From Luteirhabdus pelagi (GTDB taxonomy: Bacteria; Bacteroidota; Bacteroidia; Flavobacteriales; Flavobacteriaceae): a stretch of DNA of 64,000 nucleotides. The stretch lies in assembly GCF_016827595.1 (NCBI RefSeq), contig NZ_JAECMS010000001.1, forward strand, positions 248,001-312,000, in the 5' to 3' direction. The position numbers and the translations under genes were made by a program. The notes under the pieces are model-generated. The model ran no database searches, was not told the origin of the DNA, and saw nothing but the letters and a program-made list of their open reading frames with translations. Shown in pieces: positions 1-64,000 of the stretch. Position 1 is the first letter of the stretch. Each line of letters starts with the position of its first letter.

Positions 1-554
1 TTATAATACCCACGAAACCAAAAGGGAATATTGCTTGCACTAATACCGCTAATTTCGCCTTCCTTAAACTCGTCCCGCTTTTTCAAATTTGTCGAACTTC
101 CCAACATCATAATTTCCTTCTCAAAAAAATCAGGCGGAAGATCGAAATTAGCCAAGGCACCCACTTGTTTGATTCCCGTGGTTCGAATGGCTTCGAGCAT
201 GGCATCGGTTACCGGAATTCGTTTGCTTGATTTTCCGGTGGTACCGCTACTAAGCGCAAAATAACTAGGCTTTCCAGGCCAGGTAATATCTTCAAATCCA
301 TCGTGTACGCGGTGCCACCACTGTTCGGTCATCTGATGATAATCGAAATAAGGAACAGCGTCTATAAAAGCCTTGTAGCGATCTTCAGCTTCGAGTATTT
401 TAGAAAAACCATAGTATTTGCCGAAGGCGGTATCCTTCGCTTTGTCCAACAATTCTTTTAGAACTGTCTGTTGCGACTCGTATGGGGTTTCTTCAGAAAC
501 TAGGGTATCACGTAAATCGATTGCCTTCTTTATAATGGAACCAAGTACTGCCAT
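1..554 (-). CDS. GH3 auxin-responsive promoter family protein (3' part cut by window edge)
   Basis: The first 184 residues of a minus-strand gene are visible; the rest lies beyond the window. The start reads MAVLGSIIKKAIDLRD, and around residues 99-108 there is a Ser/Thr/Gly-rich SSGTTG loop of the kind that binds ATP phosphates in adenylate-forming enzymes. Bacterial GH3 proteins are acyl-adenylate/amide synthetase relatives of plant GH3 enzymes; their substrate in Flavobacteriaceae is not established. The gene is divergent from rluF, with about 120 bp between the starts. Family assignment is by recognition of the N-terminus and the loop; the reaction is not known. Confidence 0.78.
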   Translation of the reverse strand, partial: MAVLGSIIKKAIDLRDTLVSEETPYESQQTVLKELLDKAKDTAFGKYYGFSKILEAEDRYKAFIDAVPYFDYHQMTEQWWHRVHDGFEDITWPGKPSYFALSSGTTGKSSKRIPVTDAMLEAIRTTGIKQVGALANFDLPPDFFEKEIMMLGSSTNLKKRDEFKEGEISGISASNIPFWFRGYY

Positions 555-659
555 AGATAAGTGTTGAATTAGGTATGCTGAAAAGGTCTTTCACGAAAAT
601 AACAGGATGATCCGAACTAATCGCCTTCTTTAAAGCAAGTTTAACGTGAGCACTATTTG

Positions 660-667
660 TATCTTTG
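660..667 (+). promoter_or_regulatory. Bacteroidota -7 box of rluF
   Basis: TATCTTTG matches the Bacteroidota consensus TAnnTTTG. It ends only 1 base before ATG 669 and 7 bases before ATG 675, so transcription should begin at or very near the start codon. Confidence 0.55.
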
Positions 668-674
668 TATGGCT

Positions 675-1457
675 ATGTCACACCACCCCGATTCCGTCCG
701 TATAAACAAAGCGATCAGCGATAGCGGTTTTACCTCACGACGAAAAGCCGACACCCTTATCGAACAAGGCCATGTTACCATCAATGGAACTGTTGCGACG
801 CTTGGCGATCGTGTGATGCCTGAGGATGAAGTACGAGTGAAAGGGAAATTGATTACTGAAAATGATACCGATGTTTATATCGCCTTGAACAAGCCCGTTG
901 GTATTACCTGTACCACCGACAGAAGGGTTGAAGGTAACGTTGTTGATTTCATCGGACATGAAGAACGGATTTTTCACGTGGGGCGATTGGATAAGCCGAG
1001 TGAAGGGCTCTTATTAATGACGAATGACGGTGATATCGTGAATAAAATCCTACGTGCTGGAAATAAACACGAAAAAGAATACATCGTAACGGTAGACCGA
1101 CCCATAAATCAAGATTTTATTAAGCGCATGTCTAATGGCGTTCCTATTTTGGATACGGTCACCAAGAAATGTGAAGTAGAGCAGCTAAGCCGATTTGTAT
1201 TTCGAATTGTATTGGTTCAAGGCTTAAACCGACAGATTCGTAGGATGTGTGAATACCTGGGCTACAATGTTACCGCCCTGAAACGCATCCGTATCATGAA
1301 TATTACCTTAGGCGATCTGAAGGTTGGGGAATGGCGCGATTTGACCAAAAAGGAAATTGAAGGGTTGTTGGACGCTACAGAGGAATCGAAAAATATTCCA
1401 CAGGCGCAACGGAACCAGAATGCTTCCACCGGAGGGCGGAGGAGAAGACGCGGTTAG
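675..1457 (+). CDS. rluF: 23S rRNA pseudouridine synthase, RluF type
   Basis: A 260-residue RsuA/RluF-family enzyme that isomerises a uridine of 23S rRNA (U2604 in E. coli) to pseudouridine. An S4 RNA-binding domain fills roughly residues 8-60, with SRRKAD and VTING motifs. The catalytic domain has GRLDKPSEG with the nucleophilic Asp at 106, then [14 protein letters not shown] and [15 protein letters not shown], which closely match RluF rather than RluB or RsuA. The tail is rich in Gln, Asn and Arg (GGRRRRRG) and may bind RNA. An upstream TTG at 657 is in frame but lies before the -7 box, so I prefer ATG 675; ATG 669 is possible. A strong terminator follows. Confidence 0.9.
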
Positions 1458-1468
1458 CACAAAAGAAA

Positions 1469-1496
1469 ACCGCAGGCCGATTGAGTAGCCTGCGGT
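1469..1496. terminator. Bidirectional terminator between rluF and hsp20
   Basis: A perfect 9-bp stem (ACCGCAGGC, 1469-1477, with GCCTGCGGT, 1488-1496) and a 10-base loop. It is flanked by an A-rich tract on the left and CATTTT on the right, so it can serve both convergent genes. Confidence 0.8.
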
Positions 1497-1529
1497 CATT
1501 TTCAACTAACTAACCAAATTAAATTTCAA

Positions 1530-1961
1530 TTATGAAATCTCAACCATTTTCTTCAATGCTTTTTGCTCTTCTTTCTTAGGAAGTGTAATCGTTAACACAC
1601 CATCAGAATAGCCAGCTTGTATATCTTCAACGTTTATGGTTTCGGGCAGATTGAATGTTCTTTTAAACGTTCCATATTGAAATTCTCTCCGCGTAAACCG
1701 TTCGTTCTCGTTTTCATTAGTTTCCTCATTATCAGAAGAAACGGTTGCTGAAACTGTTAGCACCTCATCTTCAACTTCAATATTGAAGTCTTCCTTCTTT
1801 AATCCAGGCGCCGCCAATTCCATTACAAAATTCGTGTTTTTTTCGCGGATATTTACTGCGGGAATGCTAAAATTTTCATAACGCGGTGCGTCCAATCTAC
1901 TATCCGTAAATAAATCGTCCAAAAGCGCTGGTAACCAATTGTTGTCTCGTACTAGTGTCAT
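1530..1961 (-). CDS. Small heat-shock protein, Hsp20/alpha-crystallin family
   Basis: A 143-residue ATP-independent chaperone that holds unfolding proteins in the cytoplasm. The N-terminal arm reads MTLVRDNNWLPALLDDLF. The alpha-crystallin domain spans about residues 35-130, with FVMELAAPGLKKEDF, the GTFKRTFNLPE loop and the GVLTITLPKK strand characteristic of the family. The tail carries a V-x-I motif (MVEIS) used in oligomer assembly. The frame stays open 25 codons further upstream, but that stretch is acidic and Asn-rich, is not Hsp20-like and runs into operator-like repeats, so the start at 1961 is preferred. The upstream region shares an 11-bp motif with clpB, suggesting common stress control. 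Confidence 0.92.
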   Translation of the reverse strand: MTLVRDNNWLPALLDDLFTDSRLDAPRYENFSIPAVNIREKNTNFVMELAAPGLKKEDFNIEVEDEVLTVSATVSSDNEETNENENERFTRREFQYGTFKRTFNLPETINVEDIQAGYSDGVLTITLPKKEEQKALKKMVEIS

Positions 1962-2031
1962 CTCTATTAAGTTTAAATTATTGTTTTCATTTTCATCACA
2001 TAAGTCAAATTGAGTACCATTTTCAAAAACA

Positions 2032-2074
2032 GTCATTTTGTCTTAAAAATACTATTGTAGACTGTCTTTTTGTC
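2032..2074. promoter_or_regulatory. Paired GAC/GTC motif upstream of hsp20
   Basis: GTCATTTTGTC (2032-2042) and GTCTTTTTGTC (2064-2074) lie 32 bp apart, about three helical turns. The second sits inside a dyad, GTAGAC (2058-2063 area) with GTCTAC (2072-2077). Very similar 11-mers occur at a 33-bp spacing before clpB. This is a candidate stress operator; the binding protein is unknown. Confidence 0.4.
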
Positions 2075-2164
2075 TACTTGCTGGTCGTATCGTACATACA
2101 TTTATATCAATTTTAAGAAAAACGGATTCCTTTCGATGTACTTTTATGCGTCAACCAAAATCAG

Positions 2165-3445
2165 ATGAACAAACTTTACGTTCGGCTAATAACCTTTTTT
2201 AATTCCATACAGAGCAAGATTGCCTTCTATCCAACCGTTTTGGCAATTGCTGGCTTCCTCCTTTCCTTTATTATGTTGGCGCTCGAAGGCAATGGAATCT
2301 CAAAACAGCTTTTCGAAATACTACCGCAATTGGTGTTGGAAGACGGCGATACGGCTCTTACAGTACTGAGCGCCTGTATTGGGGGGTTGATTTCGATGAT
2401 GGTCTTTAGTTTTTCGATGGTGATGCTTTTATTGAGTCAGGCCTCCAGCAATTTTTCACCGAGATTGTTGCCTGGACTTATTTCCGACAAGCGGCATCAA
2501 ATAATACTTGGGACGTATTTGGCCACTATTCTTTATAACATTTTTATTCTATTCTCTGTAGAACCAACCGATAAAGAGATTAGTCTTCCAGGCTTTTCGA
2601 TACTAATGGGAATCATCCTTACCATTCTTTGCCTTTGTATTTTCATTTATTTCATCCACAACATCTCACAGAGCATTCAGATCAATAATATCTTGGATGA
2701 TATCTACCGGAAATCGACGGAACGATTGGAGTATATTCTTAATGAAGAGAAAGAAAAAGACTTGGAAACCGCTGAAGACTTTTCTGATACCTCCAACTGG
2801 TATTCCTATAAATCGCCTGTCTCGGGATACTATCAGAATATATCGTTAACCAATGTGGTGAATCTTGCCGAGGCTGAGAAAACCAGACTTCATTTTACAA
2901 TCCCTAAAGGGTTTTTTGTGTTGAAGAATTCTGAGATCCTGCGTTCAGAAAAAGAACTGGATGAGAAAATGGTGAATCGGTTACTATCAAACATCAACTT
3001 TGCCCGTGGGGAGTTGGTGGAAGATAATTATATTCTTGCGTTCAAACAGATTGTTGAAATAGCCGTCAAGGCAATGTCACCTGGCATAAACGACCCCGGT
3101 ACCGCCATAAACGCCATCGATTACTTAACGGAGCTTTTCACGTTACGAATGAAAAAGCGCGATAGCGGCATTCTCATGGATAGCGGCAAGGCTTGGGTAA
3201 AAGTAGAGACCGTCGCATTTGAAGATTTGCTGTATAACACCATGGCTTCATTACGCACGTATTGCAAACACGATCCTATCATGGTTCAAAAACTTCTGTG
3301 GATGCTTTGCTATTTGAAAGATCAGGAGGCCTATTACGATTCGTATATCGAAAATATCAAGGTTGAAATTAAACATCTGGTGAAGGAAGCCGAAGGGGCC
3401 TTCAATTCTGAACACGATAAAAAGCGACTTCAAAAATATATCTAG
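2165..3445 (+). CDS. DUF2254 domain-containing inner-membrane protein
   Basis: A 426-residue predicted membrane protein. Four hydrophobic segments lie near residues 20-40, 63-91, 112-132 and 143-168. The polar motif SQASSNFSPRLL (91-102), just after the second helix, is typical of DUF2254. The C-terminal 250 residues are soluble and include PGINDPGTAINAIDYL, a well-conserved stretch in this family. No biochemical function is known. It stands alone between the hsp20 control region and a terminator, with a near-consensus box TACTTTTA about 30 bp upstream. Family assignment is confident; the role is unknown. Confidence 0.88.
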   Translation: MNKLYVRLITFFNSIQSKIAFYPTVLAIAGFLLSFIMLALEGNGISKQLFEILPQLVLEDGDTALTVLSACIGGLISMMVFSFSMVMLLLSQASSNFSPRLLPGLISDKRHQIILGTYLATILYNIFILFSVEPTDKEISLPGFSILMGIILTILCLCIFIYFIHNISQSIQINNILDDIYRKSTERLEYILNEEKEKDLETAEDFSDTSNWYSYKSPVSGYYQNISLTNVVNLAEAEKTRLHFTIPKGFFVLKNSEILRSEKELDEKMVNRLLSNINFARGELVEDNYILAFKQIVEIAVKAMSPGINDPGTAINAIDYLTELFTLRMKKRDSGILMDSGKAWVKVETVAFEDLLYNTMASLRTYCKHDPIMVQKLLWMLCYLKDQEAYYDSYIENIKVEIKHLVKEAEGAFNSEHDKKRLQKYI

Positions 3446-3456
3446 AAAATAAAAAA

Positions 3457-3476
3457 CCCGAACAACCATGTTCGGG
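3457..3476. terminator. Bidirectional terminator, strongest on the minus strand
   Basis: A perfect 8-bp stem CCCGAACA/TGTTCGGG with the loop ACCA. Read on the minus strand it is followed by TTTTTTATTTT, so it best serves the small secreted-protein gene ending at 3502; it also lies just after the DUF2254 gene. Confidence 0.8.
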
Positions 3477-3501
3477 CTTACTAATCGTTATCGCAATCAC
3501 G

Positions 3502-3831
3502 TTACAACATCAGTTTTACAGGAATTTTGTACTGCTTTCCTGGTTGCAGCGAAACGTCTGATATTTTCTTGTAATTCAATCGCGACTTCAAGAAATACTC
3601 AAAATTTTCGTGCTGCGTCTGAACACTCAATACCACAAGCTCACCTTCATCATTGATAATAAAGCTTACAAGCGCTTCCATGTTAGCATCGTAATCGAAA
3701 GTAGGATTTTCAAGTAGCGATGCTATTGCACTTGAAGGATCTAGATCGTCATTTAAATTGTTGTTCGCGGCAATTGTTAACGAACCCGCTAATAGCATAG
3801 CGGCCATTGCCAATACTTTGATTTTCTTCAT
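3502..3831 (-). CDS. Small secreted protein of unknown function
   Basis: A 109-residue protein with a clear Sec signal peptide (MKKIKVLAMAAMLLAGSLTIAA, cleavage near residue 22). The mature part is about 87 residues: an acidic Asn/Asp-rich start followed by alternating hydrophobic strands (EALVSFIINDEGELVVLSV) and a final KQYKIPVKLML. That strand pattern resembles the small TonB C-terminal-like domain found in many short Bacteroidota exported proteins, but no diagnostic motif is present. It is monocistronic, with its own terminator. I do not assign a function. Confidence 0.7.
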   Translation of the reverse strand: MKKIKVLAMAAMLLAGSLTIAANNNLNDDLDPSSAIASLLENPTFDYDANMEALVSFIINDEGELVVLSVQTQHENFEYFLKSRLNYKKISDVSLQPGKQYKIPVKLML

Positions 3832-3946
3832 AATTAGTTCATTTTTAGATTGATATATATAAGACGCAACTAACTATGTGATTGTTACAGTTTTTCAATA
3901 AAAAAAGCCGAAAAGATGGAAAAAGCACCAAATTTTAACAAAAAAA

Positions 3947-3965
3947 CCTCCAGTATACCTGGAGG
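3947..3965 (-). terminator. sucC terminator
   Basis: A perfect 7-bp stem CCTCCAG/CTGGAGG with loop TATAC, flanked by A6 on the left (T6 on the minus strand) and T5 on the right. It sits 26 bp beyond the sucC stop codon. Confidence 0.85.
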
Positions 3966-3990
3966 TTTTTGAAAATAAGTTAGTGAATCG

Positions 3991-5181
3991 CTAAGAAAGC
4001 ACTGCCTGAACTTTGTCGGCAGCTTCCTTAAACTCAACCGCACTTTGTACGGCTAATCCACTGTTATCAATCAGTTCTTTTGCCTTATCGGCATTGGTAC
4101 CTTGTAAACGTACAATAATAGGCACATCGATATTGCCCATATTTTTGTAGGCATCTACAATTCCTTGCGCCACGCGATCGCAACGTACGATTCCACCGAA
4201 GATATTGACTAAGATAGCCTTTACGCTAGGATCTTTCAGAATAAGATTAAAAGCAGTCTCTACGCGTTCAGCATCGGCCGTTCCTCCTACGTCAAGAAAG
4301 TTCGCTGGCTCTCCACCCGCTTGTTTGATCAAATCCATAGTGGCCATTGCCAATCCGGCACCATTCACCATACACCCTACATTACCGTCCAAATCGACAT
4401 AGCTTAACCCAGCTTCCTTGGCTTCTACCTCTACAGGGTTTTCTTCACGCTTATCGCGCATCGCGGCATAATCTTTATGACGGAACAATGCATTATCGTC
4501 TAGCGTTACCTTCGCATCGACTGCGATAATTTTATCGTCGCTGGTCTTCAACACAGGATTGATTTCAAAAAGAGAGGAATCGGATTCGGTATACGCTTTA
4601 TATAATGCTGAAACGAATTTTGTCATCTCCTTGAAAGCTTTTCCACTCAAACCTAAGTTGAACGCTACACGACGTGCCTGAAAGGGCTGAAGTCCGTGTG
4701 CAGGATCAATTTCCTCATTAAATATCAAGTGTGGTGTTTCTTCGGCAACAGTCTCGATATCCATCCCTCCTTCCGTAGAATACATAATCATATTCTTTCC
4801 GGTCGCTCGGTTCAACAAAACGCTCATGTAATATTCCTCTGGTTCATTATCGCCCGGATAGTACACATCCTCAGCTACCAATACTTGGTGTACTTTTTTA
4901 CCTTCTTTACTTGTTTGCGGCGTTACCAAGTTCATTCCGATAATATCGCCTGCGATATCCTTTACCTCTTGAAGATTCTTGGCAAGCTTCACACCGCCTC
5001 CTTTTCCACGTCCACCCGCATGCACTTGGGCTTTAATAACGTGCCAACCGGTTCCTGTTTCTTCAGTAAGTTTTTTGGCGGCTTCTACCGCTTCCTCTGG
5101 AGTTTGGGCTACGATACCACGCTGAATGGCTACGCCGAAACTATTCAATATTTCTTTTCCTTGATATTCGTGTAAATTCAT
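3991..5181 (-). CDS. sucC: Succinate-CoA ligase (ADP-forming) subunit beta
   Basis: The 396-residue beta subunit of succinyl-CoA synthetase, which couples succinyl-CoA to succinate with substrate-level phosphorylation in the TCA cycle. The start MNLHEYQGKEIL is diagnostic, followed by the ATP-grasp fold with GGRGKGGGVKLAK (glycine loop), FEINPVL, and the C-terminal ligase domain with NFLDVGG and VNIFGGIVRCD. Length is normal. The alpha-subunit gene sucD is not adjacent and not in the window, so the two subunits are encoded apart here. A perfect -7 box lies 32 bp upstream and a terminator follows, so it appears monocistronic. Confidence 0.97.
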   Translation of the reverse strand: MNLHEYQGKEILNSFGVAIQRGIVAQTPEEAVEAAKKLTEETGTGWHVIKAQVHAGGRGKGGGVKLAKNLQEVKDIAGDIIGMNLVTPQTSKEGKKVHQVLVAEDVYYPGDNEPEEYYMSVLLNRATGKNMIMYSTEGGMDIETVAEETPHLIFNEEIDPAHGLQPFQARRVAFNLGLSGKAFKEMTKFVSALYKAYTESDSSLFEINPVLKTSDDKIIAVDAKVTLDDNALFRHKDYAAMRDKREENPVEVEAKEAGLSYVDLDGNVGCMVNGAGLAMATMDLIKQAGGEPANFLDVGGTADAERVETAFNLILKDPSVKAILVNIFGGIVRCDRVAQGIVDAYKNMGNIDVPIIVRLQGTNADKAKELIDNSGLAVQSAVEFKEAADKVQAVLS

Positions 5182-5212
5182 AATCGCTTTTTATGGCTTG
5201 GTTTCAGAAGCA

Positions 5213-5220
5213 CAAAAATA
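5213..5220 (-). promoter_or_regulatory. Bacteroidota -7 box of sucC
   Basis: CAAAAATA on the plus strand is TATTTTTG in the direction of sucC, an exact TAnnTTTG match 32 bp ahead of the start codon. Confidence 0.6.
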
Positions 5221-5338
5221 GCAAAAATGTTAGCGATTCAAGACCACTTTTTGGAAACATTCCCAGCGTTGTCCTAACGGTATCAAATCATTATAAAATT
5301 TTAAGGTTTTATTAGGAAATGAAGAAGTTGAAGCAAGC

Positions 5339-5346
5339 TACTTTTG
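5339..5346 (+). promoter_or_regulatory. Bacteroidota -7 box of lysA
   Basis: TACTTTTG matches TAnnTTTG and ends 18 bp before the ATG at 5365. It also argues against the in-frame TTG at 5344, which lies inside the box. Confidence 0.6.
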
Positions 5347-5364
5347 AGCCTTTTATACTCAGAT

Positions 5365-6570
5365 ATGAAGACAGAAGAGTTATTAGAAATCGCTCAGCAA
5401 TTTGGAAGTCCGGTATACGCCTATAATGCCGAGACCATCGCATCGCAGTACGAACGCTTAACAGCTGCCTTTTCGAAGGTGAAACAGTTAAAAATTCACT
5501 TTGCAGTAAAGGCGCTTTCTAATATCGCTGTGCTGAAACTTTTAAAAAAGTTGGGGAGCGGATTGGATACGGTATCCATACAAGAGGTGAAGCTAGGACT
5601 TGAAGCCGGCATCAATCCCTCGGATATAATTTTTACTCCGAATGGCGTTTCTTTAGCTGAAATTGAAACTGCTGCAGCCCTTGGGGTACAGATTAACATC
5701 GATAATCTTTCCATCCTTGAACAATTTGGAGCGAAGTATCCAAAAACCCCGGTATGTATTCGTATAAATCCACATGTTATGGCAGGTGGCCATACCAATA
5801 TTTCGGTGGGCCACATCGATAGCAAGTTTGGCATTTCTATTCACCAACTGCCACACATCCAACGCATCGTAAACAATACTGGAATGCATATTAACGGAAT
5901 TCACATGCATACGGGAAGTGATATTTTGGATATTGAAGTATTCCTTCATGCCGCTGAAATCCTTTTTGAAACCGCCGAACATTTTCCTGACTTGGAATTT
6001 TTGGATTTCGGAAGTGGGTTTAAGGTGCCGTATCACGAAGGTGATATTGAAACCGATGTAGAGGAGTTAGGCGAAAAACTCGGAGCACGGTTCAATCAGT
6101 TTTGTGAAGATTACGGAAGAGATTTGACCTTAGCGTTCGAGCCTGGAAAATATTTGGTAAGTGAATCGGGGCGTTTAATAGTTCAAGTGAACGTAGTGAA
6201 ACAAACCACCTCTACCGTATTTGCTCAGGTCGATTCTGGCTTTAACCATTTACTTCGTCCGATGTTATATGGTTCGCAACACGGTATCATAAACATCTCG
6301 AACCCAAAAGGGAAGGAACGCTTTTACAGCGTGGTAGGATATATCTGTGAAACCGACACTTTTGCCAATAATAGACGAATTCCTGAAATCAGGGAAGGCG
6401 ATTATCTTTCGTTTCAAAATGCAGGTGCCTATTGCTTTGCCATGGCCAGCAACTATAATTCTCGTTATCGCCCAGCGGAAGTGTTGTGGTATAATGAAAA
6501 AGCGCATCTTATCAGAAAACGCGAAACATTTGAGGATCTAACGCGTAATCAACTAAATATAGATATTTAA
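5365..6570 (+). CDS. lysA: Diaminopimelate decarboxylase
   Basis: A 401-residue PLP enzyme that decarboxylates meso-diaminopimelate to L-lysine, the last step of lysine synthesis. Visible features are the PLP lysine in HFAVKALSN (Lys49), GIHMHTGSD, the phosphate-binding DFGSGF, EPGKY, the substrate-side CETDTF at the dimer interface, and the closing NAGAY. These fit fold-type III decarboxylases of the DAP type. ATG 5365 is chosen because an upstream in-frame TTG lies inside the promoter box. The neighbouring genes are not lysine genes. A DUF421 gene follows after 92 bp. Confidence 0.95.
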   Translation: MKTEELLEIAQQFGSPVYAYNAETIASQYERLTAAFSKVKQLKIHFAVKALSNIAVLKLLKKLGSGLDTVSIQEVKLGLEAGINPSDIIFTPNGVSLAEIETAAALGVQINIDNLSILEQFGAKYPKTPVCIRINPHVMAGGHTNISVGHIDSKFGISIHQLPHIQRIVNNTGMHINGIHMHTGSDILDIEVFLHAAEILFETAEHFPDLEFLDFGSGFKVPYHEGDIETDVEELGEKLGARFNQFCEDYGRDLTLAFEPGKYLVSESGRLIVQVNVVKQTTSTVFAQVDSGFNHLLRPMLYGSQHGIINISNPKGKERFYSVVGYICETDTFANNRRIPEIREGDYLSFQNAGAYCFAMASNYNSRYRPAEVLWYNEKAHLIRKRETFEDLTRNQLNIDI

Positions 6571-6662
6571 TATTCCAATAGTATCGCAAAGTTTTCTTAA
6601 ACCTATTGATTGCACTGAACATTTACGGTAATTTAGGACGACCAACCTAAAATACTCTAATA

Positions 6663-7190
6663 ATGAAACTCGATCATTTCCTTAAGAATCTTTCGTACTT
6701 ACCTGAAGTCTTTATCGGAACCTTAGTTGTCTTTTTGCTAGTGGTTGTCTATACTCGAATATTTGGACTAAAAAGCTTCAGTAAAATGACGGGGTTCGAC
6801 TTCGTGATTACCGTTGCTATCGGTAATATTATCGGAATGACGGTGAATACGGGAAATCCATCCATTTTGACAGGTGCCGCTTTACTATTGATGCTATATG
6901 CCGTTAATTATTTCATTACCTATTTGCGACACAAAAGTTCGAATGTTGAAAAAGTAGTAGACAACACTCCTATCCTACTGATGCGAAAGGGAGAAATACT
7001 GACTGACAATATGAAACGTGCTAGAGTTACCGAATCGGAGTTACAATCGAAACTACGCGAAGCGAACGTTCTTCAATTGGAACAAGTAATGGCGGTTGTA
7101 TTGGAGACTACGGGAGACGTAAGTGTTTTACATACCGATGGTGAACAGGTAGATATAGAGGATTATCTTTTACAAGGCGTAAAAAGTTGA
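6663..7190 (+). CDS. DUF421 (YetF-like) membrane protein
   Basis: A 175-residue protein with an N-terminal membrane part of about three helices (near residues 15-33, 45-62 and 66-87), then a soluble C-terminal domain. FDFVITVAIGNIIG in the second helix and PILLMRKGEIL at the start of the soluble domain are typical of DUF421/YetF proteins. The biochemical role is unknown; family members in spore-formers affect germination or stress, which cannot apply directly here. It converges with the flavin oxidoreductase gene, with 5 bp between the stop codons. Confidence 0.87.
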   Translation: MKLDHFLKNLSYLPEVFIGTLVVFLLVVVYTRIFGLKSFSKMTGFDFVITVAIGNIIGMTVNTGNPSILTGAALLLMLYAVNYFITYLRHKSSNVEKVVDNTPILLMRKGEILTDNMKRARVTESELQSKLREANVLQLEQVMAVVLETTGDVSVLHTDGEQVDIEDYLLQGVKS

Positions 7191-7195
7191 TATTC

Positions 7196-8137
7196 TTAAA
7201 GGCTTGAAACTTCTTTTTTTACGGTTTCAAATTCTGAAATGATGTCTCTTACAATCTGTGCCGCTGGCTTTATATCGTGAATGAGTCCAGCAATCTGACC
7301 GATTTCAAGTTCACCCTCTTCTAGATCGCCCTCGAACATTCCTTTCTTGGCGCGTGCTCGTCCCAACAATTTTTGGAGATCCTCCTTGGAGGGACTTTTT
7401 GTGTAAAGCTCCATCACGTCTTCAAAGAACTTATTCTTCAACATACGGACTGGAGCCAATTCCTTTAAGGTTAACATGGTATCACCTTCTTTGGCTTCAA
7501 CAACCATTTTTTTAAAGGCTTGATGCGAACTGGCCTCTTCCGAAGCAACGAATCGACTTCCTACCTGAACACCGTCGGCTCCTAATACCATAGCCGCTAG
7601 CATTCCTCGTCCCGTGGCAATGCCTCCTGCGGCAATAAGTGGAATCTCGATTTGCTCACGAACCATTGGAATCAACGTAAAGGTAGTTGTCTCATCACGA
7701 CCATTATGGCCGCCCGCTTCGAATCCTTCAGCAACGATGGCATCTACGCCGGCTGCTTCCGCCTTTTGAGCAAATTTCACACTGCTTACCACGTGTACTA
7801 CGATTATGCCGTGTTCTTTTAATTTTGAAGTATAGGTTTTTGGGTTTCCAGCAGAAGTAAAAACGATTTTCACTCCTTCTTCAATAATAATATCTATGAT
7901 GGTATCGATATCTGGATACAGCATCGGTACATTCACTCCAAAGGGTTTATTGGTCGCTTTCTGGCATTTCTGAATATGTTCTCGAAGTACTTCTGGATAC
8001 ATCGACCCAGCTCCTAACAATCCAAGTCCGCCTTCATTACTAACAGCACTAGCCAACCGCCAACCGCTGTTCCAAATCATTCCAGCCTGAATAAGTGGAT
8101 ATTGTATATTGAAAAGTTCGGTAATCCTATTTTTCAC
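7196..8137 (-). CDS. NAD(P)H-dependent flavin oxidoreductase (nitronate monooxygenase / FabK-like family)
   Basis: A 313-residue FMN-binding TIM-barrel protein. The N-terminus reads ITELFNIQYPLIQAGM; the barrel has the conserved His loop EAGGHNG and the FMN phosphate-binding AGGIATGRGM with GADGVQVGSRF. Members include nitronate monooxygenases and the FabK enoyl-ACP reductase; sequence alone does not separate these here, so no gene symbol is given. The start is a GTG that overlaps the stop of the upstream peptidase gene by one base (TAGTG), implying translational coupling. It is the last gene of the ywqK-like, mnmA, subtilase run. Confidence 0.88.
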   Translation of the reverse strand: MKNRITELFNIQYPLIQAGMIWNSGWRLASAVSNEGGLGLLGAGSMYPEVLREHIQKCQKATNKPFGVNVPMLYPDIDTIIDIIIEEGVKIVFTSAGNPKTYTSKLKEHGIIVVHVVSSVKFAQKAEAAGVDAIVAEGFEAGGHNGRDETTTFTLIPMVREQIEIPLIAAGGIATGRGMLAAMVLGADGVQVGSRFVASEEASSHQAFKKMVVEAKEGDTMLTLKELAPVRMLKNKFFEDVMELYTKSPSKEDLQKLLGRARAKKGMFEGDLEEGELEIGQIAGLIHDIKPAAQIVRDIISEFETVKKEVSSL

Positions 8138-9753
8138 TATTTCTTGATTATTTTAAAGCTATTGGTTTTTCCTTCGGAAGTAATAGCCGCAATGTAGACA
8201 CCTGAAGTCAGTTTCGAAACCTCTACCCTATTGTTGGTATTGGAAACCTTGGTTTTCAATACTCTTTCACCGAGAACATTCATAAGGGTAAGTTCTGCTG
8301 ATGTGATATTCCTAGGGAACGAAACAGTAAGATACTCCTGAACTGGATTTGGATAAACGCCGAATTCATTTTCTAACAAAAATTCGTCGGTGTCCAATTG
8401 TTGTAACATCATTAGCGCCTCTTCAAAGTTAGGAATTCCGTACCCCATGGTGTTCGATGGGTTTTCGAACATCGAGGAAGCTTCACGAACGATTTGCATA
8501 AGCTCGGCATTGGTTGTCTGTGGACGCGCTTGCCATAAAGAAGCTACTGCTCCTGCCATGATAGGCGAAGCAAATGAGGTTCCATTATTGAAAAATACAT
8601 CGCCAAACTGACCGATAACCGCAGCATTCTCTCCTTGTGCCATAACATCTGGTTTGATACGGCCGTCGCTGGTTGGACCATAAGAACTAAAACTTGCATA
8701 ATTTTCACTTCCATCTACTGCCCCTACGGTTAACACTCCGGGAGCATCGGCTGGAGTGGCAACAAATCCGAATCCGTTGCCATCATTTCCCGCGGAAGTT
8801 ACCAAGAGCATTCCTTTATCGAAAGCATGATTGGCACCACGAGCGGCAATTGTAGTTTGCCCGTCCAAATCTGAATAATCATGATCATAAGAAGCATCAT
8901 CGAAATCCTGATAGCCGAGTGAAGTGTTGGTAACATAAACACCAAGACTATCGGCACGTTCCAACGCCTCTACCCAATAAGCTTCTTCTACTGGATTTTC
9001 ACTGTTTGTATCTTCTGTTCTATATAAATAGTAAGAAGCTCCGGGTGCCGTCCCTACTAGCTGACCTTCGTCGATCGCAGCCATATCACTTAAGACACGC
9101 GTACCGTGAGAACTCGTATTATCCAGAGTCTCTTGCTTCAATACAAAATCATAGGTTCCCAAAAGTCGGCCCTCATTTATCATATCGGAAAATCCAGGGA
9201 TCGACGTAACATTTGGGAATCCAGAGTCTAATACAGCCACTACAATGCCAGCACCCGTAAAATCCTGTTCATGCAGGTAATCGGCTGAGATCATTTCAAC
9301 TTGATTTGCGGCTAAGCCATAATCGTATACTACGCGCTGTGAATTGTTTTCAATTTCGAATTTATCACGGGTTCCAGAAATCGGTGGACTAAAGTTTAAA
9401 TTATCATTTAAGAATTCAATCTCCTCTACGAATGAAAGGTTTACCAAATTTTCAATATTCGCTTGACTTCCTCGAACGTAGACACTATTCATCCACTTCG
9501 ATTTTGCATAGACAGTAATGCCTGGCTGATCCTTTATTTCGGAAACATAAGAGGGTGTAACGGGTACATCGCGTTCGTCTATAGGCGTTCCATGTAATTG
9601 TTTTCGATCGAGAGCATCCTGCGTAAGAATGGTTAATGGATTGGCTAATGCATCGGCTACATTTTCCTTGTCTGCGAAGAAAACCAAAGCGTCTTCTTGT
9701 GAAAACACAAGCGTAGAGCAGAGCATTAGTAATCCTATCGTAATTTTTTTCAT
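8137..9753 (-). CDS. Secreted S8 family serine peptidase with T9SS type A sorting domain
   Basis: A 538-residue subtilisin-like protease. Residues 1-18 form a signal peptide (MKKITIGLLMLCSTLVFS). After a pro-region of about 150 residues comes the catalytic domain with Asp176 (AVLDSGF), His216 (SSHGT), the oxyanion Asn in TSAGNDG and Ser393 (NGTSFASP). The last 75 residues form a type A sorting domain (FGVYPNPVQEYLTVSF, then GVYIAAI and a basic tail). It should be exported by Sec, cross the outer membrane by T9SS and be processed there. It lies between mnmA (11 bp away) and the flavin oxidoreductase (1-base overlap). A second ATG two codons upstream is equally possible. Confidence 0.94.
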   Translation of the reverse strand: MKKITIGLLMLCSTLVFSQEDALVFFADKENVADALANPLTILTQDALDRKQLHGTPIDERDVPVTPSYVSEIKDQPGITVYAKSKWMNSVYVRGSQANIENLVNLSFVEEIEFLNDNLNFSPPISGTRDKFEIENNSQRVVYDYGLAANQVEMISADYLHEQDFTGAGIVVAVLDSGFPNVTSIPGFSDMINEGRLLGTYDFVLKQETLDNTSSHGTRVLSDMAAIDEGQLVGTAPGASYYLYRTEDTNSENPVEEAYWVEALERADSLGVYVTNTSLGYQDFDDASYDHDYSDLDGQTTIAARGANHAFDKGMLLVTSAGNDGNGFGFVATPADAPGVLTVGAVDGSENYASFSSYGPTSDGRIKPDVMAQGENAAVIGQFGDVFFNNGTSFASPIMAGAVASLWQARPQTTNAELMQIVREASSMFENPSNTMGYGIPNFEEALMMLQQLDTDEFLLENEFGVYPNPVQEYLTVSFPRNITSAELTLMNVLGERVLKTKVSNTNNRVEVSKLTSGVYIAAITSEGKTNSFKIIKK

Positions 9754-9764
9754 AATCATTTTTA

Positions 9765-10958
9765 TTAAGAGATAACCCCGCTACCTAACAATTCATCGTC
9801 TAGATACCAGGCCACGAACTGACCTTCAGTAATGGCAGATTGGGGGTTATCAAAGATAACATATAGACCTGAAACCGTTTGATGTAGCACTGCTTTTTCC
9901 AACGGCTGCCGATATCGAATTCGAGCCATAACAGCCAAGGACTCACCTTCCAAGAGTTCCAGATCCTCTCGTACCCAATGGATTTCTTCATTTTTTACAA
10001 ATAAACCTCTTCTATACAGTCCGGGATGCTGTTTCCCCTGACCCGTATAGATAATATTTTTCTCCACGTCCGTATCGATTACAAATAGAGGTTCTTTGGT
10101 GCCTCCTACCGCAAGTCCCTTTCGTTGCCCTTTGGTGAAGAAATGTGCGCCGTCGTGAGTTCCCACTTCTTTTCCGTCTTCATAGGAATATTGATACTTA
10201 GCCGCTAATTGTTGCCACTCTTCTTCTTCAGAGGAATAGTCTATCACGCCATTTTCATAGCCTTCATAGTCGACCGGTACTTCAACGATTGCTCCTTTCT
10301 TCGGTTTCAATTGTTGCTGAAGGAAATCGGGCAACCGAACTTTTCCGATAAAACACAATCCTTGCGAATCGCGCTTCTCGGCGGTAACTAAGTTTTGTTC
10401 AGAGGCTATTTTTCGAACCTCAGCTTTCTGCAATTCTCCAATGGGAAACAAAGTCTTGGCCAGTTGCTCTTGCGATAACTGACATAAGAAATACGATTGG
10501 TCTTTATTGTTATCCTTACCCGCCAACAATTGATAGATGGTTTCGCCGTTTTTGTCAATACTTCCCTTTCGGCAATAATGACCGGTTGCCACAAAATCGG
10601 CGCCTAAGCTCATGGCAATTTTCAGAAAGACATCAAACTTTATCTCGCGATTACAAAGTACATCAGGATTTGGCGTACGGCCCATTTCATATTCGCGGAA
10701 CATATAATCGACAATCCGTTCTTTGTATTCTTCACTTAAATCGACCGTCTGAAACGGAATTCCCAGTTTCTGAGCCACCAACATAGCATCGTTGCTGTCT
10801 TCCAACCACGGACATTCATTCGAAATAGTTACCGAATCGTCGTGCCAATTCTTCATAAATAGGCCGATTACCTCGTATCCTTGCTCCTTAAGAAGATAGG
10901 CTGCTACGCTGGAGTCGACCCCACCGCTTAATCCAACAACTACTCTCTTTGGTTTCAT
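9765..10958 (-). CDS. mnmA: tRNA-specific 2-thiouridylase
   Basis: A 397-residue enzyme that adenylates and thiolates U34 of the Lys, Glu and Gln tRNAs. The PP-loop GLSGGVDSS is at residues 9-17, the catalytic cysteines are Cys102 (VLCNREIKF) and Cys202 (GLCFIGKV), and the tRNA-binding TGHYCR and DQSYFL motifs follow the family order. The start at 10958 is preferred: the frame is open further upstream, but a longer product would overlap the previous gene, whose stop lies 4 bp before this ATG. It is the second gene of a minus-strand run and probably shares its transcript. Confidence 0.96.
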
Positions 10959-10962
10959 GTTT

Positions 10963-11652
10963 CTAATTCCTATTATATTCTTTTGGAAAGGTTTCTTCTC
11001 TTTCAACCTTCCCGTCTTTGTAATATTTCCAGACCCCGTCCTTCATACCATTTTTGTACTGACCTTCAATCACTGCGTTTCCATCTGCATCGAAGTATTT
11101 GGCCGGACCGTTCAATTTGTCGTTCTCGTATTGCAATTCTTTCAGCAAGACACCTTCAGGTGAATAATACTTGTTTGGACCTTGCTTTTCTCCGTTTTCA
11201 AAACTGAGTTCCTCCGTTTTCGTTCCATCGGGATAGTAGGTCGTCTTCACTCCGTGGAGCTTTCCTTCTTCGTAGAATTCACGGGTCATTACCGCTTCAC
11301 TTTTTTTATGAAAATAAAGCCATTCACCCACGCGCTGCTTACCTTTCATATAGCCTTCACTCACTTGTTTTCCTTTAATGGTGAAGTACTTCACCAAAGC
11401 TTTTTCATTTTCTTCTGAAAAGGATTTGGTAACCATGGGCTTATCGCCACAGCTTTCGCAATAGAATTTGAAGGTTCCTATTTCCTTTCCATGTGAAAAC
11501 TGTCCTTCGTACCGAAGTTGCTTGCTATTGGGATAGTACTTACGCCATTGGCCATGACGTTTCCCTTCACTATCGAATTGGTTATATTCCTGTGCCACCG
11601 CGGTTGAAGCGACCATTAGGATTGAAAAAAAGATCAGAAATGCTTTTTTCAT
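10963..11652 (-). CDS. Exported MORN-repeat protein (YwqK-like)
   Basis: A 229-residue protein with a signal peptide ([21 protein letters not shown]) and at least five MORN-2 type repeats of about 22 residues, each around G-x-Y/W-x-x-Y-x-x-G. Clear copies include [40 protein letters not shown] and [14 protein letters not shown] pair near residue 67 is unusual among the repeats. Databases often label such proteins as YwqK-family antitoxin, but nothing here suggests a toxin pair; the signal peptide places it in the envelope. It is the first gene of the run leading into mnmA. Confidence 0.82.
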
Positions 11653-11745
11653 TTTCAAGATTGAATTTTTCTACGTAATGCTTCAAAAATAATACCGAAG
11701 AAAAAAGCTTGCAATAGGTATAACAGCCTGAATTTTAAAAAGAAA

Positions 11746-13629
11746 TTACTTTCCTTTTCGCTTCTGCTCTTCTGCCTGCTCCATCATTTCCGCCATCTTA
11801 CGCTGAAAACGGTTCTGCTTTCTCGGTTTCTTTTTATTCTCCTGAATCTTCGCATGGATTTTATCCTCATCGATAATAACATTCTTGATTACCAACATAA
11901 TTCCGATGGTAATAAGATTCGAGGTCAGATAGTATAACGAAAGTCCACTCGCATAATTGTTGAAGAACACCAACATAAACAGTGGCGATAGGTACATGAT
12001 AAACTTCATGTTTGGCATCCCTGGCTGTTGTTGCGCCTGCATGTTCTGCCCCATACTCATCATCATATAGGCAAAAATTGCAATCGATGCCAAGATCGGG
12101 AACAAGCTTACATGATCGCCATAGAATGGAATATGAAAAGGCAATTCGGCTACCTTATCGTAACTCGAAAGGTCATCCGCCCATAAAAAGCTCTTCTGGC
12201 GTAGGTCAAATGCGGTTGGGAAAAACGTGAACAGCGCATAGAACACCGGTATCTGCATCAATGCGGGCAGACATCCCTTTAACGGACTTGCCCCTGCAAT
12301 GCTCTGAAGCTTCATGGTTTCCTGCTGAATCTTCATCTGATTTCCTTCGTGCTTTTTGCGAATTTCATCCAACTCAGGTTTCAATACCTTCATCTTTGCC
12401 GAACTAAGATATTGCTTGTACTGAACTGGCGACAACAGTAATTTAATAACGATCGTCAACATGATAATCGCAATACCCGCAGGTAAGAATGAACTCAAGA
12501 ATCCGAACAATGGAATAATAATGTACTTATTAATGGTTCCAAAAATACCCCATCCTAGCGGCATGGCTTCATCCAAATTACGATCGTATTCCTTAAAGAT
12601 TTGGTAATCGGTTGGACCATAATACATATTCATATTATAGGAAAGATTCCCCGCTTTTGGTGCTAATTTCATTTCAGCACCGTATTGCTTTGTATAAACA
12701 GTATCCACTTCTTCATCCTCTACCAAATCGACCGAAGTAAATTTCACTTCCTCAAATGGCGTATCGGTTAATAGCATCGAGCTAAAGAAGTGCTGGCGGA
12801 AGTTCATCCATGCTACATCTTTTTCGGTTTCCTCATCTTCGCCCGTAGGAGAAAGCTTATCGTGATTTTCATCTTCGTATTCGTACGTCAATCGCGTATA
12901 TCGATTTTCGTAGGTAATGCTTTTTGCGTGTCGATACCCTTTCAACTGCCAATCCAACGTCATAGGTTGGGCAGTGTTCAAAATACCATCGAGCCCTTGC
13001 GATTGAATGCTAAAGTCCATCATATAGCCTTCGGCGGGTAACGCATAGCGATATTCCAAGTAGCCACTTTCGGATGCTTTCAATTTCATGGAAACCACCG
13101 TACTACTATCGTTTTTCGTCACTGTAGGTTCAAAGAAAAGATCTTCACTATTTAACAGTCTATTTTCTGCTGAAAACTGAAGGTTAAGGGACGCGTTTCC
13201 ATCTTTAATAAGATGAACGGGAACGGAGTCGAACGTAACATGGTTCTTTAAGCGAGCTTCTTCGATATACCCACCTTTGTTACTAATCTCCAAATAGAGA
13301 TCATCGTTCTCTAGGACGGTTACTCCTTTTTTTGCTGAAGCTAATGTTCCAGAATAGGCAAAAGATCCCAATCGATTTTTAAGCTTATCGTAGGCTAGTG
13401 AATCCTGCGGATTGGCTGATGCCATTTCCTCCGTTGCTTCGTTGAGCGAGGTCTCCTCGGCCTTCTTTTCATTTTCGTTCTGCTCCTTTTCGGCAGCTGC
13501 TTCGGTGTTTGCCTGTTCGGCTTGCTGTTCCTCTTCTGAAGGTGCCTGTAGGTACAGCATCCAAACTAGGATGGCCCCGATTAAGATAAACCCTATTAAC
13601 GAATTGACGTCAAATTTTTTGTTCTCCAT
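11746..13629 (-). CDS. yidC: Membrane protein insertase YidC
   Basis: A 627-residue Oxa1-family insertase that places and folds inner-membrane proteins with or without SecYEG. The N-terminal helix (DVNSLIGFILIGAILVWML) is followed by an acidic Ala/Glu-rich linker, a large periplasmic beta-sandwich domain (about residues 90-350), then the conserved five-helix core with LSPVQYKQYLSSAKM, SPLKGCLPALMQIPVFYALF and a final helix pair. The tail is strongly basic (KKPRKQNRFQRKM), fitting ribosome contact. ATG 13629 is chosen over an upstream in-frame codon because MENKKFDVNSL is the usual flavobacterial start. It lies 93 bp after pyrG. Confidence 0.96.
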   Translation of the reverse strand: MENKKFDVNSLIGFILIGAILVWMLYLQAPSEEEQQAEQANTEAAAEKEQNENEKKAEETSLNEATEEMASANPQDSLAYDKLKNRLGSFAYSGTLASAKKGVTVLENDDLYLEISNKGGYIEEARLKNHVTFDSVPVHLIKDGNASLNLQFSAENRLLNSEDLFFEPTVTKNDSSTVVSMKLKASESGYLEYRYALPAEGYMMDFSIQSQGLDGILNTAQPMTLDWQLKGYRHAKSITYENRYTRLTYEYEDENHDKLSPTGEDEETEKDVAWMNFRQHFFSSMLLTDTPFEEVKFTSVDLVEDEEVDTVYTKQYGAEMKLAPKAGNLSYNMNMYYGPTDYQIFKEYDRNLDEAMPLGWGIFGTINKYIIIPLFGFLSSFLPAGIAIIMLTIVIKLLLSPVQYKQYLSSAKMKVLKPELDEIRKKHEGNQMKIQQETMKLQSIAGASPLKGCLPALMQIPVFYALFTFFPTAFDLRQKSFLWADDLSSYDKVAELPFHIPFYGDHVSLFPILASIAIFAYMMMSMGQNMQAQQQPGMPNMKFIMYLSPLFMLVFFNNYASGLSLYYLTSNLITIGIMLVIKNVIIDEDKIHAKIQENKKKPRKQNRFQRKMAEMMEQAEEQKRKGK

Positions 13630-13722
13630 TCTAAAATTGTTGTGCCGAAGCACGTTTACAGTTTTCTATTGTGGGTGGTCTTTCAACAATCCCGCCCATA
13701 TGATAGTATCCGCCAAATTGTC

Positions 13723-15348
<1,626 letters not shown>

Positions 15349-15372
15349 TTACAGAAGTTACTTTACGGGATG

Positions 15373-15380
15373 CAAAGATA
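15373..15380 (-). promoter_or_regulatory. Bacteroidota -7 box of pyrG
   Basis: CAAAGATA on the plus strand is TATCTTTG toward pyrG, an exact TAnnTTTG match 33 bp before the start codon. Confidence 0.6.
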
Positions 15381-15432
15381 GGGTTTTCTTGCGTAAGGCA
15401 AAGCTGAAATGAAAGGTGATTCTAACAGAATG

Positions 15433-15822
15433 TTATTTGATTCCGTTGAAGGAGGTTGGCTGGATTGCCATGGGAAGGTGCTTTAGCAACAATCGAAACG
15501 CCATGAATAAATTAATTCCCATAAAAGCTAATCCGAAAACCAATAACTGTTGTGCACTATATCCGAAGACGGCGATATCCATAAGGTCTGAAACCATCGC
15601 GGCAATAAGATAGCCGTTCAATAGTATGAAAACGGAAGCTATGATAAGTCCTAGTGACCTAGAATTGTACAACATCTGAATACCCAATAGCCCTATCAAG
15701 AAAAGTGCGAATGGATTGAACCAAACCCCGGTAAGCACCCAATAAAATGCGGTTGCCAACAATAAATACATCTCGGGAAGCCAATAAAGCAATGGTTTGA
15801 TGTATTTAAGCGTGATATCCAT
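15433..15822 (-). CDS. Small multipass membrane protein of unknown function
   Basis: A 129-residue very hydrophobic protein with four probable membrane helices (roughly residues 13-30, 34-52, 55-78 and 88-112). Both ends carry basic residues (KYIKPLLYW near the start, LLLKHLP near the end). No catalytic motif or known domain is recognised. It is separated from pyrG by 93 bp and from the DUF3820 gene by 76 bp, and is probably transcribed alone. I do not assign a function. Confidence 0.7.
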   Translation of the reverse strand: MDITLKYIKPLLYWLPEMYLLLATAFYWVLTGVWFNPFALFLIGLLGIQMLYNSRSLGLIIASVFILLNGYLIAAMVSDLMDIAVFGYSAQQLLVFGLAFMGINLFMAFRLLLKHLPMAIQPTSFNGIK

Positions 15823-15898
15823 GATAGCGTTGTTAACACTAACAAGATGCAGGAATGGCGTATGCGTTGCGTGAAATATCGCTGAAATTTTAAAAAAA

Positions 15899-16132
15899 TT
15901 AGCGTTTTTCTTGAAGGGGACGGAGCACAGATTCTAACCCGTTGATTTTCAGTTCATACATCTCTTTCATCATCCTTCCCAATTTTCCATCGGGAAATCC
16001 TTTTTGTCGAAACCAAGTGTAATAATATTCCGGAATATCGAGCAAAAAGGAACCTTTATACTTTCCGAAGGGCATTTTGTAATTAGCCAACTCCCTTAGA
16101 TGTTCGGGATTGAAATCAGCGCCAAGGCTCAT
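15899..16132 (-). CDS. DUF3820 family protein
   Basis: A 77-residue cytoplasmic protein. The core MPFGKYKGSFLLDIPEYYY and FRQKGFPDGKLG is the DUF3820 signature; related proteins in pseudomonads have been described as quorum-sensing-regulated factors, but the molecular role is unknown. The start at 16132 (MSLGADFNPEHLREL) is chosen because sequence further upstream is out of family and lies inside the preceding gene. Its first 17 bases overlap the 3' end of the DUF922 gene, so it is the last cistron of the guaA run. Confidence 0.85.
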   Translation of the reverse strand: MSLGADFNPEHLRELANYKMPFGKYKGSFLLDIPEYYYTWFRQKGFPDGKLGRMMKEMYELKINGLESVLRPLQEKR

Positions 16133-16655
16133 AGTGCTGCAGTAATTTTTTAATATTTTGCTGCCACTTTTGCTCTTCCTTTTTGTTGATGGAATGGTCG
16201 CTTTCAAAATCGAAAGCAGCCTGCATACTTCGACGCTCCCCTTCAACAGCATTATAAATCTTCTTTATTTTCTCCTTGGTTACCGTCTCATCAGAAAGTT
16301 TAGAAAGTCGCTTTCGTAGCTTACGTGCATGTAACTCTGAAATATCGAAGTGCAATTGCTCGTGCTTTAGTATATGGTCATTCACCTTTTCAGGAACATA
16401 CCACGATAGCTGTGGATAGAAATAGCTGGTTACGGTATAGGAAAAAGAAGGTATACCGTTTCTAAATGAAATTGAATAGGAAAATGAAATTCCACTATTC
16501 GTGCTGGCTACAAAATCGCCATTAGGCATTGGCACACCTTTGAAATCGGCCCAAGTAAGCCTTTCCGTTGGTTGCCATTCAAATTTTTCATCGTCGCTAC
16601 CGACCGAAAACGAGAGCAGTAACGAAGCGAGCAGGGGGAGAAAAAATAGCTTCAT
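16116..16655 (-). CDS. Exported DUF922-type protein with an HEQLHFD motif
   Basis: A 179-residue protein with a signal peptide (MKLFFLPLLASLLLSFSVG). The mature part has LTWADFKGVP near residue 34 and KHEQLHFDISELHARKL near residues 96-112; this histidine-rich motif is characteristic of DUF922, which resembles a zinc metalloprotease helix. Catalysis is not demonstrated for the family. A long basic helical segment follows. It is 22 bp downstream of osmC and overlaps the DUF3820 gene. Family call by motif; function inferred weakly as a periplasmic hydrolase. Confidence 0.78.
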   Translation of the reverse strand: MKLFFLPLLASLLLSFSVGSDDEKFEWQPTERLTWADFKGVPMPNGDFVASTNSGISFSYSISFRNGIPSFSYTVTSYFYPQLSWYVPEKVNDHILKHEQLHFDISELHARKLRKRLSKLSDETVTKEKIKKIYNAVEGERRSMQAAFDFESDHSINKKEEQKWQQNIKKLLQHYEPWR

Positions 16656-16677
16656 ATATGGGTAACGATACTTCTTC

Positions 16678-17097
16678 TTATTTATTGGTTTGGGGTTGGT
16701 CCCAGTTAAATTTTACAATAGTTTCGATATCTGGATGCAAACTGAACTGCACCGGACAAGTACGCGCCGTATGCTCCAATAGCTTTTGATTCTTTTTTGA
16801 AACATAGGGCAATTCCATATCGATTTCAATCTTCGAAATACGTCTTGGGTTGCTTGCCATTGTCTTCTGGACAGTAGCTATGGCACCTATAATTGAAACC
16901 TCCTTCTCTTCCGCTTTAATGCCCATCATGGTAAGCATACAGTTCGCCAGGCCTGTAGCCACCGTATCGGTAGGTGAAAACGCCTCGCCCTTTCCGTGGT
17001 TATCGGTAGGGGCATCGGTAATATATGATGCTCCCGAATTCGTGTGCGTACATTTTGTGCGTAATTGGCCTAAATATATTACCGTGCTGGTACTCAT
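16678..17097 (-). CDS. OsmC family peroxide-reducing protein
   Basis: A 139-residue OsmC/Ohr-superfamily protein. The two reactive cysteines are Cys53 (GLANCMLTMMG) and Cys114 (ARTCPVQFSLHPDIE), spaced as in peroxidases that reduce organic hydroperoxides. The preceding FSPTDTVATGL matches the substrate-pocket loop. Whether it is OsmC- or YhfA-like cannot be settled from motifs. Its ATG overlaps the stop of the LysM gene (ATGA), indicating translational coupling within the guaA run. Confidence 0.9.
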   Translation of the reverse strand: MSTSTVIYLGQLRTKCTHTNSGASYITDAPTDNHGKGEAFSPTDTVATGLANCMLTMMGIKAEEKEVSIIGAIATVQKTMASNPRRISKIEIDMELPYVSKKNQKLLEHTARTCPVQFSLHPDIETIVKFNWDQPQTNK

Positions 17098-19010
17098 TTT
17101 ACCTCCTCGAATTGAAGATCGGACGTATATTTAATCAAATACGCTGCGAGATTCTGATAGCCCGAAGCGTTATCTCGTTGGTACCGAAACTTGTTCTCGA
17201 TGTATTCGGTGGTGAAATCCTGATTGGTGGCCTCGTAAATATCGTCTGCTGAAGCCAATCGAAGTAACACGTCATATGTTAAATCGAATCCACGAACCGC
17301 ATATTTGTTGGGCAACACCCCATATGTATTCTTATAGCTAACCAAAAAAGGAAGTTTCTCTTTGTAGTTATAACTCTTATGTACCGAAGGAAAGGTAAAG
17401 TTTAGTTTTGCCAAATGACGGCTAGAAACATCGTGGTAGTCGTAGGCATCATTTTTATCTAAGGTGAATAAGCGCAAACGATGTTTGTCGGGCATACCAT
17501 TTAACAAACCAACCACATTGCTTACGAGTACGGGATCCTTTGAAGCTAAGATGACCCAATTTTCCGTTTCGGGATTAATTTTTGATGCAATATCCTGAGG
17601 ATACAAATACCCTCCTTCCCTTGGGGAAACGGTTTTTGCATTGGGCAATTTTGCCATAATTGCATTTTTTTCACTTACCTTCCCACCATCGCTTACGATA
17701 ATAATATTCTTACCGAAACTATTATCGCTTAAATAGGAAAGCATTCTTTCCCGTAATAGTTTTTCCTCTGGAAGGGTTTGAAATAGGTTCTCATATCGAC
17801 TAACATCCCTATTCGTCAATGGTGAAAAAACCGGAATATCCTTAGAGCGCAATTCTGCAGCTGCACGTTCCACATTGCTTCGAATTAGGGGGCCTACGAC
17901 TGCATCGACACCCGAAAAATTCTTTGACGAAAGTAACGATGATATTTTTGAACTACTTCCTTCCGTGTCATAGACGTCCAACCGAACCGGAATCCCTTTA
18001 TCTTTTGCAAATTCGGCTGCCATTAGCACGCCGCTGTAAAAGTCCAAGGCTACTTGAAGCGTATTGCTGCTCTTCAATAATTCTTTTTTGGCCTCAAGTG
18101 AATCGCTTACCGCTCTATTCAATCGAAAGGGTAGCATTATAGCTAAGCGCTTTTCACCTCTGTTCACTATAGCATTCTCAAGATCGACCCTAGTGACAGC
18201 TTCACTAAGTGCAGTGTCGCTTTTGGGGAGCTTCAATACCATGCCTTCCTTTAAACCATCGGCAGCATGTGGATTTAAGGCAACAATTTCTTCCTTGGTA
18301 AGGCCGAATTTCACCTTCAATCTAAAAAAACCTTCCTTAGGTTTCACTTCATACACATCGTAGCGATCGGTATCGATAACGGCAGAATCGCTAACCGACT
18401 TTTCTGGTACGTTTAGTACCGTTCCAATAGGCAAGCTTTCTCCTACATCAGGATTCATAGCTTCCAATTCGGCTACAGTAATTCCGTATTTACGAGCGAT
18501 TCCATATTTAGTTTCCTTTGGAGCGACCGTGTGTTTCCCCGTATCGGAAGTTTCAATGTTAGAAGAAGTATCAGGAATAACGACCGTACCCGTATTCTTG
18601 TCTGAAACAGGAATTCTAATTTTTTCGCCTTTCTTCAACTGACGGGAATATAGCTCCTTATTATATTTCTTGATATCTGCCTGCGACACTCCGTACTGCT
18701 GTGAAATACTGAATAAGGTTTCCTTTCGCTTTACACGATGCATTTTGAAGGTAACATCGCTATTGGCATCATCTACAAGTGCCGGTAAAATAAGCACCGT
18801 ATTTTCATCGATCCCGTTACGAGCGTCCGGATTCAAACGGTAAATATCGCGTTCATCGATGTTGTAGCGCTGGGCGATACTGAAAACCGTTTCACCTTTT
18901 TGAACGGTATGGCTGTTGTACTTCGGAAGTTGTTGTTGCTGCTCTGAAACCGTACCGCATCCTAAACCGACGATACAGGTAAACGCAACCAATAGAAGGT
19001 ATTTTGTCAT
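17094..19010 (-). CDS. Lipoprotein with four LysM repeats and a periplasmic-binding (PBP1-type) domain
   Basis: A 638-residue exported protein. The signal peptide ends VGLGC, a weak lipobox, so it is probably a lipoprotein. Four LysM modules follow, beginning HTVQKGETVFSIAQRY, HRVKRKETLFSISQQY, HTVAPKETKYGIARKY and YEVKPKEGFFRLKVKF, each ending in an L-x-P or I-x-P strand; the fourth is divergent. From about residue 285 a type 1 periplasmic-binding fold begins (RLAIMLPFRLN, VDAVVGPLIRSN, IIIVSDGGK). The combination resembles LppC/LpoA-like envelope proteins and suggests a peptidoglycan-anchored periplasmic scaffold. It starts 32 bp after guaA and overlaps osmC by 4 bases. Confidence 0.88.
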   Translation of the reverse strand: MTKYLLLVAFTCIVGLGCGTVSEQQQQLPKYNSHTVQKGETVFSIAQRYNIDERDIYRLNPDARNGIDENTVLILPALVDDANSDVTFKMHRVKRKETLFSISQQYGVSQADIKKYNKELYSRQLKKGEKIRIPVSDKNTGTVVIPDTSSNIETSDTGKHTVAPKETKYGIARKYGITVAELEAMNPDVGESLPIGTVLNVPEKSVSDSAVIDTDRYDVYEVKPKEGFFRLKVKFGLTKEEIVALNPHAADGLKEGMVLKLPKSDTALSEAVTRVDLENAIVNRGEKRLAIMLPFRLNRAVSDSLEAKKELLKSSNTLQVALDFYSGVLMAAEFAKDKGIPVRLDVYDTEGSSSKISSLLSSKNFSGVDAVVGPLIRSNVERAAAELRSKDIPVFSPLTNRDVSRYENLFQTLPEEKLLRERMLSYLSDNSFGKNIIIVSDGGKVSEKNAIMAKLPNAKTVSPREGGYLYPQDIASKINPETENWVILASKDPVLVSNVVGLLNGMPDKHRLRLFTLDKNDAYDYHDVSSRHLAKLNFTFPSVHKSYNYKEKLPFLVSYKNTYGVLPNKYAVRGFDLTYDVLLRLASADDIYEATNQDFTTEYIENKFRYQRDNASGYQNLAAYLIKYTSDLQFEEVK

Positions 19011-19042
19011 AATCCTGATTCCTTGGACGATATGCTGTTTGC

Positions 19043-20572
19043 TTATTCCCATTCGATGGTGGCGGGAGGTTTTGAACTTATATCGTACACTACCCTATTA
19101 ACGCCTTTTACTCGGTTTATTATATGATTACTCGTTTCTTGTAAAAATTCATAGGGTAAATTTACCCAATCGGCCGTCATTCCATCGGTGCTTTCCACCG
19201 CTCGCAAGGCTACTACGCTTTCATAGGTTCGCTCGTCGCCCATTACCCCAACACTCTGTACCGGGAGTAACATGGCGCCTGCTTGCCAAACGGAGTCATA
19301 CAGGTTCCAGTCGCGAAGCCCTTGAATAAAAATATGATCGACCTCCTGTAATATACGAACTTTTTCGGCAGTAATATCGCCCAAAATTCGAATAGCCAAT
19401 CCCGGCCCTGGGAATGGATGTCGGCCCAATAATTTTTTATCGATGCCCATTTCGGCCCCAACCCTTCGTACTTCGTCCTTAAAGAGCATTCGAAGGGGTT
19501 CTACCACCTTCAACTTCATATAATCAGGCAATCCACCAACATTGTGATGCGATTTAATGGTAACCGATGGACCGTTCACCGAGACGCTTTCAATAACATC
19601 AGGATAGATAGTTCCTTGTCCGAGCCAGTCGACATCTTCAACCAAATGCGCTTCATCGTCAAATACTTCAATAAAAACACGTCCGATAGCCTTTCGCTTT
19701 GCTTCTGGATCCTTTTCACCTTCCAAAGCATCCAAAAAACGTGCCGAGGCATCAACGCCCTTAACGTTCAACCCCATATCCTTGTACTGGTGTAGAACAT
19801 CGGTAAACTCATTTTTCCGAAGCAATCCATTATTCACGAAAATGCAATAAAGATTATTTCCAATAGCTTTATGAAGAAGAATTGCCGCAACAGTACTATC
19901 TACACCACCACTAAGGCCTAATACGACTTTTCCGTCACCGATCTGTTCTTTCAACGACTCGACCGTTGTATCAACAAAGGCAGCGGGCGTCCAGGACTGT
20001 TCCACGCCAGCAATAGTGACCAAAAAGTTTTGTAATACCTGTTTTCCTTCGGTGGTATGGTATACTTCTGGGTGAAATTGGATTCCGTAGGTTTCTTCTC
20101 CTTCCACACGATAGGCAGCGTTCAACACATCCTTGGTACTCGCCAATCGAACTCCGTTGGTAGGAAGTTCCGCGATCGTATCGCTATGGCTCATCCAAAC
20201 CTGGGTACCTTCCGAAATGTCCTTAAATAGTGGTTCATCTGCTTTAATAGCTGATAGTTTCGCTCGACCATATTCCCGAATATTGGAAGGTTCTACACTT
20301 CCTCCATGAAAATGCGCCAAATACTGTGCGCCATAACAAACGGCCAACACAGGAAGCTTTCCTTTAATATCGGAAAGATCGGGATGTGGCGCGTCTTCGG
20401 CTCTTGTGGAAAATGGGCTTCCTGAGAGAATGACCGCTTTAAAGTCGGAAAGGTTTTCTGGAATGTGGTGATACGGATAAATCTCGCAGTAGATATTGAG
20501 TTCCCGCACGCGTCTAGCGATAAGCTGGGTATACTGCGAACCAAAGTCGAGGATTAGAACAGTGTTTTGCAT
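19043..20572 (-). CDS. guaA: GMP synthase (glutamine-hydrolysing)
   Basis: A 509-residue enzyme converting XMP to GMP. The N-terminal glutaminase has Cys79 (LAVCYGAQ), His167 and Glu169 (GIQFHPEV); the ATP pyrophosphatase P-loop SGGVDS is at 221-226; the dimerisation domain ends PPATIEWE, the standard GuaA C-terminus. The start is ATG 20572; an in-frame TTG two codons upstream lies inside the -7 box and is rejected. It heads a run with the LysM lipoprotein, osmC, DUF922 and DUF3820 genes. Confidence 0.97.
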
Positions 20573-20575
20573 GCG

Positions 20576-20583
20576 CAAAAATA
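20576..20583 (-). promoter_or_regulatory. Bacteroidota -7 box of guaA, 3 bp from the start codon
   Basis: CAAAAATA on the plus strand reads TATTTTTG toward guaA. Only 3 bp separate the box from the ATG, so a transcript started here would be leaderless. Confidence 0.5.
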
Positions 20584-20653
20584 ATTGAAATATCGGGTAG
20601 GCTAAAGGAGAAGTGTGGAAAAATTCCCTAACCTTTTCAACAAGTGGGGTGAA

Positions 20654-21697
20654 TTACTCTTCAACAGGCCAGCCCAGCGTAGCGCGAACGGGAAAATGAT
20701 CGGAAAAAGAATAGTCGAGCGACTCGAAATCGATGACTTCAAATCCTTCTGAAACGAAAATGTAATCGATTCGCATAGGATAGAAATCGAAGTGAAAAGT
20801 GGTCCCAATACCTTTTCCTTTTTCAAGAAACGTATCGGTCATCCCTTCATTTAAAGCTTCATAAACGTAGGAAAACGGTGTATTATTAAAATCGCCCACC
20901 AAAATGGTTTTGTGGGCAACCTCCTTTTTGTGTTGAAGAATAGCCTTTACCTGCTCCTCCTGTTTTACAAATGCTGTCGTTAACCGCTTCCGTAATTTTT
21001 GCTTACTGCTTTCCTGCAAGTAACTCATTCGCGGCATAATCTGAAGCGATTGTAAGTGCAGGTTGTAAATTCGGATGGTATCTTTTCCCTTCACCACATC
21101 GGCATACAATGTATTATTGCTCGTATTCTGAAAGTCGAAAGCGCCAGCATTCAACAATGGATATTTTGAAAAGATAGCATGCCCTAATTTATTATTCTTG
21201 TTGAAGTGAATCTCGCGATACGGATAGTCTGAAAAATCTATTTCATTTTTATCGTAAAACTCCTGAATACAAATAACGTCGGGTTGTTGCTCTTCTACCA
21301 TTTTCCGGAAGGCACCAGAAACCGATTTGGAATCTGGAAAATCCTCGTAGGCATTAAACAGCCGAACATTATGCGAAAGCACCGTTAGGGTGTTTTGGTA
21401 TTCGGAAGCATCGCCAGGAGAGGACATTTCAAAAAAGGGATTGAAGTATAGATAGGTTAATAGTAATACGATTCCCGACATCCAAAACTTTTTCTTCAAC
21501 TGAACCAACCAATATAGCGCAAATACCAAATTGATAAAGATCAAGGGCGAAACAAACAAGCCCAAAAGTGAAAGTGTAGGAAACTTAGAGGGCGGCAGAT
21601 GTGGTAAAATAAAAGACAGCAGTAATAAAAACGCCACAAAGGAATTCATCCAACCCAATAAGGTTTGAAAACAGCCTCTTTTCGACTTTTCTGCCAT
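20654..21697 (-). CDS. Membrane-anchored endonuclease/exonuclease/phosphatase (EEP) family protein
   Basis: A 347-residue protein with three N-terminal hydrophobic segments (about residues 13-35, 43-65 and 73-90) followed by an EEP-fold domain. EEP motifs are present in order: QPDVICIQEF (metal-binding Glu), LHLQS, LVGDFNNTPFS, IDYIFVS and SDHFPVRATL (the final Asp-His pair). Substrates in this superfamily range from DNA to phospholipids and phosphoesters, so the target is unknown; the membrane anchor should place the catalytic domain at the membrane surface. It follows two rhomboid genes with a 3-bp gap. Confidence 0.88.
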   Translation of the reverse strand: MAEKSKRGCFQTLLGWMNSFVAFLLLLSFILPHLPPSKFPTLSLLGLFVSPLIFINLVFALYWLVQLKKKFWMSGIVLLLTYLYFNPFFEMSSPGDASEYQNTLTVLSHNVRLFNAYEDFPDSKSVSGAFRKMVEEQQPDVICIQEFYDKNEIDFSDYPYREIHFNKNNKLGHAIFSKYPLLNAGAFDFQNTSNNTLYADVVKGKDTIRIYNLHLQSLQIMPRMSYLQESSKQKLRKRLTTAFVKQEEQVKAILQHKKEVAHKTILVGDFNNTPFSYVYEALNEGMTDTFLEKGKGIGTTFHFDFYPMRIDYIFVSEGFEVIDFESLDYSFSDHFPVRATLGWPVEE

Positions 21698-21700
21698 ACG

Positions 21701-22576
21701 TTAGTTATCGTTTCCTGCCTTGAATAAAAAATCCTTTTCTTCCTTGGTCAAGCTATCATAGCCGCTTTTTCCAATTTTATCCAGAATGGCATCTACTTTT
21801 TTCTGGTGGTCAGATTTATCTTCTTTTTGGGGACGATAGGTGTTTTTGGTTTGTGCGTGGGTACGGTGTACGGTTTTAAACGGACGTTTCTTTCTTGGGG
21901 CAAACCAACCCTGTACGGTATCCATAAGCGATTCGAACCAACGGCCGATGTCGTTTCCTTTTTTCAATTGAACCGCATATGCATAACCAAGTATGGCACC
22001 ACCTAGATGTGCAATTAACCCACCGGCATTACCTGAGGTTGGTAATTGGATTAGGTCTGATAACACTACAAAAGCACCAATATGCCACAGCTTGATATTG
22101 AAAACGAAAATTCGAATTTTAGCATGGGGTGTGTATGCAGCGATAAAAATAACAATAGCTCGAACGGCTGCGGAAGCTCCCAACAAATAACCGCGACTTC
22201 CTTCAAATACGGGAAAGACATTATAGGCAGCAATATATAGCAATCCACCGCAAATAGCGCCGAGTAAATAAATGGTCAAAAATCGCTTTTCAGAAAAAAG
22301 ATTGAGGATAAAACGGCTCATAAAATATAGCCAGAGCATGTTCCAGAAGATATGCCAAAAACCTGCATGCAGGAAGCTATACGTGATAATGGACCAAGGC
22401 TGCAAAATAAGCTCTCCAAGTTCCTCTGGCAACACAAACCATCGGGTTAAGGTGGTGGTATTGACATCCAAAACAAAAGACAAGAGACTTACCACTAAAA
22501 AAATCGCTACGTTGATAACGATAAGCTTTATGGCGACATTTGCAGTCTTAAATTGATATGTGAGGTTGTTATCCAT
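21701..22576 (-). CDS. Rhomboid family intramembrane serine protease (first of two)
   Basis: A 291-residue six-helix rhomboid. The L1/TM2 motif HAGFWHIFWNMLWL, the catalytic-serine motif LLGASAAVRA (GASA in place of the usual GASG) and the TM6 histidine in GGLIAHLGGAILGYAYA are all present, so a Ser-His dyad is intact. A hydrophilic tail of about 80 residues rich in Lys and His extends into the cytoplasm. It is encoded 2 bp after the other rhomboid gene and 3 bp before the EEP gene. Start 22576 is used because the frame upstream only overlaps the neighbouring stop. Confidence 0.92.
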   Translation of the reverse strand: MDNNLTYQFKTANVAIKLIVINVAIFLVVSLLSFVLDVNTTTLTRWFVLPEELGELILQPWSIITYSFLHAGFWHIFWNMLWLYFMSRFILNLFSEKRFLTIYLLGAICGGLLYIAAYNVFPVFEGSRGYLLGASAAVRAIVIFIAAYTPHAKIRIFVFNIKLWHIGAFVVLSDLIQLPTSGNAGGLIAHLGGAILGYAYAVQLKKGNDIGRWFESLMDTVQGWFAPRKKRPFKTVHRTHAQTKNTYRPQKEDKSDHQKKVDAILDKIGKSGYDSLTKEEKDFLFKAGNDN

Positions 22577-22578
22577 GG

Positions 22579-23313
22579 TCAGTTCCAACGATGGGAATCA
22601 AAACTATTCTTTTTCCAGTAATATGCCATAATAAATCCGAAGATCGCCCCTCCAATATGGGCCCAATGAGCGATGCCCAAAGGAGAGCCAGTCAGCCCGA
22701 AGAACAAATCGATAACGATAAGGCCGGGAATAAAGTATTTCGCTTTTATTGGAACCGGTAAAAAGATCAACATCAATTCGATATTCGGGAACATGAGACC
22801 AAAGGCAACCAAAATACCATAAATAGCACCCGAAGCCCCAACGGCAGGTGTTGTAAAGGCATTATACATGTCCTGGATAGTATCTGCCGAAACTTGGTCT
22901 AGAATAGCCTGGCTATACTGACCTGTTTCCAGAATATTCATAATCTGGCCATCATTCATGCCAATCGCCATCAAGGCATCATAACCAGCGTTGAACTGGT
23001 AATAATTGAAAAGCGTATGAATCAACGCAGCCCCAAGTCCTGCTGAAAAGTAAAAGAACAGAAATTTCTTTTGTCCCCAGCGCATTTCCAAGGGCGAACC
23101 AAATGCCCATAAGGCGTACATATTAAAGAGGATATGCATAAACCCACCATGCATAAACATATGGGTTACAGGCTGCCAGTATTGAAAGTTGGGGTTTTCA
23201 AAATAGAATAGGGAAAACAGCTTATATGAAAGCTGTTCGTTCATCAACGTTCCGATGAAACAAATGACATTTATAATAATGAGAACCTTTACGGTTTCGG
23301 TGATTCTTCCCAT
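22579..23313 (-). CDS. Rhomboid family intramembrane serine protease (second of two)
   Basis: A 244-residue rhomboid with HMFMHGGFMHILFNMYALWAF, the canonical serine motif GASGAIYGI and the TM6 histidine in AHWAHIGGAIFG. An insertion of about 50 residues between TM3 and TM4 (NYYQFNAGYDALMAIGMN onward) is longer than in the neighbouring paralogue. The two are only modestly similar and look like an old duplication. It starts 3 bp after mutL ends. Substrates are unknown. Confidence 0.93.
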   Translation of the reverse strand: MGRITETVKVLIIINVICFIGTLMNEQLSYKLFSLFYFENPNFQYWQPVTHMFMHGGFMHILFNMYALWAFGSPLEMRWGQKKFLFFYFSAGLGAALIHTLFNYYQFNAGYDALMAIGMNDGQIMNILETGQYSQAILDQVSADTIQDMYNAFTTPAVGASGAIYGILVAFGLMFPNIELMLIFLPVPIKAKYFIPGLIVIDLFFGLTGSPLGIAHWAHIGGAIFGFIMAYYWKKNSFDSHRWN

Positions 23314-23316
23314 CTA

Positions 23317-25155
23317 TTAAAATTTTTTATCAAAATCGCTGCTGTCCATTGTAAGCAAAACCGGACGATTTGCCGGGCAAACATTAGGTTCCTTACAGGC
23401 GAATAATTGGTCGATTATATGTTCTTGGGCCGCTTGCTGCAATACAGTACCCGTTTTGATGGCCATGCTTTTCGCTAAGCTTTTTGCCAATAAATCGTTC
23501 TGGCTAAAGCCCGCGTCGGGAACCTCTTCTTTAATGTCGGCAATTACTTGTTTTAAAATATCTTCTACCTTGCTTTCTGAAATACTAACCGGAATGCCGC
23601 TGATTTCAACCTGCTCCTGCTCCATTTCTGAAAATACAAAGCCCGTATGTTCCAACTGTTCGGTAATTGAAGCGAGGATTTCACGATCGGGTGTGGAAAA
23701 ACTGAGTTGCAACGGAAAGAGCAACTGTTGGCTTACCGCTTCCTGCACGGTTATATTACGAAGCAATTCTTCATATAAAATCCGTTGATGCGCACGGTGT
23801 TGGTGAATGACCATCAGGCCACTTTTTATCGGACTAACAATATATTTTTGTTGTAGTTGAAACGTTCCGCGACTGGGTTCTTTCTCGGTCTCATTAAACA
23901 AGGTTCCGGTTACTTCTTCACTTTCCACTTCCAGCTGCGCTATTCCTGTTGAAAAGTGACCTGAATCCTTTGTTTCAACGCATAATGACTCCCAAGACGA
24001 TTGTTTGGGTCGTGAAAAAGAAGGCGTTCTTCTACCTGAAGGTTCGTTTCTGAAGGGATTAAAGCTTCTGTCTACCTCAACATTAGGAATTTTCGGTTGT
24101 TTCTTACTGTATTCATAGGGCGTATCGAAACCCGTATCCTTGTTGAAGTCGAGTACCGGTGCCACGCTAAATTGCCCTAAGCTATGCTTCACCGTTGCCT
24201 TCAACATCGCATAGATACTATGCTCATCGTCAAACTTAATTTCGGTTTTTGTGGGGTGAATATTGATATCGATACTCTTTGGCGGCACTTTCAGAAAGAG
24301 AAAATACCCGGCATGGGCACCATCCTTCAACAATCCTTCAAATGCGGACTGAACAGCATGATTCAAATAAGCACTTTTAATGAAGCGGTCGTTTACAAAG
24401 AAGAATTGTTCACCGCGTGATTTCTTGGCATACTCAGGTTTCAACACGAATCCATCCACTTGAACAATATCGGTTTCCTCTTCAACAGGAACCAACTTTT
24501 CATTTGTCTTCGTTCCGAAGATGCCCACAATACGCTGACGGATATTGCTTGCCTGCAACTGAAACACATCGCTCCCATTATGTGTCATGGAAAAAGCTAC
24601 CTGCGGATGCGCCAGTGCCACCCGATGAAACTCATCGATGATATGACGTGTTTCTACTGGATTGCTTTTTAAAAAATTTCGTCTGGCTGGAATGTTATAG
24701 AACAGATTCTTTACCGAAACGGTAGTTCCCTTTGCAACTACAGCAGGTTCTTGAGCGGTGACTTCGCTTCCTTCGATGGTAAGTGAAGTACCCACTTCAT
24801 CGTTTTCACGTTTTGTTTTTAAGGTTACGTGGGCAATTGCCGCAATACTGGCCAAGGCCTCCCCACGAAATCCTTTGGTGTGGAGGTTGAAAAGATCGTC
24901 GGCATTTTTAATCTTGGAAGTCGCATGCCGTTCGAAGCAGAGCCGCGCATCGGTTTCGCTCATCCCAACGCCGTTGTCGGTTACTTGAATCAAGGTTTTT
25001 CCAGCATCCTTCACCACCAATTGTATGGAGTCGGCACCCGCATCGATGGCGTTTTCCAATAACTCCTTCACCACCGAAGCCGGTCGTTGCACCACTTCCC
25101 CGGCGGCTATTTGGTTTGCGACGTGGTCCGGTAACAATTGAATGATGTCTGTCAT
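23317..25155 (-). CDS. mutL: DNA mismatch repair protein MutL
   Basis: A 612-residue MutL. The GHKL ATPase motifs are complete: ENAIDAGAD (motif I), DNGVGMSE (II) and TKGFRGEALASIA (III), plus GTTVSVKNLFYNIPARRNFLK. The C-terminal dimerisation domain has IHQHRAHQRILYEE, where endonuclease-type MutL usually has DQHA, and CPANRP where CPHGRP is usual, so nuclease competence is uncertain. A Ser/Pro/Lys-rich linker spans about residues 340-420. Its start overlaps the preceding stop by one base (TAATG). mutS is not in the window. Confidence 0.95.
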   Translation of the reverse strand: MTDIIQLLPDHVANQIAAGEVVQRPASVVKELLENAIDAGADSIQLVVKDAGKTLIQVTDNGVGMSETDARLCFERHATSKIKNADDLFNLHTKGFRGEALASIAAIAHVTLKTKRENDEVGTSLTIEGSEVTAQEPAVVAKGTTVSVKNLFYNIPARRNFLKSNPVETRHIIDEFHRVALAHPQVAFSMTHNGSDVFQLQASNIRQRIVGIFGTKTNEKLVPVEEETDIVQVDGFVLKPEYAKKSRGEQFFFVNDRFIKSAYLNHAVQSAFEGLLKDGAHAGYFLFLKVPPKSIDINIHPTKTEIKFDDEHSIYAMLKATVKHSLGQFSVAPVLDFNKDTGFDTPYEYSKKQPKIPNVEVDRSFNPFRNEPSGRRTPSFSRPKQSSWESLCVETKDSGHFSTGIAQLEVESEEVTGTLFNETEKEPSRGTFQLQQKYIVSPIKSGLMVIHQHRAHQRILYEELLRNITVQEAVSQQLLFPLQLSFSTPDREILASITEQLEHTGFVFSEMEQEQVEISGIPVSISESKVEDILKQVIADIKEEVPDAGFSQNDLLAKSLAKSMAIKTGTVLQQAAQEHIIDQLFACKEPNVCPANRPVLLTMDSSDFDKKF

Positions 25156-25442
25156 TACCCTTGATAGAAAATAGAGAGGTCGAAATCGATTAAAAGGAGG
25201 AATAAAAACACTAATACCGCTACAATGATTACCAATCGGCGACTTGTATTTCGATCGGAACTACGACGCAAATCGGCCAACGCAGATTTAACTTTGTTCT
25301 TCAAACCTGAAGTGTCGCCTACCGTACTTCGATGTTCATCGAAACGATGTCGGATTTGGTACGGACTGCCTTCGCCATCATGCTTAAAATAGCGTGGTTC
25401 GTACTCAAATTTCTTGTTCTTTCGTGTTTTTAAAATTCCCAT
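25155..25442 (-). CDS. Small single-helix membrane protein next to ribH and mutL
   Basis: A 95-residue protein with a basic, aromatic N-terminal half (MGILKTRKNKKFEYEPRY) and one C-terminal helix (LVIIVAVLVFLFLLLIDF). The layout resembles a tail-anchored or single-pass inner-membrane protein with a cytoplasmic basic domain. No catalytic motif is visible. Similar flavobacterial proteins may carry riboflavin-synthase names because of the adjacent ribH, but nothing in the sequence supports that. It overlaps mutL by one base and starts 90 bp after ribH ends. Confidence 0.75.
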   Translation of the reverse strand: MGILKTRKNKKFEYEPRYFKHDGEGSPYQIRHRFDEHRSTVGDTSGLKNKVKSALADLRRSSDRNTSRRLVIIVAVLVFLFLLLIDFDLSIFYQG

Positions 25443-25532
25443 AAGCGTAAGTTTCAAAGGTAGGCAAATTACCGCGGTTTCAGAAACCATGCCTACTGGA
25501 ATTTAAAATACAATGACTGTGCCGAAAAAGTC

Positions 25533-26030
25533 CTAGAATCGAGCGTCCTTTCGAAGTTGTGCCATTTTGATGGCTGCGATGGCGGCCTCGGTCCCTTTGT
25601 TACCGTGCTTTCCACCGCTTCGGTCGCGCGACTGCTGGATGTTATTATCGGTGAGCACACAGAAGATGACCGGAATATCACTTTGGATGTTAAGATCCTT
25701 GATGCCCTGCGTAACTCCATCGCAAACAAAATCGAAGTGTTTCGTTTCCCCCTGAATAACACTTCCGATGGCGATGACGGCATCGAGCATATCGTAGCTT
25801 TGCTGCATTTTCTTACAGCCATAAATAAGTTCAAAACTACCGGGAACGTTCCAACGGACAATGTTTTCCTTGATTGCGCCACAATCCAACAAAGCATCGA
25901 ACGCACCTTGGAACAAGCCTTCGGTTATTTCATCGTTCCATTCTGAAACAACAATCCCAAACCGAAAGTCCTTCGCGTTTGGGATTGTGTTTTTATCGTA
26001 TTGAGATAAGTTCTTGTTTTCAGTGGCCAT
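25533..26030 (-). CDS. ribH: 6,7-dimethyl-8-ribityllumazine synthase
   Basis: A 165-residue enzyme condensing 5-amino-6-ribitylaminouracil with 3,4-dihydroxy-2-butanone 4-phosphate, the penultimate step of riboflavin synthesis; it forms icosahedral or pentameric shells. PGSFELIYGCKKM, AIGSVIQGETKHFDFVC (with the catalytic His) and GNKGTEAA are diagnostic. Length is normal. No other rib gene is nearby. It lies 2 bp downstream of the TPR gene and is probably in its transcript. Confidence 0.97.
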   Translation of the reverse strand: MATENKNLSQYDKNTIPNAKDFRFGIVVSEWNDEITEGLFQGAFDALLDCGAIKENIVRWNVPGSFELIYGCKKMQQSYDMLDAVIAIGSVIQGETKHFDFVCDGVTQGIKDLNIQSDIPVIFCVLTDNNIQQSRDRSGGKHGNKGTEAAIAAIKMAQLRKDARF

Positions 26031-26032
26031 GA

Positions 26033-26797
26033 TTATTGCATTGCTTCAACCTGACCTACATATAGTTGCGCTTGGTTTGCCTCTTCAGAAGTGCCGTACT
26101 CATCTTCAATGGTTTGGAAGTGTGCAAGCGCTTTATCGTACTGCTCAAGTTTCATGGCTGTAATACCAGCTTTCAATAAATAACGTGGTGCGGTAAGATC
26201 ATTTGCGGCAAGTTTCGCAGCTTCTTCATAATACTTCAAAGCTTCACCTGGCTGATCCAATTGAACAAATGCATCGCCAATTGCCCCTTTCGCAATAGGT
26301 GCCAGCATAGTATCGGAACCATCAAAATCATCAAGATGATTGATAGCTTCTTGGTAGCGGTTTGTATTCAAATACGAAATACCCGCGTAATAATTTGCGA
26401 TATTGGCAGCATCGGTACTTCCGTAGCTATCGATAATACCTAGGAAACCAAATTTCCCTTCTCCACCGTTCAGTGCCAATCCGTATAACGAATCCTTCGC
26501 CTCGGCAGTCAAGGCCATATCGTAATAGCTTTGTGCTTTGTACAATTCATTCATCGCCTCCTCTTCGGTTGGCTTTTGAATGAATTGTTGGTAGGCTAAG
26601 TATCCCAACACGGCGATAGCGATAACCCCCACAACGCCTAAAATGGCTTTTTGGTTTTTCTCTAACCACTGCTCGGTACGGGAAGCTCCTTCATCTAACG
26701 AACCAAACACCTCTGCGGTTGTGCTCTGTTCTTCTAACGCCTCTTGCTTTTCCTCTTTCGTCTTCGGTTTATAGCCTCGTTTCTTGTAGGTTGCCAT
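26033..26797 (-). CDS. Single-pass membrane TPR protein
   Basis: A 254-residue protein. The first 50 residues are charged and cytoplasmic (GYKPKTKEEKQEALEE), followed by one helix (AILGVVGVIAIAVLGYLAYQQF) and a C-terminal set of about four TPR units (AKSYYDMAL-like, NYYAGISYLNTNRYQEAI, GDAFVQLDQPGEALKYYEEA, KLEQYDKALAHFQTI). The arrangement matches YfgM-type TPR proteins that help outer-membrane or periplasmic assembly, but the assignment is by architecture. It heads the run into ribH and mutL; a -7 box lies 20 bp upstream. Confidence 0.85.
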   Translation of the reverse strand: MATYKKRGYKPKTKEEKQEALEEQSTTAEVFGSLDEGASRTEQWLEKNQKAILGVVGVIAIAVLGYLAYQQFIQKPTEEEAMNELYKAQSYYDMALTAEAKDSLYGLALNGGEGKFGFLGIIDSYGSTDAANIANYYAGISYLNTNRYQEAINHLDDFDGSDTMLAPIAKGAIGDAFVQLDQPGEALKYYEEAAKLAANDLTAPRYLLKAGITAMKLEQYDKALAHFQTIEDEYGTSEEANQAQLYVGQVEAMQ

Positions 26798-26817
26798 AAT
26801 TTTGGTTTAGTGAGGGG

Positions 26818-26825
26818 CAAAAATA
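26818..26825 (-). promoter_or_regulatory. Bacteroidota -7 box of the TPR-ribH run
   Basis: CAAAAATA on the plus strand (TATTTTTG toward the TPR gene), an exact match 20 bp ahead of the start. The region is divergent with recF. Confidence 0.58.
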
Positions 26826-26947
26826 AAATTTTTATTACAATTTAAAAGCGAAATTATTTAGGAATTTTAACCTTTTTCGGTAGTATTTTTCAGAATTTTG
26901 CAACGTTTTCACTCAAATTAAAATACCACCGCAAGTCGCTGGCAACT

Positions 26948-28039
26948 ATGATATTAGAATCGCTATCCCTTCTTCACTATAAGAATTTTGAAACGGCTAC
27001 CTTTCAATTCGACCCGAAAATCAATTGTTTTACGGGTCCGAATGGTATCGGGAAAACGAATATTTTGGATGCGATTTACCACCTCAGCTTTGGAAAGAGC
27101 TACTTTAACCCTATTACCAGTCAGAATATCCAGCATGGCGCCGATTTCTTTGTTGTTGAAGGTACCTACGAGAAGGAAAACAAGCCAGAGAAAATTGTGG
27201 TGAGTGCCAAAAAAGGACAAAAGAAAGTAATCAAACGTAATGGAAAGGTGTACGATCGATTTAGCGACCATATCGGATTTCTGCCGTTGGTTATTATCTC
27301 TCCTGCCGACCGTGATCTTATTATTGAAGGCAGCGATACCCGTAGGAAGTTTGTGGATGGTGTAATTTCGCAAGGCGATACCGACTATCTTCAGAATTTA
27401 TTGAACTACAATAAGATTCTCGCGCAACGAAATTCGTTGTTGAAGTATTTCGCCGCCAACCATACCTTCAACCGCGATACGCTGGATGTGTACAACGAGC
27501 AACTTCACACCTATGGCACACACTTGTTTGGGAAACGGGCAGCGTTTTTGGAAGACTTTATCCCGATTTTCCTGAAACGATATGCTTCCATCAGCAGTGG
27601 AACTGAAAAAGTAAACCTGACGTATAAAAGTCAGTTGAGCGAACAGGATTTGCTTACCCTATTACGGGAAGGGGAAAGCAAGGACAAAATGCTTCAATAC
27701 ACCAATTACGGTATTCATAAAGATGATCTGGTGTTCGAAATTGACGGGCATCCCATCAAAAAGTTCGGATCGCAAGGACAGCAGAAATCGTTTCTAATCG
27801 CCTTAAAGCTAGCGCAGTTCGATTTTATAAAGGAACGGTCGAAAGTAAATCCAATCTTGCTTTTGGACGATATTTTTGATAAGTTGGATGAACAACGGGT
27901 GGCACACATTATTTCCTTGGTTGATGAAGAGAACTTCGGACAATTATTTATAAGCGACACCCATGCCGATAGAACGGAAGCTGTAATCAAGGAAGTGCAC
28001 CAAACATATAAGATGTTTCGGCTTGGCAGTGAACAGTGA
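26948..28039 (+). CDS. recF: DNA replication and repair protein RecF
   Basis: A 363-residue SMC-like ATPase that loads RecA at gapped DNA with RecO and RecR. The start is [14 protein letters not shown], with Walker [16 protein letters not shown], the ABC-type signature [19 protein letters not shown] and Walker [12 protein letters not shown], then SDTHADR. Length is typical. dnaA, dnaN and gyrB do not flank it, as is usual in Bacteroidota. It is followed by two repeat arrays, then a lipoprotein gene and the DUF721 gene often found near recF. Confidence 0.96.
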
Positions 28040-28058
28040 GCAGTTTTATAAAAGCAGC

Positions 28059-28218
28059 GTTTCAGAGGAGCAAAGTTTCAAAGAAGCAAAGTTGCAGAGA
28101 GGCAGAGTTTCAAAGAAGCAGAGAAGCAGAGAAGCAGAGAAGCAAAGTTGCAGAGTTTCAAAGTTTCAAAGTTGCAGAGTTGCAGAGTTGCAGAGTTGCA
28201 GAGTTGCAAAGGATCAAA
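28059..28218 (+). repeat. Tandem octamer array (20 units of GnnKCARA)
   Basis: Twenty consecutive 8-bp units fit G[TAG][TAG][GT]CA[AG]A. The main variants are GTTGCAGA, GAAGCAGA, GTTTCAAA and GAAGCAAA; the run is uninterrupted. Five units in a row near the right end are GTTGCAGA or its GTTGCAAA variant. Because 8 is not a multiple of 3, all frames give low-complexity peptides. It lies just after the recF stop. Confidence 0.9.
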
Positions 28219-28241
28219 TAAAATATAGTGTTTTACAAATT

Positions 28242-28290
28242 ACAGCTTACAGCGTACAGCTTACGGCTTACGGCATACAGCATATCGCTA
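28242..28290 (+). repeat. Tandem heptamer array (ACRGCNT)
   Basis: Six 7-bp units (ACAGCTT, ACAGCGT, ACAGCTT, ACGGCTT, ACGGCAT, ACAGCAT) and a degenerate seventh, ATCGCTA. The array starts 24 bp after the octamer array and has a different period and sequence. Confidence 0.85.
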
Positions 28291-28314
28291 ACGACTATTG
28301 ACTAAAACAGACCA

Positions 28315-28737
28315 ATGACTAAAAATATAACCTTTATCATATTCTCCCTCCTGCTCTTCTCCTGCGGAAGGCAAGATCCAGCCGATCAACTGACGCATTT
28401 GGAAGGCTATTGGGAAATTGAATCGGCCACCTTACCCGATGGCACGGCAAAGGAATTTGCCATCAATACCACCATCGACTATATTGAAGTATCCGACAGT
28501 ACGGGTGTTCGCAAGAAAATGCAGCCAAAATTGGATGGTTCCTACCGTACTTCTGCTTCGGCTGAGACCTTCACTGCAAAGGTAGAGGACGACTCGCTTC
28601 GACTCTATTACAAAACTCCTTTCGACAATTGGAGAGAAACGGTGTTGTACGCAAACGATGACATATTGAAGGTAAAAAACCGGGATGGAAACGTGTATAC
28701 CTACACCAGATTCCGTAGCTTTAAAACTCCAGAATAA
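28315..28737 (+). CDS. Lipocalin-like lipoprotein
   Basis: A 140-residue protein with a lipoprotein signal (IIFSLLLFSC). The mature part starts with an acidic linker and then GYWEIESATLPDG, an opening strand motif typical of small lipocalin-like Bacteroidota lipoproteins; later strands include VEDDSLRLYYKTPF and DGNVYTYTRF. The ligand is unknown. It is separated from the DUF721 gene by 5 bp, suggesting a shared transcript. Lipoprotein call is firm; the fold is inferred. Confidence 0.78.
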   Translation: MTKNITFIIFSLLLFSCGRQDPADQLTHLEGYWEIESATLPDGTAKEFAINTTIDYIEVSDSTGVRKKMQPKLDGSYRTSASAETFTAKVEDDSLRLYYKTPFDNWRETVLYANDDILKVKNRDGNVYTYTRFRSFKTPE

Positions 28738-28742
28738 ACAGC

Positions 28743-29039
28743 ATGGCAAAACGATTTGGCGAACATATTTCTTTAGGGGATGTCATTCAGGATTTCATTG
28801 AAACCAACCGCTTACAAAGGGGATTGGATAAAGTTTCAGTAGAAGAAGCATGGCATAATGTGATGGGAACGGCCATTTCAAAATACACTACTGGCATACT
28901 GTTGAAGGAAGCTACTCTTCATGTAAAGCTAAGTTCTTCCGTACTTCGCGAAGAATTATCCTACGGCAAGGAAAAAATCATCAAAATGGTGAACGAAGAA
29001 TTGGGCAAGGACCTGATCGAAAAACTCGTCCTTCGCTAA
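28743..29039 (+). CDS. DUF721 domain-containing protein
   Basis: A 98-residue protein with the family pattern of LGDVIQDFIETNRL, then VEEAWHNVMGTAISKYT, and the strand block EATLHVKLSSSVLREEL followed by KIIKMVNEELG. DUF721 proteins commonly sit near recF and are related to DciA, a helicase-loading factor of other bacteria, though this short form lacks the extra regions. A role in replication is therefore inferred from family and neighbourhood. A terminator shared with the convergent ndk gene follows. Confidence 0.85.
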   Translation: MAKRFGEHISLGDVIQDFIETNRLQRGLDKVSVEEAWHNVMGTAISKYTTGILLKEATLHVKLSSSVLREELSYGKEKIIKMVNEELGKDLIEKLVLR

Positions 29040-29045
29040 TAAAAA

Positions 29046-29068
29046 AAGCTGCCCGTATCGAGCAGCTT
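29046..29068. terminator. Terminator between DUF721 and ndk
   Basis: A 7-bp stem AAGCTGC/GCAGCTT with a 9-base loop. The A7 tract on its left becomes T7 on the minus strand, so it ends ndk; it can also stop the plus-strand transcript. Confidence 0.75.
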
Positions 29069-29097
29069 CTGCAATGTAATCAAAGTTTCAGGGTTGT

Positions 29098-29517
29098 TTA
29101 GAAAATCTCTCTTCCTGCAAAGTGAAATTGACTTTCTATTTCAGCGTTTTCATCGCTATCGCTTCCGTGAACGGCGTTTTCACCGATAGAAGCTGCATAT
29201 AATTTACGGATAGTTCCTTCTGCTGCCTCTTCTGGGTTTGTAGCCCCTATAAGCGTACGGAAGTCCTCCACAGCGTTTTCCTTTTCCAACACAGCCGCTA
29301 CGATCGGACCGCGAGTCATATATTCTACCAATTCACCAAAGAACGGACGCTCCTTGTGGATTGCATAAAACTGCTCGGCGTCGGCCTTGGTCATTTGAGT
29401 AAGTTTCATCGCTACAATTTTAAAACCAGCAGCGGTAATTTTTTCGATAATGGCACCAACATGTCCTTTTTCAACACTGTCAGGCTTCAACATTGTAAAC
29501 GTTCTATCTGTTCTCAT
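29098..29517 (-). CDS. ndk: Nucleoside diphosphate kinase
   Basis: A 139-residue enzyme that transfers the gamma phosphate between nucleoside triphosphates and diphosphates through a phosphohistidine. The active His117 is in [21 protein letters not shown] opens the protein, and [14 protein letters not shown] and GATNPEEA are family motifs. A -7 box lies 20 bp upstream of the ATG and a terminator lies downstream, so it is a single-gene unit. Confidence 0.97.
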
Positions 29518-29537
29518 AGGTATTTTAAAATTTTGTG

Positions 29538-29545
29538 CAAAAATA
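29538..29545 (-). promoter_or_regulatory. Bacteroidota -7 box of ndk
   Basis: CAAAAATA on the plus strand is TATTTTTG toward ndk, followed in that direction by 20 bp to the start codon. Confidence 0.6.
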
Positions 29546-29580
29546 GGGAAATGTACTTTTAAAACAAACGGAAATCTGTC

Positions 29581-30612
29581 CTAAAATTTCTGGGTAAACG
29601 TTTGATACAAAACACCCTTATCGCCACGAATCTCGAACTGAACCGTATTCCTATTAAAATCGAAATGAAGCACGCCATAGTTCAATTGTTTGGTTCCCTC
29701 CCCCACCCGATGCACATTCTCGTCCATGGGTGTTTCCGGCCACGTATGCGTAAGTCCGCTACTGGTGAAATCGATTAATGGATAGTCCAAACCAGGAACT
29801 GTCGTTACTGAAACTTCCGCCTGGTGACGATCGCCACTTAAGATGATAATATTGTTTGCTTGTGCCTTGCGAATCACATCCAGCAATCTTGCCTGCTCTT
29901 CAGGCATGTTTCCCCATTTCTCCCAACCGTGCTGGTCGGCCAACACCTGAATACTACTGACCAACAAAGTGAAATCGGCCGAATCATCTTTTAATTCTTC
30001 CTGAAGCCATTTCCATTGCGCTTGGCCCAACATCGTTCCGCCTTCGCCCTCTTCCCAGGCATCGTAGCGTCTATCGGGATCGTCGCTTAGCTTCAGGGCA
30101 GATCGAAAATAGCGTGTATCTAACAAAATCACTTTCACAGAGCCTTCACCAAAGTTGAAGGTTTCAGTATTATAGACTCCTTCCCTATTCCGACGTGGAT
30201 CGTTAGCGGATACTTTTAGAAAATCCAATAATTCTGTTTGGGCTTCATCTTTCATTTCCCATTCTTCACCTGCATCATTCTTTCCATAATCGTGATCATC
30301 CCATGTACCAATCACAATCGCTTCTTCAGCCAACTTTTGATATGCTGCATTCGCCCAGACCAAGTCGTAATCGGCTTCCATCTTTTCCATATTATCGGTA
30401 TCGGCATACACATTGTCGCCACCCCAGATAAAGACATCAGGATTCTCATTTCGAATATCATCCCACAACGGCATGGGACGATGTGGATCGTTACAACTGG
30501 CAAAGATGATGGTATGCTGACCGTCGGAAGGAATATTTTGCACAGTATTCTTAGTCGGACCACAGGAAGACAGCGTGATGATGAGTAGAGAAAAAGGAAT
30601 AAAGGCTTTCAT
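29581..30612 (-). CDS. PhoD/alkaline phosphatase D-like lipoprotein
   Basis: A 343-residue exported metallophosphoesterase. The lipoprotein signal ends LSSC. Metal-binding motifs appear in order: IIFASCNDPHR, FIWGGDNVYAD, GTWDDHDYGKND, ILLDTRYFR and ILSGDRHQAEVS. These match PhoD-type phosphatases and phospholipase-like enzymes that hydrolyse phosphodi- or monoesters in the periplasm. The start at 30612 is preferred to an upstream in-frame codon because the signal peptide begins there and a -7 box lies just before it. Confidence 0.9.
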   Translation of the reverse strand: MKAFIPFSLLIITLSSCGPTKNTVQNIPSDGQHTIIFASCNDPHRPMPLWDDIRNENPDVFIWGGDNVYADTDNMEKMEADYDLVWANAAYQKLAEEAIVIGTWDDHDYGKNDAGEEWEMKDEAQTELLDFLKVSANDPRRNREGVYNTETFNFGEGSVKVILLDTRYFRSALKLSDDPDRRYDAWEEGEGGTMLGQAQWKWLQEELKDDSADFTLLVSSIQVLADQHGWEKWGNMPEEQARLLDVIRKAQANNIIILSGDRHQAEVSVTTVPGLDYPLIDFTSSGLTHTWPETPMDENVHRVGEGTKQLNYGVLHFDFNRNTVQFEIRGDKGVLYQTFTQKF

Positions 30613-30636
30613 ATGAGACCTGTTTTTGGATATACT

Positions 30637-30644
30637 CAAAAGTA
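30637..30644 (-). promoter_or_regulatory. Bacteroidota -7 box of the PhoD-like gene
   Basis: CAAAAGTA on the plus strand is TACTTTTG toward the phosphatase gene, 24 bp before its start. The divergent DHH gene has a near match, TATCTTCG, at 30678-30685. Confidence 0.5.
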
Positions 30645-30691
30645 CCAAAACGGTTTCAGTTGCATGTTATTAAATTGTATCTTCGCACATC

Positions 30692-31714
30692 ATGGACGAA
30701 AAAACGCTTGCAACGGTAAAGGAATTGCTGAAAGCCCCGCGAAAGATCGTGGTAGTGGGGCATAAAAACCCAGATGGCGATGCGATTGGTTCTTGCTTAG
30801 GACTTTCCTTCGTGCTAAATCGCTTGGGCCATAAGGTGGAAACCATTATGCCGAATGATTTTCCCGACTTTTTGAAATGGCTACCCGGAGCAGAACATAT
30901 CATAATTCACGACAAGCAAACCGACGAAAGCATCTCGGCAATCACCAAGGCTGATATAATTTTTACCCTAGATTTTAATGCCTTGAATCGCGTAGGCGAC
31001 ATGCAACAATTTTTGGAAGATGCCGATGCGTCTTTTGTAATGATCGATCATCATCAGCAACCGGACGATTATGCGATTGCCACGTATAGCGATCCGAGTA
31101 TGAGTTCTACTTCGGAAATGGTCTATCATTTTATGGAAGCCATAGATGAATTGGGCACGCTTTGCCTAGAGGTTTCTACGCATCTTTACACGGGTATCAT
31201 GACCGATACGGGTTCTTTTCGGTTTTCATCCACCACCGCCACGACACATAAGGTAGTGGCGCATTTAATCGAAATCGGCGCAAAGCCGCATAAGATTCAT
31301 GAAAATGTGTACGATGTGAATAGTCCCGATAAGCTGAAGTTGTTGGGTGTTGCGTTGAACAATCTCAATATTCACCCAGAATATAGAACCGCCTTTATCA
31401 CGCTGTCACAAAAGGAATTGGATACCCATAATTTTAGAAAAGGTGACACGGAAGGATTTGTAAACTATGCACTTTCTGTTGAAGGCGTCATCTTTGCTGC
31501 TATTTTTATCGAAAATAAGCAAGAGGGAATCGTTAAGATTTCCTTCCGAAGCAAAGGCGATTTCTCTGTTAATAAACTGGCGCGCGAACATTACAATGGT
31601 GGCGGTCATGTGAATGCTGCCGGCGGACGAAGCACCCGTTCGCTTTCAAATACCGTTAGTGAATTTATTAGTATCTTGCCCCAATACAAAGCCGAACTGA
31701 ACGATGCGGAATAA
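30692..31714 (+). CDS. DHH/DHHA1 family phosphoesterase (NrnA-like)
   Basis: A 340-residue cytoplasmic enzyme of the NrnA type, which degrades nano-RNA and may dephosphorylate pAp. The DHH domain has HKNPDGDAIGSCLG (motif I), FTLDFNALNR (II), MIDHHQQPDD (the DHH motif) and MTDTGSFRFS (IV); the DHHA1 domain ends with YNGGGHVNAAGG. Cyclic-dinucleotide hydrolysis is known for related GdpP proteins, but the N-terminal sensor of GdpP is absent. Its end overlaps gldI by 11 bp. Confidence 0.92.
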   Translation: MDEKTLATVKELLKAPRKIVVVGHKNPDGDAIGSCLGLSFVLNRLGHKVETIMPNDFPDFLKWLPGAEHIIIHDKQTDESISAITKADIIFTLDFNALNRVGDMQQFLEDADASFVMIDHHQQPDDYAIATYSDPSMSSTSEMVYHFMEAIDELGTLCLEVSTHLYTGIMTDTGSFRFSSTTATTHKVVAHLIEIGAKPHKIHENVYDVNSPDKLKLLGVALNNLNIHPEYRTAFITLSQKELDTHNFRKGDTEGFVNYALSVEGVIFAAIFIENKQEGIVKISFRSKGDFSVNKLAREHYNGGGHVNAAGGRSTRSLSNTVSEFISILPQYKAELNDAE

Positions 31715-32261
31715 TCTAATTTTACTCATCCTTTTTACGACTACGATTCTATTTAGCTGTAAAGGGCCTGAAGCGAGACGACCGGTACAACAAAGTTCGG
31801 GCTCGTTTATACAGGAATCTGCGCAACGTAACAAAGCACTTTACGAACAGGAAAAACAGCAAATTGAAGGGCTTATTACTTCCGATACCTTACAAGAATA
31901 CATAACCTCCGATAGCGGATTCTGGTACTATTACAATGTGAAGGATTCCACTTCAGCTGAAACTCCAGCGTTTGGCGATCGTGTCGTATTCTCTTATAAT
32001 ATCAAGGATCTTTCTGGAAATGTAGTGTTGACGAAGGAAGAAGCTGGATTACAAGACTATAGAATAGACCAGACCAATCAGGATCTTATCTCCGGATTGC
32101 GCGATGGCATTAAACTTATGAAAGAAGGTGAAACGGTCACCTTTCTTTTCCCGTCTTATAAAGCATATGGCTATTATGGCCTAGAAAATAAATTGGGAAC
32201 GAACGTTCCCGTGCAAAGCACCGTAACCTTACAAACCATAGAAAAAACAACGGAAAACTAA
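31704..32261 (+). CDS. gldI: Gliding motility-associated FKBP-type peptidyl-prolyl isomerase GldI
   Basis: A 185-residue lipoprotein (lipobox TILFSC) with a C-terminal FKBP domain: GDRVVFSYNIKD, GLRDGIKLMKEGETVTFLFPS and AYGYYG. In F. johnsoniae GldI is a lipoprotein needed for gliding, thought to help fold T9SS/gliding components. The N-terminal 60 residues are helical and Gln/Glu-rich. The gene overlaps the DHH gene and lies 4 bp before the cyclophilin-FKBP fusion, so the three are one operon. Confidence 0.9.
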   Translation: MRNNLILLILFTTTILFSCKGPEARRPVQQSSGSFIQESAQRNKALYEQEKQQIEGLITSDTLQEYITSDSGFWYYYNVKDSTSAETPAFGDRVVFSYNIKDLSGNVVLTKEEAGLQDYRIDQTNQDLISGLRDGIKLMKEGETVTFLFPSYKAYGYYGLENKLGTNVPVQSTVTLQTIEKTTEN

Positions 32262-32265
32262 TATT

Positions 32266-33372
32266 ATGAAACGAACATTGCTATTATTTCTCGCAGTATC
32301 CCTAAGCCTAGTGGCCTGCAAAAGCAAATATCCCGATTTGGATAAAGGCGTTTATGCCGAATTTGTCACAAACAAAGGAACCTTTGTTGCCGAACTTTAC
32401 AACGAGGCTACTCCCCTAACAGTAGCAAACTTTGTATCCTTAGCGGAAGGCACCAATGGGATGGTTGACAGTATCTACAAGGGAAAACGATTCTACGATG
32501 GTTTGATCTTCCATCGCGTTATCAAGGATTTTATGATTCAAGGAGGCGACCCTGAAGGAACCGGAAGCGGAAACCCTGGGTATCGTTTTCCAGATGAAAT
32601 CGTCGATTCCCTTAAGCATGATAGCAAAGGAATTTTAAGCATGGCGAATTCTGGCCCCGCTACCAATGGTAGTCAGTTTTTCGTAACATTGAAGCCAACT
32701 CCTTGGTTAGATGGCCGGCATACGGTATTCGGAAAAATAGTAAAAGGACAAGAAGTGGTCGATAGTATCGGTGCTATCGAAACGACTAAGCCTGGCGACC
32801 GTCCAAAAGACTCTATCGTAATGCAGAAAGTAAATATCATCAATAAAGGTGGTGTAAAGGTAGCACCCTTTACCGAGCAGATGCAGGAAATAGAGCGTGA
32901 GAAAAAGGAAAAGGAAGAGCGCATTGCTAAAATCGCTAAGAAACAAGCCTTGGAATTTGATAAGCTTCGAGAGGAAGCAGAAGAACTTCAATCTGGATTG
33001 AAAATCTATTACAATGAAAAAGGCGAAGGTCCAAAACCTGAAGTAGGCGATCAAATCATGATGAACTATGCAGGTTATTTCGATGATGGTCGCTTGTTCG
33101 ATACCAACATTGTTGAAAAAGCGGAACAGTTCGAAAGCGTTGATGAAGCGCGAAAAGCAGCACAGCAATACAAGCCTGTTCAAACACAGTACAGCCCAGA
33201 CGCCCGATTAATCCCTGGCTTCCGTGAAGCCTTGTTAGAGATGAAGGTAGGCGATAAGGTAACCGTATTCATCCCATCGCATCTAGGATATGGACAACGA
33301 GGCTATCCACCCCTTATTCCTGGCAATGCCGACTTGATCTTCGAGTTGGAGTTGGTAGAGATTGCTGAATAA
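32266..33372 (+). CDS. Cyclophilin-FKBP fusion peptidyl-prolyl isomerase, lipoprotein
   Basis: A 368-residue lipoprotein (lipobox LSLVAC) with two different isomerase folds. The cyclophilin domain spans about residues 27-195 (LIFHRVIKDFMIQGGDPEGTG, NSGPATNGSQFFVTL, WLDGRHTVFGKI). A charged coiled-coil of about 45 residues rich in Glu and Lys follows, then an FKBP domain to the end (GDQIMMNYAGYFDDGRLFDTN, GFREALLEMKVGDKVTVFIPS, LGYGQRG, PLIPGNADLIFELELVEI). Such dual-family immunophilins have been described, including one from F. johnsoniae. It is the last gene of the DHH-gldI operon and ends at a strong terminator. Confidence 0.93.
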   Translation: MKRTLLLFLAVSLSLVACKSKYPDLDKGVYAEFVTNKGTFVAELYNEATPLTVANFVSLAEGTNGMVDSIYKGKRFYDGLIFHRVIKDFMIQGGDPEGTGSGNPGYRFPDEIVDSLKHDSKGILSMANSGPATNGSQFFVTLKPTPWLDGRHTVFGKIVKGQEVVDSIGAIETTKPGDRPKDSIVMQKVNIINKGGVKVAPFTEQMQEIEREKKEKEERIAKIAKKQALEFDKLREEAEELQSGLKIYYNEKGEGPKPEVGDQIMMNYAGYFDDGRLFDTNIVEKAEQFESVDEARKAAQQYKPVQTQYSPDARLIPGFREALLEMKVGDKVTVFIPSHLGYGQRGYPPLIPGNADLIFELELVEIAE

Positions 33373-33390
33373 TTTAAATGGAATGCATAA

Positions 33391-33420
33391 AAAAGCCCCG
33401 CAGTTTTGCGGGGCTTTTTT
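33391..33420. terminator. Bidirectional terminator between the PPIase operon and pepD
   Basis: A GC-rich perfect 7-bp stem GCCCCGC/GCGGGGC with loop AGTTTT, flanked by A-tracts and T6, serving both converging genes. Confidence 0.92.
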
Positions 33421-33424
33421 GTTG

Positions 33425-34882
33425 CTATTTCTTCGGAATACGCTTTAGTATTTCCTGCAAGAAACTCCAGAATTTTTGGGTTGAGGAAATACTTGCCCTT
33501 TCATCAGGTGAGTGTGCGCCGCGAATAGTGGGTCCGAAGGAAATCATATCCATATCAGGATAATTCTGGCCTAGGATGCCACATTCCAAACCGGCATGAC
33601 AAGCGGCCACATCGGCTTCTTCCTTAAATAGCTCTTGATATAGGTTATCCAACAACTTCACGATTGGACTGCTCATATTTGGCGCCCAGCCTGGATATTC
33701 GCCGGAGAATTCAACCGAAAAACCAGCAAGGTTAAATCCAGCCTTTAGACCATTGGCCAAATCCCATTTCGAACTTTCAACAGACGAGCGAGTAAGACAT
33801 AAAACTTCAACTTTTCCATTCGCCACTTCAACCTTAGCAATATTGTTGGAGGTTTCAACCAAGCCTTCCATCGCTGGACTCATACGAAACACTCCATTAT
33901 GGGCAGCAGATAAAGCTCGAATCAAATCCATTTGGTCGTCCATTTTCATCACCGTAGCATCCTGATCTTCGATTTTTTCAATGGAAAACTTCAACTCAGG
34001 TTCCAACAACTTATATTCTTCTTTAATATTCGCTGCCGTTTGTTTCATTTTCGCTAGCAATTGGTCTTCGGTCGGAACGGGTACCGCAATCATCGCGTTG
34101 CTTTCACGGGGAATAGCATTTCGCAGTCCACCACCATGTATCGAAGACACATGAATATCGCTACCCACAACTTGCAGTACTCGATTCATCATCTTATTGG
34201 CATTCCCGAGGCCTTTGATGATATCCATTCCACTATGGCCGCCTTGTAAGCCTTTCACAGAAACGGTATACCAAAAACAGTTTTCAGGACTACCCACTTC
34301 ATCATAACCCCGTGTAGCGGTAATATCAACACCGCCGGCACAACCAACACCTATTTCGTCATCTTCCTCGGTATCGAGATTCAATAAAATATCACCTTTC
34401 AGAATACCACCTTTCAATCCCATAGCTCCGGTCATTCCCGTTTCCTCATCGATGGTAAAGAGCGCCTCCAAAGCAGGATGCTCGATATCGTTGCTTTCCA
34501 AAAGCGCCATAATCGCCGCCACGCCAAGTCCATTATCGGCACCAAGCGTCGTTCCTTTCGCCTTTACCCAATCGTCTTCCACATACATTTCAATACCTTG
34601 GGTATCAAAATCGAACTCGGTATCGTTGTTTTTTTGGTGCACCATATCCAAATGCGACTGCAGCACCACCATTTGTCGATCTTCCATACCTTTGGTGGCC
34701 GGCTTACGGATGATAACGTTTCCTACCTCATCTTCTATGGTTTCAAGGTTTAAACTGTTGCCGAAGTTTTTCATAAACGCGATTACCTTTTCTTCCTTCT
34801 TTGAAGGTCGCGGGACCGCATTGAGGTCGGCAAATTTGTTCCAAACTGCCTTCGGCTCTAATTTTCGTATGGCTTCATTCAT
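33425..34882 (-). CDS. pepD: Aminoacyl-histidine dipeptidase (M20 family)
   Basis: A 485-residue cytosolic zinc dipeptidase of the PepD type, cleaving Xaa-His and other dipeptides. Zinc ligands and catalytic residues appear in SHLDMVHQKN, TTLGADNGLGVAA and TIDEETGMTGAMGL, with GGHSGMDI and GAHSPDERAS downstream. There is no signal peptide. Length is normal. It is transcribed alone and converges with the immunophilin operon. Confidence 0.95.
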   Translation of the reverse strand: MNEAIRKLEPKAVWNKFADLNAVPRPSKKEEKVIAFMKNFGNSLNLETIEDEVGNVIIRKPATKGMEDRQMVVLQSHLDMVHQKNNDTEFDFDTQGIEMYVEDDWVKAKGTTLGADNGLGVAAIMALLESNDIEHPALEALFTIDEETGMTGAMGLKGGILKGDILLNLDTEEDDEIGVGCAGGVDITATRGYDEVGSPENCFWYTVSVKGLQGGHSGMDIIKGLGNANKMMNRVLQVVGSDIHVSSIHGGGLRNAIPRESNAMIAVPVPTEDQLLAKMKQTAANIKEEYKLLEPELKFSIEKIEDQDATVMKMDDQMDLIRALSAAHNGVFRMSPAMEGLVETSNNIAKVEVANGKVEVLCLTRSSVESSKWDLANGLKAGFNLAGFSVEFSGEYPGWAPNMSSPIVKLLDNLYQELFKEEADVAACHAGLECGILGQNYPDMDMISFGPTIRGAHSPDERASISSTQKFWSFLQEILKRIPKK

Positions 34883-34975
34883 ATTTCTTCAATTTTTATT
34901 TATCTCTCTTTTCTTTAGGCATACAAAGTTACTAGGTTTTCTTACTTTTAGGGGCCGTCTTATAAAACTTATAAC

Positions 34976-36469
34976 ATGCGAATTATTTCCGTATTCCTTT
35001 GCGCTTTTATTGCGGGGATCGTCAATTCCGCTGCACAGTCATTGGAAGCGGAGTTAGAAACCGTTTTTGAAGAATTTGAATTGATGGGTTTATCAATTTT
35101 GGTCAGCGTTGAAGGTGTAAGTGAAACGTTTTCCTATGGATTACGGGATTTCGATCGCTCCCTTCCTGTAAATGATGACACGCATTATAGAATCGCTTCC
35201 ATTTCTAAATCGGTTGTAGCGCTAGGCATGATGAAGCTCTATGATGAAGGCTTGTTTGAGTTGGATGACGATATTTCCTCTTACCTAGGCTATACTGTAG
35301 AGAATCCAAACTTTCCAGGTGAACCCATTACCTTTCGGATGCTGCTAAGCCATCAAAGTAGTTTGCAGGATGGCAGTGGTTATACATCGTTTTTGAATGC
35401 TACCTACAGCCAAACCCCGATCCCTTCTATTTCTGAAGTACTACTGCAGAGTGGGAGTTTCTATACTAGTGACATGTGGCGAACGGAAACACCAGGATCA
35501 TTTTTCGCCTATAGTAATATCAATTTTGGTTTGTTAGGGACGTTACTGGAAGCTATCAGTGGCGAACGCTTGGATATCTATATGAAAGAGGAAATATTGG
35601 AGCCATTGGGAATTGATGGAAGTTTTAATATACAGGATATAAACGATATTAACGATGTGGCTGTCTTGTATCGAAATATTAACGGCTGGCAACCGCAGGC
35701 CGATAATTATCAGGGTACCTATCCCCTACCGCCCGATCTGTCTTCCTATACTCCCGGAACCAATGGCGCCTATTTCGCACCGCAGGGAGGGTTGCGATGT
35801 ACTGCTGCAGATTTAGGAAAGTTTCTAAACTTTTTACAAACCAATGGCGCAAGTGCTTCACTTGAAATTAGTACGGCAGCTATAGAAGAAATGAAGACCA
35901 TGCAATGGAATTATAACGATTCCAATGGTGACAACTATTTTGGACTGTTCAATCGCTGGGGGCTCGGGTTACATCAATCGAATACCGATACGGGCGACAC
36001 TATTTGCCTCGATGGCCCGACCGGAGTCTTTATTGGGCATCCTGGAGAAGCCTATGGACTTATTAGCGATGCGTATTTTTCGGAAAGCGACCCCATTTCA
36101 TTTGTAGTAATGACAAATGGAAGTTGGAATGGCTATCAATTTGGAAATTATTCTTCTTACTATACATTGGAAGAATCGATTTTCACCATTCTTTGCGACT
36201 ATTTCACCGAAATGCTCTCTACGGTTTCACTTGAAGATACTGATATGGCTATTTTTCCAAACCCAACTTCAGAAGAACTCCATATTCAGACCAAGGAAAA
36301 ACGCAACTACGAACTGTACTCTTCATCTGGCAGATTGGTCGATAAAGGAATGATAGACCAAGCTAAATCGACGATACAACTTCCTAATTTGGAAGATGGA
36401 ATTTATTTTTTGAAGTTGAAAGGAAAGGATACCTTCACTTCACATTCCATAGCCATTCGAAACGAGTAA
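34976..36469 (+). CDS. Secreted serine beta-lactamase-like hydrolase with T9SS sorting domain
   Basis: A 497-residue protein. The signal peptide is about 20 residues (ending NSAAQ). The beta-lactamase/penicillin-binding fold has the SxxK motif at Ser75-Lys78 (ASISKSV), the YxN motif in FFAYSNINFG and a third-strand motif GHPGEAYG. The last 75 residues form a type A sorting domain (MAIFPNPTSEELHI, then GIYFLKLKGKD). It should be exported through T9SS. Family members include D-aminopeptidases, esterases and beta-lactamases; the substrate is unknown. The DUF3810 gene starts 3 bp after it. Confidence 0.9.
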   Translation: MRIISVFLCAFIAGIVNSAAQSLEAELETVFEEFELMGLSILVSVEGVSETFSYGLRDFDRSLPVNDDTHYRIASISKSVVALGMMKLYDEGLFELDDDISSYLGYTVENPNFPGEPITFRMLLSHQSSLQDGSGYTSFLNATYSQTPIPSISEVLLQSGSFYTSDMWRTETPGSFFAYSNINFGLLGTLLEAISGERLDIYMKEEILEPLGIDGSFNIQDINDINDVAVLYRNINGWQPQADNYQGTYPLPPDLSSYTPGTNGAYFAPQGGLRCTAADLGKFLNFLQTNGASASLEISTAAIEEMKTMQWNYNDSNGDNYFGLFNRWGLGLHQSNTDTGDTICLDGPTGVFIGHPGEAYGLISDAYFSESDPISFVVMTNGSWNGYQFGNYSSYYTLEESIFTILCDYFTEMLSTVSLEDTDMAIFPNPTSEELHIQTKEKRNYELYSSSGRLVDKGMIDQAKSTIQLPNLEDGIYFLKLKGKDTFTSHSIAIRNE

Positions 36470-36472
36470 CCC

Positions 36473-37543
36473 ATGCCTAGAAATCGAACAAAAATCATCC
36501 TTGCCCTACTTTTGCCCGTTCAAATTCTACTGCTGCAACTTTTGAAGTATTTTCCCGAAACGGTGGAAACATATTACAGTCTTGGGTTTTATAAATACCT
36601 ATCGATGGCCTCGCGTACCCTATTTGGCTGGGTGCCTTTTTCGGTTGGTGATGTTTTCTATATTCTTATCACCTTTCTAGCCTTGCGATGGTTATACTTG
36701 AATATCCGTCGACTTCGTTTTGAACCGATTTCGTTTTTTGTCGATATCGTAGCCACGGTTTCTATCGTATATTTTATGTTCCATGCACTTTGGGGCTTTA
36801 ATTATTACAGACTGCCGCTTCATAAATCGCTCGGATTGGATGCCGAGTATACCACCGAGGAATTGGTCGCCACTACCAAGCGGCTTATCACTAAATCGAA
36901 TGCCATGCATCGCGAATTAGGCTATGCCGATAGTACCAAAATCGATTTGCCCTATTCCCAACAGGAAATCTTCGACAAAGCGGAAAACGGTTACGATAAT
37001 ATTATTTCTGAATTTCCTTCTCTTGCTTACCAACCGACTAGCATTAAAAAAAGTGGTTGGAGCCTTGGACTTACTTATATGGGATATAGTGGGTATTACA
37101 ATCCTTTTTCAGGTGAAGCACAGGTGAACAACCTTATCAAAACCTATAAGTTTCCGGTGGTAAGCTGTCATGAAATGGCGCATCAGGTAGGCTATGCCGC
37201 TGAAAATGAAGCGAACTTTATTGCAACGCTAACCAGTGTTCATAACGATGACCCCTATATTCAGTATGCTGGGTATATCTTCGCTTTGCGGTATTGTGTA
37301 AATGAAATTGCTCGTCGCGATATGCCAACGTATGAAGCATTGCTACCCACCATCAACTTCGGAATATTGGAAAGCTATCGAGAAATGCGGGAGTTCTGGG
37401 GTGCCTACGAAAATCCGTTTGAAGTATTCTCCAAACACTTTTATAACTACTTCCTCAAGGCGAACAACCAAAGTCGCGGCATTATGAGCTATAACTATAT
37501 GGTAGCACTCATCGTAAATTATTATGAGGAACGACCTTTTTAA
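36473..37543 (+). CDS. DUF3810 membrane protein with an HExxH motif
   Basis: A 356-residue protein with two or three N-terminal helices (about residues 10-26, 44-68 and 88-106) and a soluble C-terminal domain. In that domain CHEMAHQVGYAAENEANF carries HExxH followed by a Glu nine residues later, as in gluzincin-type metalloproteases. DUF3810 has no published activity that I can name, so this is a predicted membrane-anchored zinc metalloprotease. It is 3 bp after the secreted hydrolase gene, so coexpression is likely. Confidence 0.88.
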   Translation: MPRNRTKIILALLLPVQILLLQLLKYFPETVETYYSLGFYKYLSMASRTLFGWVPFSVGDVFYILITFLALRWLYLNIRRLRFEPISFFVDIVATVSIVYFMFHALWGFNYYRLPLHKSLGLDAEYTTEELVATTKRLITKSNAMHRELGYADSTKIDLPYSQQEIFDKAENGYDNIISEFPSLAYQPTSIKKSGWSLGLTYMGYSGYYNPFSGEAQVNNLIKTYKFPVVSCHEMAHQVGYAAENEANFIATLTSVHNDDPYIQYAGYIFALRYCVNEIARRDMPTYEALLPTINFGILESYREMREFWGAYENPFEVFSKHFYNYFLKANNQSRGIMSYNYMVALIVNYYEERPF

Positions 37544-37636
37544 ATTTCTTAACGATTTGTTAATTTTAAAGATTCGGAAACCCATTCAGTTTCGGTTCCT
37601 ATATCTTTAACCTCCTAAAATTTCAGTCAAAACACC

Positions 37637-40591
37637 ATGAAAAGACTTCTATTATTTCTTGTTTGTTTTTGGAGTCTGTCTTCCTTCTCTCAGGATTATT
37701 TTCCGAAGAATGACGGCCCAAAAGAGAAAAACACCAATTACACTGCTTTTACCAACGCTACCATTTATGTAACGCCAACCGAAAAAATATCGAAAGGGAC
37801 GTTATTAATCAAGGATGGAAAAGTGGTCTCTGTAGGAAAATCTGTTTCCATACCTGAAAATACAGTAACAATCGACCTAAATGGTGACTATATCTACCCT
37901 TCCTTTATCGATGCGTATACCGACTTTGGAATGGGTAAGGTAAAGGAAGCAGAACGCGAAGGCGGAAGATCGGCTCAGTACGGCCCGTCTCGGGAAGGGT
38001 TTTATTGGAACGATCATATCTTGGCCGAACGGAATGGCATCGAAAACTTCAAATACGACAAAAAACAGGCTTCAAGTTTTCGTGAAGCTGGATTCGGTGT
38101 GGTGAACACGCATACCATGGACGGTATTGCCCGTGGTACGGGAATGATGGTCGCCTTGAACGATAAAGATGATGATGCTACCAGAATTCTGGAAGATGCG
38201 CTCACCAATCATTTCTCTTTTGAAAAAAGTGAAACCAGCAATCAGAGTTATCCTACTTCCCTGATGGGTGCCATGGCACTGCTCCGTCAGTTGCAGCATG
38301 ATAAACAATGGTACAAAGATGGTAATGTACCAACCAAGGACAGAACCTTGGAAGCGCTTATCGCCAATGAAGGAATGGTAAACATTTTTGAAGCAGGTAG
38401 TAAGGACAACGACCTACGTGCCGATAAGATTAGCGACCAATTCAACCTCAACTATGTTATCGTTGGTGGTGGCGATGAATATGAACGCATAGACTTAGTT
38501 AAAAACACAAACGCCAATTACATCTTGCCCATCAACTTTCCAGATGCCTACGATGTTAGCGATCCGTATGCTGAAACCTACATCACCGTAGCGCAAATGC
38601 GCGATTGGAACCAAGCGCCGATGAATCCAAAGGTGATGACCGAAAACGGAGTTCCGTTTGCGTTGACCACTTTTGAATTGGATAAAGTATCCGATTTCAA
38701 CAAAAAATTGGAAAAGGCATTCCTTTACGGATATGATAAAACAAAAGCCTTGGAAGCGCTTACCAGTATGCCTGCAAAGTTTTTGGGTATAGAGGATAAG
38801 GTAGGAAGTCTAAAAGAAGGTCGGTATGCAAACTTCCTCATTACGTCGGGCCCTATGTTCGAGGCGGAAACCACGCTTTATGAAAATTGGGTACAAGGTG
38901 AAAAACATGTCGTAAATACACGCGACCAAAAGGATATTCGTGGAAATTATACCATGACCGCTGGTGGTAAAACATATGAAGTAGAAATCACCGGTGAAGT
39001 GGGCAAACCAAAATCGAAAGTGACGGCTGCCGATGTGGAATTTCCTTCAAAAATGGAATACTCACAAAATTGGGTGCGACTGTCCTTTACCGATAAAGAA
39101 AACAATGAAGTATACCGAACCACGGGAATCATTCCGAAGGAAGGCGACTCCTTTTCAGGGAAGATGATTCGTCCTGATGGGTCCGAAAGTGACTTTACCG
39201 CTACCCGAACGTCTTCTTCAAAAGAAAAGAAAGATAAAGACGACGAAAAAGTGAAGCCGGAAATAATGCCAATCACCTATCCGAATGTTGGATATGGATA
39301 TACGAAGGCTCCGGAACAAAAAGATATGCTTTTCAAAAACGCCACGGTTTGGACCGGAGAAGAAGCAGGAACGCTTGAAAATACAGATGTTCGCATTTCC
39401 GATGGAAAGATCGTTGAAATCGGCAAAGATTTATCGCGCCGCGGTGCCACGGTTATCGACGCAACCGGCAAACATTTAACGGCCGGTATTATCGATGAGC
39501 ATTCACACATCGCAGCCTTATCGATTAACGAAGCGGGACAAAACTCTTCTGCAGAAGTCAGTATTGAAGATGTGGTCGACCCAGAGGATGTAAGTATCTA
39601 CAGAAACTTGGCAGGTGGTGTAACCTCCATTCAAATTCTACATGGATCTGCGAATCCTATCGGTGGTCGCTCCGCTATTATTAAATTGAAGTGGGGTGAA
39701 GATGCCGACGGCCTTATTTACGATAACAGTCCGAAATTCATCAAGTTTGCCTTAGGTGAAAACGTCAAGCAATCGAATTGGGGAAGCTATTCCAGGTTTC
39801 CGCAAACCAGAATGGGTGTGGAGCAAGTGTATGTGAACTACTTCAACCGTGCGAAGGAATATGAAGCGAAGAAGAATAGTGGACAACCCTACCGAACCGA
39901 TGAGGAGTTGGAAGTATTATCTGAAATTCTAAACGGAGAGCGTTTTATTTCTTGTCACTCCTACGTTCAAAGTGAAATCAATATGCTGATGAAGGTAGCC
40001 GAGCGTTTCGACTTTAACATCAACACCTTCACCCATATCCTGGAAGGCTATAAAGTGGCCGATAAGATGAAGGAACACGGTGTGGGTGGTTCTACCTTCA
40101 GCGACTGGTGGGCCTATAAATACGAAGTGAACGACGCTATTCCTTATAACGCTGCCATTATGCATAACCAAGGGGTTACGGTTGCAATTAATAGCGACGA
40201 TGCTGAAATGTCGCGTCGACTAAACCAAGAAGCCGCTAAAACGGTGAAGTACGGTGGTATGAGTGAAGAGGAAGCATGGAAGACGGTTACGTTGAATCCC
40301 GCCAAATTACTTCATATCGATGACCGTGTAGGAAGCATTAAGGAAGGTAAGGATGCCGATTTGGTTCTTTGGAACGAGCATCCGCTTTCGGTCTATGCGA
40401 AACCTGAAAAGACGATTATTGAGGGACGCACTTATTTCGATATTGAAAAAGATGCCGAAATGCGTAAGGATATCACGGCTGAGCGCGCCAAACTTGTAAA
40501 AATGATGTTGGATGAAAAAGAAGGTGGTGGAAAGACCCGAAAACCAAAAGGCACGGAAGAACACTATTTTCACTGTAACACGGTAAACTAA
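37637..40591 (+). CDS. Exported double-domain amidohydrolase
   Basis: A 984-residue protein with a signal peptide ending SFSQ. Two amidohydrolase-type halves are fused. The N-terminal half (to about residue 530) has the composite beta-domain and the SFIDAYTDFG position where active members have a HxH pair, so it lacks that ligand. The C-terminal half keeps LTAGIIDEHSHIAA, the later histidines in SCHSY and FTHILEG, and INSDDAEMS, so it should be the active one. Substrates may be imidazolone-, dihydropyrimidine- or peptide-like; not determined. A second, shorter relative follows 5 bp downstream. Confidence 0.9.
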   Translation: MKRLLLFLVCFWSLSSFSQDYFPKNDGPKEKNTNYTAFTNATIYVTPTEKISKGTLLIKDGKVVSVGKSVSIPENTVTIDLNGDYIYPSFIDAYTDFGMGKVKEAEREGGRSAQYGPSREGFYWNDHILAERNGIENFKYDKKQASSFREAGFGVVNTHTMDGIARGTGMMVALNDKDDDATRILEDALTNHFSFEKSETSNQSYPTSLMGAMALLRQLQHDKQWYKDGNVPTKDRTLEALIANEGMVNIFEAGSKDNDLRADKISDQFNLNYVIVGGGDEYERIDLVKNTNANYILPINFPDAYDVSDPYAETYITVAQMRDWNQAPMNPKVMTENGVPFALTTFELDKVSDFNKKLEKAFLYGYDKTKALEALTSMPAKFLGIEDKVGSLKEGRYANFLITSGPMFEAETTLYENWVQGEKHVVNTRDQKDIRGNYTMTAGGKTYEVEITGEVGKPKSKVTAADVEFPSKMEYSQNWVRLSFTDKENNEVYRTTGIIPKEGDSFSGKMIRPDGSESDFTATRTSSSKEKKDKDDEKVKPEIMPITYPNVGYGYTKAPEQKDMLFKNATVWTGEEAGTLENTDVRISDGKIVEIGKDLSRRGATVIDATGKHLTAGIIDEHSHIAALSINEAGQNSSAEVSIEDVVDPEDVSIYRNLAGGVTSIQILHGSANPIGGRSAIIKLKWGEDADGLIYDNSPKFIKFALGENVKQSNWGSYSRFPQTRMGVEQVYVNYFNRAKEYEAKKNSGQPYRTDEELEVLSEILNGERFISCHSYVQSEINMLMKVAERFDFNINTFTHILEGYKVADKMKEHGVGGSTFSDWWAYKYEVNDAIPYNAAIMHNQGVTVAINSDDAEMSRRLNQEAAKTVKYGGMSEEEAWKTVTLNPAKLLHIDDRVGSIKEGKDADLVLWNEHPLSVYAKPEKTIIEGRTYFDIEKDAEMRKDITAERAKLVKMMLDEKEGGGKTRKPKGTEEHYFHCNTVN

Positions 40592-40596
40592 GAATC

Positions 40597-41901
40597 ATGA
40601 AAAACGTAAAACTATATAGCAGTATTGTAACAGTATTAGTAACTGCGTTCGTTTGGGCACAACAAACACCCGCTGCAGAGCAATCACAAGCCATTACCAT
40701 TCAAGGAGCAACCGCTCATATTGGAAATGGTGACGTAATCGAAAACAGTACCATCGTCTTTGAAGATGGTATCATTACCGCTATCGGAAGTACTGGTATT
40801 TCCTCAAAAGGAAAAGTAATCGATGCTTCGGGAAAGCATGTGTATCCCGGCCTTATCGCACCTACCAAATCGTTGGGATTAATAGAAATAAATGCCGTGC
40901 GAGCGACAGATGATCAGGATGAGTTAGGTGAAATGATTCCGCAGGTACGAAGTATTATCGCTTACAATGCCGAAAGCAAGGTGGTGGAAAGCATGCGTCC
41001 GAATGGAGTATTACTGGGACAGGTTACGCCTCAGGGCGGACGAATTTCAGGGACCTCATCAATTGTTCAATTCGATGCTTGGAACTGGGAAGATGCTATT
41101 GTAAAGGAGGATGATGGCATTCATCTAAATTGGCCAAGCAGTTTTAGAAGAGGTCGCTGGTGGGCTGGAGAAAGCCGAGGCTATCGTCCAAACGACGATT
41201 ACGCAGAAGATACCCAAGCGGTTCAGCAGTATTTGTTGCAAGCGCAGGCTTATGGAGACGGTAATGACACATCGATAAATGAAGGCTTTAAGGCAACGCA
41301 AGGACTGTTCGATGGTAGCAAAAAATTATATGTGTACGCCCACGGTCAAAAGGAAATAATCGATGCGGTTACCCTCGCCAAGGAAAGCGGAGTTCAAAAG
41401 GTAGTGGTAGTCGGCGGTTATGAAGCCTATAAGATTATCCCTTTCCTAAAGCAAAATGATATTCCCGTGTTGGTGCGTCAACCACACGCGTTGCCACGAC
41501 GCGAGGATGACGATTATGATTTACCCTATAAATTACCAAAATTGTTGGCAGAAGGGGGAATATTAGTCGGTATTCAAAACGAGGAAATGTCGAACTTCCA
41601 AACGCGAAACCTAGCATTTTACGCGGGTCACGTTGCTGGACAAGGTTTAGATAAGGAGAAAGCACTTCAACTGATCACCGAAAACAATGCGAAGATCTTA
41701 GGTATTGATGGTACCTACGGAACGTTGGCTGAAGGAAAGAGTGCTACCCTATTTGTATCGAACGGCGATGCGTTGGACATGCGAGGAAATGATTTGGAGC
41801 ATGCGTTTATCGACGGACGCGCAATTTCACTCGAAACCCACCAAACAGAATTATGGAAACGCTATTCTGAAAAATACGAACTACAGAAAGAAGGAAAATA
41901 G
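40597..41901 (+). CDS. Exported amidohydrolase-like protein lacking metal ligands
   Basis: A 434-residue protein with a signal peptide (VTVLVTAFVWAQ). The N-terminal composite beta-domain (HIGNGDVIENSTIVFEDGIITAIG) and the closing ILGIDGTYGTLAEGKSA place it in the amidohydrolase superfamily, but the usual GLIDxHxH reads PGLIAPTKSLG, and the later Asp loop reads GIQNEEMSN instead of SD. It therefore looks catalytically inactive or uses other residues. Cotranscription with the upstream double-domain protein (5-bp gap) suggests a complex of the two. A terminator follows. Confidence 0.88.
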   Translation: MKNVKLYSSIVTVLVTAFVWAQQTPAAEQSQAITIQGATAHIGNGDVIENSTIVFEDGIITAIGSTGISSKGKVIDASGKHVYPGLIAPTKSLGLIEINAVRATDDQDELGEMIPQVRSIIAYNAESKVVESMRPNGVLLGQVTPQGGRISGTSSIVQFDAWNWEDAIVKEDDGIHLNWPSSFRRGRWWAGESRGYRPNDDYAEDTQAVQQYLLQAQAYGDGNDTSINEGFKATQGLFDGSKKLYVYAHGQKEIIDAVTLAKESGVQKVVVVGGYEAYKIIPFLKQNDIPVLVRQPHALPRREDDDYDLPYKLPKLLAEGGILVGIQNEEMSNFQTRNLAFYAGHVAGQGLDKEKALQLITENNAKILGIDGTYGTLAEGKSATLFVSNGDALDMRGNDLEHAFIDGRAISLETHQTELWKRYSEKYELQKEGK

Positions 41902-41925
41902 GATAGAAATCCGTTTTACTCACTC

Positions 41926-41953
41926 AAAAGGCTACTTTACTAGGTGGCCTTTT
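41926..41953 (+). terminator. Terminator after the amidohydrolase pair
   Basis: Stem AAAAGGCTAC/GTGGCCTTTT (one G-T wobble), loop of 8, then a T-run. Clear plus-strand intrinsic terminator. Confidence 0.8.
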
Positions 41954-42003
41954 TTTTGTGGTGGTGAATGATGGTTCTTTGAATTAACTAAAAACCATCC
42001 ATT

Positions 42004-43149
42004 ATGAAAAAAGCCATCACTATTTCCATCCCAGAACCTTGTCATGAAGATTGGAACGAAATGACTCCTACAGAAAAAGGTAGGTTTTGCGAGCAATGTA
42101 CAAAAGAGGTTGTAGACTTCACCTCACAAAGCGATGAACAAATCATCAAACATCTAGAGCATAATGATAAGTTGTGCGGACGATTTAGGGCTTCACAGCT
42201 TGACCGAAAACTTCAATTAGAGCGTAAAGAAGGTTTTTCCTTGGCACCTTGGGCCGCTTCACTCCTGTTGCCCATAAGTATGATGGCCCATTCGGCTACT
42301 TCAACAGAAAACAGTAAGAGCCCTGAATCATATGTTTCACTAGGTATTGGAAGCAGAAGTGGCGACAGAATACAGATTACCACTACAGGTGTTGTGACCG
42401 ATACCGAAGGGAATCCACTTCGAAATGTAAAAGTTACCGTCAAGGAATCTGGAAAAACGGAATGGACCAACCGAAAGGGAGCGTTCAAGATTGTTTCCTT
42501 AGATCGTGAGACCTTGGTATTTGAAAAGGAAGGGTTTCGTTTGTATGAAGAAAAACGAGGTTTGAAATCGGAAGCTATCCACATTGAACTGGTCACTCCC
42601 ATTTGCGAACTACCTCAAGAAGAAGAAAAAACCGTAACCGTACGTCGCACTGTGGGAATGATTGTTTCTGAAGTTGAAGTTGAAGATAAAACTGAGGATG
42701 AAGCTATGCCCTTTGAAATATCCGGAACGGTAACCGATGAAAGCGGCGTACCACTACCAGGAGCCAATGTTATTGTAAAGGGAACATCGCGTGGCACACA
42801 AACCGATTTTGATGGAAAGTATACCATTGAGGTTTCCGAAGGTGACAAATTGATATTTAGTTATATAGGTTTCGACGAACAAATCATCCCTATTGAAAAA
42901 AATGCTACTACTACGAATGTTCTGTTAGTTGAATTAAAAACATCCTTAATGGGTGAAATTGTTATCGTAACCGGCGGAATTTCTATGGAATACGAAGAGC
43001 CTCCCGAAACTCCCGAAGAACGTCGTATCCGATTGGAAAAACAGAAAAAGGCCTACGCCAATGAGCTGGAGTACAAACGTATTAAACAAGAGCGCAAGAG
43101 GGCCGCACGCAAATTGCGCCGTGCCAAAAGACGAAAAAATCGAAACTGA
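42004..43149 (+). CDS. Cys-domain membrane protein with two carboxypeptidase-regulatory-like domains
   Basis: A 381-residue protein without a normal signal peptide. Residues 1-70 form a Bacteroidota N-terminal domain with Cys13, Cys29, Cys32 and Cys57 (GRFCEQCTKEVVDFT and LCGRFRASQL). A hydrophobic segment follows (PWAASLLLPISMMAHS, about 80-95), then two transthyretin-like modules: GVVTDTEGNPLRNVKVTV (about residues 120-195) and GTVTDESGVPLPGANVIV, the SusC-type plug-lead domain (about 238-315), but no TonB barrel. The last 50 residues are very basic and helical (EERRIRLEKQKK onward). Likely inner-membrane with a periplasmic part. Function unknown. Confidence 0.82.
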   Translation: MKKAITISIPEPCHEDWNEMTPTEKGRFCEQCTKEVVDFTSQSDEQIIKHLEHNDKLCGRFRASQLDRKLQLERKEGFSLAPWAASLLLPISMMAHSATSTENSKSPESYVSLGIGSRSGDRIQITTTGVVTDTEGNPLRNVKVTVKESGKTEWTNRKGAFKIVSLDRETLVFEKEGFRLYEEKRGLKSEAIHIELVTPICELPQEEEKTVTVRRTVGMIVSEVEVEDKTEDEAMPFEISGTVTDESGVPLPGANVIVKGTSRGTQTDFDGKYTIEVSEGDKLIFSYIGFDEQIIPIEKNATTTNVLLVELKTSLMGEIVIVTGGISMEYEEPPETPEERRIRLEKQKKAYANELEYKRIKQERKRAARKLRRAKRRKNRN

Positions 43150-43233
43150 TGCGACGCTAGAATTCGGAAAGTTTTGGGTTAGACAATAATCTCCTGTCTA
43201 AAAAGTTATATTTTTACCGAAAACCTTTCCTAC

Positions 43234-44790
43234 ATGAAGTATTTGTATGCCCTTGGACTTTTCTGCACCATTATTTTGTGGAGTTCTTGTCGCAACGATT
43301 TTGAAACCGTATCCAGTACTGGAAACTTAGAGTTTTCTACCGATACGGTGTATCTGGACACCATCTTCAGCAATATTGGCTCTAGCACCTACACTTTAAA
43401 GGTTTACAACAGAAGCGATGAGGATATCAATATCCCATCGGTGCGCTTAGGGGAAGGGGAAAGTTCGAACTACCGATTGAATGTAGACGGTGTTCCAGGA
43501 AAGGAGTTTCAGGATGTACGCATATTGGCGGAAGACAGCATATTTGTCTTTGTAGAAACCACTGCCGATATCGAAACCTTAACGACCGAAGGGTTACAGT
43601 TTTTATATACCGACCAGATTCAGTTCGATACCGGTGGAAACCAACAGAATGTAGAATTGGTCACTTTGGTACAAGACGCCGTGTTCCTATTTCCAGAGCA
43701 ATTTGGCGATGGTACTACCGAAACATTGGTCTTAGGTCAGGATGAGGAAGGAAATGATATTGAAATTGAAGGGTTCTTCTTAGATGATGATGAATTGACC
43801 TTTACGAATGAAAAGCCATATGTTATCTATGGATACGCTGCTGTTCCTCCCAACCGAACGCTTACGGTTGAAGCCGGTGCTAGGGTTCATTTTCATGCGG
43901 CCAGCGGTATCTTGGTAGCGGCAAATGCGTCCATGCAATGTTTGGGTGCAACTAGCAACGACCCAGAAGCGTTGGAAAATGAGATAATTTTTGAAGGCGA
44001 TCGATTGGAGCCTGAGTTTTCTGATGTGCCTGGTCAATGGGGAACCATTTGGCTTACCGCAGGAAGTACCGATCATGTATTTCGAAATACAACAATAAAG
44101 AACGGCGTTATCGGGTTGCGGATGGATAGTAACGATGGCGATCTAACTTTGGAGATGGAAAATGTACAACTTTACAACCATGCGGTATATGGCCTGTATG
44201 CGCTAACCGGAAATGTTTATGGTGAAAATGTAGTCGTTAACAATTGTGGCCAGTCTTCCCTTGCCTGTCTGTTTGGCGGCACCTACGAATTCAACCATTG
44301 TACCTTTGCTAATTATTGGACCAATAGCTTCCGTTCATTACCGGCGGTTCAATTGGGCAACGTGATTCAGACGGGAGAAAACTCGTTTGAAACCATGCCG
44401 TTAAATATAGCCATCAACAATAGCATTATCTACGGAAATGAGCAACGCGAAATAGGCTACGACAATAGTGCTGACGCTGCATTCAACTTCAACATTAGCA
44501 ATACATTAATTCGTTTTGAAGATCCTTCAGGCGATTTTGACGATGATCCACTTTATGATTTTAGCGATGCTGCTTTGTACAATAATATTGTTCGCAATCA
44601 GGATCCGGTTTTCTTTGCTCCCGAAGAGAATGAACTCTCTATTGAAACTGGAACTTCAGCTGCCGATGGCATCGCTGACCCAACCGTTTCAACCCAATTG
44701 AATACTGACATTACGGGAACACCTCGCGATGGTACCAATCCCGATGCGGGTGCCTATGAGAGTGTGGAGTTTCCTGATATGGAGAACTAG
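43234..44790 (+). CDS. Lipoprotein with a parallel beta-helix-like repeat region
   Basis: A 518-residue lipoprotein (lipobox IILWSSC). The first 180 residues form Ig-like strands (STDTVYLDTIFSNIGSS, TYTLKVYNRSDEDINIP). From about residue 200 there is a right-handed beta-helix pattern of short repeated strands with Asn turns (TIKNGVIGLRMDSN, VQLYNHAVYGLYALTGNVYGENVVV, NNCGQSSLACLFGGTYEFNHCTF). It ends PRDGTNPDAGAYE, a typical closure of such helices in Bacteroidota surface proteins. No catalytic residues are recognised. It may display or bind polysaccharide at the cell surface, which is inference. Confidence 0.8.
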   Translation: MKYLYALGLFCTIILWSSCRNDFETVSSTGNLEFSTDTVYLDTIFSNIGSSTYTLKVYNRSDEDINIPSVRLGEGESSNYRLNVDGVPGKEFQDVRILAEDSIFVFVETTADIETLTTEGLQFLYTDQIQFDTGGNQQNVELVTLVQDAVFLFPEQFGDGTTETLVLGQDEEGNDIEIEGFFLDDDELTFTNEKPYVIYGYAAVPPNRTLTVEAGARVHFHAASGILVAANASMQCLGATSNDPEALENEIIFEGDRLEPEFSDVPGQWGTIWLTAGSTDHVFRNTTIKNGVIGLRMDSNDGDLTLEMENVQLYNHAVYGLYALTGNVYGENVVVNNCGQSSLACLFGGTYEFNHCTFANYWTNSFRSLPAVQLGNVIQTGENSFETMPLNIAINNSIIYGNEQREIGYDNSADAAFNFNISNTLIRFEDPSGDFDDDPLYDFSDAALYNNIVRNQDPVFFAPEENELSIETGTSAADGIADPTVSTQLNTDITGTPRDGTNPDAGAYESVEFPDMEN

Positions 44791-44923
44791 ACGCATTATC
44801 CTTATACAGTTAGTGGACTGAAATGTACCTTTCTTCTACCGATAGGTACCAATACAGCTTTTCTTATTTTTATAAGGTGTTCATAGTGAGAGATTTGTGG
44901 TAACAACCATTAATTTCTTTATT

Positions 44924-47008
44924 ATGAAACAGTTTATACTTATCTGTTTTCTGTCTCTTTTATCTCTTTCTAGTTGGAGTCAGGAAATAACGATTAGCCC
45001 CTTTGCGGGTGTATCCAATCCCACAAGTGACTTTTCCGAATTTTCGGAAAGCGGCTGGACGGCTGGATTGAACTCAAATTATTTTTTCAGCGATCATTTC
45101 GGAGTAGGTTTTCAGCTAAGCCATCAACAAAACGATTTTAAAAGTCCGTTCAACTACGACGTAATTCCAACTGACGATACCGGTACCTACAGCGTGTCGC
45201 AGTTTTACGATGGTTCTTGGAGCGTTTCCAATATTGGATTGGGTCCTGTATATGGATTGCGCTATAACAAGTTTTCCTTCCTGTTTTCTGCGATGCCCGG
45301 AATTTCATTCGTATCGAGTCCCGAAGCACTTGTAATGTTGCAATATGTAAATGCCGAACGCGAATTATTTCAACTGGAGCCACGAACGATAACGGCTTTT
45401 GGTATGTCCGCTGGAGTAAGTTTTACTTATCGCGTTACCGATACTTTTTCATTCTTTGTCTACCCAGAATACCATTACAGTACGGCAGCAATCAACTATG
45501 GTTTTCGCTCTATCGAGCCGGCTATTTCTACTAATACCGAAGGGCAAACTGAATTCGATCCCATTCCACTTATTGAAGTGCCTTTGGAAGAAGCCAGCGT
45601 GTCTCCCACACAACTTAGTGTGTCTGCTGGTGTAACTTTCAGCTTTGATGTTAAAACGAAAAAGCCAAAAAAGGATGATCCAATTTCAACTACTGAAAAT
45701 GTGGCTATCGATCAGGAAGTTCAAGAACATGAAAAAACTTGTGATGTAACAAGGTTGTCGGCTCCTCGAAAGTTTCAGGAATTTTATATCGATTCACCTC
45801 GGAAACCCAACTTTCGTTGGGAGAACCCTTCTTCAATCGTGACGCAATACACCTTTGTTCTTTCCGAAGAAGGAAAGGAAGTATATCGTGAACGAATAAC
45901 TGAACAAGGTCTTCAGCATAATCAAAAACTACAGAAGATCTATGAGCGTTCTAAAAAGGAAACAACGGAGTATCATTGGAAGGTTATCACATCGTACACC
46001 AAGTGCAAGGATACAGAAACGGATCATGGTATCTTTTTGATGAACCGGTCTAGTGGTACTTTTCATGATGTTGTCGAGATTGAATGTGAAGACCCGCCTT
46101 TCACCCCACAAGGAATGTATGCCTATAAGGCGAACTTATTTCTTTTTCACAATAGTTTTGCGAGCCATCCACTGGAAATAACCTCACTTTCCGACATTAC
46201 CATTATCAATCCCACAGGTGCCGTAATAACTAGCCTCACAGATTGTAGCACTGGAAATCCCGTATCCTTTCCAATTACTATTGTTCCTGCCGGTAGCGCG
46301 ACCTATTGCATGACCTTTGAAGTACCTTCTGGGAGCGCATCTATAGACACACAGATCGAGGGAAATGTAAATGGCAACCCACAAATATCGACAAGCGGTG
46401 CACATGAACTCCCAACGTGTCTTTGTGATATATGTGAAGAATGGGAGATAGATATTCAAAACCAAAACATATCTCCTATTGTTACCGGTGCGAGCACGAT
46501 TGAAGATTATATCTTAATTGAAGACAGGCTAACCGCTATTGCGCCCTTCGGGAATATCGTACAGGTACAGGCAGAAGTAACCACGTTTGAGTACTTCCCG
46601 GGAGATAACAGCCCTTTTCCAGACCAAGAGCAATGTGTAGTCTGTAACAAGGAGGATAGTCAGTATGGCCCTTTTGTTACCCTGTACAATGGCAGCTCAC
46701 AAACTACCCAACATTTATCTGGTGGTTTCGCATCGGGCGGTTACGGTCGCTATTTAGGAGGAAGCGCTATGAGTAGAAATATAGTTTGGCAATCGCCAAC
46801 GCCAAGCGGATTGGTTCTTGGCAACGAGACCGCAAAACTTAGTATTGGTGTACCGAAGTTCGCCGGTGCCTGTTGTTCTGATTTATTCAAAATCTGTGTG
46901 CGATACACCTTCACTGCCATAGATGATGCCACTGGAGCCTGTATAAGTTGCTCTGAGGTGGTTTGCTATTCTTTGTTTCGCGATGAAAACACTGTTGTAC
47001 AACTTTAA
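44924..47008 (+). CDS. Outer-membrane beta-barrel protein fused to a Cys-rich C-terminal module
   Basis: A 694-residue protein with a Sec signal (LLSLSSWSQ). Residues 20-245 look like an eight-strand OmpA/PorT-type barrel (ISPFAGVSNPTSDF, SDHFGVGFQLSHQQ, SFFVYPEYHYSTAAINYGF). A linker rich in Lys leads to a fibronectin-like stretch (PNFRWENPSSIVTQYTF, HWKVITSYTKC) and a cysteine-rich half. From residue 504 (nt 46433) it carries a module shared with the next protein: FEYF, CVVC, IVWQSPTP, ACCSDLFKICVRYTF and ACISCSEVVCYS. ATG 44924 is chosen because the signal peptide starts there. The 1022-residue gene begins 8 bp later, so they are co-translated. Confidence 0.8.
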   Translation: MKQFILICFLSLLSLSSWSQEITISPFAGVSNPTSDFSEFSESGWTAGLNSNYFFSDHFGVGFQLSHQQNDFKSPFNYDVIPTDDTGTYSVSQFYDGSWSVSNIGLGPVYGLRYNKFSFLFSAMPGISFVSSPEALVMLQYVNAERELFQLEPRTITAFGMSAGVSFTYRVTDTFSFFVYPEYHYSTAAINYGFRSIEPAISTNTEGQTEFDPIPLIEVPLEEASVSPTQLSVSAGVTFSFDVKTKKPKKDDPISTTENVAIDQEVQEHEKTCDVTRLSAPRKFQEFYIDSPRKPNFRWENPSSIVTQYTFVLSEEGKEVYRERITEQGLQHNQKLQKIYERSKKETTEYHWKVITSYTKCKDTETDHGIFLMNRSSGTFHDVVEIECEDPPFTPQGMYAYKANLFLFHNSFASHPLEITSLSDITIINPTGAVITSLTDCSTGNPVSFPITIVPAGSATYCMTFEVPSGSASIDTQIEGNVNGNPQISTSGAHELPTCLCDICEEWEIDIQNQNISPIVTGASTIEDYILIEDRLTAIAPFGNIVQVQAEVTTFEYFPGDNSPFPDQEQCVVCNKEDSQYGPFVTLYNGSSQTTQHLSGGFASGGYGRYLGGSAMSRNIVWQSPTPSGLVLGNETAKLSIGVPKFAGACCSDLFKICVRYTFTAIDDATGACISCSEVVCYSLFRDENTVVQL
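46433..47005 (+). other. Cys-rich C-terminal module, copy A
   Basis: The C-terminal 190 residues of the barrel protein share an ordered set of motifs with 49450-49935: F-E-Y, CxxC, IVW or TIW followed by TP, then CC/GC, CVR, and CxxCxxVxxCY. No known family is recognised. Confidence 0.65.
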
Positions 47009-47016
47009 AAACCTTA

Positions 47017-50000
47017 ATGATGAAAACAATTTTATATAAAACCTTATTTATTTTGATGTTTTGCTTTTACCAAAGCAATGCACAGATAACGATTTCAAGA
47101 ACACCCGATCCGATACCCACAACTATAAACAGTTGTCAGACAGTGACGCTTAATTATAGTGTGACGGTCAATAATGGGCCGTACAACTCGATAACCATAA
47201 ATGAACAGTTTATGCCGCAAGGAGGGTGTCCAACGACCCCTCTTAATCCGAGGTTATCAAATTTACCTTCAGGATCTATCGCCACGACGAGCAATGGTTT
47301 CAACATTACGATTAACAATACGAGTGCAGGGTCTTCAACCTATGTTTTTCAGGTAAGCATGACAATAAATGCCCCGCCTCAATTCGAATCATATCAATTA
47401 TGCGTTTCCGGAATTACAGCATCGAGTGTTCCAGCTGCATCGATTTCAGTTTCACCAAGCACACAACAATGTTTTACGATTGAAAATAAGGCCACGTGGC
47501 GATCTTCCATCGATTGTGTTGAACAAACTGGAGTAAACTGTTTTCTATATACCGTGAATGTAAAGGATCTATCCTCCTCCTGCGACGCCAATATGTATGG
47601 TACACCGAGGTTTGAATTTTCCGTTCCGGGTGGAGGGATTATTAACGGTGTAACATCCAACGCTACTTTGGCAAACGTCGTGAATGGAGGGAATACCATT
47701 GCATTTTCGAGTACTACCAATACATGGATTCAAAACAGTACACGCGAGAAATATACATTTGAAGTACAATATCCTTGTAGTAACTTCCCTTCCAGCACCA
47801 ATGTTACAGCTCAGTTTGACCAAATTAATAACAGCGTGCCGACGAACACAAACTATGGTCAGTCTTGTCCCTCAGGAAGTGGTGGAAGTCCTATTACTAT
47901 TGGCAGTTCGAACACAACCCTTCAAATAGAAGATCCTACCCTGGACGCAACGGTAGAAGTTAAGGAGTATTATGATTCTAGTAAAAACACTCCTGGTTGT
48001 GCGAATAAGGCATACGTAGAATTTACCAATATAGGGAACACTATTATAGATGATGTTTTGGCTGAAGTGAAAATCCCTTCAACGATTGAAATAACTAATC
48101 TTTGCGCTCAAATATCATTGATAACTGGATATCGTCTAGCCGGTCAGCCTTGGCAATATGGTGTTCCTAGTAACGCACAGTTTCCACAGCTCATCGGGCT
48201 CAGATACAAGAGGACAACCGATATTGATGCTCCAAGACTATGTAATGGCAATAAGGATCCTGAAAAATGGGTGATACCACTTTGCTATCGTATAAAATCC
48301 AGTGTAGCAGTTGGTACTGATATTAAAATTTGTGCCAGTCTAAAATATACAGATAAAGTAGGATGTACGGCAACTTCTTGTCCACCATATTCACCACATT
48401 CCGGTCAAAAATCAAACTGTCTAATCTACCCAGTAGTAGCTCCTGAAGCGAAACCAAGAATACTGAAAAGTATCGCAAATGCTTCCCTATATCCAGGAAA
48501 CAGTACGAGTTTCATAATAGAAATCGCGAATTCAGGCAGTGGAGACCTAATAACCACCATGCAGGATATTATCCCGAACGACTTTCAAAATATTAGCATT
48601 GCGACTATTCAATATAGTGCTGCTGGGGCCACTTTTACAACCCCACCCGCTGGAGTAATTACCAGCCAGTCAGTTACCGGGAATGCTATAAACGTCGGCC
48701 TGAATATTCCTGGCATCTGTACCTTGGGTGGCAGTTGTTGTTCGTTACTTGAGAATAAAGTACGGATCAGAATCGATGTTCAGGTTAAAGACTGTATTCC
48801 TCAGAAAACAGGGGTGAATGTAGCTCGACTTCAACCGCAAAATGAAACCGCGAGTAGATCCTACGCTATACGTAACTACAACCGCTTGGATGTTCAAAAA
48901 TTTGCAAAAGGCGATATGGCTTCCAGTTGGACTTCAGGAAGTACGAGCACTACGGTTAGTCCAGGTGGAAACATCGATTATAAGATTACCATTAAAAATA
49001 ACGACCCTTACGATTGGAACGATTTGGTCATATCCGATATCTTACCCTACACCACGCCGCCAGATGTCATCCTTTGCACCAGTGTTCCAAGGGCCAGTCA
49101 ATTTGATGTAGCTTTACGAGCTCCGGTAACAGTTTCCCTGAATGCTGCGGCAAGTGCTGTTAGCAGTACCATTAGTTATACAAATACGATAATGACTACG
49201 GAAAGTGATCTCTGTGGCGGTACCGCCATAATTAATTCAGGATTTTCTGTAGGAGATCGTGGTTTTAAGGTGAAATTTAACGATCCGATTCCTTGCGGCG
49301 CTGAAATCACCATCAATATTCCAGCAAAGGTAATGGGAAATCCTTCTCAAGGAGCCGTAGCTACCAATTCGACCTCCTTTGTTACGAGCAATAATTCGTT
49401 ACTCGGATATGCTACCGCAGCCGCGGAAATTCAAACGTGGCAGTTGGATTGTTGCGACCAACAGGAACTGAGCCTGTCCAATTTTCAGGTACTAACCTAC
49501 GAAGATGGCGGAACCACCCATAATCGCGCTGCCATTAATTTGGATGTAAGTTCATTATCGAATATTCCTGTACAAAAAATAAGGCTATCGGTAATCGATT
49601 TTGAATACGATCAAAACTTCGACGACTGTAAAGTTTGCCACAACTCTTTCCGCGGACTAGGAACATTCCCAGGAAATTCGGATTGGGCATTTCCCATCGG
49701 TGGTTTACCGGTAATACCCAATACCAATACTTATGATGGAAGCCGGGAAACAATATGGGAAGCAGGAACTCCCACAGCCATCAACACACCACAAACCATC
49801 AGAACATGGCTAAATATTCCTAAAAGCCTTCAAGTTAATGGCTGTCAAGGATGCGTTCGAGTATGCTTAAAGGTAGAAGTAACCGATATTAACTGTAACA
49901 CTTGTGAAGTTATAGGATGTTACACTATTAACCTAATGCCCGTTACGGCACAGCCCTCCCCTATTTGCCCTCAAAATGTAACGATGCCTCTAAACTTGGA

Positions 50001-50085
50001 TGCTGATTTTTCAGAATTTGAGATGCCCCCTCAATTTCCACCTATCAATTCAGAAAATCATAGTGAGGCATGTAAAAAGTGCTAA
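47017..50085 (+). CDS. Large secreted Cys-rich protein with DUF11-like repeats
   Basis: A 1022-residue protein with a signal peptide ending QSNAQ. Three or four Ig-like repeats of the DUF11 kind are visible, for example ATVEVKEYYDSSKN with YVEFTNIGNTIID, LYPGNSTSFIIEIANSG and VSPGGNIDYKITIKNNDPYDW followed by VISDILPYT. About 37 cysteines occur in the mature protein, high for a Bacteroidota surface protein. The module at residues 812-975 resembles the C-terminus of the preceding protein. It has no T9SS sorting domain; the sequence ends SEACKKC, a terminal cysteine. It probably forms a disulfide-rich envelope or surface structure. A perfect terminator follows. Confidence 0.8.
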   Translation: MMKTILYKTLFILMFCFYQSNAQITISRTPDPIPTTINSCQTVTLNYSVTVNNGPYNSITINEQFMPQGGCPTTPLNPRLSNLPSGSIATTSNGFNITINNTSAGSSTYVFQVSMTINAPPQFESYQLCVSGITASSVPAASISVSPSTQQCFTIENKATWRSSIDCVEQTGVNCFLYTVNVKDLSSSCDANMYGTPRFEFSVPGGGIINGVTSNATLANVVNGGNTIAFSSTTNTWIQNSTREKYTFEVQYPCSNFPSSTNVTAQFDQINNSVPTNTNYGQSCPSGSGGSPITIGSSNTTLQIEDPTLDATVEVKEYYDSSKNTPGCANKAYVEFTNIGNTIIDDVLAEVKIPSTIEITNLCAQISLITGYRLAGQPWQYGVPSNAQFPQLIGLRYKRTTDIDAPRLCNGNKDPEKWVIPLCYRIKSSVAVGTDIKICASLKYTDKVGCTATSCPPYSPHSGQKSNCLIYPVVAPEAKPRILKSIANASLYPGNSTSFIIEIANSGSGDLITTMQDIIPNDFQNISIATIQYSAAGATFTTPPAGVITSQSVTGNAINVGLNIPGICTLGGSCCSLLENKVRIRIDVQVKDCIPQKTGVNVARLQPQNETASRSYAIRNYNRLDVQKFAKGDMASSWTSGSTSTTVSPGGNIDYKITIKNNDPYDWNDLVISDILPYTTPPDVILCTSVPRASQFDVALRAPVTVSLNAAASAVSSTISYTNTIMTTESDLCGGTAIINSGFSVGDRGFKVKFNDPIPCGAEITINIPAKVMGNPSQGAVATNSTSFVTSNNSLLGYATAAAEIQTWQLDCCDQQELSLSNFQVLTYEDGGTTHNRAAINLDVSSLSNIPVQKIRLSVIDFEYDQNFDDCKVCHNSFRGLGTFPGNSDWAFPIGGLPVIPNTNTYDGSRETIWEAGTPTAINTPQTIRTWLNIPKSLQVNGCQGCVRVCLKVEVTDINCNTCEVIGCYTINLMPVTAQPSPICPQNVTMPLNLDADFSEFEMPPQFPPINSENHSEACKKC
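49450..49935 (+). other. Cys-rich C-terminal module, copy B
   Basis: Residues 812-973 of the 1022-residue protein contain the same ordered motifs as copy A: DFEYDQ, CKVCHN, TIWEAGTPT, GCQGCVRVCLKVEV and CNTCEVIGCY. Similarity is local and modest but ordered. Confidence 0.65.
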
Positions 50086-50096
50086 GATGCATCTTC

Positions 50097-50132
50097 AAAA
50101 GAAGGCATTGGATATGGCCATTGCCTTCTTTT
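50097..50132 (+). terminator. Terminator after the Cys-rich protein gene
   Basis: A perfect 11-bp stem AAAAGAAGGCA/TGCCTTCTTTT with a 14-base loop. It separates the surface-protein genes from the lipoprotein and regulator genes. Confidence 0.85.
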
Positions 50133-50211
50133 AAAAAAAATGAAAAAGTAGGGTAACAATTTCAAACCTTATTTGATATACCAACAAATAACCAAAGTAA
50201 ATTCAATAATT

Positions 50212-50643
50212 ATGAAAACAGTTAACAATTTGAAAAGAAGTATTTTAACCATCGCCGTATTAGGAACCTTTCTATTCTTACAGTCATGTTGTTGCGATGA
50301 TACTGTAGAACCTTCAGGAATCATAAGCTGTGAAGCAGCCATGATGAAAGGTGAACAGTATTCAACTCAATATCCCGGTGAAACGACCGATGTTACGTTC
50401 GACATGGAAGAAATAGAAGCGTTTATTTGCCAGATAAAATCGAAAGCCGACGAAATCCCCCATTCAGATTTGAGCTTTCGCGTATACTTTGCGCGAGATA
50501 CTATTGCGGGAAGTCTAGAAAACACAGTCTTTTTGGCAGGAAGTTATACCGATGTAAACGGCGCAGTCCAAAATATTAAGTACTACCTCAACATGGGAGA
50601 TATTGGCAATAACGGTATCTTAGATATCAATTGTGCACCTTAA
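50212..50643 (+). CDS. Small lipoprotein with a Cys-Cys-Cys lipobox
   Basis: A 143-residue lipoprotein whose signal ends LFLQSCCCDD, so the lipidated cysteine is followed by two more cysteines. The mature part has further cysteines in SCEAAMM, FICQIK and the end NCAP, and a strand-rich body (FRVYFARDTIAG, VFLAGSYTDVNG). No known domain is recognised. The start at 50212 (MKTVNNLKRS) is chosen as the start of the signal peptide. It lies 3 bp before the six-helix membrane gene and probably shares its transcript. Confidence 0.75.
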   Translation: MKTVNNLKRSILTIAVLGTFLFLQSCCCDDTVEPSGIISCEAAMMKGEQYSTQYPGETTDVTFDMEEIEAFICQIKSKADEIPHSDLSFRVYFARDTIAGSLENTVFLAGSYTDVNGAVQNIKYYLNMGDIGNNGILDINCAP

Positions 50644-50646
50644 AAA

Positions 50647-51261
50647 ATGATTGTAACATTTAAAACTATATTATACGCCCTGCAGGTCCTTGCTTTTCTA
50701 GTGGCATTATTTCGCCAGAAGAAAAATAAAAAGGGCCTGCAAGGGATTTTTGTTTATTTCTTGGGGTTCGTGCTGCTGACAGAATTTTCGGCAAATTATG
50801 TACGTATCGTGGCTGGTATAAACAACACATTCATATATAATATTTTCAATACTGTTTCACTGATCTTTTATATGTATTGGCTACAGCAGTATTTGAGAAA
50901 GAAGTGGATACGTTATCTTTATGTTGGATTTATAGCGGCTACCCTCATTGAGGCATTTTTCACCCCTTGGAAAGAATTATTGAAGACATCATTCTACCTT
51001 GGAGTTGGCATCATTTTTTTTATGACCATTTTCTATTTGTTAACCTTGTTGAAAAAGGAAGAGGTAATTCAATTCTATAGGAAACAATCGTTTTGGATTA
51101 GTACCGGAATCCTAATTTATCACATTGGTGTGTTTCCATTAATTTTGTTGTTAGATGTGCCCTCCTTCAATAAGGTACACTTTCAATTTGCGCTTATGTT
51201 TCTTAATATATTCCTTTATGCTCTAATTACGGTTGGTTTACTATGTCCACTGAAACGATAG
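50647..51261 (+). CDS. Multipass membrane protein of the LytS/LytTR unit
   Basis: A 204-residue protein with six or seven probable helices (about residues 5-22, 32-52, 62-80, 90-107, 114-134, 147-168 and 176-198) joined by short basic loops (RQKKNKK, RKKWIR, KKEEVIQFYRKQ). It has no large soluble domain. Such a protein next to a LytS-type kinase with only one helix could act as the membrane input module; this is inferred from position and the 19-bp overlap with the kinase gene. No family name is assigned. Confidence 0.75.
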   Translation: MIVTFKTILYALQVLAFLVALFRQKKNKKGLQGIFVYFLGFVLLTEFSANYVRIVAGINNTFIYNIFNTVSLIFYMYWLQQYLRKKWIRYLYVGFIAATLIEAFFTPWKELLKTSFYLGVGIIFFMTIFYLLTLLKKEEVIQFYRKQSFWISTGILIYHIGVFPLILLLDVPSFNKVHFQFALMFLNIFLYALITVGLLCPLKR

Positions 51262-52052
51262 ATAGCTATATATATTTGGTTTTTATTGCCATTGGAATTA
51301 TCCTGGCATTAATCATCTTATTCTCTGCATTTTTAATTCAGAAAAATAAACTGGTAAATGAAAAGTTGAAATCGGAGCTTGAATATGAACGAAAAGTACA
51401 GCAATCAGAACTACGGGCCCTTCGAGCTCAGATGAATCCGCATTTTATCCATAATAGTTTAAACGCTATTCTTTTTTATGTGCAACGCAACGATGTGGCA
51501 TTATCAGAAAAATACCTATCCCGATTTTCGAAGCTAATCAGGCAATTTTTCGAGTACTCAAGATCCCAATATATTCCCCTTACGACCGAGATTGATCTCT
51601 TGGAGAATTACTTGGAAATTGAAAAGATGCGCTTCGAAAATAAATTGAATTGGGAAATCAATGTGGCACGAAGCTTAAAGGAAGAGAATCCTGAATTACC
51701 TTCCATGATGGTTCAACCACTGGTCGAAAACGCCATTAACCATGGCATCTTTCATCTAAGCGAACCTGGTTTTATTTCAATATCCTTCCTATCTTACTCA
51801 GGCTCCCAAGCCATAATGAAGATAATTGTAGAGGACAATGGTGTAGGAATGGAACGATCGCGAGAAATTCAAGGAGCGCATAAATCACATGCTCGATCTC
51901 ATTCCTCTCAGGTTTTAGAAGAACGTATTAATCTTTTGCAACATAATAATGAATGGGAGGTAAACATAAATATTGAAGATCTCTTTGAAGCGAGAACCGA
52001 GAAAACGGGTACTCGCGTCACGCTAACATTAAACTACCTAAATTATGATTAA
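51243..52052 (+). CDS. LytS-type sensor histidine kinase
   Basis: A 269-residue kinase. One N-terminal helix (YLVFIAIGIILALIILFSAFLI) is followed by a coiled-coil linker and the His_kinase domain, with phospho-acceptor His67 in RAQMNPHFIHNSLNAI, then the N-box PLVENAINHGI and the G-box VEDNGVGM. There is no large extracytoplasmic sensor domain, so signal input must come from another protein, possibly the overlapping multipass protein. The gene overlaps the upstream gene by 19 bp and the downstream regulator by 8 bp. Confidence 0.93.
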   Translation: MSTETIDSYIYLVFIAIGIILALIILFSAFLIQKNKLVNEKLKSELEYERKVQQSELRALRAQMNPHFIHNSLNAILFYVQRNDVALSEKYLSRFSKLIRQFFEYSRSQYIPLTTEIDLLENYLEIEKMRFENKLNWEINVARSLKEENPELPSMMVQPLVENAINHGIFHLSEPGFISISFLSYSGSQAIMKIIVEDNGVGMERSREIQGAHKSHARSHSSQVLEERINLLQHNNEWEVNINIEDLFEARTEKTGTRVTLTLNYLNYD

Positions 52053-52785
52053 GGCATATTTAGTAGATGACGAACCGAAAGCACTGGCAATTTTATCTGA
52101 TAAAATTCGTAGGGTTTGCCCTGATATTGAAATTATAGGCACGACACAGAATCCAAAAGAAGCTATAGAGTTCTTACGAGAATCGCCGCCGGACCTACTC
52201 TTTCTGGATGTCGCAATGCCAGAAATAAATGGCTTCGAAGTATTGCAACAGCTTGAAAAGCCAGATTTCGAGATCATTTTTGCCACCGGCTACGATGAAT
52301 ATGCCGTACAGGCCATCAAGCATTGCGCAATCGGCTATTTGGTGAAGCCTATAGACAACGACGAATTAGTGGATGCAGTTTCAAAAGCAAAGGAGAACAT
52401 CTCAGAAAAAAGTGCCTTGGCAAAAAACAAGGCCTTAATCGAAAATTTACAGGTAAAAAGATTTCGTGACAAAAAAATAATCATTCCCTCTCAAGAAGGA
52501 TTAGAGTTTCTAGAAATTGGGAATATACTGCATTTTGAAGGAATTGATGGATATACGAAAATTCACATCAATGACCGTAAGCCCCTTCTCAGTTCGCAAA
52601 GTATTGGTCACTTTGTAAAGATGTTACATGATCAAGATTTCTATCAGGTTCACAAATCGCATTTAATTAACCTAAATCATATCAATTCTTACCTCAATGA
52701 AGGATACGTAACAATAAAAGATACCAATATTCCAGTTTCCCGAAATAGGAGGAGCGATTTCCTTACGATGCTGAAGAATACCTAA
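52045..52785 (+). CDS. LytTR family response regulator
   Basis: A 246-residue regulator with a receiver domain (phospho-acceptor Asp55 in LLFLDVAMPE; acidic pair VDDE at 7-10; Lys in YLVKPIDNDE) and a C-terminal LytTR DNA-binding domain (IIPSQEGLEFLEIGNILHFEG, then FYQVHKSHLINLNHINSY and NIPVSRNRRSDF). LytTR proteins bind paired direct repeats upstream of target genes. It is the last gene of the overlapping unit, and only 2 bp separate it from the convergent lipocalin gene. Confidence 0.94.
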   Translation: MIKAYLVDDEPKALAILSDKIRRVCPDIEIIGTTQNPKEAIEFLRESPPDLLFLDVAMPEINGFEVLQQLEKPDFEIIFATGYDEYAVQAIKHCAIGYLVKPIDNDELVDAVSKAKENISEKSALAKNKALIENLQVKRFRDKKIIIPSQEGLEFLEIGNILHFEGIDGYTKIHINDRKPLLSSQSIGHFVKMLHDQDFYQVHKSHLINLNHINSYLNEGYVTIKDTNIPVSRNRRSDFLTMLKNT

Positions 52786-52787
52786 AA

Positions 52788-53300
52788 CTATTCTTCTTTC
52801 AACCACTTTAACCGTAGACTAGCATTCGCCTTCTCCACAGGTCGAATGACAAGCGTATCGCCGTTGAAAGAGAAGCGACGTTGCACTGTTTTGCCCCAAT
52901 CGCCGGGATTGGAATGCGATAATCGTTTATGTGAAACGATACTATCTTTTTTATTTAACGAATAATCGCCGATGTAAACATACGAACCGGTTAGGTGTTG
53001 AAGAGCCTTCAGCGGAATCGTATCGGTAAAGTTTGGAAAACGAAGGTCCGTTTTTTCATATCCCTTTTCCCATAGGTGAAGCGACATATAACCACTTTCA
53101 CCATAGAGCAAGTATCCCCCCATCCCATCGCGCCATTGTTTCCAGTTGCCAACAGAATCAGTAACTTCCATGGCCTGCAGCGACCATAAGCCAGACAATG
53201 TTTCTTCTAAGCTTTTCGTTGGGGCTTGACTTTTTTCTTCTGAAATAGCATTACAGCTTATGGCGATAACACATGCCAAAAGCAAGGACAAAATTTTCAT
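52788..53300 (-). CDS. Lipocalin-like lipoprotein
   Basis: A 170-residue lipoprotein (lipobox VIAISC). The mature part has LSGLWSLQAMEVTDSVGN, YLLYGESGYMSLHLW and GDYSLNKKDSIVSHKRLSH, matching the lipocalin-like domain often found in secreted Bacteroidota proteins. The ligand is unknown. It is convergent with the LytTR regulator and transcribed in the same direction as, and after, the two FG-GAP genes. Confidence 0.82.
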   Translation of the reverse strand: MKILSLLLACVIAISCNAISEEKSQAPTKSLEETLSGLWSLQAMEVTDSVGNWKQWRDGMGGYLLYGESGYMSLHLWEKGYEKTDLRFPNFTDTIPLKALQHLTGSYVYIGDYSLNKKDSIVSHKRLSHSNPGDWGKTVQRRFSFNGDTLVIRPVEKANASLRLKWLKEE

Positions 53301-53325
53301 ATAAGGTTTGTTGAATGTGAAGGAA

Positions 53326-55032
53326 TTATTGTTTTACCAATTTGTGTGCAAAGGTTTCACTTCCGTTGGAAAGCTGCAAGAAGTAAATGCCTTGTTTAAA
53401 TACCGATAGGTCTATTTGCTTACGCCCTTCCTTCAATACCCCGTCTAGCAATTGTTTTCCCGTGCTATCGAATACCACATAAGTATATTCTTCAGCAACG
53501 GACACAGTAAAGCTATCCGTGCTCGGATTGGGATAAATCTTCAGAGGGGAAACTTGCGCTGTTTGCGTTACAGACAATTCGTTGGAACCTTCAACAATTA
53601 ATGTTTGCGAATTGATTGGTGGATTTTCGATAAAATCGACCGTACCGCTCAGCCACGTAACCTTGATGTAGTCGATTTCTGCAGCGGCACCTATTCCGAA
53701 GAATTCATAGGCAGAATTTTGCCCTAAGAAACCTTCCCCACATAATGTGTAACGGTACTGTACCCTGCTTCCCACACCTACCTCTATCCACGAGCCGATC
53801 CCCATTCTATTGCTTTCCACGCCTTGCAGCTTCACCTTCAACCAATTGTTGCTTTGGGTAGAGGTGTTATCCCAAATGAACATGTTGTATGGGAAATAAT
53901 TCAATACCACCAATTCCGGATATCCGTCATTATTCACATCACCCATCGCATTGCTATAGCTTTCAGCTAAATCGTCCTCAAAACCAATTCCGGAAGGAAT
54001 CGTAAACATACCATCACCATCATTTTCATAGAAGGCTGAGGGTAAATTATTTGTAGCATCATCGTATTCGCCACTTACATACAAATCGAGATCGCCATCA
54101 TTTTCGGCATCTACGAATACACTTCCCCAAGCCCAGGATTCCATCAATGTACCATTAGTAGCAGCGACATCCTCAAAAATAAAGTCTTCAGTATTGCGAA
54201 GAAAAACGTTTCCATCATTGGTATTGGTAACATATATATCCAATAAACCATCGTAGTTAAAGTCCTCCACCGCAGTACTCATGTCATCCATCATTATATT
54301 TGTGTTGGTAAGAGCGCCTACCTCCGTAAAAGTTCCGTCTCCATTATTATGAAACATGAGATTGACGGGATCCTTATCGTTGGCCACGTAGATATCCTGA
54401 TAGCCATCCTTATCGTAATCCATAAAAGCCGCGCAAAAAGACATGTTGTTTTCCGTAGGCATTCCCGCAGCTACTGTAATATTGGTAAACGTAGCGTTGC
54501 CGTTATTACGATATAGATAATTACCCTCTGAAGTTAGATCGCCGTTTCTTGAACATAAATACATATCCAAATCGCCGTCGTTATCGATATCGCCCCAAGA
54601 GGCTCCGTAGGAAATATGACCAGAGACCAGTAATCCGGCAGACTCCGTAATATCAGTGAAATTCATGTTTCCATCGTTCTCAAAAAGATGGTTCGAATCT
54701 ACGTTGCTAGTGGCGAAAAAGTCGTTATCGCCATCATTGTCAAAATCGACCCACTGAACCGTCTTTAATTCGGAGGTGTTCACTATGCCTAAATCGACTT
54801 CTGTAAACTGTCCGTTATTATTTTTAAAGAATCGAACTGGATAGGTTTCTTGTGAAGCTAGGGTAATATCGTCCCAACCATCATTGTCAAAATCGAAAAA
54901 TGATATTCCTCCACCGTATTCACCATCGCCATAGGTGGTATTATCGCATCCAAGCGCCACGGCATTTTCTTGAAATGAAACTTGTGCAAGTGAAAGCAGC
55001 GGAATGAAGATAAAAAACAACGATGTTCTCAT
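53326..55032 (-). CDS. FG-GAP/ASPIC-UnbV secreted protein with T9SS sorting domain (paralogue 1)
   Basis: A 568-residue protein with a signal peptide ending LSLAQ. It has a series of FG-GAP calcium-type blades (ISFFDFDNDGWDDITLA, VDFDNDGDNDFF, GDIDNDGDLDMYL, DYDKDGYQDIYVA, DFNYDGLLDIYV, DAENDGDLDLYV, DVNNDGYPELVVL), an ASPIC/UnbV region (LCGEGFLGQNSAYEFFGIG) and a type A sorting domain (LKIYPNPSTDSF, GIYFLQLSN). It is exported by T9SS and probably binds glycans or other proteins outside the cell. Same length as, and collinear with, the next gene upstream. Confidence 0.92.
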   Translation of the reverse strand: MRTSLFFIFIPLLSLAQVSFQENAVALGCDNTTYGDGEYGGGISFFDFDNDGWDDITLASQETYPVRFFKNNNGQFTEVDLGIVNTSELKTVQWVDFDNDGDNDFFATSNVDSNHLFENDGNMNFTDITESAGLLVSGHISYGASWGDIDNDGDLDMYLCSRNGDLTSEGNYLYRNNGNATFTNITVAAGMPTENNMSFCAAFMDYDKDGYQDIYVANDKDPVNLMFHNNGDGTFTEVGALTNTNIMMDDMSTAVEDFNYDGLLDIYVTNTNDGNVFLRNTEDFIFEDVAATNGTLMESWAWGSVFVDAENDGDLDLYVSGEYDDATNNLPSAFYENDGDGMFTIPSGIGFEDDLAESYSNAMGDVNNDGYPELVVLNYFPYNMFIWDNTSTQSNNWLKVKLQGVESNRMGIGSWIEVGVGSRVQYRYTLCGEGFLGQNSAYEFFGIGAAAEIDYIKVTWLSGTVDFIENPPINSQTLIVEGSNELSVTQTAQVSPLKIYPNPSTDSFTVSVAEEYTYVVFDSTGKQLLDGVLKEGRKQIDLSVFKQGIYFLQLSNGSETFAHKLVKQ

Positions 55033-55116
55033 AAGGTAAAGATGATTAGTTGGTTATTCAATAAAATTCTTAATTGAAGGTCAGCAAATTTGAGACAATC
55101 TCAAATTATTATGGAA

Positions 55117-56823
55117 TTACTGCTTTAAAAGCTTATACGTGGAGGCTTTAGAACCCGACGCCAGATGTAACATATAGATACCAGCGCTGAATTCACTCAA
55201 GTCGACGATCCCATCCGAAGACTGAAAAGTTCCTTTCCGCAATAGCTTACCTACCATATCAGTGACCTGATAAGCTGTTCCCTCTTTTACTTCAATATTA
55301 AAAATGCCTTCACTTGGATTTGGATATACTGAAACTTCAAGAGTGTTTTCTTGTGTTGCTATTGAAAGTTGGTTTGACCCCTCCTCTATTTGTATTGCTG
55401 AATTTACCGGCGGATTTTCGATAAAATCGACTGTTCCACTCAGCCATGTTACCTTTATATAGTCGATTTCTGCAGCGGCACCTATTCCGAAGAATTCGTA
55501 GGCCGAATTTTGACCCAAAAACCCTTCGCCACAGAGCGTGTAACGATATTGAAGGTTACCGTTTACCGAAATCTCGATCCATGAACCGATGCCCATTCGA
55601 TTGCTTTCCACACCTTGCAATTTTACCTTTAACCAATTATTATCCTGTGCAGAATTATTTTCCCAGATATACATATTGGAGGGGAAGTAATTTAAAACTC
55701 CGATTTCTGGATAGCCGTCATTGTTAACATCGCCTATCGCATTGCCGTAGCTTTCCGCTAGATCGTCTTCAAAACCTATTTCGGAAGGAATGGAGTACAT
55801 CCCATTACCATCATTTTCATAAAAGGCAGAAGACAAATGTGTAGTGAAATCGTCATATTCGGCACTGACATATAAATCTAGGTCTCCATCGTTTTCAGCA
55901 TCCAAAAATACGCTTCCCCACGCAGAGGAATTCATTGTGGTGCCATTACTTGGAGCAACGTTGGTAAAGGTGCCATCACCATTATTCTTTAAAAATTGGT
56001 TTCCTTCATGCGTATTGGAAACATAAATATCCAAATAGCCATCGTAATTATAATCGGCCACCGTAGTGCTCATCGCATCGATAACGATCCCGCTTCCCGT
56101 GGTTGCACCCACTTCGGTGAAGGTTTCATCGCCATTGTTTTGGTACATAAGATTAGCGGGTTCCCGATCGTTAGCCACATAAATATCTTGAAAGCCATCC
56201 TTATCGTAGTCTATAAATGCGGAACAAAAGGATATGAAATTCTGTTCTGGCATTCCAGAAGCTACGGTAATATTCGTAAAAGTACCATCGCCATTATTGC
56301 GATAGAGGTGATTATATTTTACAGTCGACTCAGGTTCCCTAGAGGCAACAAATAAATCTAAATAGCCATCATTATTGATATCTCCCCAGGAGGCACCAAA
56401 CGATTTATATGCAATCATGGTAAGGCCTGCTGACTCCGTGATATCGGTGAACTGCATATTTCCGTCATTTTCATAAAGCTTATTACTCTCCAATCTACTC
56501 GTAACGAAAAAATCATTGTCCCCATCATTGTCAAAATCGACCCATTGAACCGTTTTCGTTTCTGAAATATTATCGATCCCTAAATCAACCTCGGTAAACT
56601 GTCCGTTGTTGTTTTTGAAGAAGCGAATGGGGTACGTTTCCTGAGAAGATAACGTGATATCATCCCAACCATCATTATCGAAATCATAGAATGAAATTCC
56701 CCCACCAAACCCACCATCGCCATAGGTGGTATTATCACATCCGAGCGCCACGGCATTTTCTTGAAAGGCTATTTGTGAAATTGATAGTACGGGAAGAAAA
56801 AGTAGAAGTAATAGTATTCGCAT
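55117..56823 (-). CDS. FG-GAP/ASPIC-UnbV secreted protein with T9SS sorting domain (paralogue 2)
   Basis: A 568-residue tandem paralogue of the preceding entry, offset by exactly 1791 bp along its whole length. Signal peptide (LLLLLFLPVLSISQ), FG-GAP blades, ASPIC/UnbV region and a sorting domain (EVSVYPNPSEGIFNIEV, GIYMLHLASGS) are all present. Differences cluster in exposed loops and in the C-terminal sorting domain, while the N-terminus and ASPIC region are nearly identical, including a 38-nt identical stretch. The two are 84 bp apart and may share a transcript. Confidence 0.92.
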   Translation of the reverse strand: MRILLLLLFLPVLSISQIAFQENAVALGCDNTTYGDGGFGGGISFYDFDNDGWDDITLSSQETYPIRFFKNNNGQFTEVDLGIDNISETKTVQWVDFDNDGDNDFFVTSRLESNKLYENDGNMQFTDITESAGLTMIAYKSFGASWGDINNDGYLDLFVASREPESTVKYNHLYRNNGDGTFTNITVASGMPEQNFISFCSAFIDYDKDGFQDIYVANDREPANLMYQNNGDETFTEVGATTGSGIVIDAMSTTVADYNYDGYLDIYVSNTHEGNQFLKNNGDGTFTNVAPSNGTTMNSSAWGSVFLDAENDGDLDLYVSAEYDDFTTHLSSAFYENDGNGMYSIPSEIGFEDDLAESYGNAIGDVNNDGYPEIGVLNYFPSNMYIWENNSAQDNNWLKVKLQGVESNRMGIGSWIEISVNGNLQYRYTLCGEGFLGQNSAYEFFGIGAAAEIDYIKVTWLSGTVDFIENPPVNSAIQIEEGSNQLSIATQENTLEVSVYPNPSEGIFNIEVKEGTAYQVTDMVGKLLRKGTFQSSDGIVDLSEFSAGIYMLHLASGSKASTYKLLKQ

Positions 56824-56898
56824 AAACTACCGAAATAGGTTAGTAACTCTTGATTATCAGACCAAGATAACAAATTTCCTTAATTTCCAATCGGAACT

Positions 56899-58173
56899 TT
56901 AGCCTGCAAACAAAGGACGCCCCGCCATCATATCGTTCACTCTTGCCGCAACGCTATCAAGGGTATCTTGATTCTCGAAATCTTGAATTACCTCATCGAT
57001 TAAATCGACAATCGCTTGCATTTCAGCTTCCTTTAAACCACGTGTTGTTACAGCCGGAGTCCCTACACGAATACCACTGGTAACAAATGGCGACTTATCA
57101 TCGAACGGCACTAAATTCTTATTAACCGTTATACTCGCCTTCTCCAATGCTTCTTCGGCCTCCTTCCCTGAAATATTCTTATTGCGAAGATCGATCAGCA
57201 TCATATGATTATCGGTACCATCGCTAATAATCTTATAGCCTTTATCCATAAACGCTTTTGCCATCGCCTTGGCGTTTTTCTGTACCTGCACCATATAATA
57301 AAGGAATTCGTCGGTTAGCGCTTCTCCAAACGCAACTGCCTTCGCCGCAATAATATGTTCTAAAGGCCCTCCCTGATTTCCGGGGAAAATGCCACTGTTC
57401 AATAACGTAGACATCTTTTTGAGGTTTCCGTTCTTTAATTTTTCACCAAATGGATTATCGAAATCCTGCCCCATCATAATCATTCCGCCCCTCGGTCCAC
57501 GTAAAGTTTTATGGGTAGTAGTAGTCACAACATGGCAATGTGGAAGCGGATCGTTGATAATGCCCTTCGCAATCAAACCTGCTGGATGTGCAATATCGGC
57601 CATCAGAAGCGCCCCTACGCTATCGGCAATCTCTCGAAATCGTTTATAATCTACCTCTCGTGAATAGGCAGAAGCACCCGCAATAATCATTTTCGGTTTT
57701 TCCTTTTGCGCCATCTCGGCTACGTGGTCGTAATCGATTAGCCCTGTATCTTCCGAAACTCCATAGAAAACAGGTCGATATAGCTTTCCTGAAAAATTGA
57801 CCGGCGAACCATGGGTTAAGTGTCCCCCGTGTGCCAAATCGAAACCTAAAAAGGTATCGCCTGGTTTCAAACAAGCTGCAAAAACTGCTGTATTCGCTTG
57901 GGAACCACTATGCGGTTGCACATTTACATATTCGGCATTGAATAATGTCTTAGCACGATCGATAGCTATCTGTTCTACCTCATCTACAATTTCACAGCCA
58001 CCATAATAGCGTTTTCCAGGATAGCCTTCTGCATATTTATTGGTCAAGACAGACCCCGCAGCTTCCATCACTTGGTCGCTTACAAAGTTTTCAGAGGCAA
58101 TTAACTCTAAACCATTTAGTTGACGTTCTTTTTCGGCTTGTATAAGTTCAAATATTTGTTGATCGCGTTCCAT
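56899..58173 (-). CDS. glyA: Serine hydroxymethyltransferase
   Basis: A 424-residue PLP enzyme interconverting serine and glycine with tetrahydrofolate as one-carbon carrier. The PLP lysine is Lys222 in [37 protein letters not shown] and DIAHPAGL are diagnostic. Length is normal. Start 58173 ([10 protein letters not shown]) is preferred; the frame extends 10 codons further but the family usually begins here. A -7 box lies 27 bp upstream. Confidence 0.97.
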
Positions 58174-58200
58174 GTATTTTTCTGAAAAGTTAATAAAATC

Positions 58201-58208
58201 CAAAAATA
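58201..58208 (-). promoter_or_regulatory. Bacteroidota -7 box of glyA
   Basis: CAAAAATA on the plus strand is TATTTTTG toward glyA, exact consensus 27 bp before the start. Confidence 0.6.
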
Positions 58209-58240
58209 CAAAATGCTTGTGGTTACTGTTTCAGAAATTA

Positions 58241-58248
58241 TATATTTG
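58241..58248 (+). promoter_or_regulatory. Bacteroidota -7 box of fahA
   Basis: TATATTTG on the plus strand matches TAnnTTTG, 31 bp before the fahA ATG at 58280; it is divergent from the glyA box at 58201-58208. Confidence 0.55.
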
Positions 58249-58279
58249 ATTAACATTTTTACGAACAAAAACCAACCGT

Positions 58280-59563
58280 ATGCCACTATCAGCAAACGAT
58301 CCCTCCCATAAATCTTGGTTGGATGTACCAGCCAATAGCGACTTTCCGATTCAGAATATTCCTTTTGGCGTATTCTTGACCCGCGACGATGTTATTACCA
58401 TCGGAACCCGAATAGGCGATACCGCCATCGATTTGGGCGCTCTTCACCAATTGGGCTATTTTAAAGGTATCGACCTTACCGACGATATTTTCCTACAGGA
58501 TTCCTTAAACGATTTTATTGCCGATGGCCGAAAGACGTGGCGTCTCGTGCGAAATCGTGTATCCAAGATTTTCCGTGAGGGAAGCGATACCGAACTTCGA
58601 AACAATGACGATCATCGCGATAAGGTGCTTTTCAGTTTAGATGAAATTGAAATGCAAATGCCAGTGGATGTAGGCGATTATACCGACTTCTATGCGAGTA
58701 AGGAACATGCTACCAACGTAGGATCGCTTTTTCGCGATCCAGAGAATGCCTTGATGCCAAACTGGCTTCACATTCCGATTGGGTATCATGGAAGAAGCTC
58801 CTCTATCATACCCTCTGGGACACCCATTCATCGTCCGATCGGGCAAAGCAAACCCGGCGATGATGGCAAACCAGGCTTTGGCCCCTCAAAATTGCTCGAT
58901 TTTGAACTAGAAATGGCGTTTATTACGACGGCAGCTAACGACTTGGGAAAACGTGTTTCCATCGATGAAGCAGAAGACCACATTTTCGGATTGGTACTTT
59001 TCAACGACTGGAGTGCACGCGACATACAGGCATGGGAATATCAACCCTTAGGCCCATTTTTAGGAAAGAGTTTTGCGTCAACCATTTCACCATGGATTGT
59101 CACTTTAGATGCTTTAGAGCCTTTTAGAGCAAAAGGTCCAGAACAAGAACCAAAGCCTTTGCATTACCTTCAACAGCAAGGCAAAAAGAATTTCGACATT
59201 CACCTTCAAGCTATTATTCAACCCGAGAACGGTGAAGAAAATATTGTAGCCAACAGTAACTTCAAGTATATGTATTGGAGTATGGCCCAGCAATTAGCAC
59301 ACCACACCATTAACGGATGTAACGTCCGAAGTGGCGATATGATGGGTAGCGGAACCATCTCTGGCCCTACGAAAGATAGCTACGGCTCTATGTTGGAATT
59401 GACTTGGAGAGGCCAGAATCCTTTGAAATTGAGCGACGGTTCCGAACGAAAATTTATTGAAGATGGCGACACCGTCATTCTTCGCGGACATGCTGAAAAA
59501 GATGGGGTTCGCATAGGATTTGGCGACTGCAGCGGAAAAATACTTCCCGCACACCAATTCTAA
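58280..59563 (+). CDS. fahA: Fumarylacetoacetase
   Basis: A 427-residue enzyme that cleaves fumarylacetoacetate to fumarate and acetoacetate, the last step of tyrosine breakdown. Motifs FYASKEHATNVGSLFR, PIGYHGRSSSI, LDFELEMAFI (metal ligands) and DWSARDIQAWEYQPLGPFLGKSFAS match the family. Length is normal. hmgA or other tyrosine-catabolic genes are not in the window. It is divergent from glyA; a hairpin that may act as its terminator overlaps the start of the next gene. Confidence 0.96.
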   Translation: MPLSANDPSHKSWLDVPANSDFPIQNIPFGVFLTRDDVITIGTRIGDTAIDLGALHQLGYFKGIDLTDDIFLQDSLNDFIADGRKTWRLVRNRVSKIFREGSDTELRNNDDHRDKVLFSLDEIEMQMPVDVGDYTDFYASKEHATNVGSLFRDPENALMPNWLHIPIGYHGRSSSIIPSGTPIHRPIGQSKPGDDGKPGFGPSKLLDFELEMAFITTAANDLGKRVSIDEAEDHIFGLVLFNDWSARDIQAWEYQPLGPFLGKSFASTISPWIVTLDALEPFRAKGPEQEPKPLHYLQQQGKKNFDIHLQAIIQPENGEENIVANSNFKYMYWSMAQQLAHHTINGCNVRSGDMMGSGTISGPTKDSYGSMLELTWRGQNPLKLSDGSERKFIEDGDTVILRGHAEKDGVRIGFGDCSGKILPAHQF

Positions 59564-59586
59564 TTTGGCATCACAATTGTATTTTA

Positions 59587-59620
59587 GCCTTCATAACCAA
59601 ATCAATTTCGTTATGAAGGC
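59587..59620 (+). promoter_or_regulatory. Perfect hairpin covering the start codon of the next gene
   Basis: Ten-base arms GCCTTCATAA (59587-59596) and TTATGAAGGC (59611-59620) with a 14-base loop. The right arm contains the ATG at 59613 and is followed by ATTTTTATTTT, so it resembles both a start-sequestering hairpin and a fahA terminator. Confidence 0.5.
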
Positions 59621-60776
59621 ATTTTTATTTTCCCTCGGTATAAGTCTGTTACTGGTTTCCTGTAGCAGCGTGAAACGAAATCAACAACTGCTCTCTAGCG
59701 GCAATTACGATCAAGCTATCGACTTGGCCGTAAAGAAGCTTCAGCGTGACAAGAACAAGGATCGCTTCGACGAACATATTGTTTTGTTGGAGGAAGCCTA
59801 TGAGAAAGCCGTTGAAGATGATATGCGTCGCATCCGGTTTCTTAAGAAAAGTAACGAACCCAATGCTTCCCGACAATTATACTTTTTATATACCGGATTG
59901 GAGAACCGTCAATTATTGATTCGTCCGCTCCTACCTCTGTATAGCGATAATTTGGGAAGAAATGCACAATTTAAGTTTAGCGATTATAGCAATGAAATTA
60001 TTGCAGCCAAACAAAACTATGTGAAGGATTTATATGAAGAAGGGCTGGCGCAGAAAAACTTGAATACTGTTCAAGGATTTCGGAAAGCCTATTATTTATT
60101 TTGTGACGTTGCCGAACTACAACCGCATTACCGAAATGTGGATGCGGAATTGGAGGACACACGATTTTTAGGGACCAATTTTGTTCTGGTGCGACTTCAA
60201 AATAGAACAGGTCAGATAATCCCACAGCGATTGGAACGTGAATTGTTAGACTTCAATACCTATGGATTGGATGATTTTTGGACCGAATATCACGGTCGAC
60301 CAGAAAACGGATTGGATTATCATTACGGAGTAGACTTAGTATTACAAAACATACTTATTTCACCAGAGCGTATTTCTGAAAAGGAATTCAATAGAAAAAG
60401 AAGGGTGAAGGAAAGCCCTAGAGGCGACTCCAATGATGAGGATTCGATGGATGATGAAGAAGGTGATAACTATATTGTCGTAACCGCGAAGGTATTACAA
60501 ACCATTCAGGAGAAAGCCGTTGAAGTATCAGGGAATGTGGTATATCGTGATCTTTCTACGAATCAGAACATCAATCGATATCCCTTGGCATCCGGCTTCA
60601 TCTTTGAAAACATTTTCTCCAAATTTCGAGGCGATGAACGTGCTTTAACAGAAGATGACAGACGTAACATTAAGAATGATTTCGTGCCCTTCCCGTCCAA
60701 TGCCCAAATGGTTTTGGATGCGGGCGATGATATCAAGGCGAAGTTGAAGTCGATTTTAAATAACAATTCATTCTAA
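59613..60776 (+). CDS. Lipoprotein with helical repeats, function unknown
   Basis: A 387-residue lipoprotein (lipobox LLLVSC). The N-terminal half is helical with a TPR-like pair (LLSSGNYDQAIDLAVKKLQR), then EEAYEKAVEDDMRRIRFLKK and FRKAYYLFCDVAELQPHYRNVD. The C-terminal half is strand-rich with an acidic insertion (GDSNDEDSMDDEEGD, about residues 270-285) and ends SNAQMVLDAGDDIKAKL. No catalytic motif is recognised. Start 59613 is chosen from the signal peptide. Similar unnamed lipoproteins are common in Flavobacteriaceae. Confidence 0.78.
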   Translation: MKAFLFSLGISLLLVSCSSVKRNQQLLSSGNYDQAIDLAVKKLQRDKNKDRFDEHIVLLEEAYEKAVEDDMRRIRFLKKSNEPNASRQLYFLYTGLENRQLLIRPLLPLYSDNLGRNAQFKFSDYSNEIIAAKQNYVKDLYEEGLAQKNLNTVQGFRKAYYLFCDVAELQPHYRNVDAELEDTRFLGTNFVLVRLQNRTGQIIPQRLERELLDFNTYGLDDFWTEYHGRPENGLDYHYGVDLVLQNILISPERISEKEFNRKRRVKESPRGDSNDEDSMDDEEGDNYIVVTAKVLQTIQEKAVEVSGNVVYRDLSTNQNINRYPLASGFIFENIFSKFRGDERALTEDDRRNIKNDFVPFPSNAQMVLDAGDDIKAKLKSILNNNSF

Positions 60777-60780
60777 ACCC

Positions 60781-60836
60781 AGACCTCACAGGTTTTAAAA
60801 CATAGACCTCACAAGTTTTTGAAACCTGTGAGGTCT
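60781..60836. repeat. Direct plus inverted repeat (GACCTCACAGG family)
   Basis: AGACCTCACAGGTTTT (60781-60796), a second copy with one change (AGACCTCACAAGTTTT, 60804-60819), and the inverted copy GAAACCTGTGAGGTCT (60821-60836). The outer copies pair perfectly over 12 bases or more, so it can fold into a hairpin and may terminate both converging genes. Confidence 0.75.
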
Positions 60837-60842
60837 CAATAT

Positions 60843-61238
60843 TTATATAAATTTCGAAATTTGATTTGGACTAATGCTATGATGCGATGCGTGGTCTACC
60901 GCTTTCCCATCTTTTATAACAAGTAATTGCGGACTTTCATGGTACACTTCGAAGCGTGCAGCAATTTCGCTTGAAATATTCCTGTTTTGGAGTAGGTCCA
61001 AATAGTAAAGCTTAGCTTCACTATCTGATAGTTCATAGCCTTTCTCAAACTGTTTCAATACCATCCGACTGATGCCGCAACGAGTGGAATGTTTAAAAAT
61101 AGCTACCGGTTTTTCTTTGCTTTCTTCAACAATCGTATCCAATTGGTCCATCTGATTCAACATATGCCAAGGCACTTCTTCTATTTCATCTTTGGCCACG
61201 TCGCGTGGTGACTTCTTCAAAAAATCCAATAATCCCAT
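60843..61238 (-). CDS. ytxJ: Bacillithiol-system redox protein YtxJ
   Basis: A 131-residue thioredoxin-fold protein with a single reactive cysteine in FKHSTRCGISR, replacing the CxxC of thioredoxins, and the cis-Pro segment VYHESPQLLVI. YtxJ proteins act as monothiol bacilliredoxins that remove bacillithiol from protein thiols. Start 61238 (MGLLDFLKK) is preferred over an upstream in-frame codon. It is convergent with the lipoprotein gene and divergent from clpB. Confidence 0.88.
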   Translation of the reverse strand: MGLLDFLKKSPRDVAKDEIEEVPWHMLNQMDQLDTIVEESKEKPVAIFKHSTRCGISRMVLKQFEKGYELSDSEAKLYYLDLLQNRNISSEIAARFEVYHESPQLLVIKDGKAVDHASHHSISPNQISKFI

Positions 61239-61333
61239 AATCTGTAATAATCTAATCGTTTTCACCTACGAAAATACAAAGATCTACAGGCTTTTCATCC
61301 AAAGAAAATGATAAAAGAAACCTCTTTGCGTGC

Positions 61334-61377
61334 GTCAAAATGTCTTGCTAAAACTATTGTTTAGCCGACATTTTGTC
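61334..61377 (+). promoter_or_regulatory. Inverted repeat with GAC/GTC motifs upstream of clpB
   Basis: GTCAAAATGTC (61334-61344) and GACATTTTGTC (61367-61377) lie 33 bp apart and are the outer parts of a longer imperfect dyad (GCTAAAAC and GTTTAGC inner arms) with a 4-base centre. Motif and spacing resemble those upstream of hsp20. Confidence 0.45.
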
Positions 61378-61480
61378 GTCTTTTAACCATGGCTCGAGTT
61401 TTGACTATTCCACTATGAAACTGAAAAAAATAACGTAAAGGCGGTGGTGCTATCCATTTCCTTCAAACTAGATATAAGAA

Positions 61481-64000
61481 ATGAATTTTAACAATTTTAC
61501 CATAAAAAGCCAGGAGGCCATACAGCGGGCACAGCAAATAGCCCAGCAATACGGTCACCAGCAAATCGAGAATGAACATATTTTCAAGGCTCTTTTTGAT
61601 GTCGATGAAAATGTGACGCCTTTTTTGCTAAAGAAATTGAATGTAAACGTTTCCCTTCTACAGCAAGTGCTGGACAAACAATTGGAAAGTTTTGCAAAGG
61701 TGGAAGGTGGCGATATCATGCTGTCTCGTGAAGCGGGCAAAACCGTAAATGAAGCTAGTAATATCGCTCAGAAGATGAAAGATGAATATGTGTCTGTAGA
61801 GCATTTACTATTGGCGATCTTCAATTCAAAAAGTAGCATTGCTCAAAGCTTAAAGGACCAAGGCGTAACTGAGAAAGGACTAAAAGCCGCTATCGAAGAA
61901 CTTCGAAAAGGCGATCGTGTTACTTCCCAAAGTGCTGAAGAGACATATAATTCCTTAAATAAATATGCTCGTAACCTGAACCAGCTGGCCAAGGATGGCA
62001 AATTGGATCCGGTTATCGGTCGCGATGAGGAAATTAGAAGAATTTTACAGATTCTCTCTCGACGCACCAAGAACAACCCAATGTTGGTCGGTGAACCGGG
62101 AACCGGTAAAACAGCTATCGCCGAAGGCCTTGCCCATCGAATCGTGGATGGCGATGTGCCCGAAAATCTAAAGAGCAAACAGATTTTCTCGTTGGATATG
62201 GGAGCATTAATTGCCGGTGCTAAGTTTAAAGGTGAATTTGAAGAACGCTTAAAAGCTGTTATCAAAGAAGTAACCACTAGCGATGGCGATATCGTGCTAT
62301 TTATAGACGAAATCCATACCCTCGTGGGTGCTGGAGGTGGTCAGGGAGCCATGGATGCCGCGAATATTTTGAAACCAGCGTTGGCGCGTGGCGAACTGCG
62401 TGCAATCGGCGCAACCACTTTGGATGAATATCAGAAATATTTTGAAAAGGATAAGGCGCTGGAGCGACGTTTCCAAAAGGTTACGGTCGATGAGCCCGAT
62501 ACGGAAAGTGCTATTTCCATTCTTCGTGGAATCAAAGAGAAGTATGAAACGCACCACAAGGTTCGGATAAAGGATGAAGCCATTATCGCTGCGGTGGAAC
62601 TATCGCAACGCTACATTACCAATCGCTTTTTGCCCGATAAGGCTATCGATTTAATGGATGAAGCAGCCAGTAAACTTCGTATGGAAATCAATTCAAAACC
62701 AGAAGAATTGGACGTGCTGGACCGAAAGATCATGCAGTTGGAAATTGAAATTGAGGCGATCAAACGTGAAAAGGATGAAGCAAAGCTGAAATCGCTTCGC
62801 GCCGATCTCGCGAATCTTAAGGAAGAACGCAACGAGCTGAATGCGAAGTGGCAGAGCGAAAAAGAGGTCGTGGATAATGTCCAAAACCTAAAACAGGAAA
62901 TCGAAAATCTTCGATTGGAAGCAGAGCGCGCCGAGCGTGAAGGCGACTTCGGAAAGGTGGCTGAACTCCGCTATGGAAAGATCAAGAATGCTCAGGAAGC
63001 ATTAACGAAACTTGAAACTGAATTAGCCGAAAACCAAAGTGGAAGTTCGCTGATTAAAGAGGAAGTAACCAATGAAGATATCGCTGAAGTTGTCGCCAAA
63101 TGGACCGGAATCCCCGTTACCAAGATGCTTCAAAGCGAACGGGAGAAATTGCTGAAATTGGAGGATCGACTTCACAAGCGCGTCGTGGGTCAGGAGGAAG
63201 CCATCGTGGCTGTTAGTGATGCCATTCGAAGAAGTCGCGCCGGACTTCAGGACGAGAAGAAACCGATTGGTTCTTTCCTTTTCCTAGGTACTACCGGTGT
63301 TGGTAAAACGGAATTGGCAAAGGCTTTGGCCGAATATCTCTTTAACGATGAAAACGCGATGACACGAATCGATATGAGTGAGTATCAGGAGCGTCACAGC
63401 GTAAGTCGATTGGTAGGTGCTCCTCCAGGGTATGTTGGATATGATGAAGGTGGTCAGTTAACGGAAGCCGTTCGTCGCAAGCCCTATTCGGTAGTATTAT
63501 TGGATGAAATTGAAAAGGCGCATCCCGATACCTTCAACATTTTGCTGCAGGTGTTGGATGAAGGACGCTTAACCGATAACAAAGGGCGCGTTGCCGATTT
63601 CAAGAATACGATTATCATTATGACCAGTAATATGGGAAGCCATATTATTCAGGAGAAGTTTGATAGCGTAAAGGATCCCGGTACCGCCATGGAAAGTGCG
63701 AAGGTTGAAGTGCTTGGGCTATTGAAGCAACAAGTGCGACCTGAGTTCCTGAACCGTATTGATGATATCATTATGTTCACACCGTTGACGCGAAACGATA
63801 TCAAGGAAATCGTAGGACTTCAATTGAAAGGCGTTTCAAAAATGCTTTCCAAACAGCATATTACGATTGATGCTACGGAAGAAGCGATTGCTTATTTAGC
63901 TGAAAAAGGCTTCGACCCTCAATATGGAGCACGACCGGTGAAACGGGTGATACAAAAAGAGGTCTTGAACGAACTTTCAAAGGAAATACTTGCTGGTAGG
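61481..64000 (+). CDS. clpB: ATP-dependent chaperone ClpB (3' end cut by window edge)
   Basis: 840 residues of a Hsp100 disaggregase are visible; a few tens more lie beyond the window. The N-domain starts [18 protein letters not shown] and contains [13 protein letters not shown]1 has Walker [16 protein letters not shown] and Walker [16 protein letters not shown]; a long coiled-coil middle domain (about residues 400-530) follows; NBD2 has [28 protein letters not shown] and the sensor [10 protein letters not shown]. It works with DnaK to rescue aggregated proteins and is normally heat-induced; the upstream motif shared with hsp20 fits that. Confidence 0.97.

Follow-up and report, generated by a model that had tools for sequence, protein, structure and literature searches.

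Two neighbouring open reading frames on the forward strand of the window (the whole stretch of 64,000 nucleotides analysed here, from Luteirhabdus pelagi) encode protein A with 694 residues (44924..47008) and protein B with 1022 residues (47017..50085), separated by 8 bp (47008 to 47017). Protein A comprises a signal peptide (by eye), an OmpA-like barrel, an Fn3-like (by eye) and Ig-like stretch and a C-terminal cysteine module. Protein B comprises a signal peptide (by eye), a DUF11-like stretch, a cysteine module and a tail of about 49 residues. Downstream on the same strand lie the genes for a small lipoprotein of 143 residues (50212..50643; lipobox by eye), whose homologue in genome G012 matches with E 7e-31, a multi-pass membrane protein of 204 residues (50647..51261; transmembrane nature by eye), whose homologues in G012 and G010 adjoin kinase genes, a LytS-type histidine kinase of 269 residues without a propeller sensor domain (51243..52052; PF06580 77.1 bits, cut-off 25.2) and a LytTR response regulator of 246 residues (52045..52785; above the cut-offs with PF00072 at 79.2 bits and PF04397 at 52.1 bits).

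A block comprising A, B, the lipoprotein, the membrane protein, the kinase and the regulator (44791..52777, borders good to about 15 bases) is missing in its entirety from G074, a genome of the same genus. An earlier note on this DNA had drawn the locus as 42004-50085, with two upstream genes as members. Both remain in G074, which lacks A and B: the gene for a CarboxypepD_reg protein with an N-terminal Cys motif (42004..43149, forward strand) and, intact, that for a beta-helix lipoprotein (43234..44790, forward strand). As the latter is also present in 29 of 40 genomes, its own included, we regard it as a neighbour and not as a part. The first two genes (42004-44790) were therefore removed from the unit, which extends to 52785. 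The sensor genes gained or lost together with the A-B pair had been overlooked in that note. No promoter motif of the form TTG-N-TAnnTTTG was found upstream of A within 44700-44930.

A cysteine-rich module shared by proteins A and B

The two proteins share a cysteine-rich module of about 160 residues, located C-terminally in A (residues 497-694; 46412..47005, forward strand) and at approximately residues 812-973 in B (49450..49935, forward strand; model pLDDT 72.4). The similarity proposed previously is confirmed by BLASTP (E 6e-5; 199 aligned columns with 22% identity) and by a Smith-Waterman score of 93, compared with a mean of 32 (sd 5.2, maximum 63) for 2000 shuffles. This agrees with cross-genome comparisons, where A-type modules match B-type modules of other genomes and vice versa. 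Aligning 12 modules of both types, taken from six genomes, gives nine invariant columns, seven of which are Cys; A-modules contain 10 or 11 Cys. The ordered motifs that had been described need correction in detail. For the Cys pair, A has adjacent residues (CC, 650-651) and B has CxxC (943/946), and the last motif, given as CxxCxxVxxCY, actually reads CxxCx4C followed by Y in both proteins. CVR was discarded as a shared motif because it is out of register: the CVR of A starts at Cys658, which aligns with Cys950 of B, and that of B starts at Cys946.

The module could be assigned to no named family, in line with the earlier note, with no match in Pfam or NCBIfam and no significant match among PDB sequences (best E 0.91). 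The titles and abstract openings returned by a literature search describe neither the pair nor the module, which is no proof of absence. The module profile was built on 48 of 50 modules, the two of L075 being omitted, and the full-length A model on 17 of 22 candidate A sequences (a 23rd row being a B protein of L071). Taken together, the module is a definable and apparently undescribed domain family.

It is modelled as an unremarkable all-beta sandwich whose matches are weak and scattered (Foldseek E at best 1.7e-3; VIA Z at best 8.6, which that tool rates as common). MSCRAMM-type adhesins are characterized by the DEv-IgG fold of their N2/N3 domains. The match of the module to such an Ig-like adhesin domain reaches Foldseek E 1.7e-3 with a TM of 0.35 and a VIA Z of about 7-8, like many unrelated folds. 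No family assignment is made from the Foldseek and VIA matches of the module, which lie at the common level.

The disulfide-stabilised assembly suggested in the earlier note may be formed through the conserved Cys of the modules, but a search covering two oxidation routes, VKOR and DsbB, found neither (0 of 9 genomes). The conserved Cys might also serve as ligands of a metal ion rather than form disulfides, in which case the pair would handle metal at the envelope. The search result for VKOR and DsbB fits this, and the copper-binding YcnI domain comes first among the VIA matches of the module (Z 8.6). YcnI, however, scores within 1 Z unit of unrelated Ig-like folds, and Pfam and NCBIfam searches of the block proteins turned up no family related to metals. 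We consider metal binding very unlikely.

An OmpA-like barrel in protein A

The front of A models as an 8-strand OmpA-like barrel (residues 20-243; 44981..45652, forward strand). The AlphaFold2 model contains eight long strands of at least 12 residues within this region, plus short ones, and its best structural match is OmpA (Z 18.8, rmsd 3.2 over 167 residues). The Pfam family OMP_b-brl (PF13505) scores 25.2 bits, below the gathering cut-off of 28.7. Model and structural match are in good agreement with the previous description of A as barrel-fronted and support its proposed role as an outer-membrane anchor. An EF-hand-like loop in the barrel was considered but not retained (in one relative PF13202 scored 18.4 versus 25.9; a strict pattern matched one of the distinct module ORFs). 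Given the known topology of 8-strand OmpA-like barrels, the rest of A including the module is expected to be periplasmic.

In six A proteins no barrel was recognized. For four of these a separate gene looks like an outer-membrane barrel (by eye, without a family match), adjoining the pair in L049, L050 and L074 and lying 5 kb off in L047.

The part order of A, with a barrel, Ig-like domains and then a Cys-containing domain, is also that of inverse autotransporters such as intimin and invasin, where a 12-stranded barrel carries the passenger out, and A could by analogy export its Ig-like C-terminal part to the surface as a passenger. Yet the barrel of A is modelled with 8 long strands and OmpA as best match, as opposed to 12, an 8-strand barrel is too narrow for folded domains, and six A proteins are apparently barrel-less. 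This makes self-export of A the least probable of the explanations considered here.

Variable domains of protein B

Protein B contains 38 Cys, or 37 if Cys16 falls inside the signal peptide, which accommodates the earlier count of about 37. The C-terminal Cys to which attention had been drawn is present in the window protein but is not conserved, ending only 1 of 28 B proteins, and was discarded as a functional feature. The length of B proteins ranges from 604 to 1695 residues, and various members carry DUF11, DUF7507, PKD, Kre9_KNH, SdrD_B or Fib_succ_major domains. The window B itself stays below the DUF11 cut-offs (PF01345 18.7 versus 24.6; TIGR01451 20.7 versus 24), but several relatives pass them, with relatives in L051, L068 and L074 passing the cut-offs of TIGR01451 and TIGR04226. 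Between the window and genome G114 identity amounts to 30% for A and 23% for B, as compared with 67% in the lipoprotein that flanks the block and 49% in the kinase.

Pairing and descent

All 28 distinct two-module loci have A closely followed by B, and these loci belong to Flavobacteriaceae, Sphingobacteriaceae and Chitinophagaceae; three further distinct loci hold a single module, giving 31 distinct loci in total. Counted as pairs are L057 and L060, where the A genes are cut by contig ends. Not included in the 28 pairs and in the tree described below are L051, L062, L069 and L071, which judging by contig and ORF lengths represent the same contigs as L018, L019, L020 and L021, and L075, a near copy of L074. 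Unpaired module genes occur in L048 and L066 (with 5.5 kb covered upstream in L066), and in L070 the module lies at a contig end where a pair could not show.

Within the family the module is rare, being found in 6 of 397 genomes, each time as an adjacent pair and in one case with a third partial copy. The expectation that the pair should co-occur in other genomes is thus borne out, and the module is nearly confined to the A-B system. An adjacent pair also exists outside the class, in G1044, where the B profile gives the first gene 56.3 bits and the A profile only 47.8; the A/B typing does not transfer cleanly to such deep relatives. In a phylum sample of 1855 genomes, five weakly matching genomes have a single module gene (the surrounding region was viewed for one, G871, as L121). 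Genome G900 encodes two giant proteins with two modules each, suggesting that modules work in pairs. A scan of named genomes with the single query P0001 gave no match.

In a phylogenetic tree the A-modules and B-modules form two groups with support of 96/90, which points to one old duplication followed by joint inheritance. The tree has long branches with an unsure position of the window B module, and covers the distinct loci without G1044, G900 and the five weak singles. Distances among A-modules correlate with those among B-modules (r 0.97, a value reached in 0 of 5000 permutations). Because shared ancestry of the genomes would by itself yield this correlation, it was not used as evidence for contact.

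These data bear on another explanation, namely that the module, as a stable Ig-like domain, merely serves as a cap or stalk in both proteins, so that A and B would share a task without any module docking. The all-beta sandwich with its weak, scattered matches (Foldseek E 1.7e-3, VIA Z 8.6) is consistent with such a generic domain, as is the mostly internal position of the module in B, where a tail of 12 residues or less is found in 4 of 28 proteins. A generic domain would however be expected in many unrelated proteins, but the module is nearly confined to adjacent pairs, and its A- and B-copies have stayed distinct. We regard this explanation as somewhat unlikely.

Sensor genes of the LytS/LytTR type

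In the window a His_kinase gene adjoins a receiver-LytTR gene, as in a two-component system. No sensor domain is recognized by Pfam in the kinase, whose gene is preceded by those of the lipoprotein and the membrane protein. Kinase and/or LytTR genes are found within the stretch covered in 7 of the 31 distinct loci (window, L017, L021, L046, L067, L070 and L072), upstream of the module in three and downstream in four. Within 10 kb of the pair a LytTR gene occurs in 4 of 9 pair-bearing genomes compared to 0.47 expected (Poisson P 0.0014); the nine are those of ten remaining after exclusion of G761, and the four are not fully independent, as the window and G114 represent the same chromosomal site. 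Most Lutibacter and Sphingobacterium loci lack a kinase or regulator in the stretch covered, and the lipoprotein-membrane protein-kinase set occurs without A-B in G012 and G010. This indicates that the sensor is an optional companion.

A and B could instead form a periplasmic or outer-membrane receptor feeding the co-inherited LytTR system, with surface display beside the point. The OmpA-type topology, which would place the A module in the periplasm, fits this, as do the kinase and regulator genes at 7 of 31 loci and a window kinase without a Pfam sensor domain behind a lipoprotein and a membrane protein. Most loci, however, have no nearby kinase, the kinase set is known without A-B, and the domains and size variation of B resemble those of extracellular adhesive proteins. 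A dedicated receptor therefore seems unlikely to us.

Possible export of protein B

Searches with TIGR04183 and other NCBIfam models detected no type IX secretion system (T9SS) sorting domain in either A or B (E up to 1 / 0.1), nor in eight further B proteins (E up to 0.1). In the relative L048 the module and a T9SS type A sorting domain are joined in one protein, so that there the module should be extracellular. Since the even-stranded barrel would leave the A module in the periplasm, display of B would need an export step. The proposal that B is the displayed part is so far not supported for the window; L048 points the other way.

Discussion

We propose that A and B form an outer-membrane complex docked through their twin modules and optionally coupled to a sensor, a reading to which we assign a probability of about 0.42. 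A would sit in the outer membrane by its 8-strand OmpA-like barrel, with the Ig-like, cysteine-rich module at its end, and B would be a long chain of Ig/DUF11-type domains carrying a sister copy of this module. Both copies go back to a single duplication, and their most likely role is to dock A onto B. Docking would hold the fast-changing, variable domains of B at the outer membrane, where they could act in an adhesin- or receptor-like manner. In the window the pair forms one block with the lipoprotein, membrane protein, LytS kinase and LytTR regulator, a set that most likely controls its expression. Computation establishes the module, the division into A- and B-types, the pairing, the barrel model, the block and the kinase and regulator, whereas docking by way of the modules, the location of B, a role in adhesion or reception and the regulation are inferred.

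A bolder extension is that Bacteroidota use the twin modules as a new kind of coupling device. The module on the barrel protein would receive that on the partner and thereby keep long, rapidly changing multi-Ig proteins at the outer membrane without a type IX sorting domain, the kinase set of the same block monitoring the assembly. We consider this distinctly doubtful, but if true it would represent a second, modular route of envelope attachment beside the known sorting domains. The clear two-gene signature of an apparently undescribed domain family raises the questions of how proteins with about 10 conserved Cys fold outside the cytoplasm in genomes that yielded no DsbB or VKOR, and by what means a partner lacking the type IX sorting domain reaches its place. 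As the family is present in cultured genera (Lutibacter, Sphingobacterium and Hydrotalea), its role is testable.

Several known systems resemble parts of this arrangement. Like OmpA and other PF13505-type proteins, A combines an N-terminal 8-strand barrel with a soluble C-terminal part, but the latter consists of Fn3/Ig-like domains and the cysteine module and contains no OmpA-type peptidoglycan-binding domain (Pfam). B resembles DUF11 and isopeptide-forming fimbrial repeat proteins (PF01345, TIGR01451, TIGR04226); it differs in that the window protein stays below the cut-offs, carries an undescribed module and is tied to gene A. Type IX cargo (TIGR04183) is encoded by neighbours of the pair in the window, and likewise at the corresponding site of G012 and G114, and one module protein (L048) has the sorting domain, but A and B do not. 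The LytS/LytTR systems with Reg_prop/Y_Y_Y propeller sensors share kinase and regulator families that pass the cut-offs; the window kinase differs in lacking the propeller and in being preceded by a lipoprotein and a membrane protein. SprB-SprF pairs, which consist of an adhesin plus an outer-membrane barrel, are likewise built from two genes, one for a long surface protein and one for a barrel. In contrast to SprF, however, A has an OmpA-like barrel fused to a copy of the B module and no SprF/PorP match in Pfam or NCBIfam, and B differs from SprB in lacking a sorting domain.

Results

A and B share a cysteine-rich module

On the forward strand, the gene for A (694 aa) occupies 44924-47008 and that for B (1022 aa), which begins after a gap of 8 bp, 47017-50085; each product has an N-terminus that reads as a signal peptide. 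Direct comparison of the two proteins yields a significant alignment between residues 491-684 of A and 800-971 of B (E = 6e-5, 22% identity). The module score of 93 lies above all 2000 shuffles of the B stretch (mean 32, s.d. 5.2, maximum 63), confirming the proposal of the earlier note that both proteins carry a similar module. Of the ordered motifs listed there a common cysteine framework stands, with CC or CxxC at the start, one or two cysteines before a conserved glycine and then C(C) ... C ... CxxCx4C, while some motifs need correction and CVR is ruled out as a common motif, the A and B copies being out of register. The module has no match in Pfam, NCBIfam or PDB sequences (best PDB sequence E = 0.91), in agreement with the view that it belongs to no named family.

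Single-sequence searches found A in seven and B in six of 299 genomes of the family, Flavobacteriaceae, own genome counted; three genomes (G010, G242 and G121) match the barrel region of A only. Profile searches detected the module in 6 of 397 family genomes, always as an adjacent pair and once with a third, partial copy, as well as in 6 of 395 class and 10 of 395 phylum genomes (own counted in both), five of these ten being weak single matches. Scanning named genomes yielded 25 module loci, with Lutibacter, Sphingobacterium, Hydrotalea, Psychroflexus and Altibacter among the sources, the others being less closely named Flavobacteriaceae, Sphingobacteriaceae and metagenome assemblies. After removal of five duplicate loci, the A-B pair is present in constant order and with close spacing at 28 loci, so that A and B do co-occur in other genomes. 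Three loci have one module only: L048, L066 and L070, of which L070 is truncated by a contig end.

At most 12 residues follow the module in 24 of the 28 A proteins and in 4 of the 28 B proteins, and a single branch separates A-modules from B-modules (support 96/90; 98% of 200 bootstrap trees). In G1044, a genome outside the class, two module genes overlapping by one base are followed by a gene matching both the separate putative barrel described below and its companion domain. The B profile gives the first of these module genes 56.3 bits, more than the 47.8 bits it gets from the A profile, and the A/B typing thus fails to extend that far. Genome G900 (L119:3895-14266) encodes two adjacent giant proteins (1571 and 1719 aa) that have two cysteine modules apiece.

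A-modules contain 10 cysteines in 23 of 28 cases and 11 in 5 of 28, B-modules 8 to 11. Despite these many conserved cysteines, neither VKOR nor DsbB was found in any of nine pair-bearing genomes by searches that matched in 3 and 6 of 14 control genomes. These are the usual oxidation partners; the cysteines may form disulfides or bind metal, or another oxidation route may serve them.

Predicted structure and variation

With OMP_b-brl the N-terminus of A reaches 25.2 bits, under the cut-off of 28.7. Over its full length the model of A is poor (pLDDT 57.3, pTM 0.35), but its barrel is mostly confident, with eight long strands within residues 20-243, and best matches E. coli OmpA (Z 18.8, rmsd 3.2 over 167 residues). 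In OmpA the even-stranded barrel leaves the remainder of the protein in the periplasm; by analogy, the rest of A beyond the predicted barrel would be periplasmic. The B module is modelled (48 rows) as an all-beta sandwich (pLDDT 72.4, pTM 0.70) whose structural matches are scattered over Ig-like folds, the best having a VIA Z of 8.6, a level the tool calls common, with no Foldseek match at E ≤ 0.001. B itself scores under the cut-offs of DUF11 models; several relatives score above them.

An ad hoc profile recognises the barrel in 19 of 28 distinct A proteins, its six training rows included. Among the other nine, contig ends truncate two (L057, L060), the N-terminus of L020 aligns with barrel-type A by BLASTP, and six apparently lack a barrel (L019, L021, L047, L049, L050 and L074). 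Four of these six loci hold a separate gene that by eye encodes another kind of outer-membrane barrel, adjoining the pair in L049, L050 and L074 and 5 kb off in L047; these putative barrel genes have no family match. A family of about 580 aa reading as an outer-membrane barrel accompanies A-B without a recognised A barrel in these four loci and L120, as does a domain shared with L047:17697-18566; the scanned members gave no match to Pfam.

The length of B varies between 604 and 1695 aa, and its repeat types differ. Between the window and genome G114, identity over aligned columns is 30% for A, 23% for B, 67% for the flanking lipoprotein and 49% for the kinase. Such fast change of A and B fits exposed proteins, and loosely constrained repeats as well. 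The 438-aa protein of L048 combines a module (183-332) with a T9SS type A sorting domain (35.5 bits, cut-off 23), by which the module should reach the outside of the cell in that protein. An EF-hand-like stretch (residues about 212-229; PF13202, 18.4 bits, cut-off 25.9) occurs in the barrel part of a Lutibacter A (L051:5658-7769), where by analogy with the window model it would lie within the last loop on the extracellular side; acidic loops of a similar kind are seen by eye in G114 and G208.

The pair belongs to an 8-kb block

In G074, a genome of the same genus, the module was not found by single-sequence or profile searches. Its DNA and the window match at 92% over 37526-44784, 80% over 52767-55004, where it is without one of two tandem homologous genes, and 96% over 55395-63996. 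The intervening 8 kb are absent, the beta-helix lipoprotein gene (43234-44790) directly adjoining the counterpart of gene 52788-53300. As these 8 kb are missing in one piece, on this comparison A, B, a 143-aa lipoprotein, a 204-aa multi-pass membrane protein, a LytS-type kinase and a LytTR regulator were gained or lost together. The beta-helix lipoprotein, counted into the locus by the earlier note, falls outside this unit, being retained in G074 and present in 29 of 40 genomes, own counted. Gain in the window and loss in G074 are both possible; loss is plausible because G114 has A-B at the same site.

The last four genes form a set (50212-52785) whose membrane protein has no Pfam match. A set of this make-up recurs without A-B at L089:17675-19901, beside different T9SS cargo, and alone at L093:10053-12792. 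Both belong to the 14 genomes in which the region after the beta-helix lipoprotein gene was covered (L088-L101), none of which has the module there. In G012 this gene is followed by two T9SS cargo genes, each with a kinase/regulator set, one being a four-gene set homologous to that of the window, without A-B. G010 has a set of the same make-up one gene further on, likewise without A-B, its lipoprotein not being detected as a homologue. In G114, A-B is accompanied by a propeller kinase, with its regulator directly after it, and by a T9SS leucine-rich-repeat protein. The site differs between genomes: the window, G012 and G114 each have their own secreted-protein and sensor-kinase units there, G010 has a kinase set close to it and G074 has no such unit. 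Further downstream, the window has two tandem 568-aa T9SS proteins (53326-56823) where the same-genus genome has a single gene (L088:7799-9505), whose two ends by eye resemble different window copies, as might result from recombination between the copies.

In 7 of 31 distinct loci (window, L017, L021, L046, L067, L070 and L072), the stretch covered, which differs in length between loci, contains kinase and/or regulator genes; these are upstream of the module genes at three loci and downstream at four, and most of the Lutibacter and Sphingobacterium loci contain none. Across nine of the ten pair-bearing genomes from the family and class profile searches (1 to 15 LytTR genes each, genome sizes rounded), a LytTR gene lies within 10 kb of the pair in 4 cases against 0.47 expected (P = 0.0014), the window and G114 sharing one site and thus not being independent. 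The association looks real but optional.

Discussion

We propose, with a probability of roughly 0.4, that A and B form an outer-membrane complex. The two proteins would dock through their twin modules, B would be the variable working part and the LytTR system an optional control. The analysis shows the pairing, the A/B split, the barrel model and the block, and from there docking, location and function are inferred. The domain family of the module appears to be undescribed, but a barrel-anchored envelope protein system with Ig repeats is an already known kind of system.
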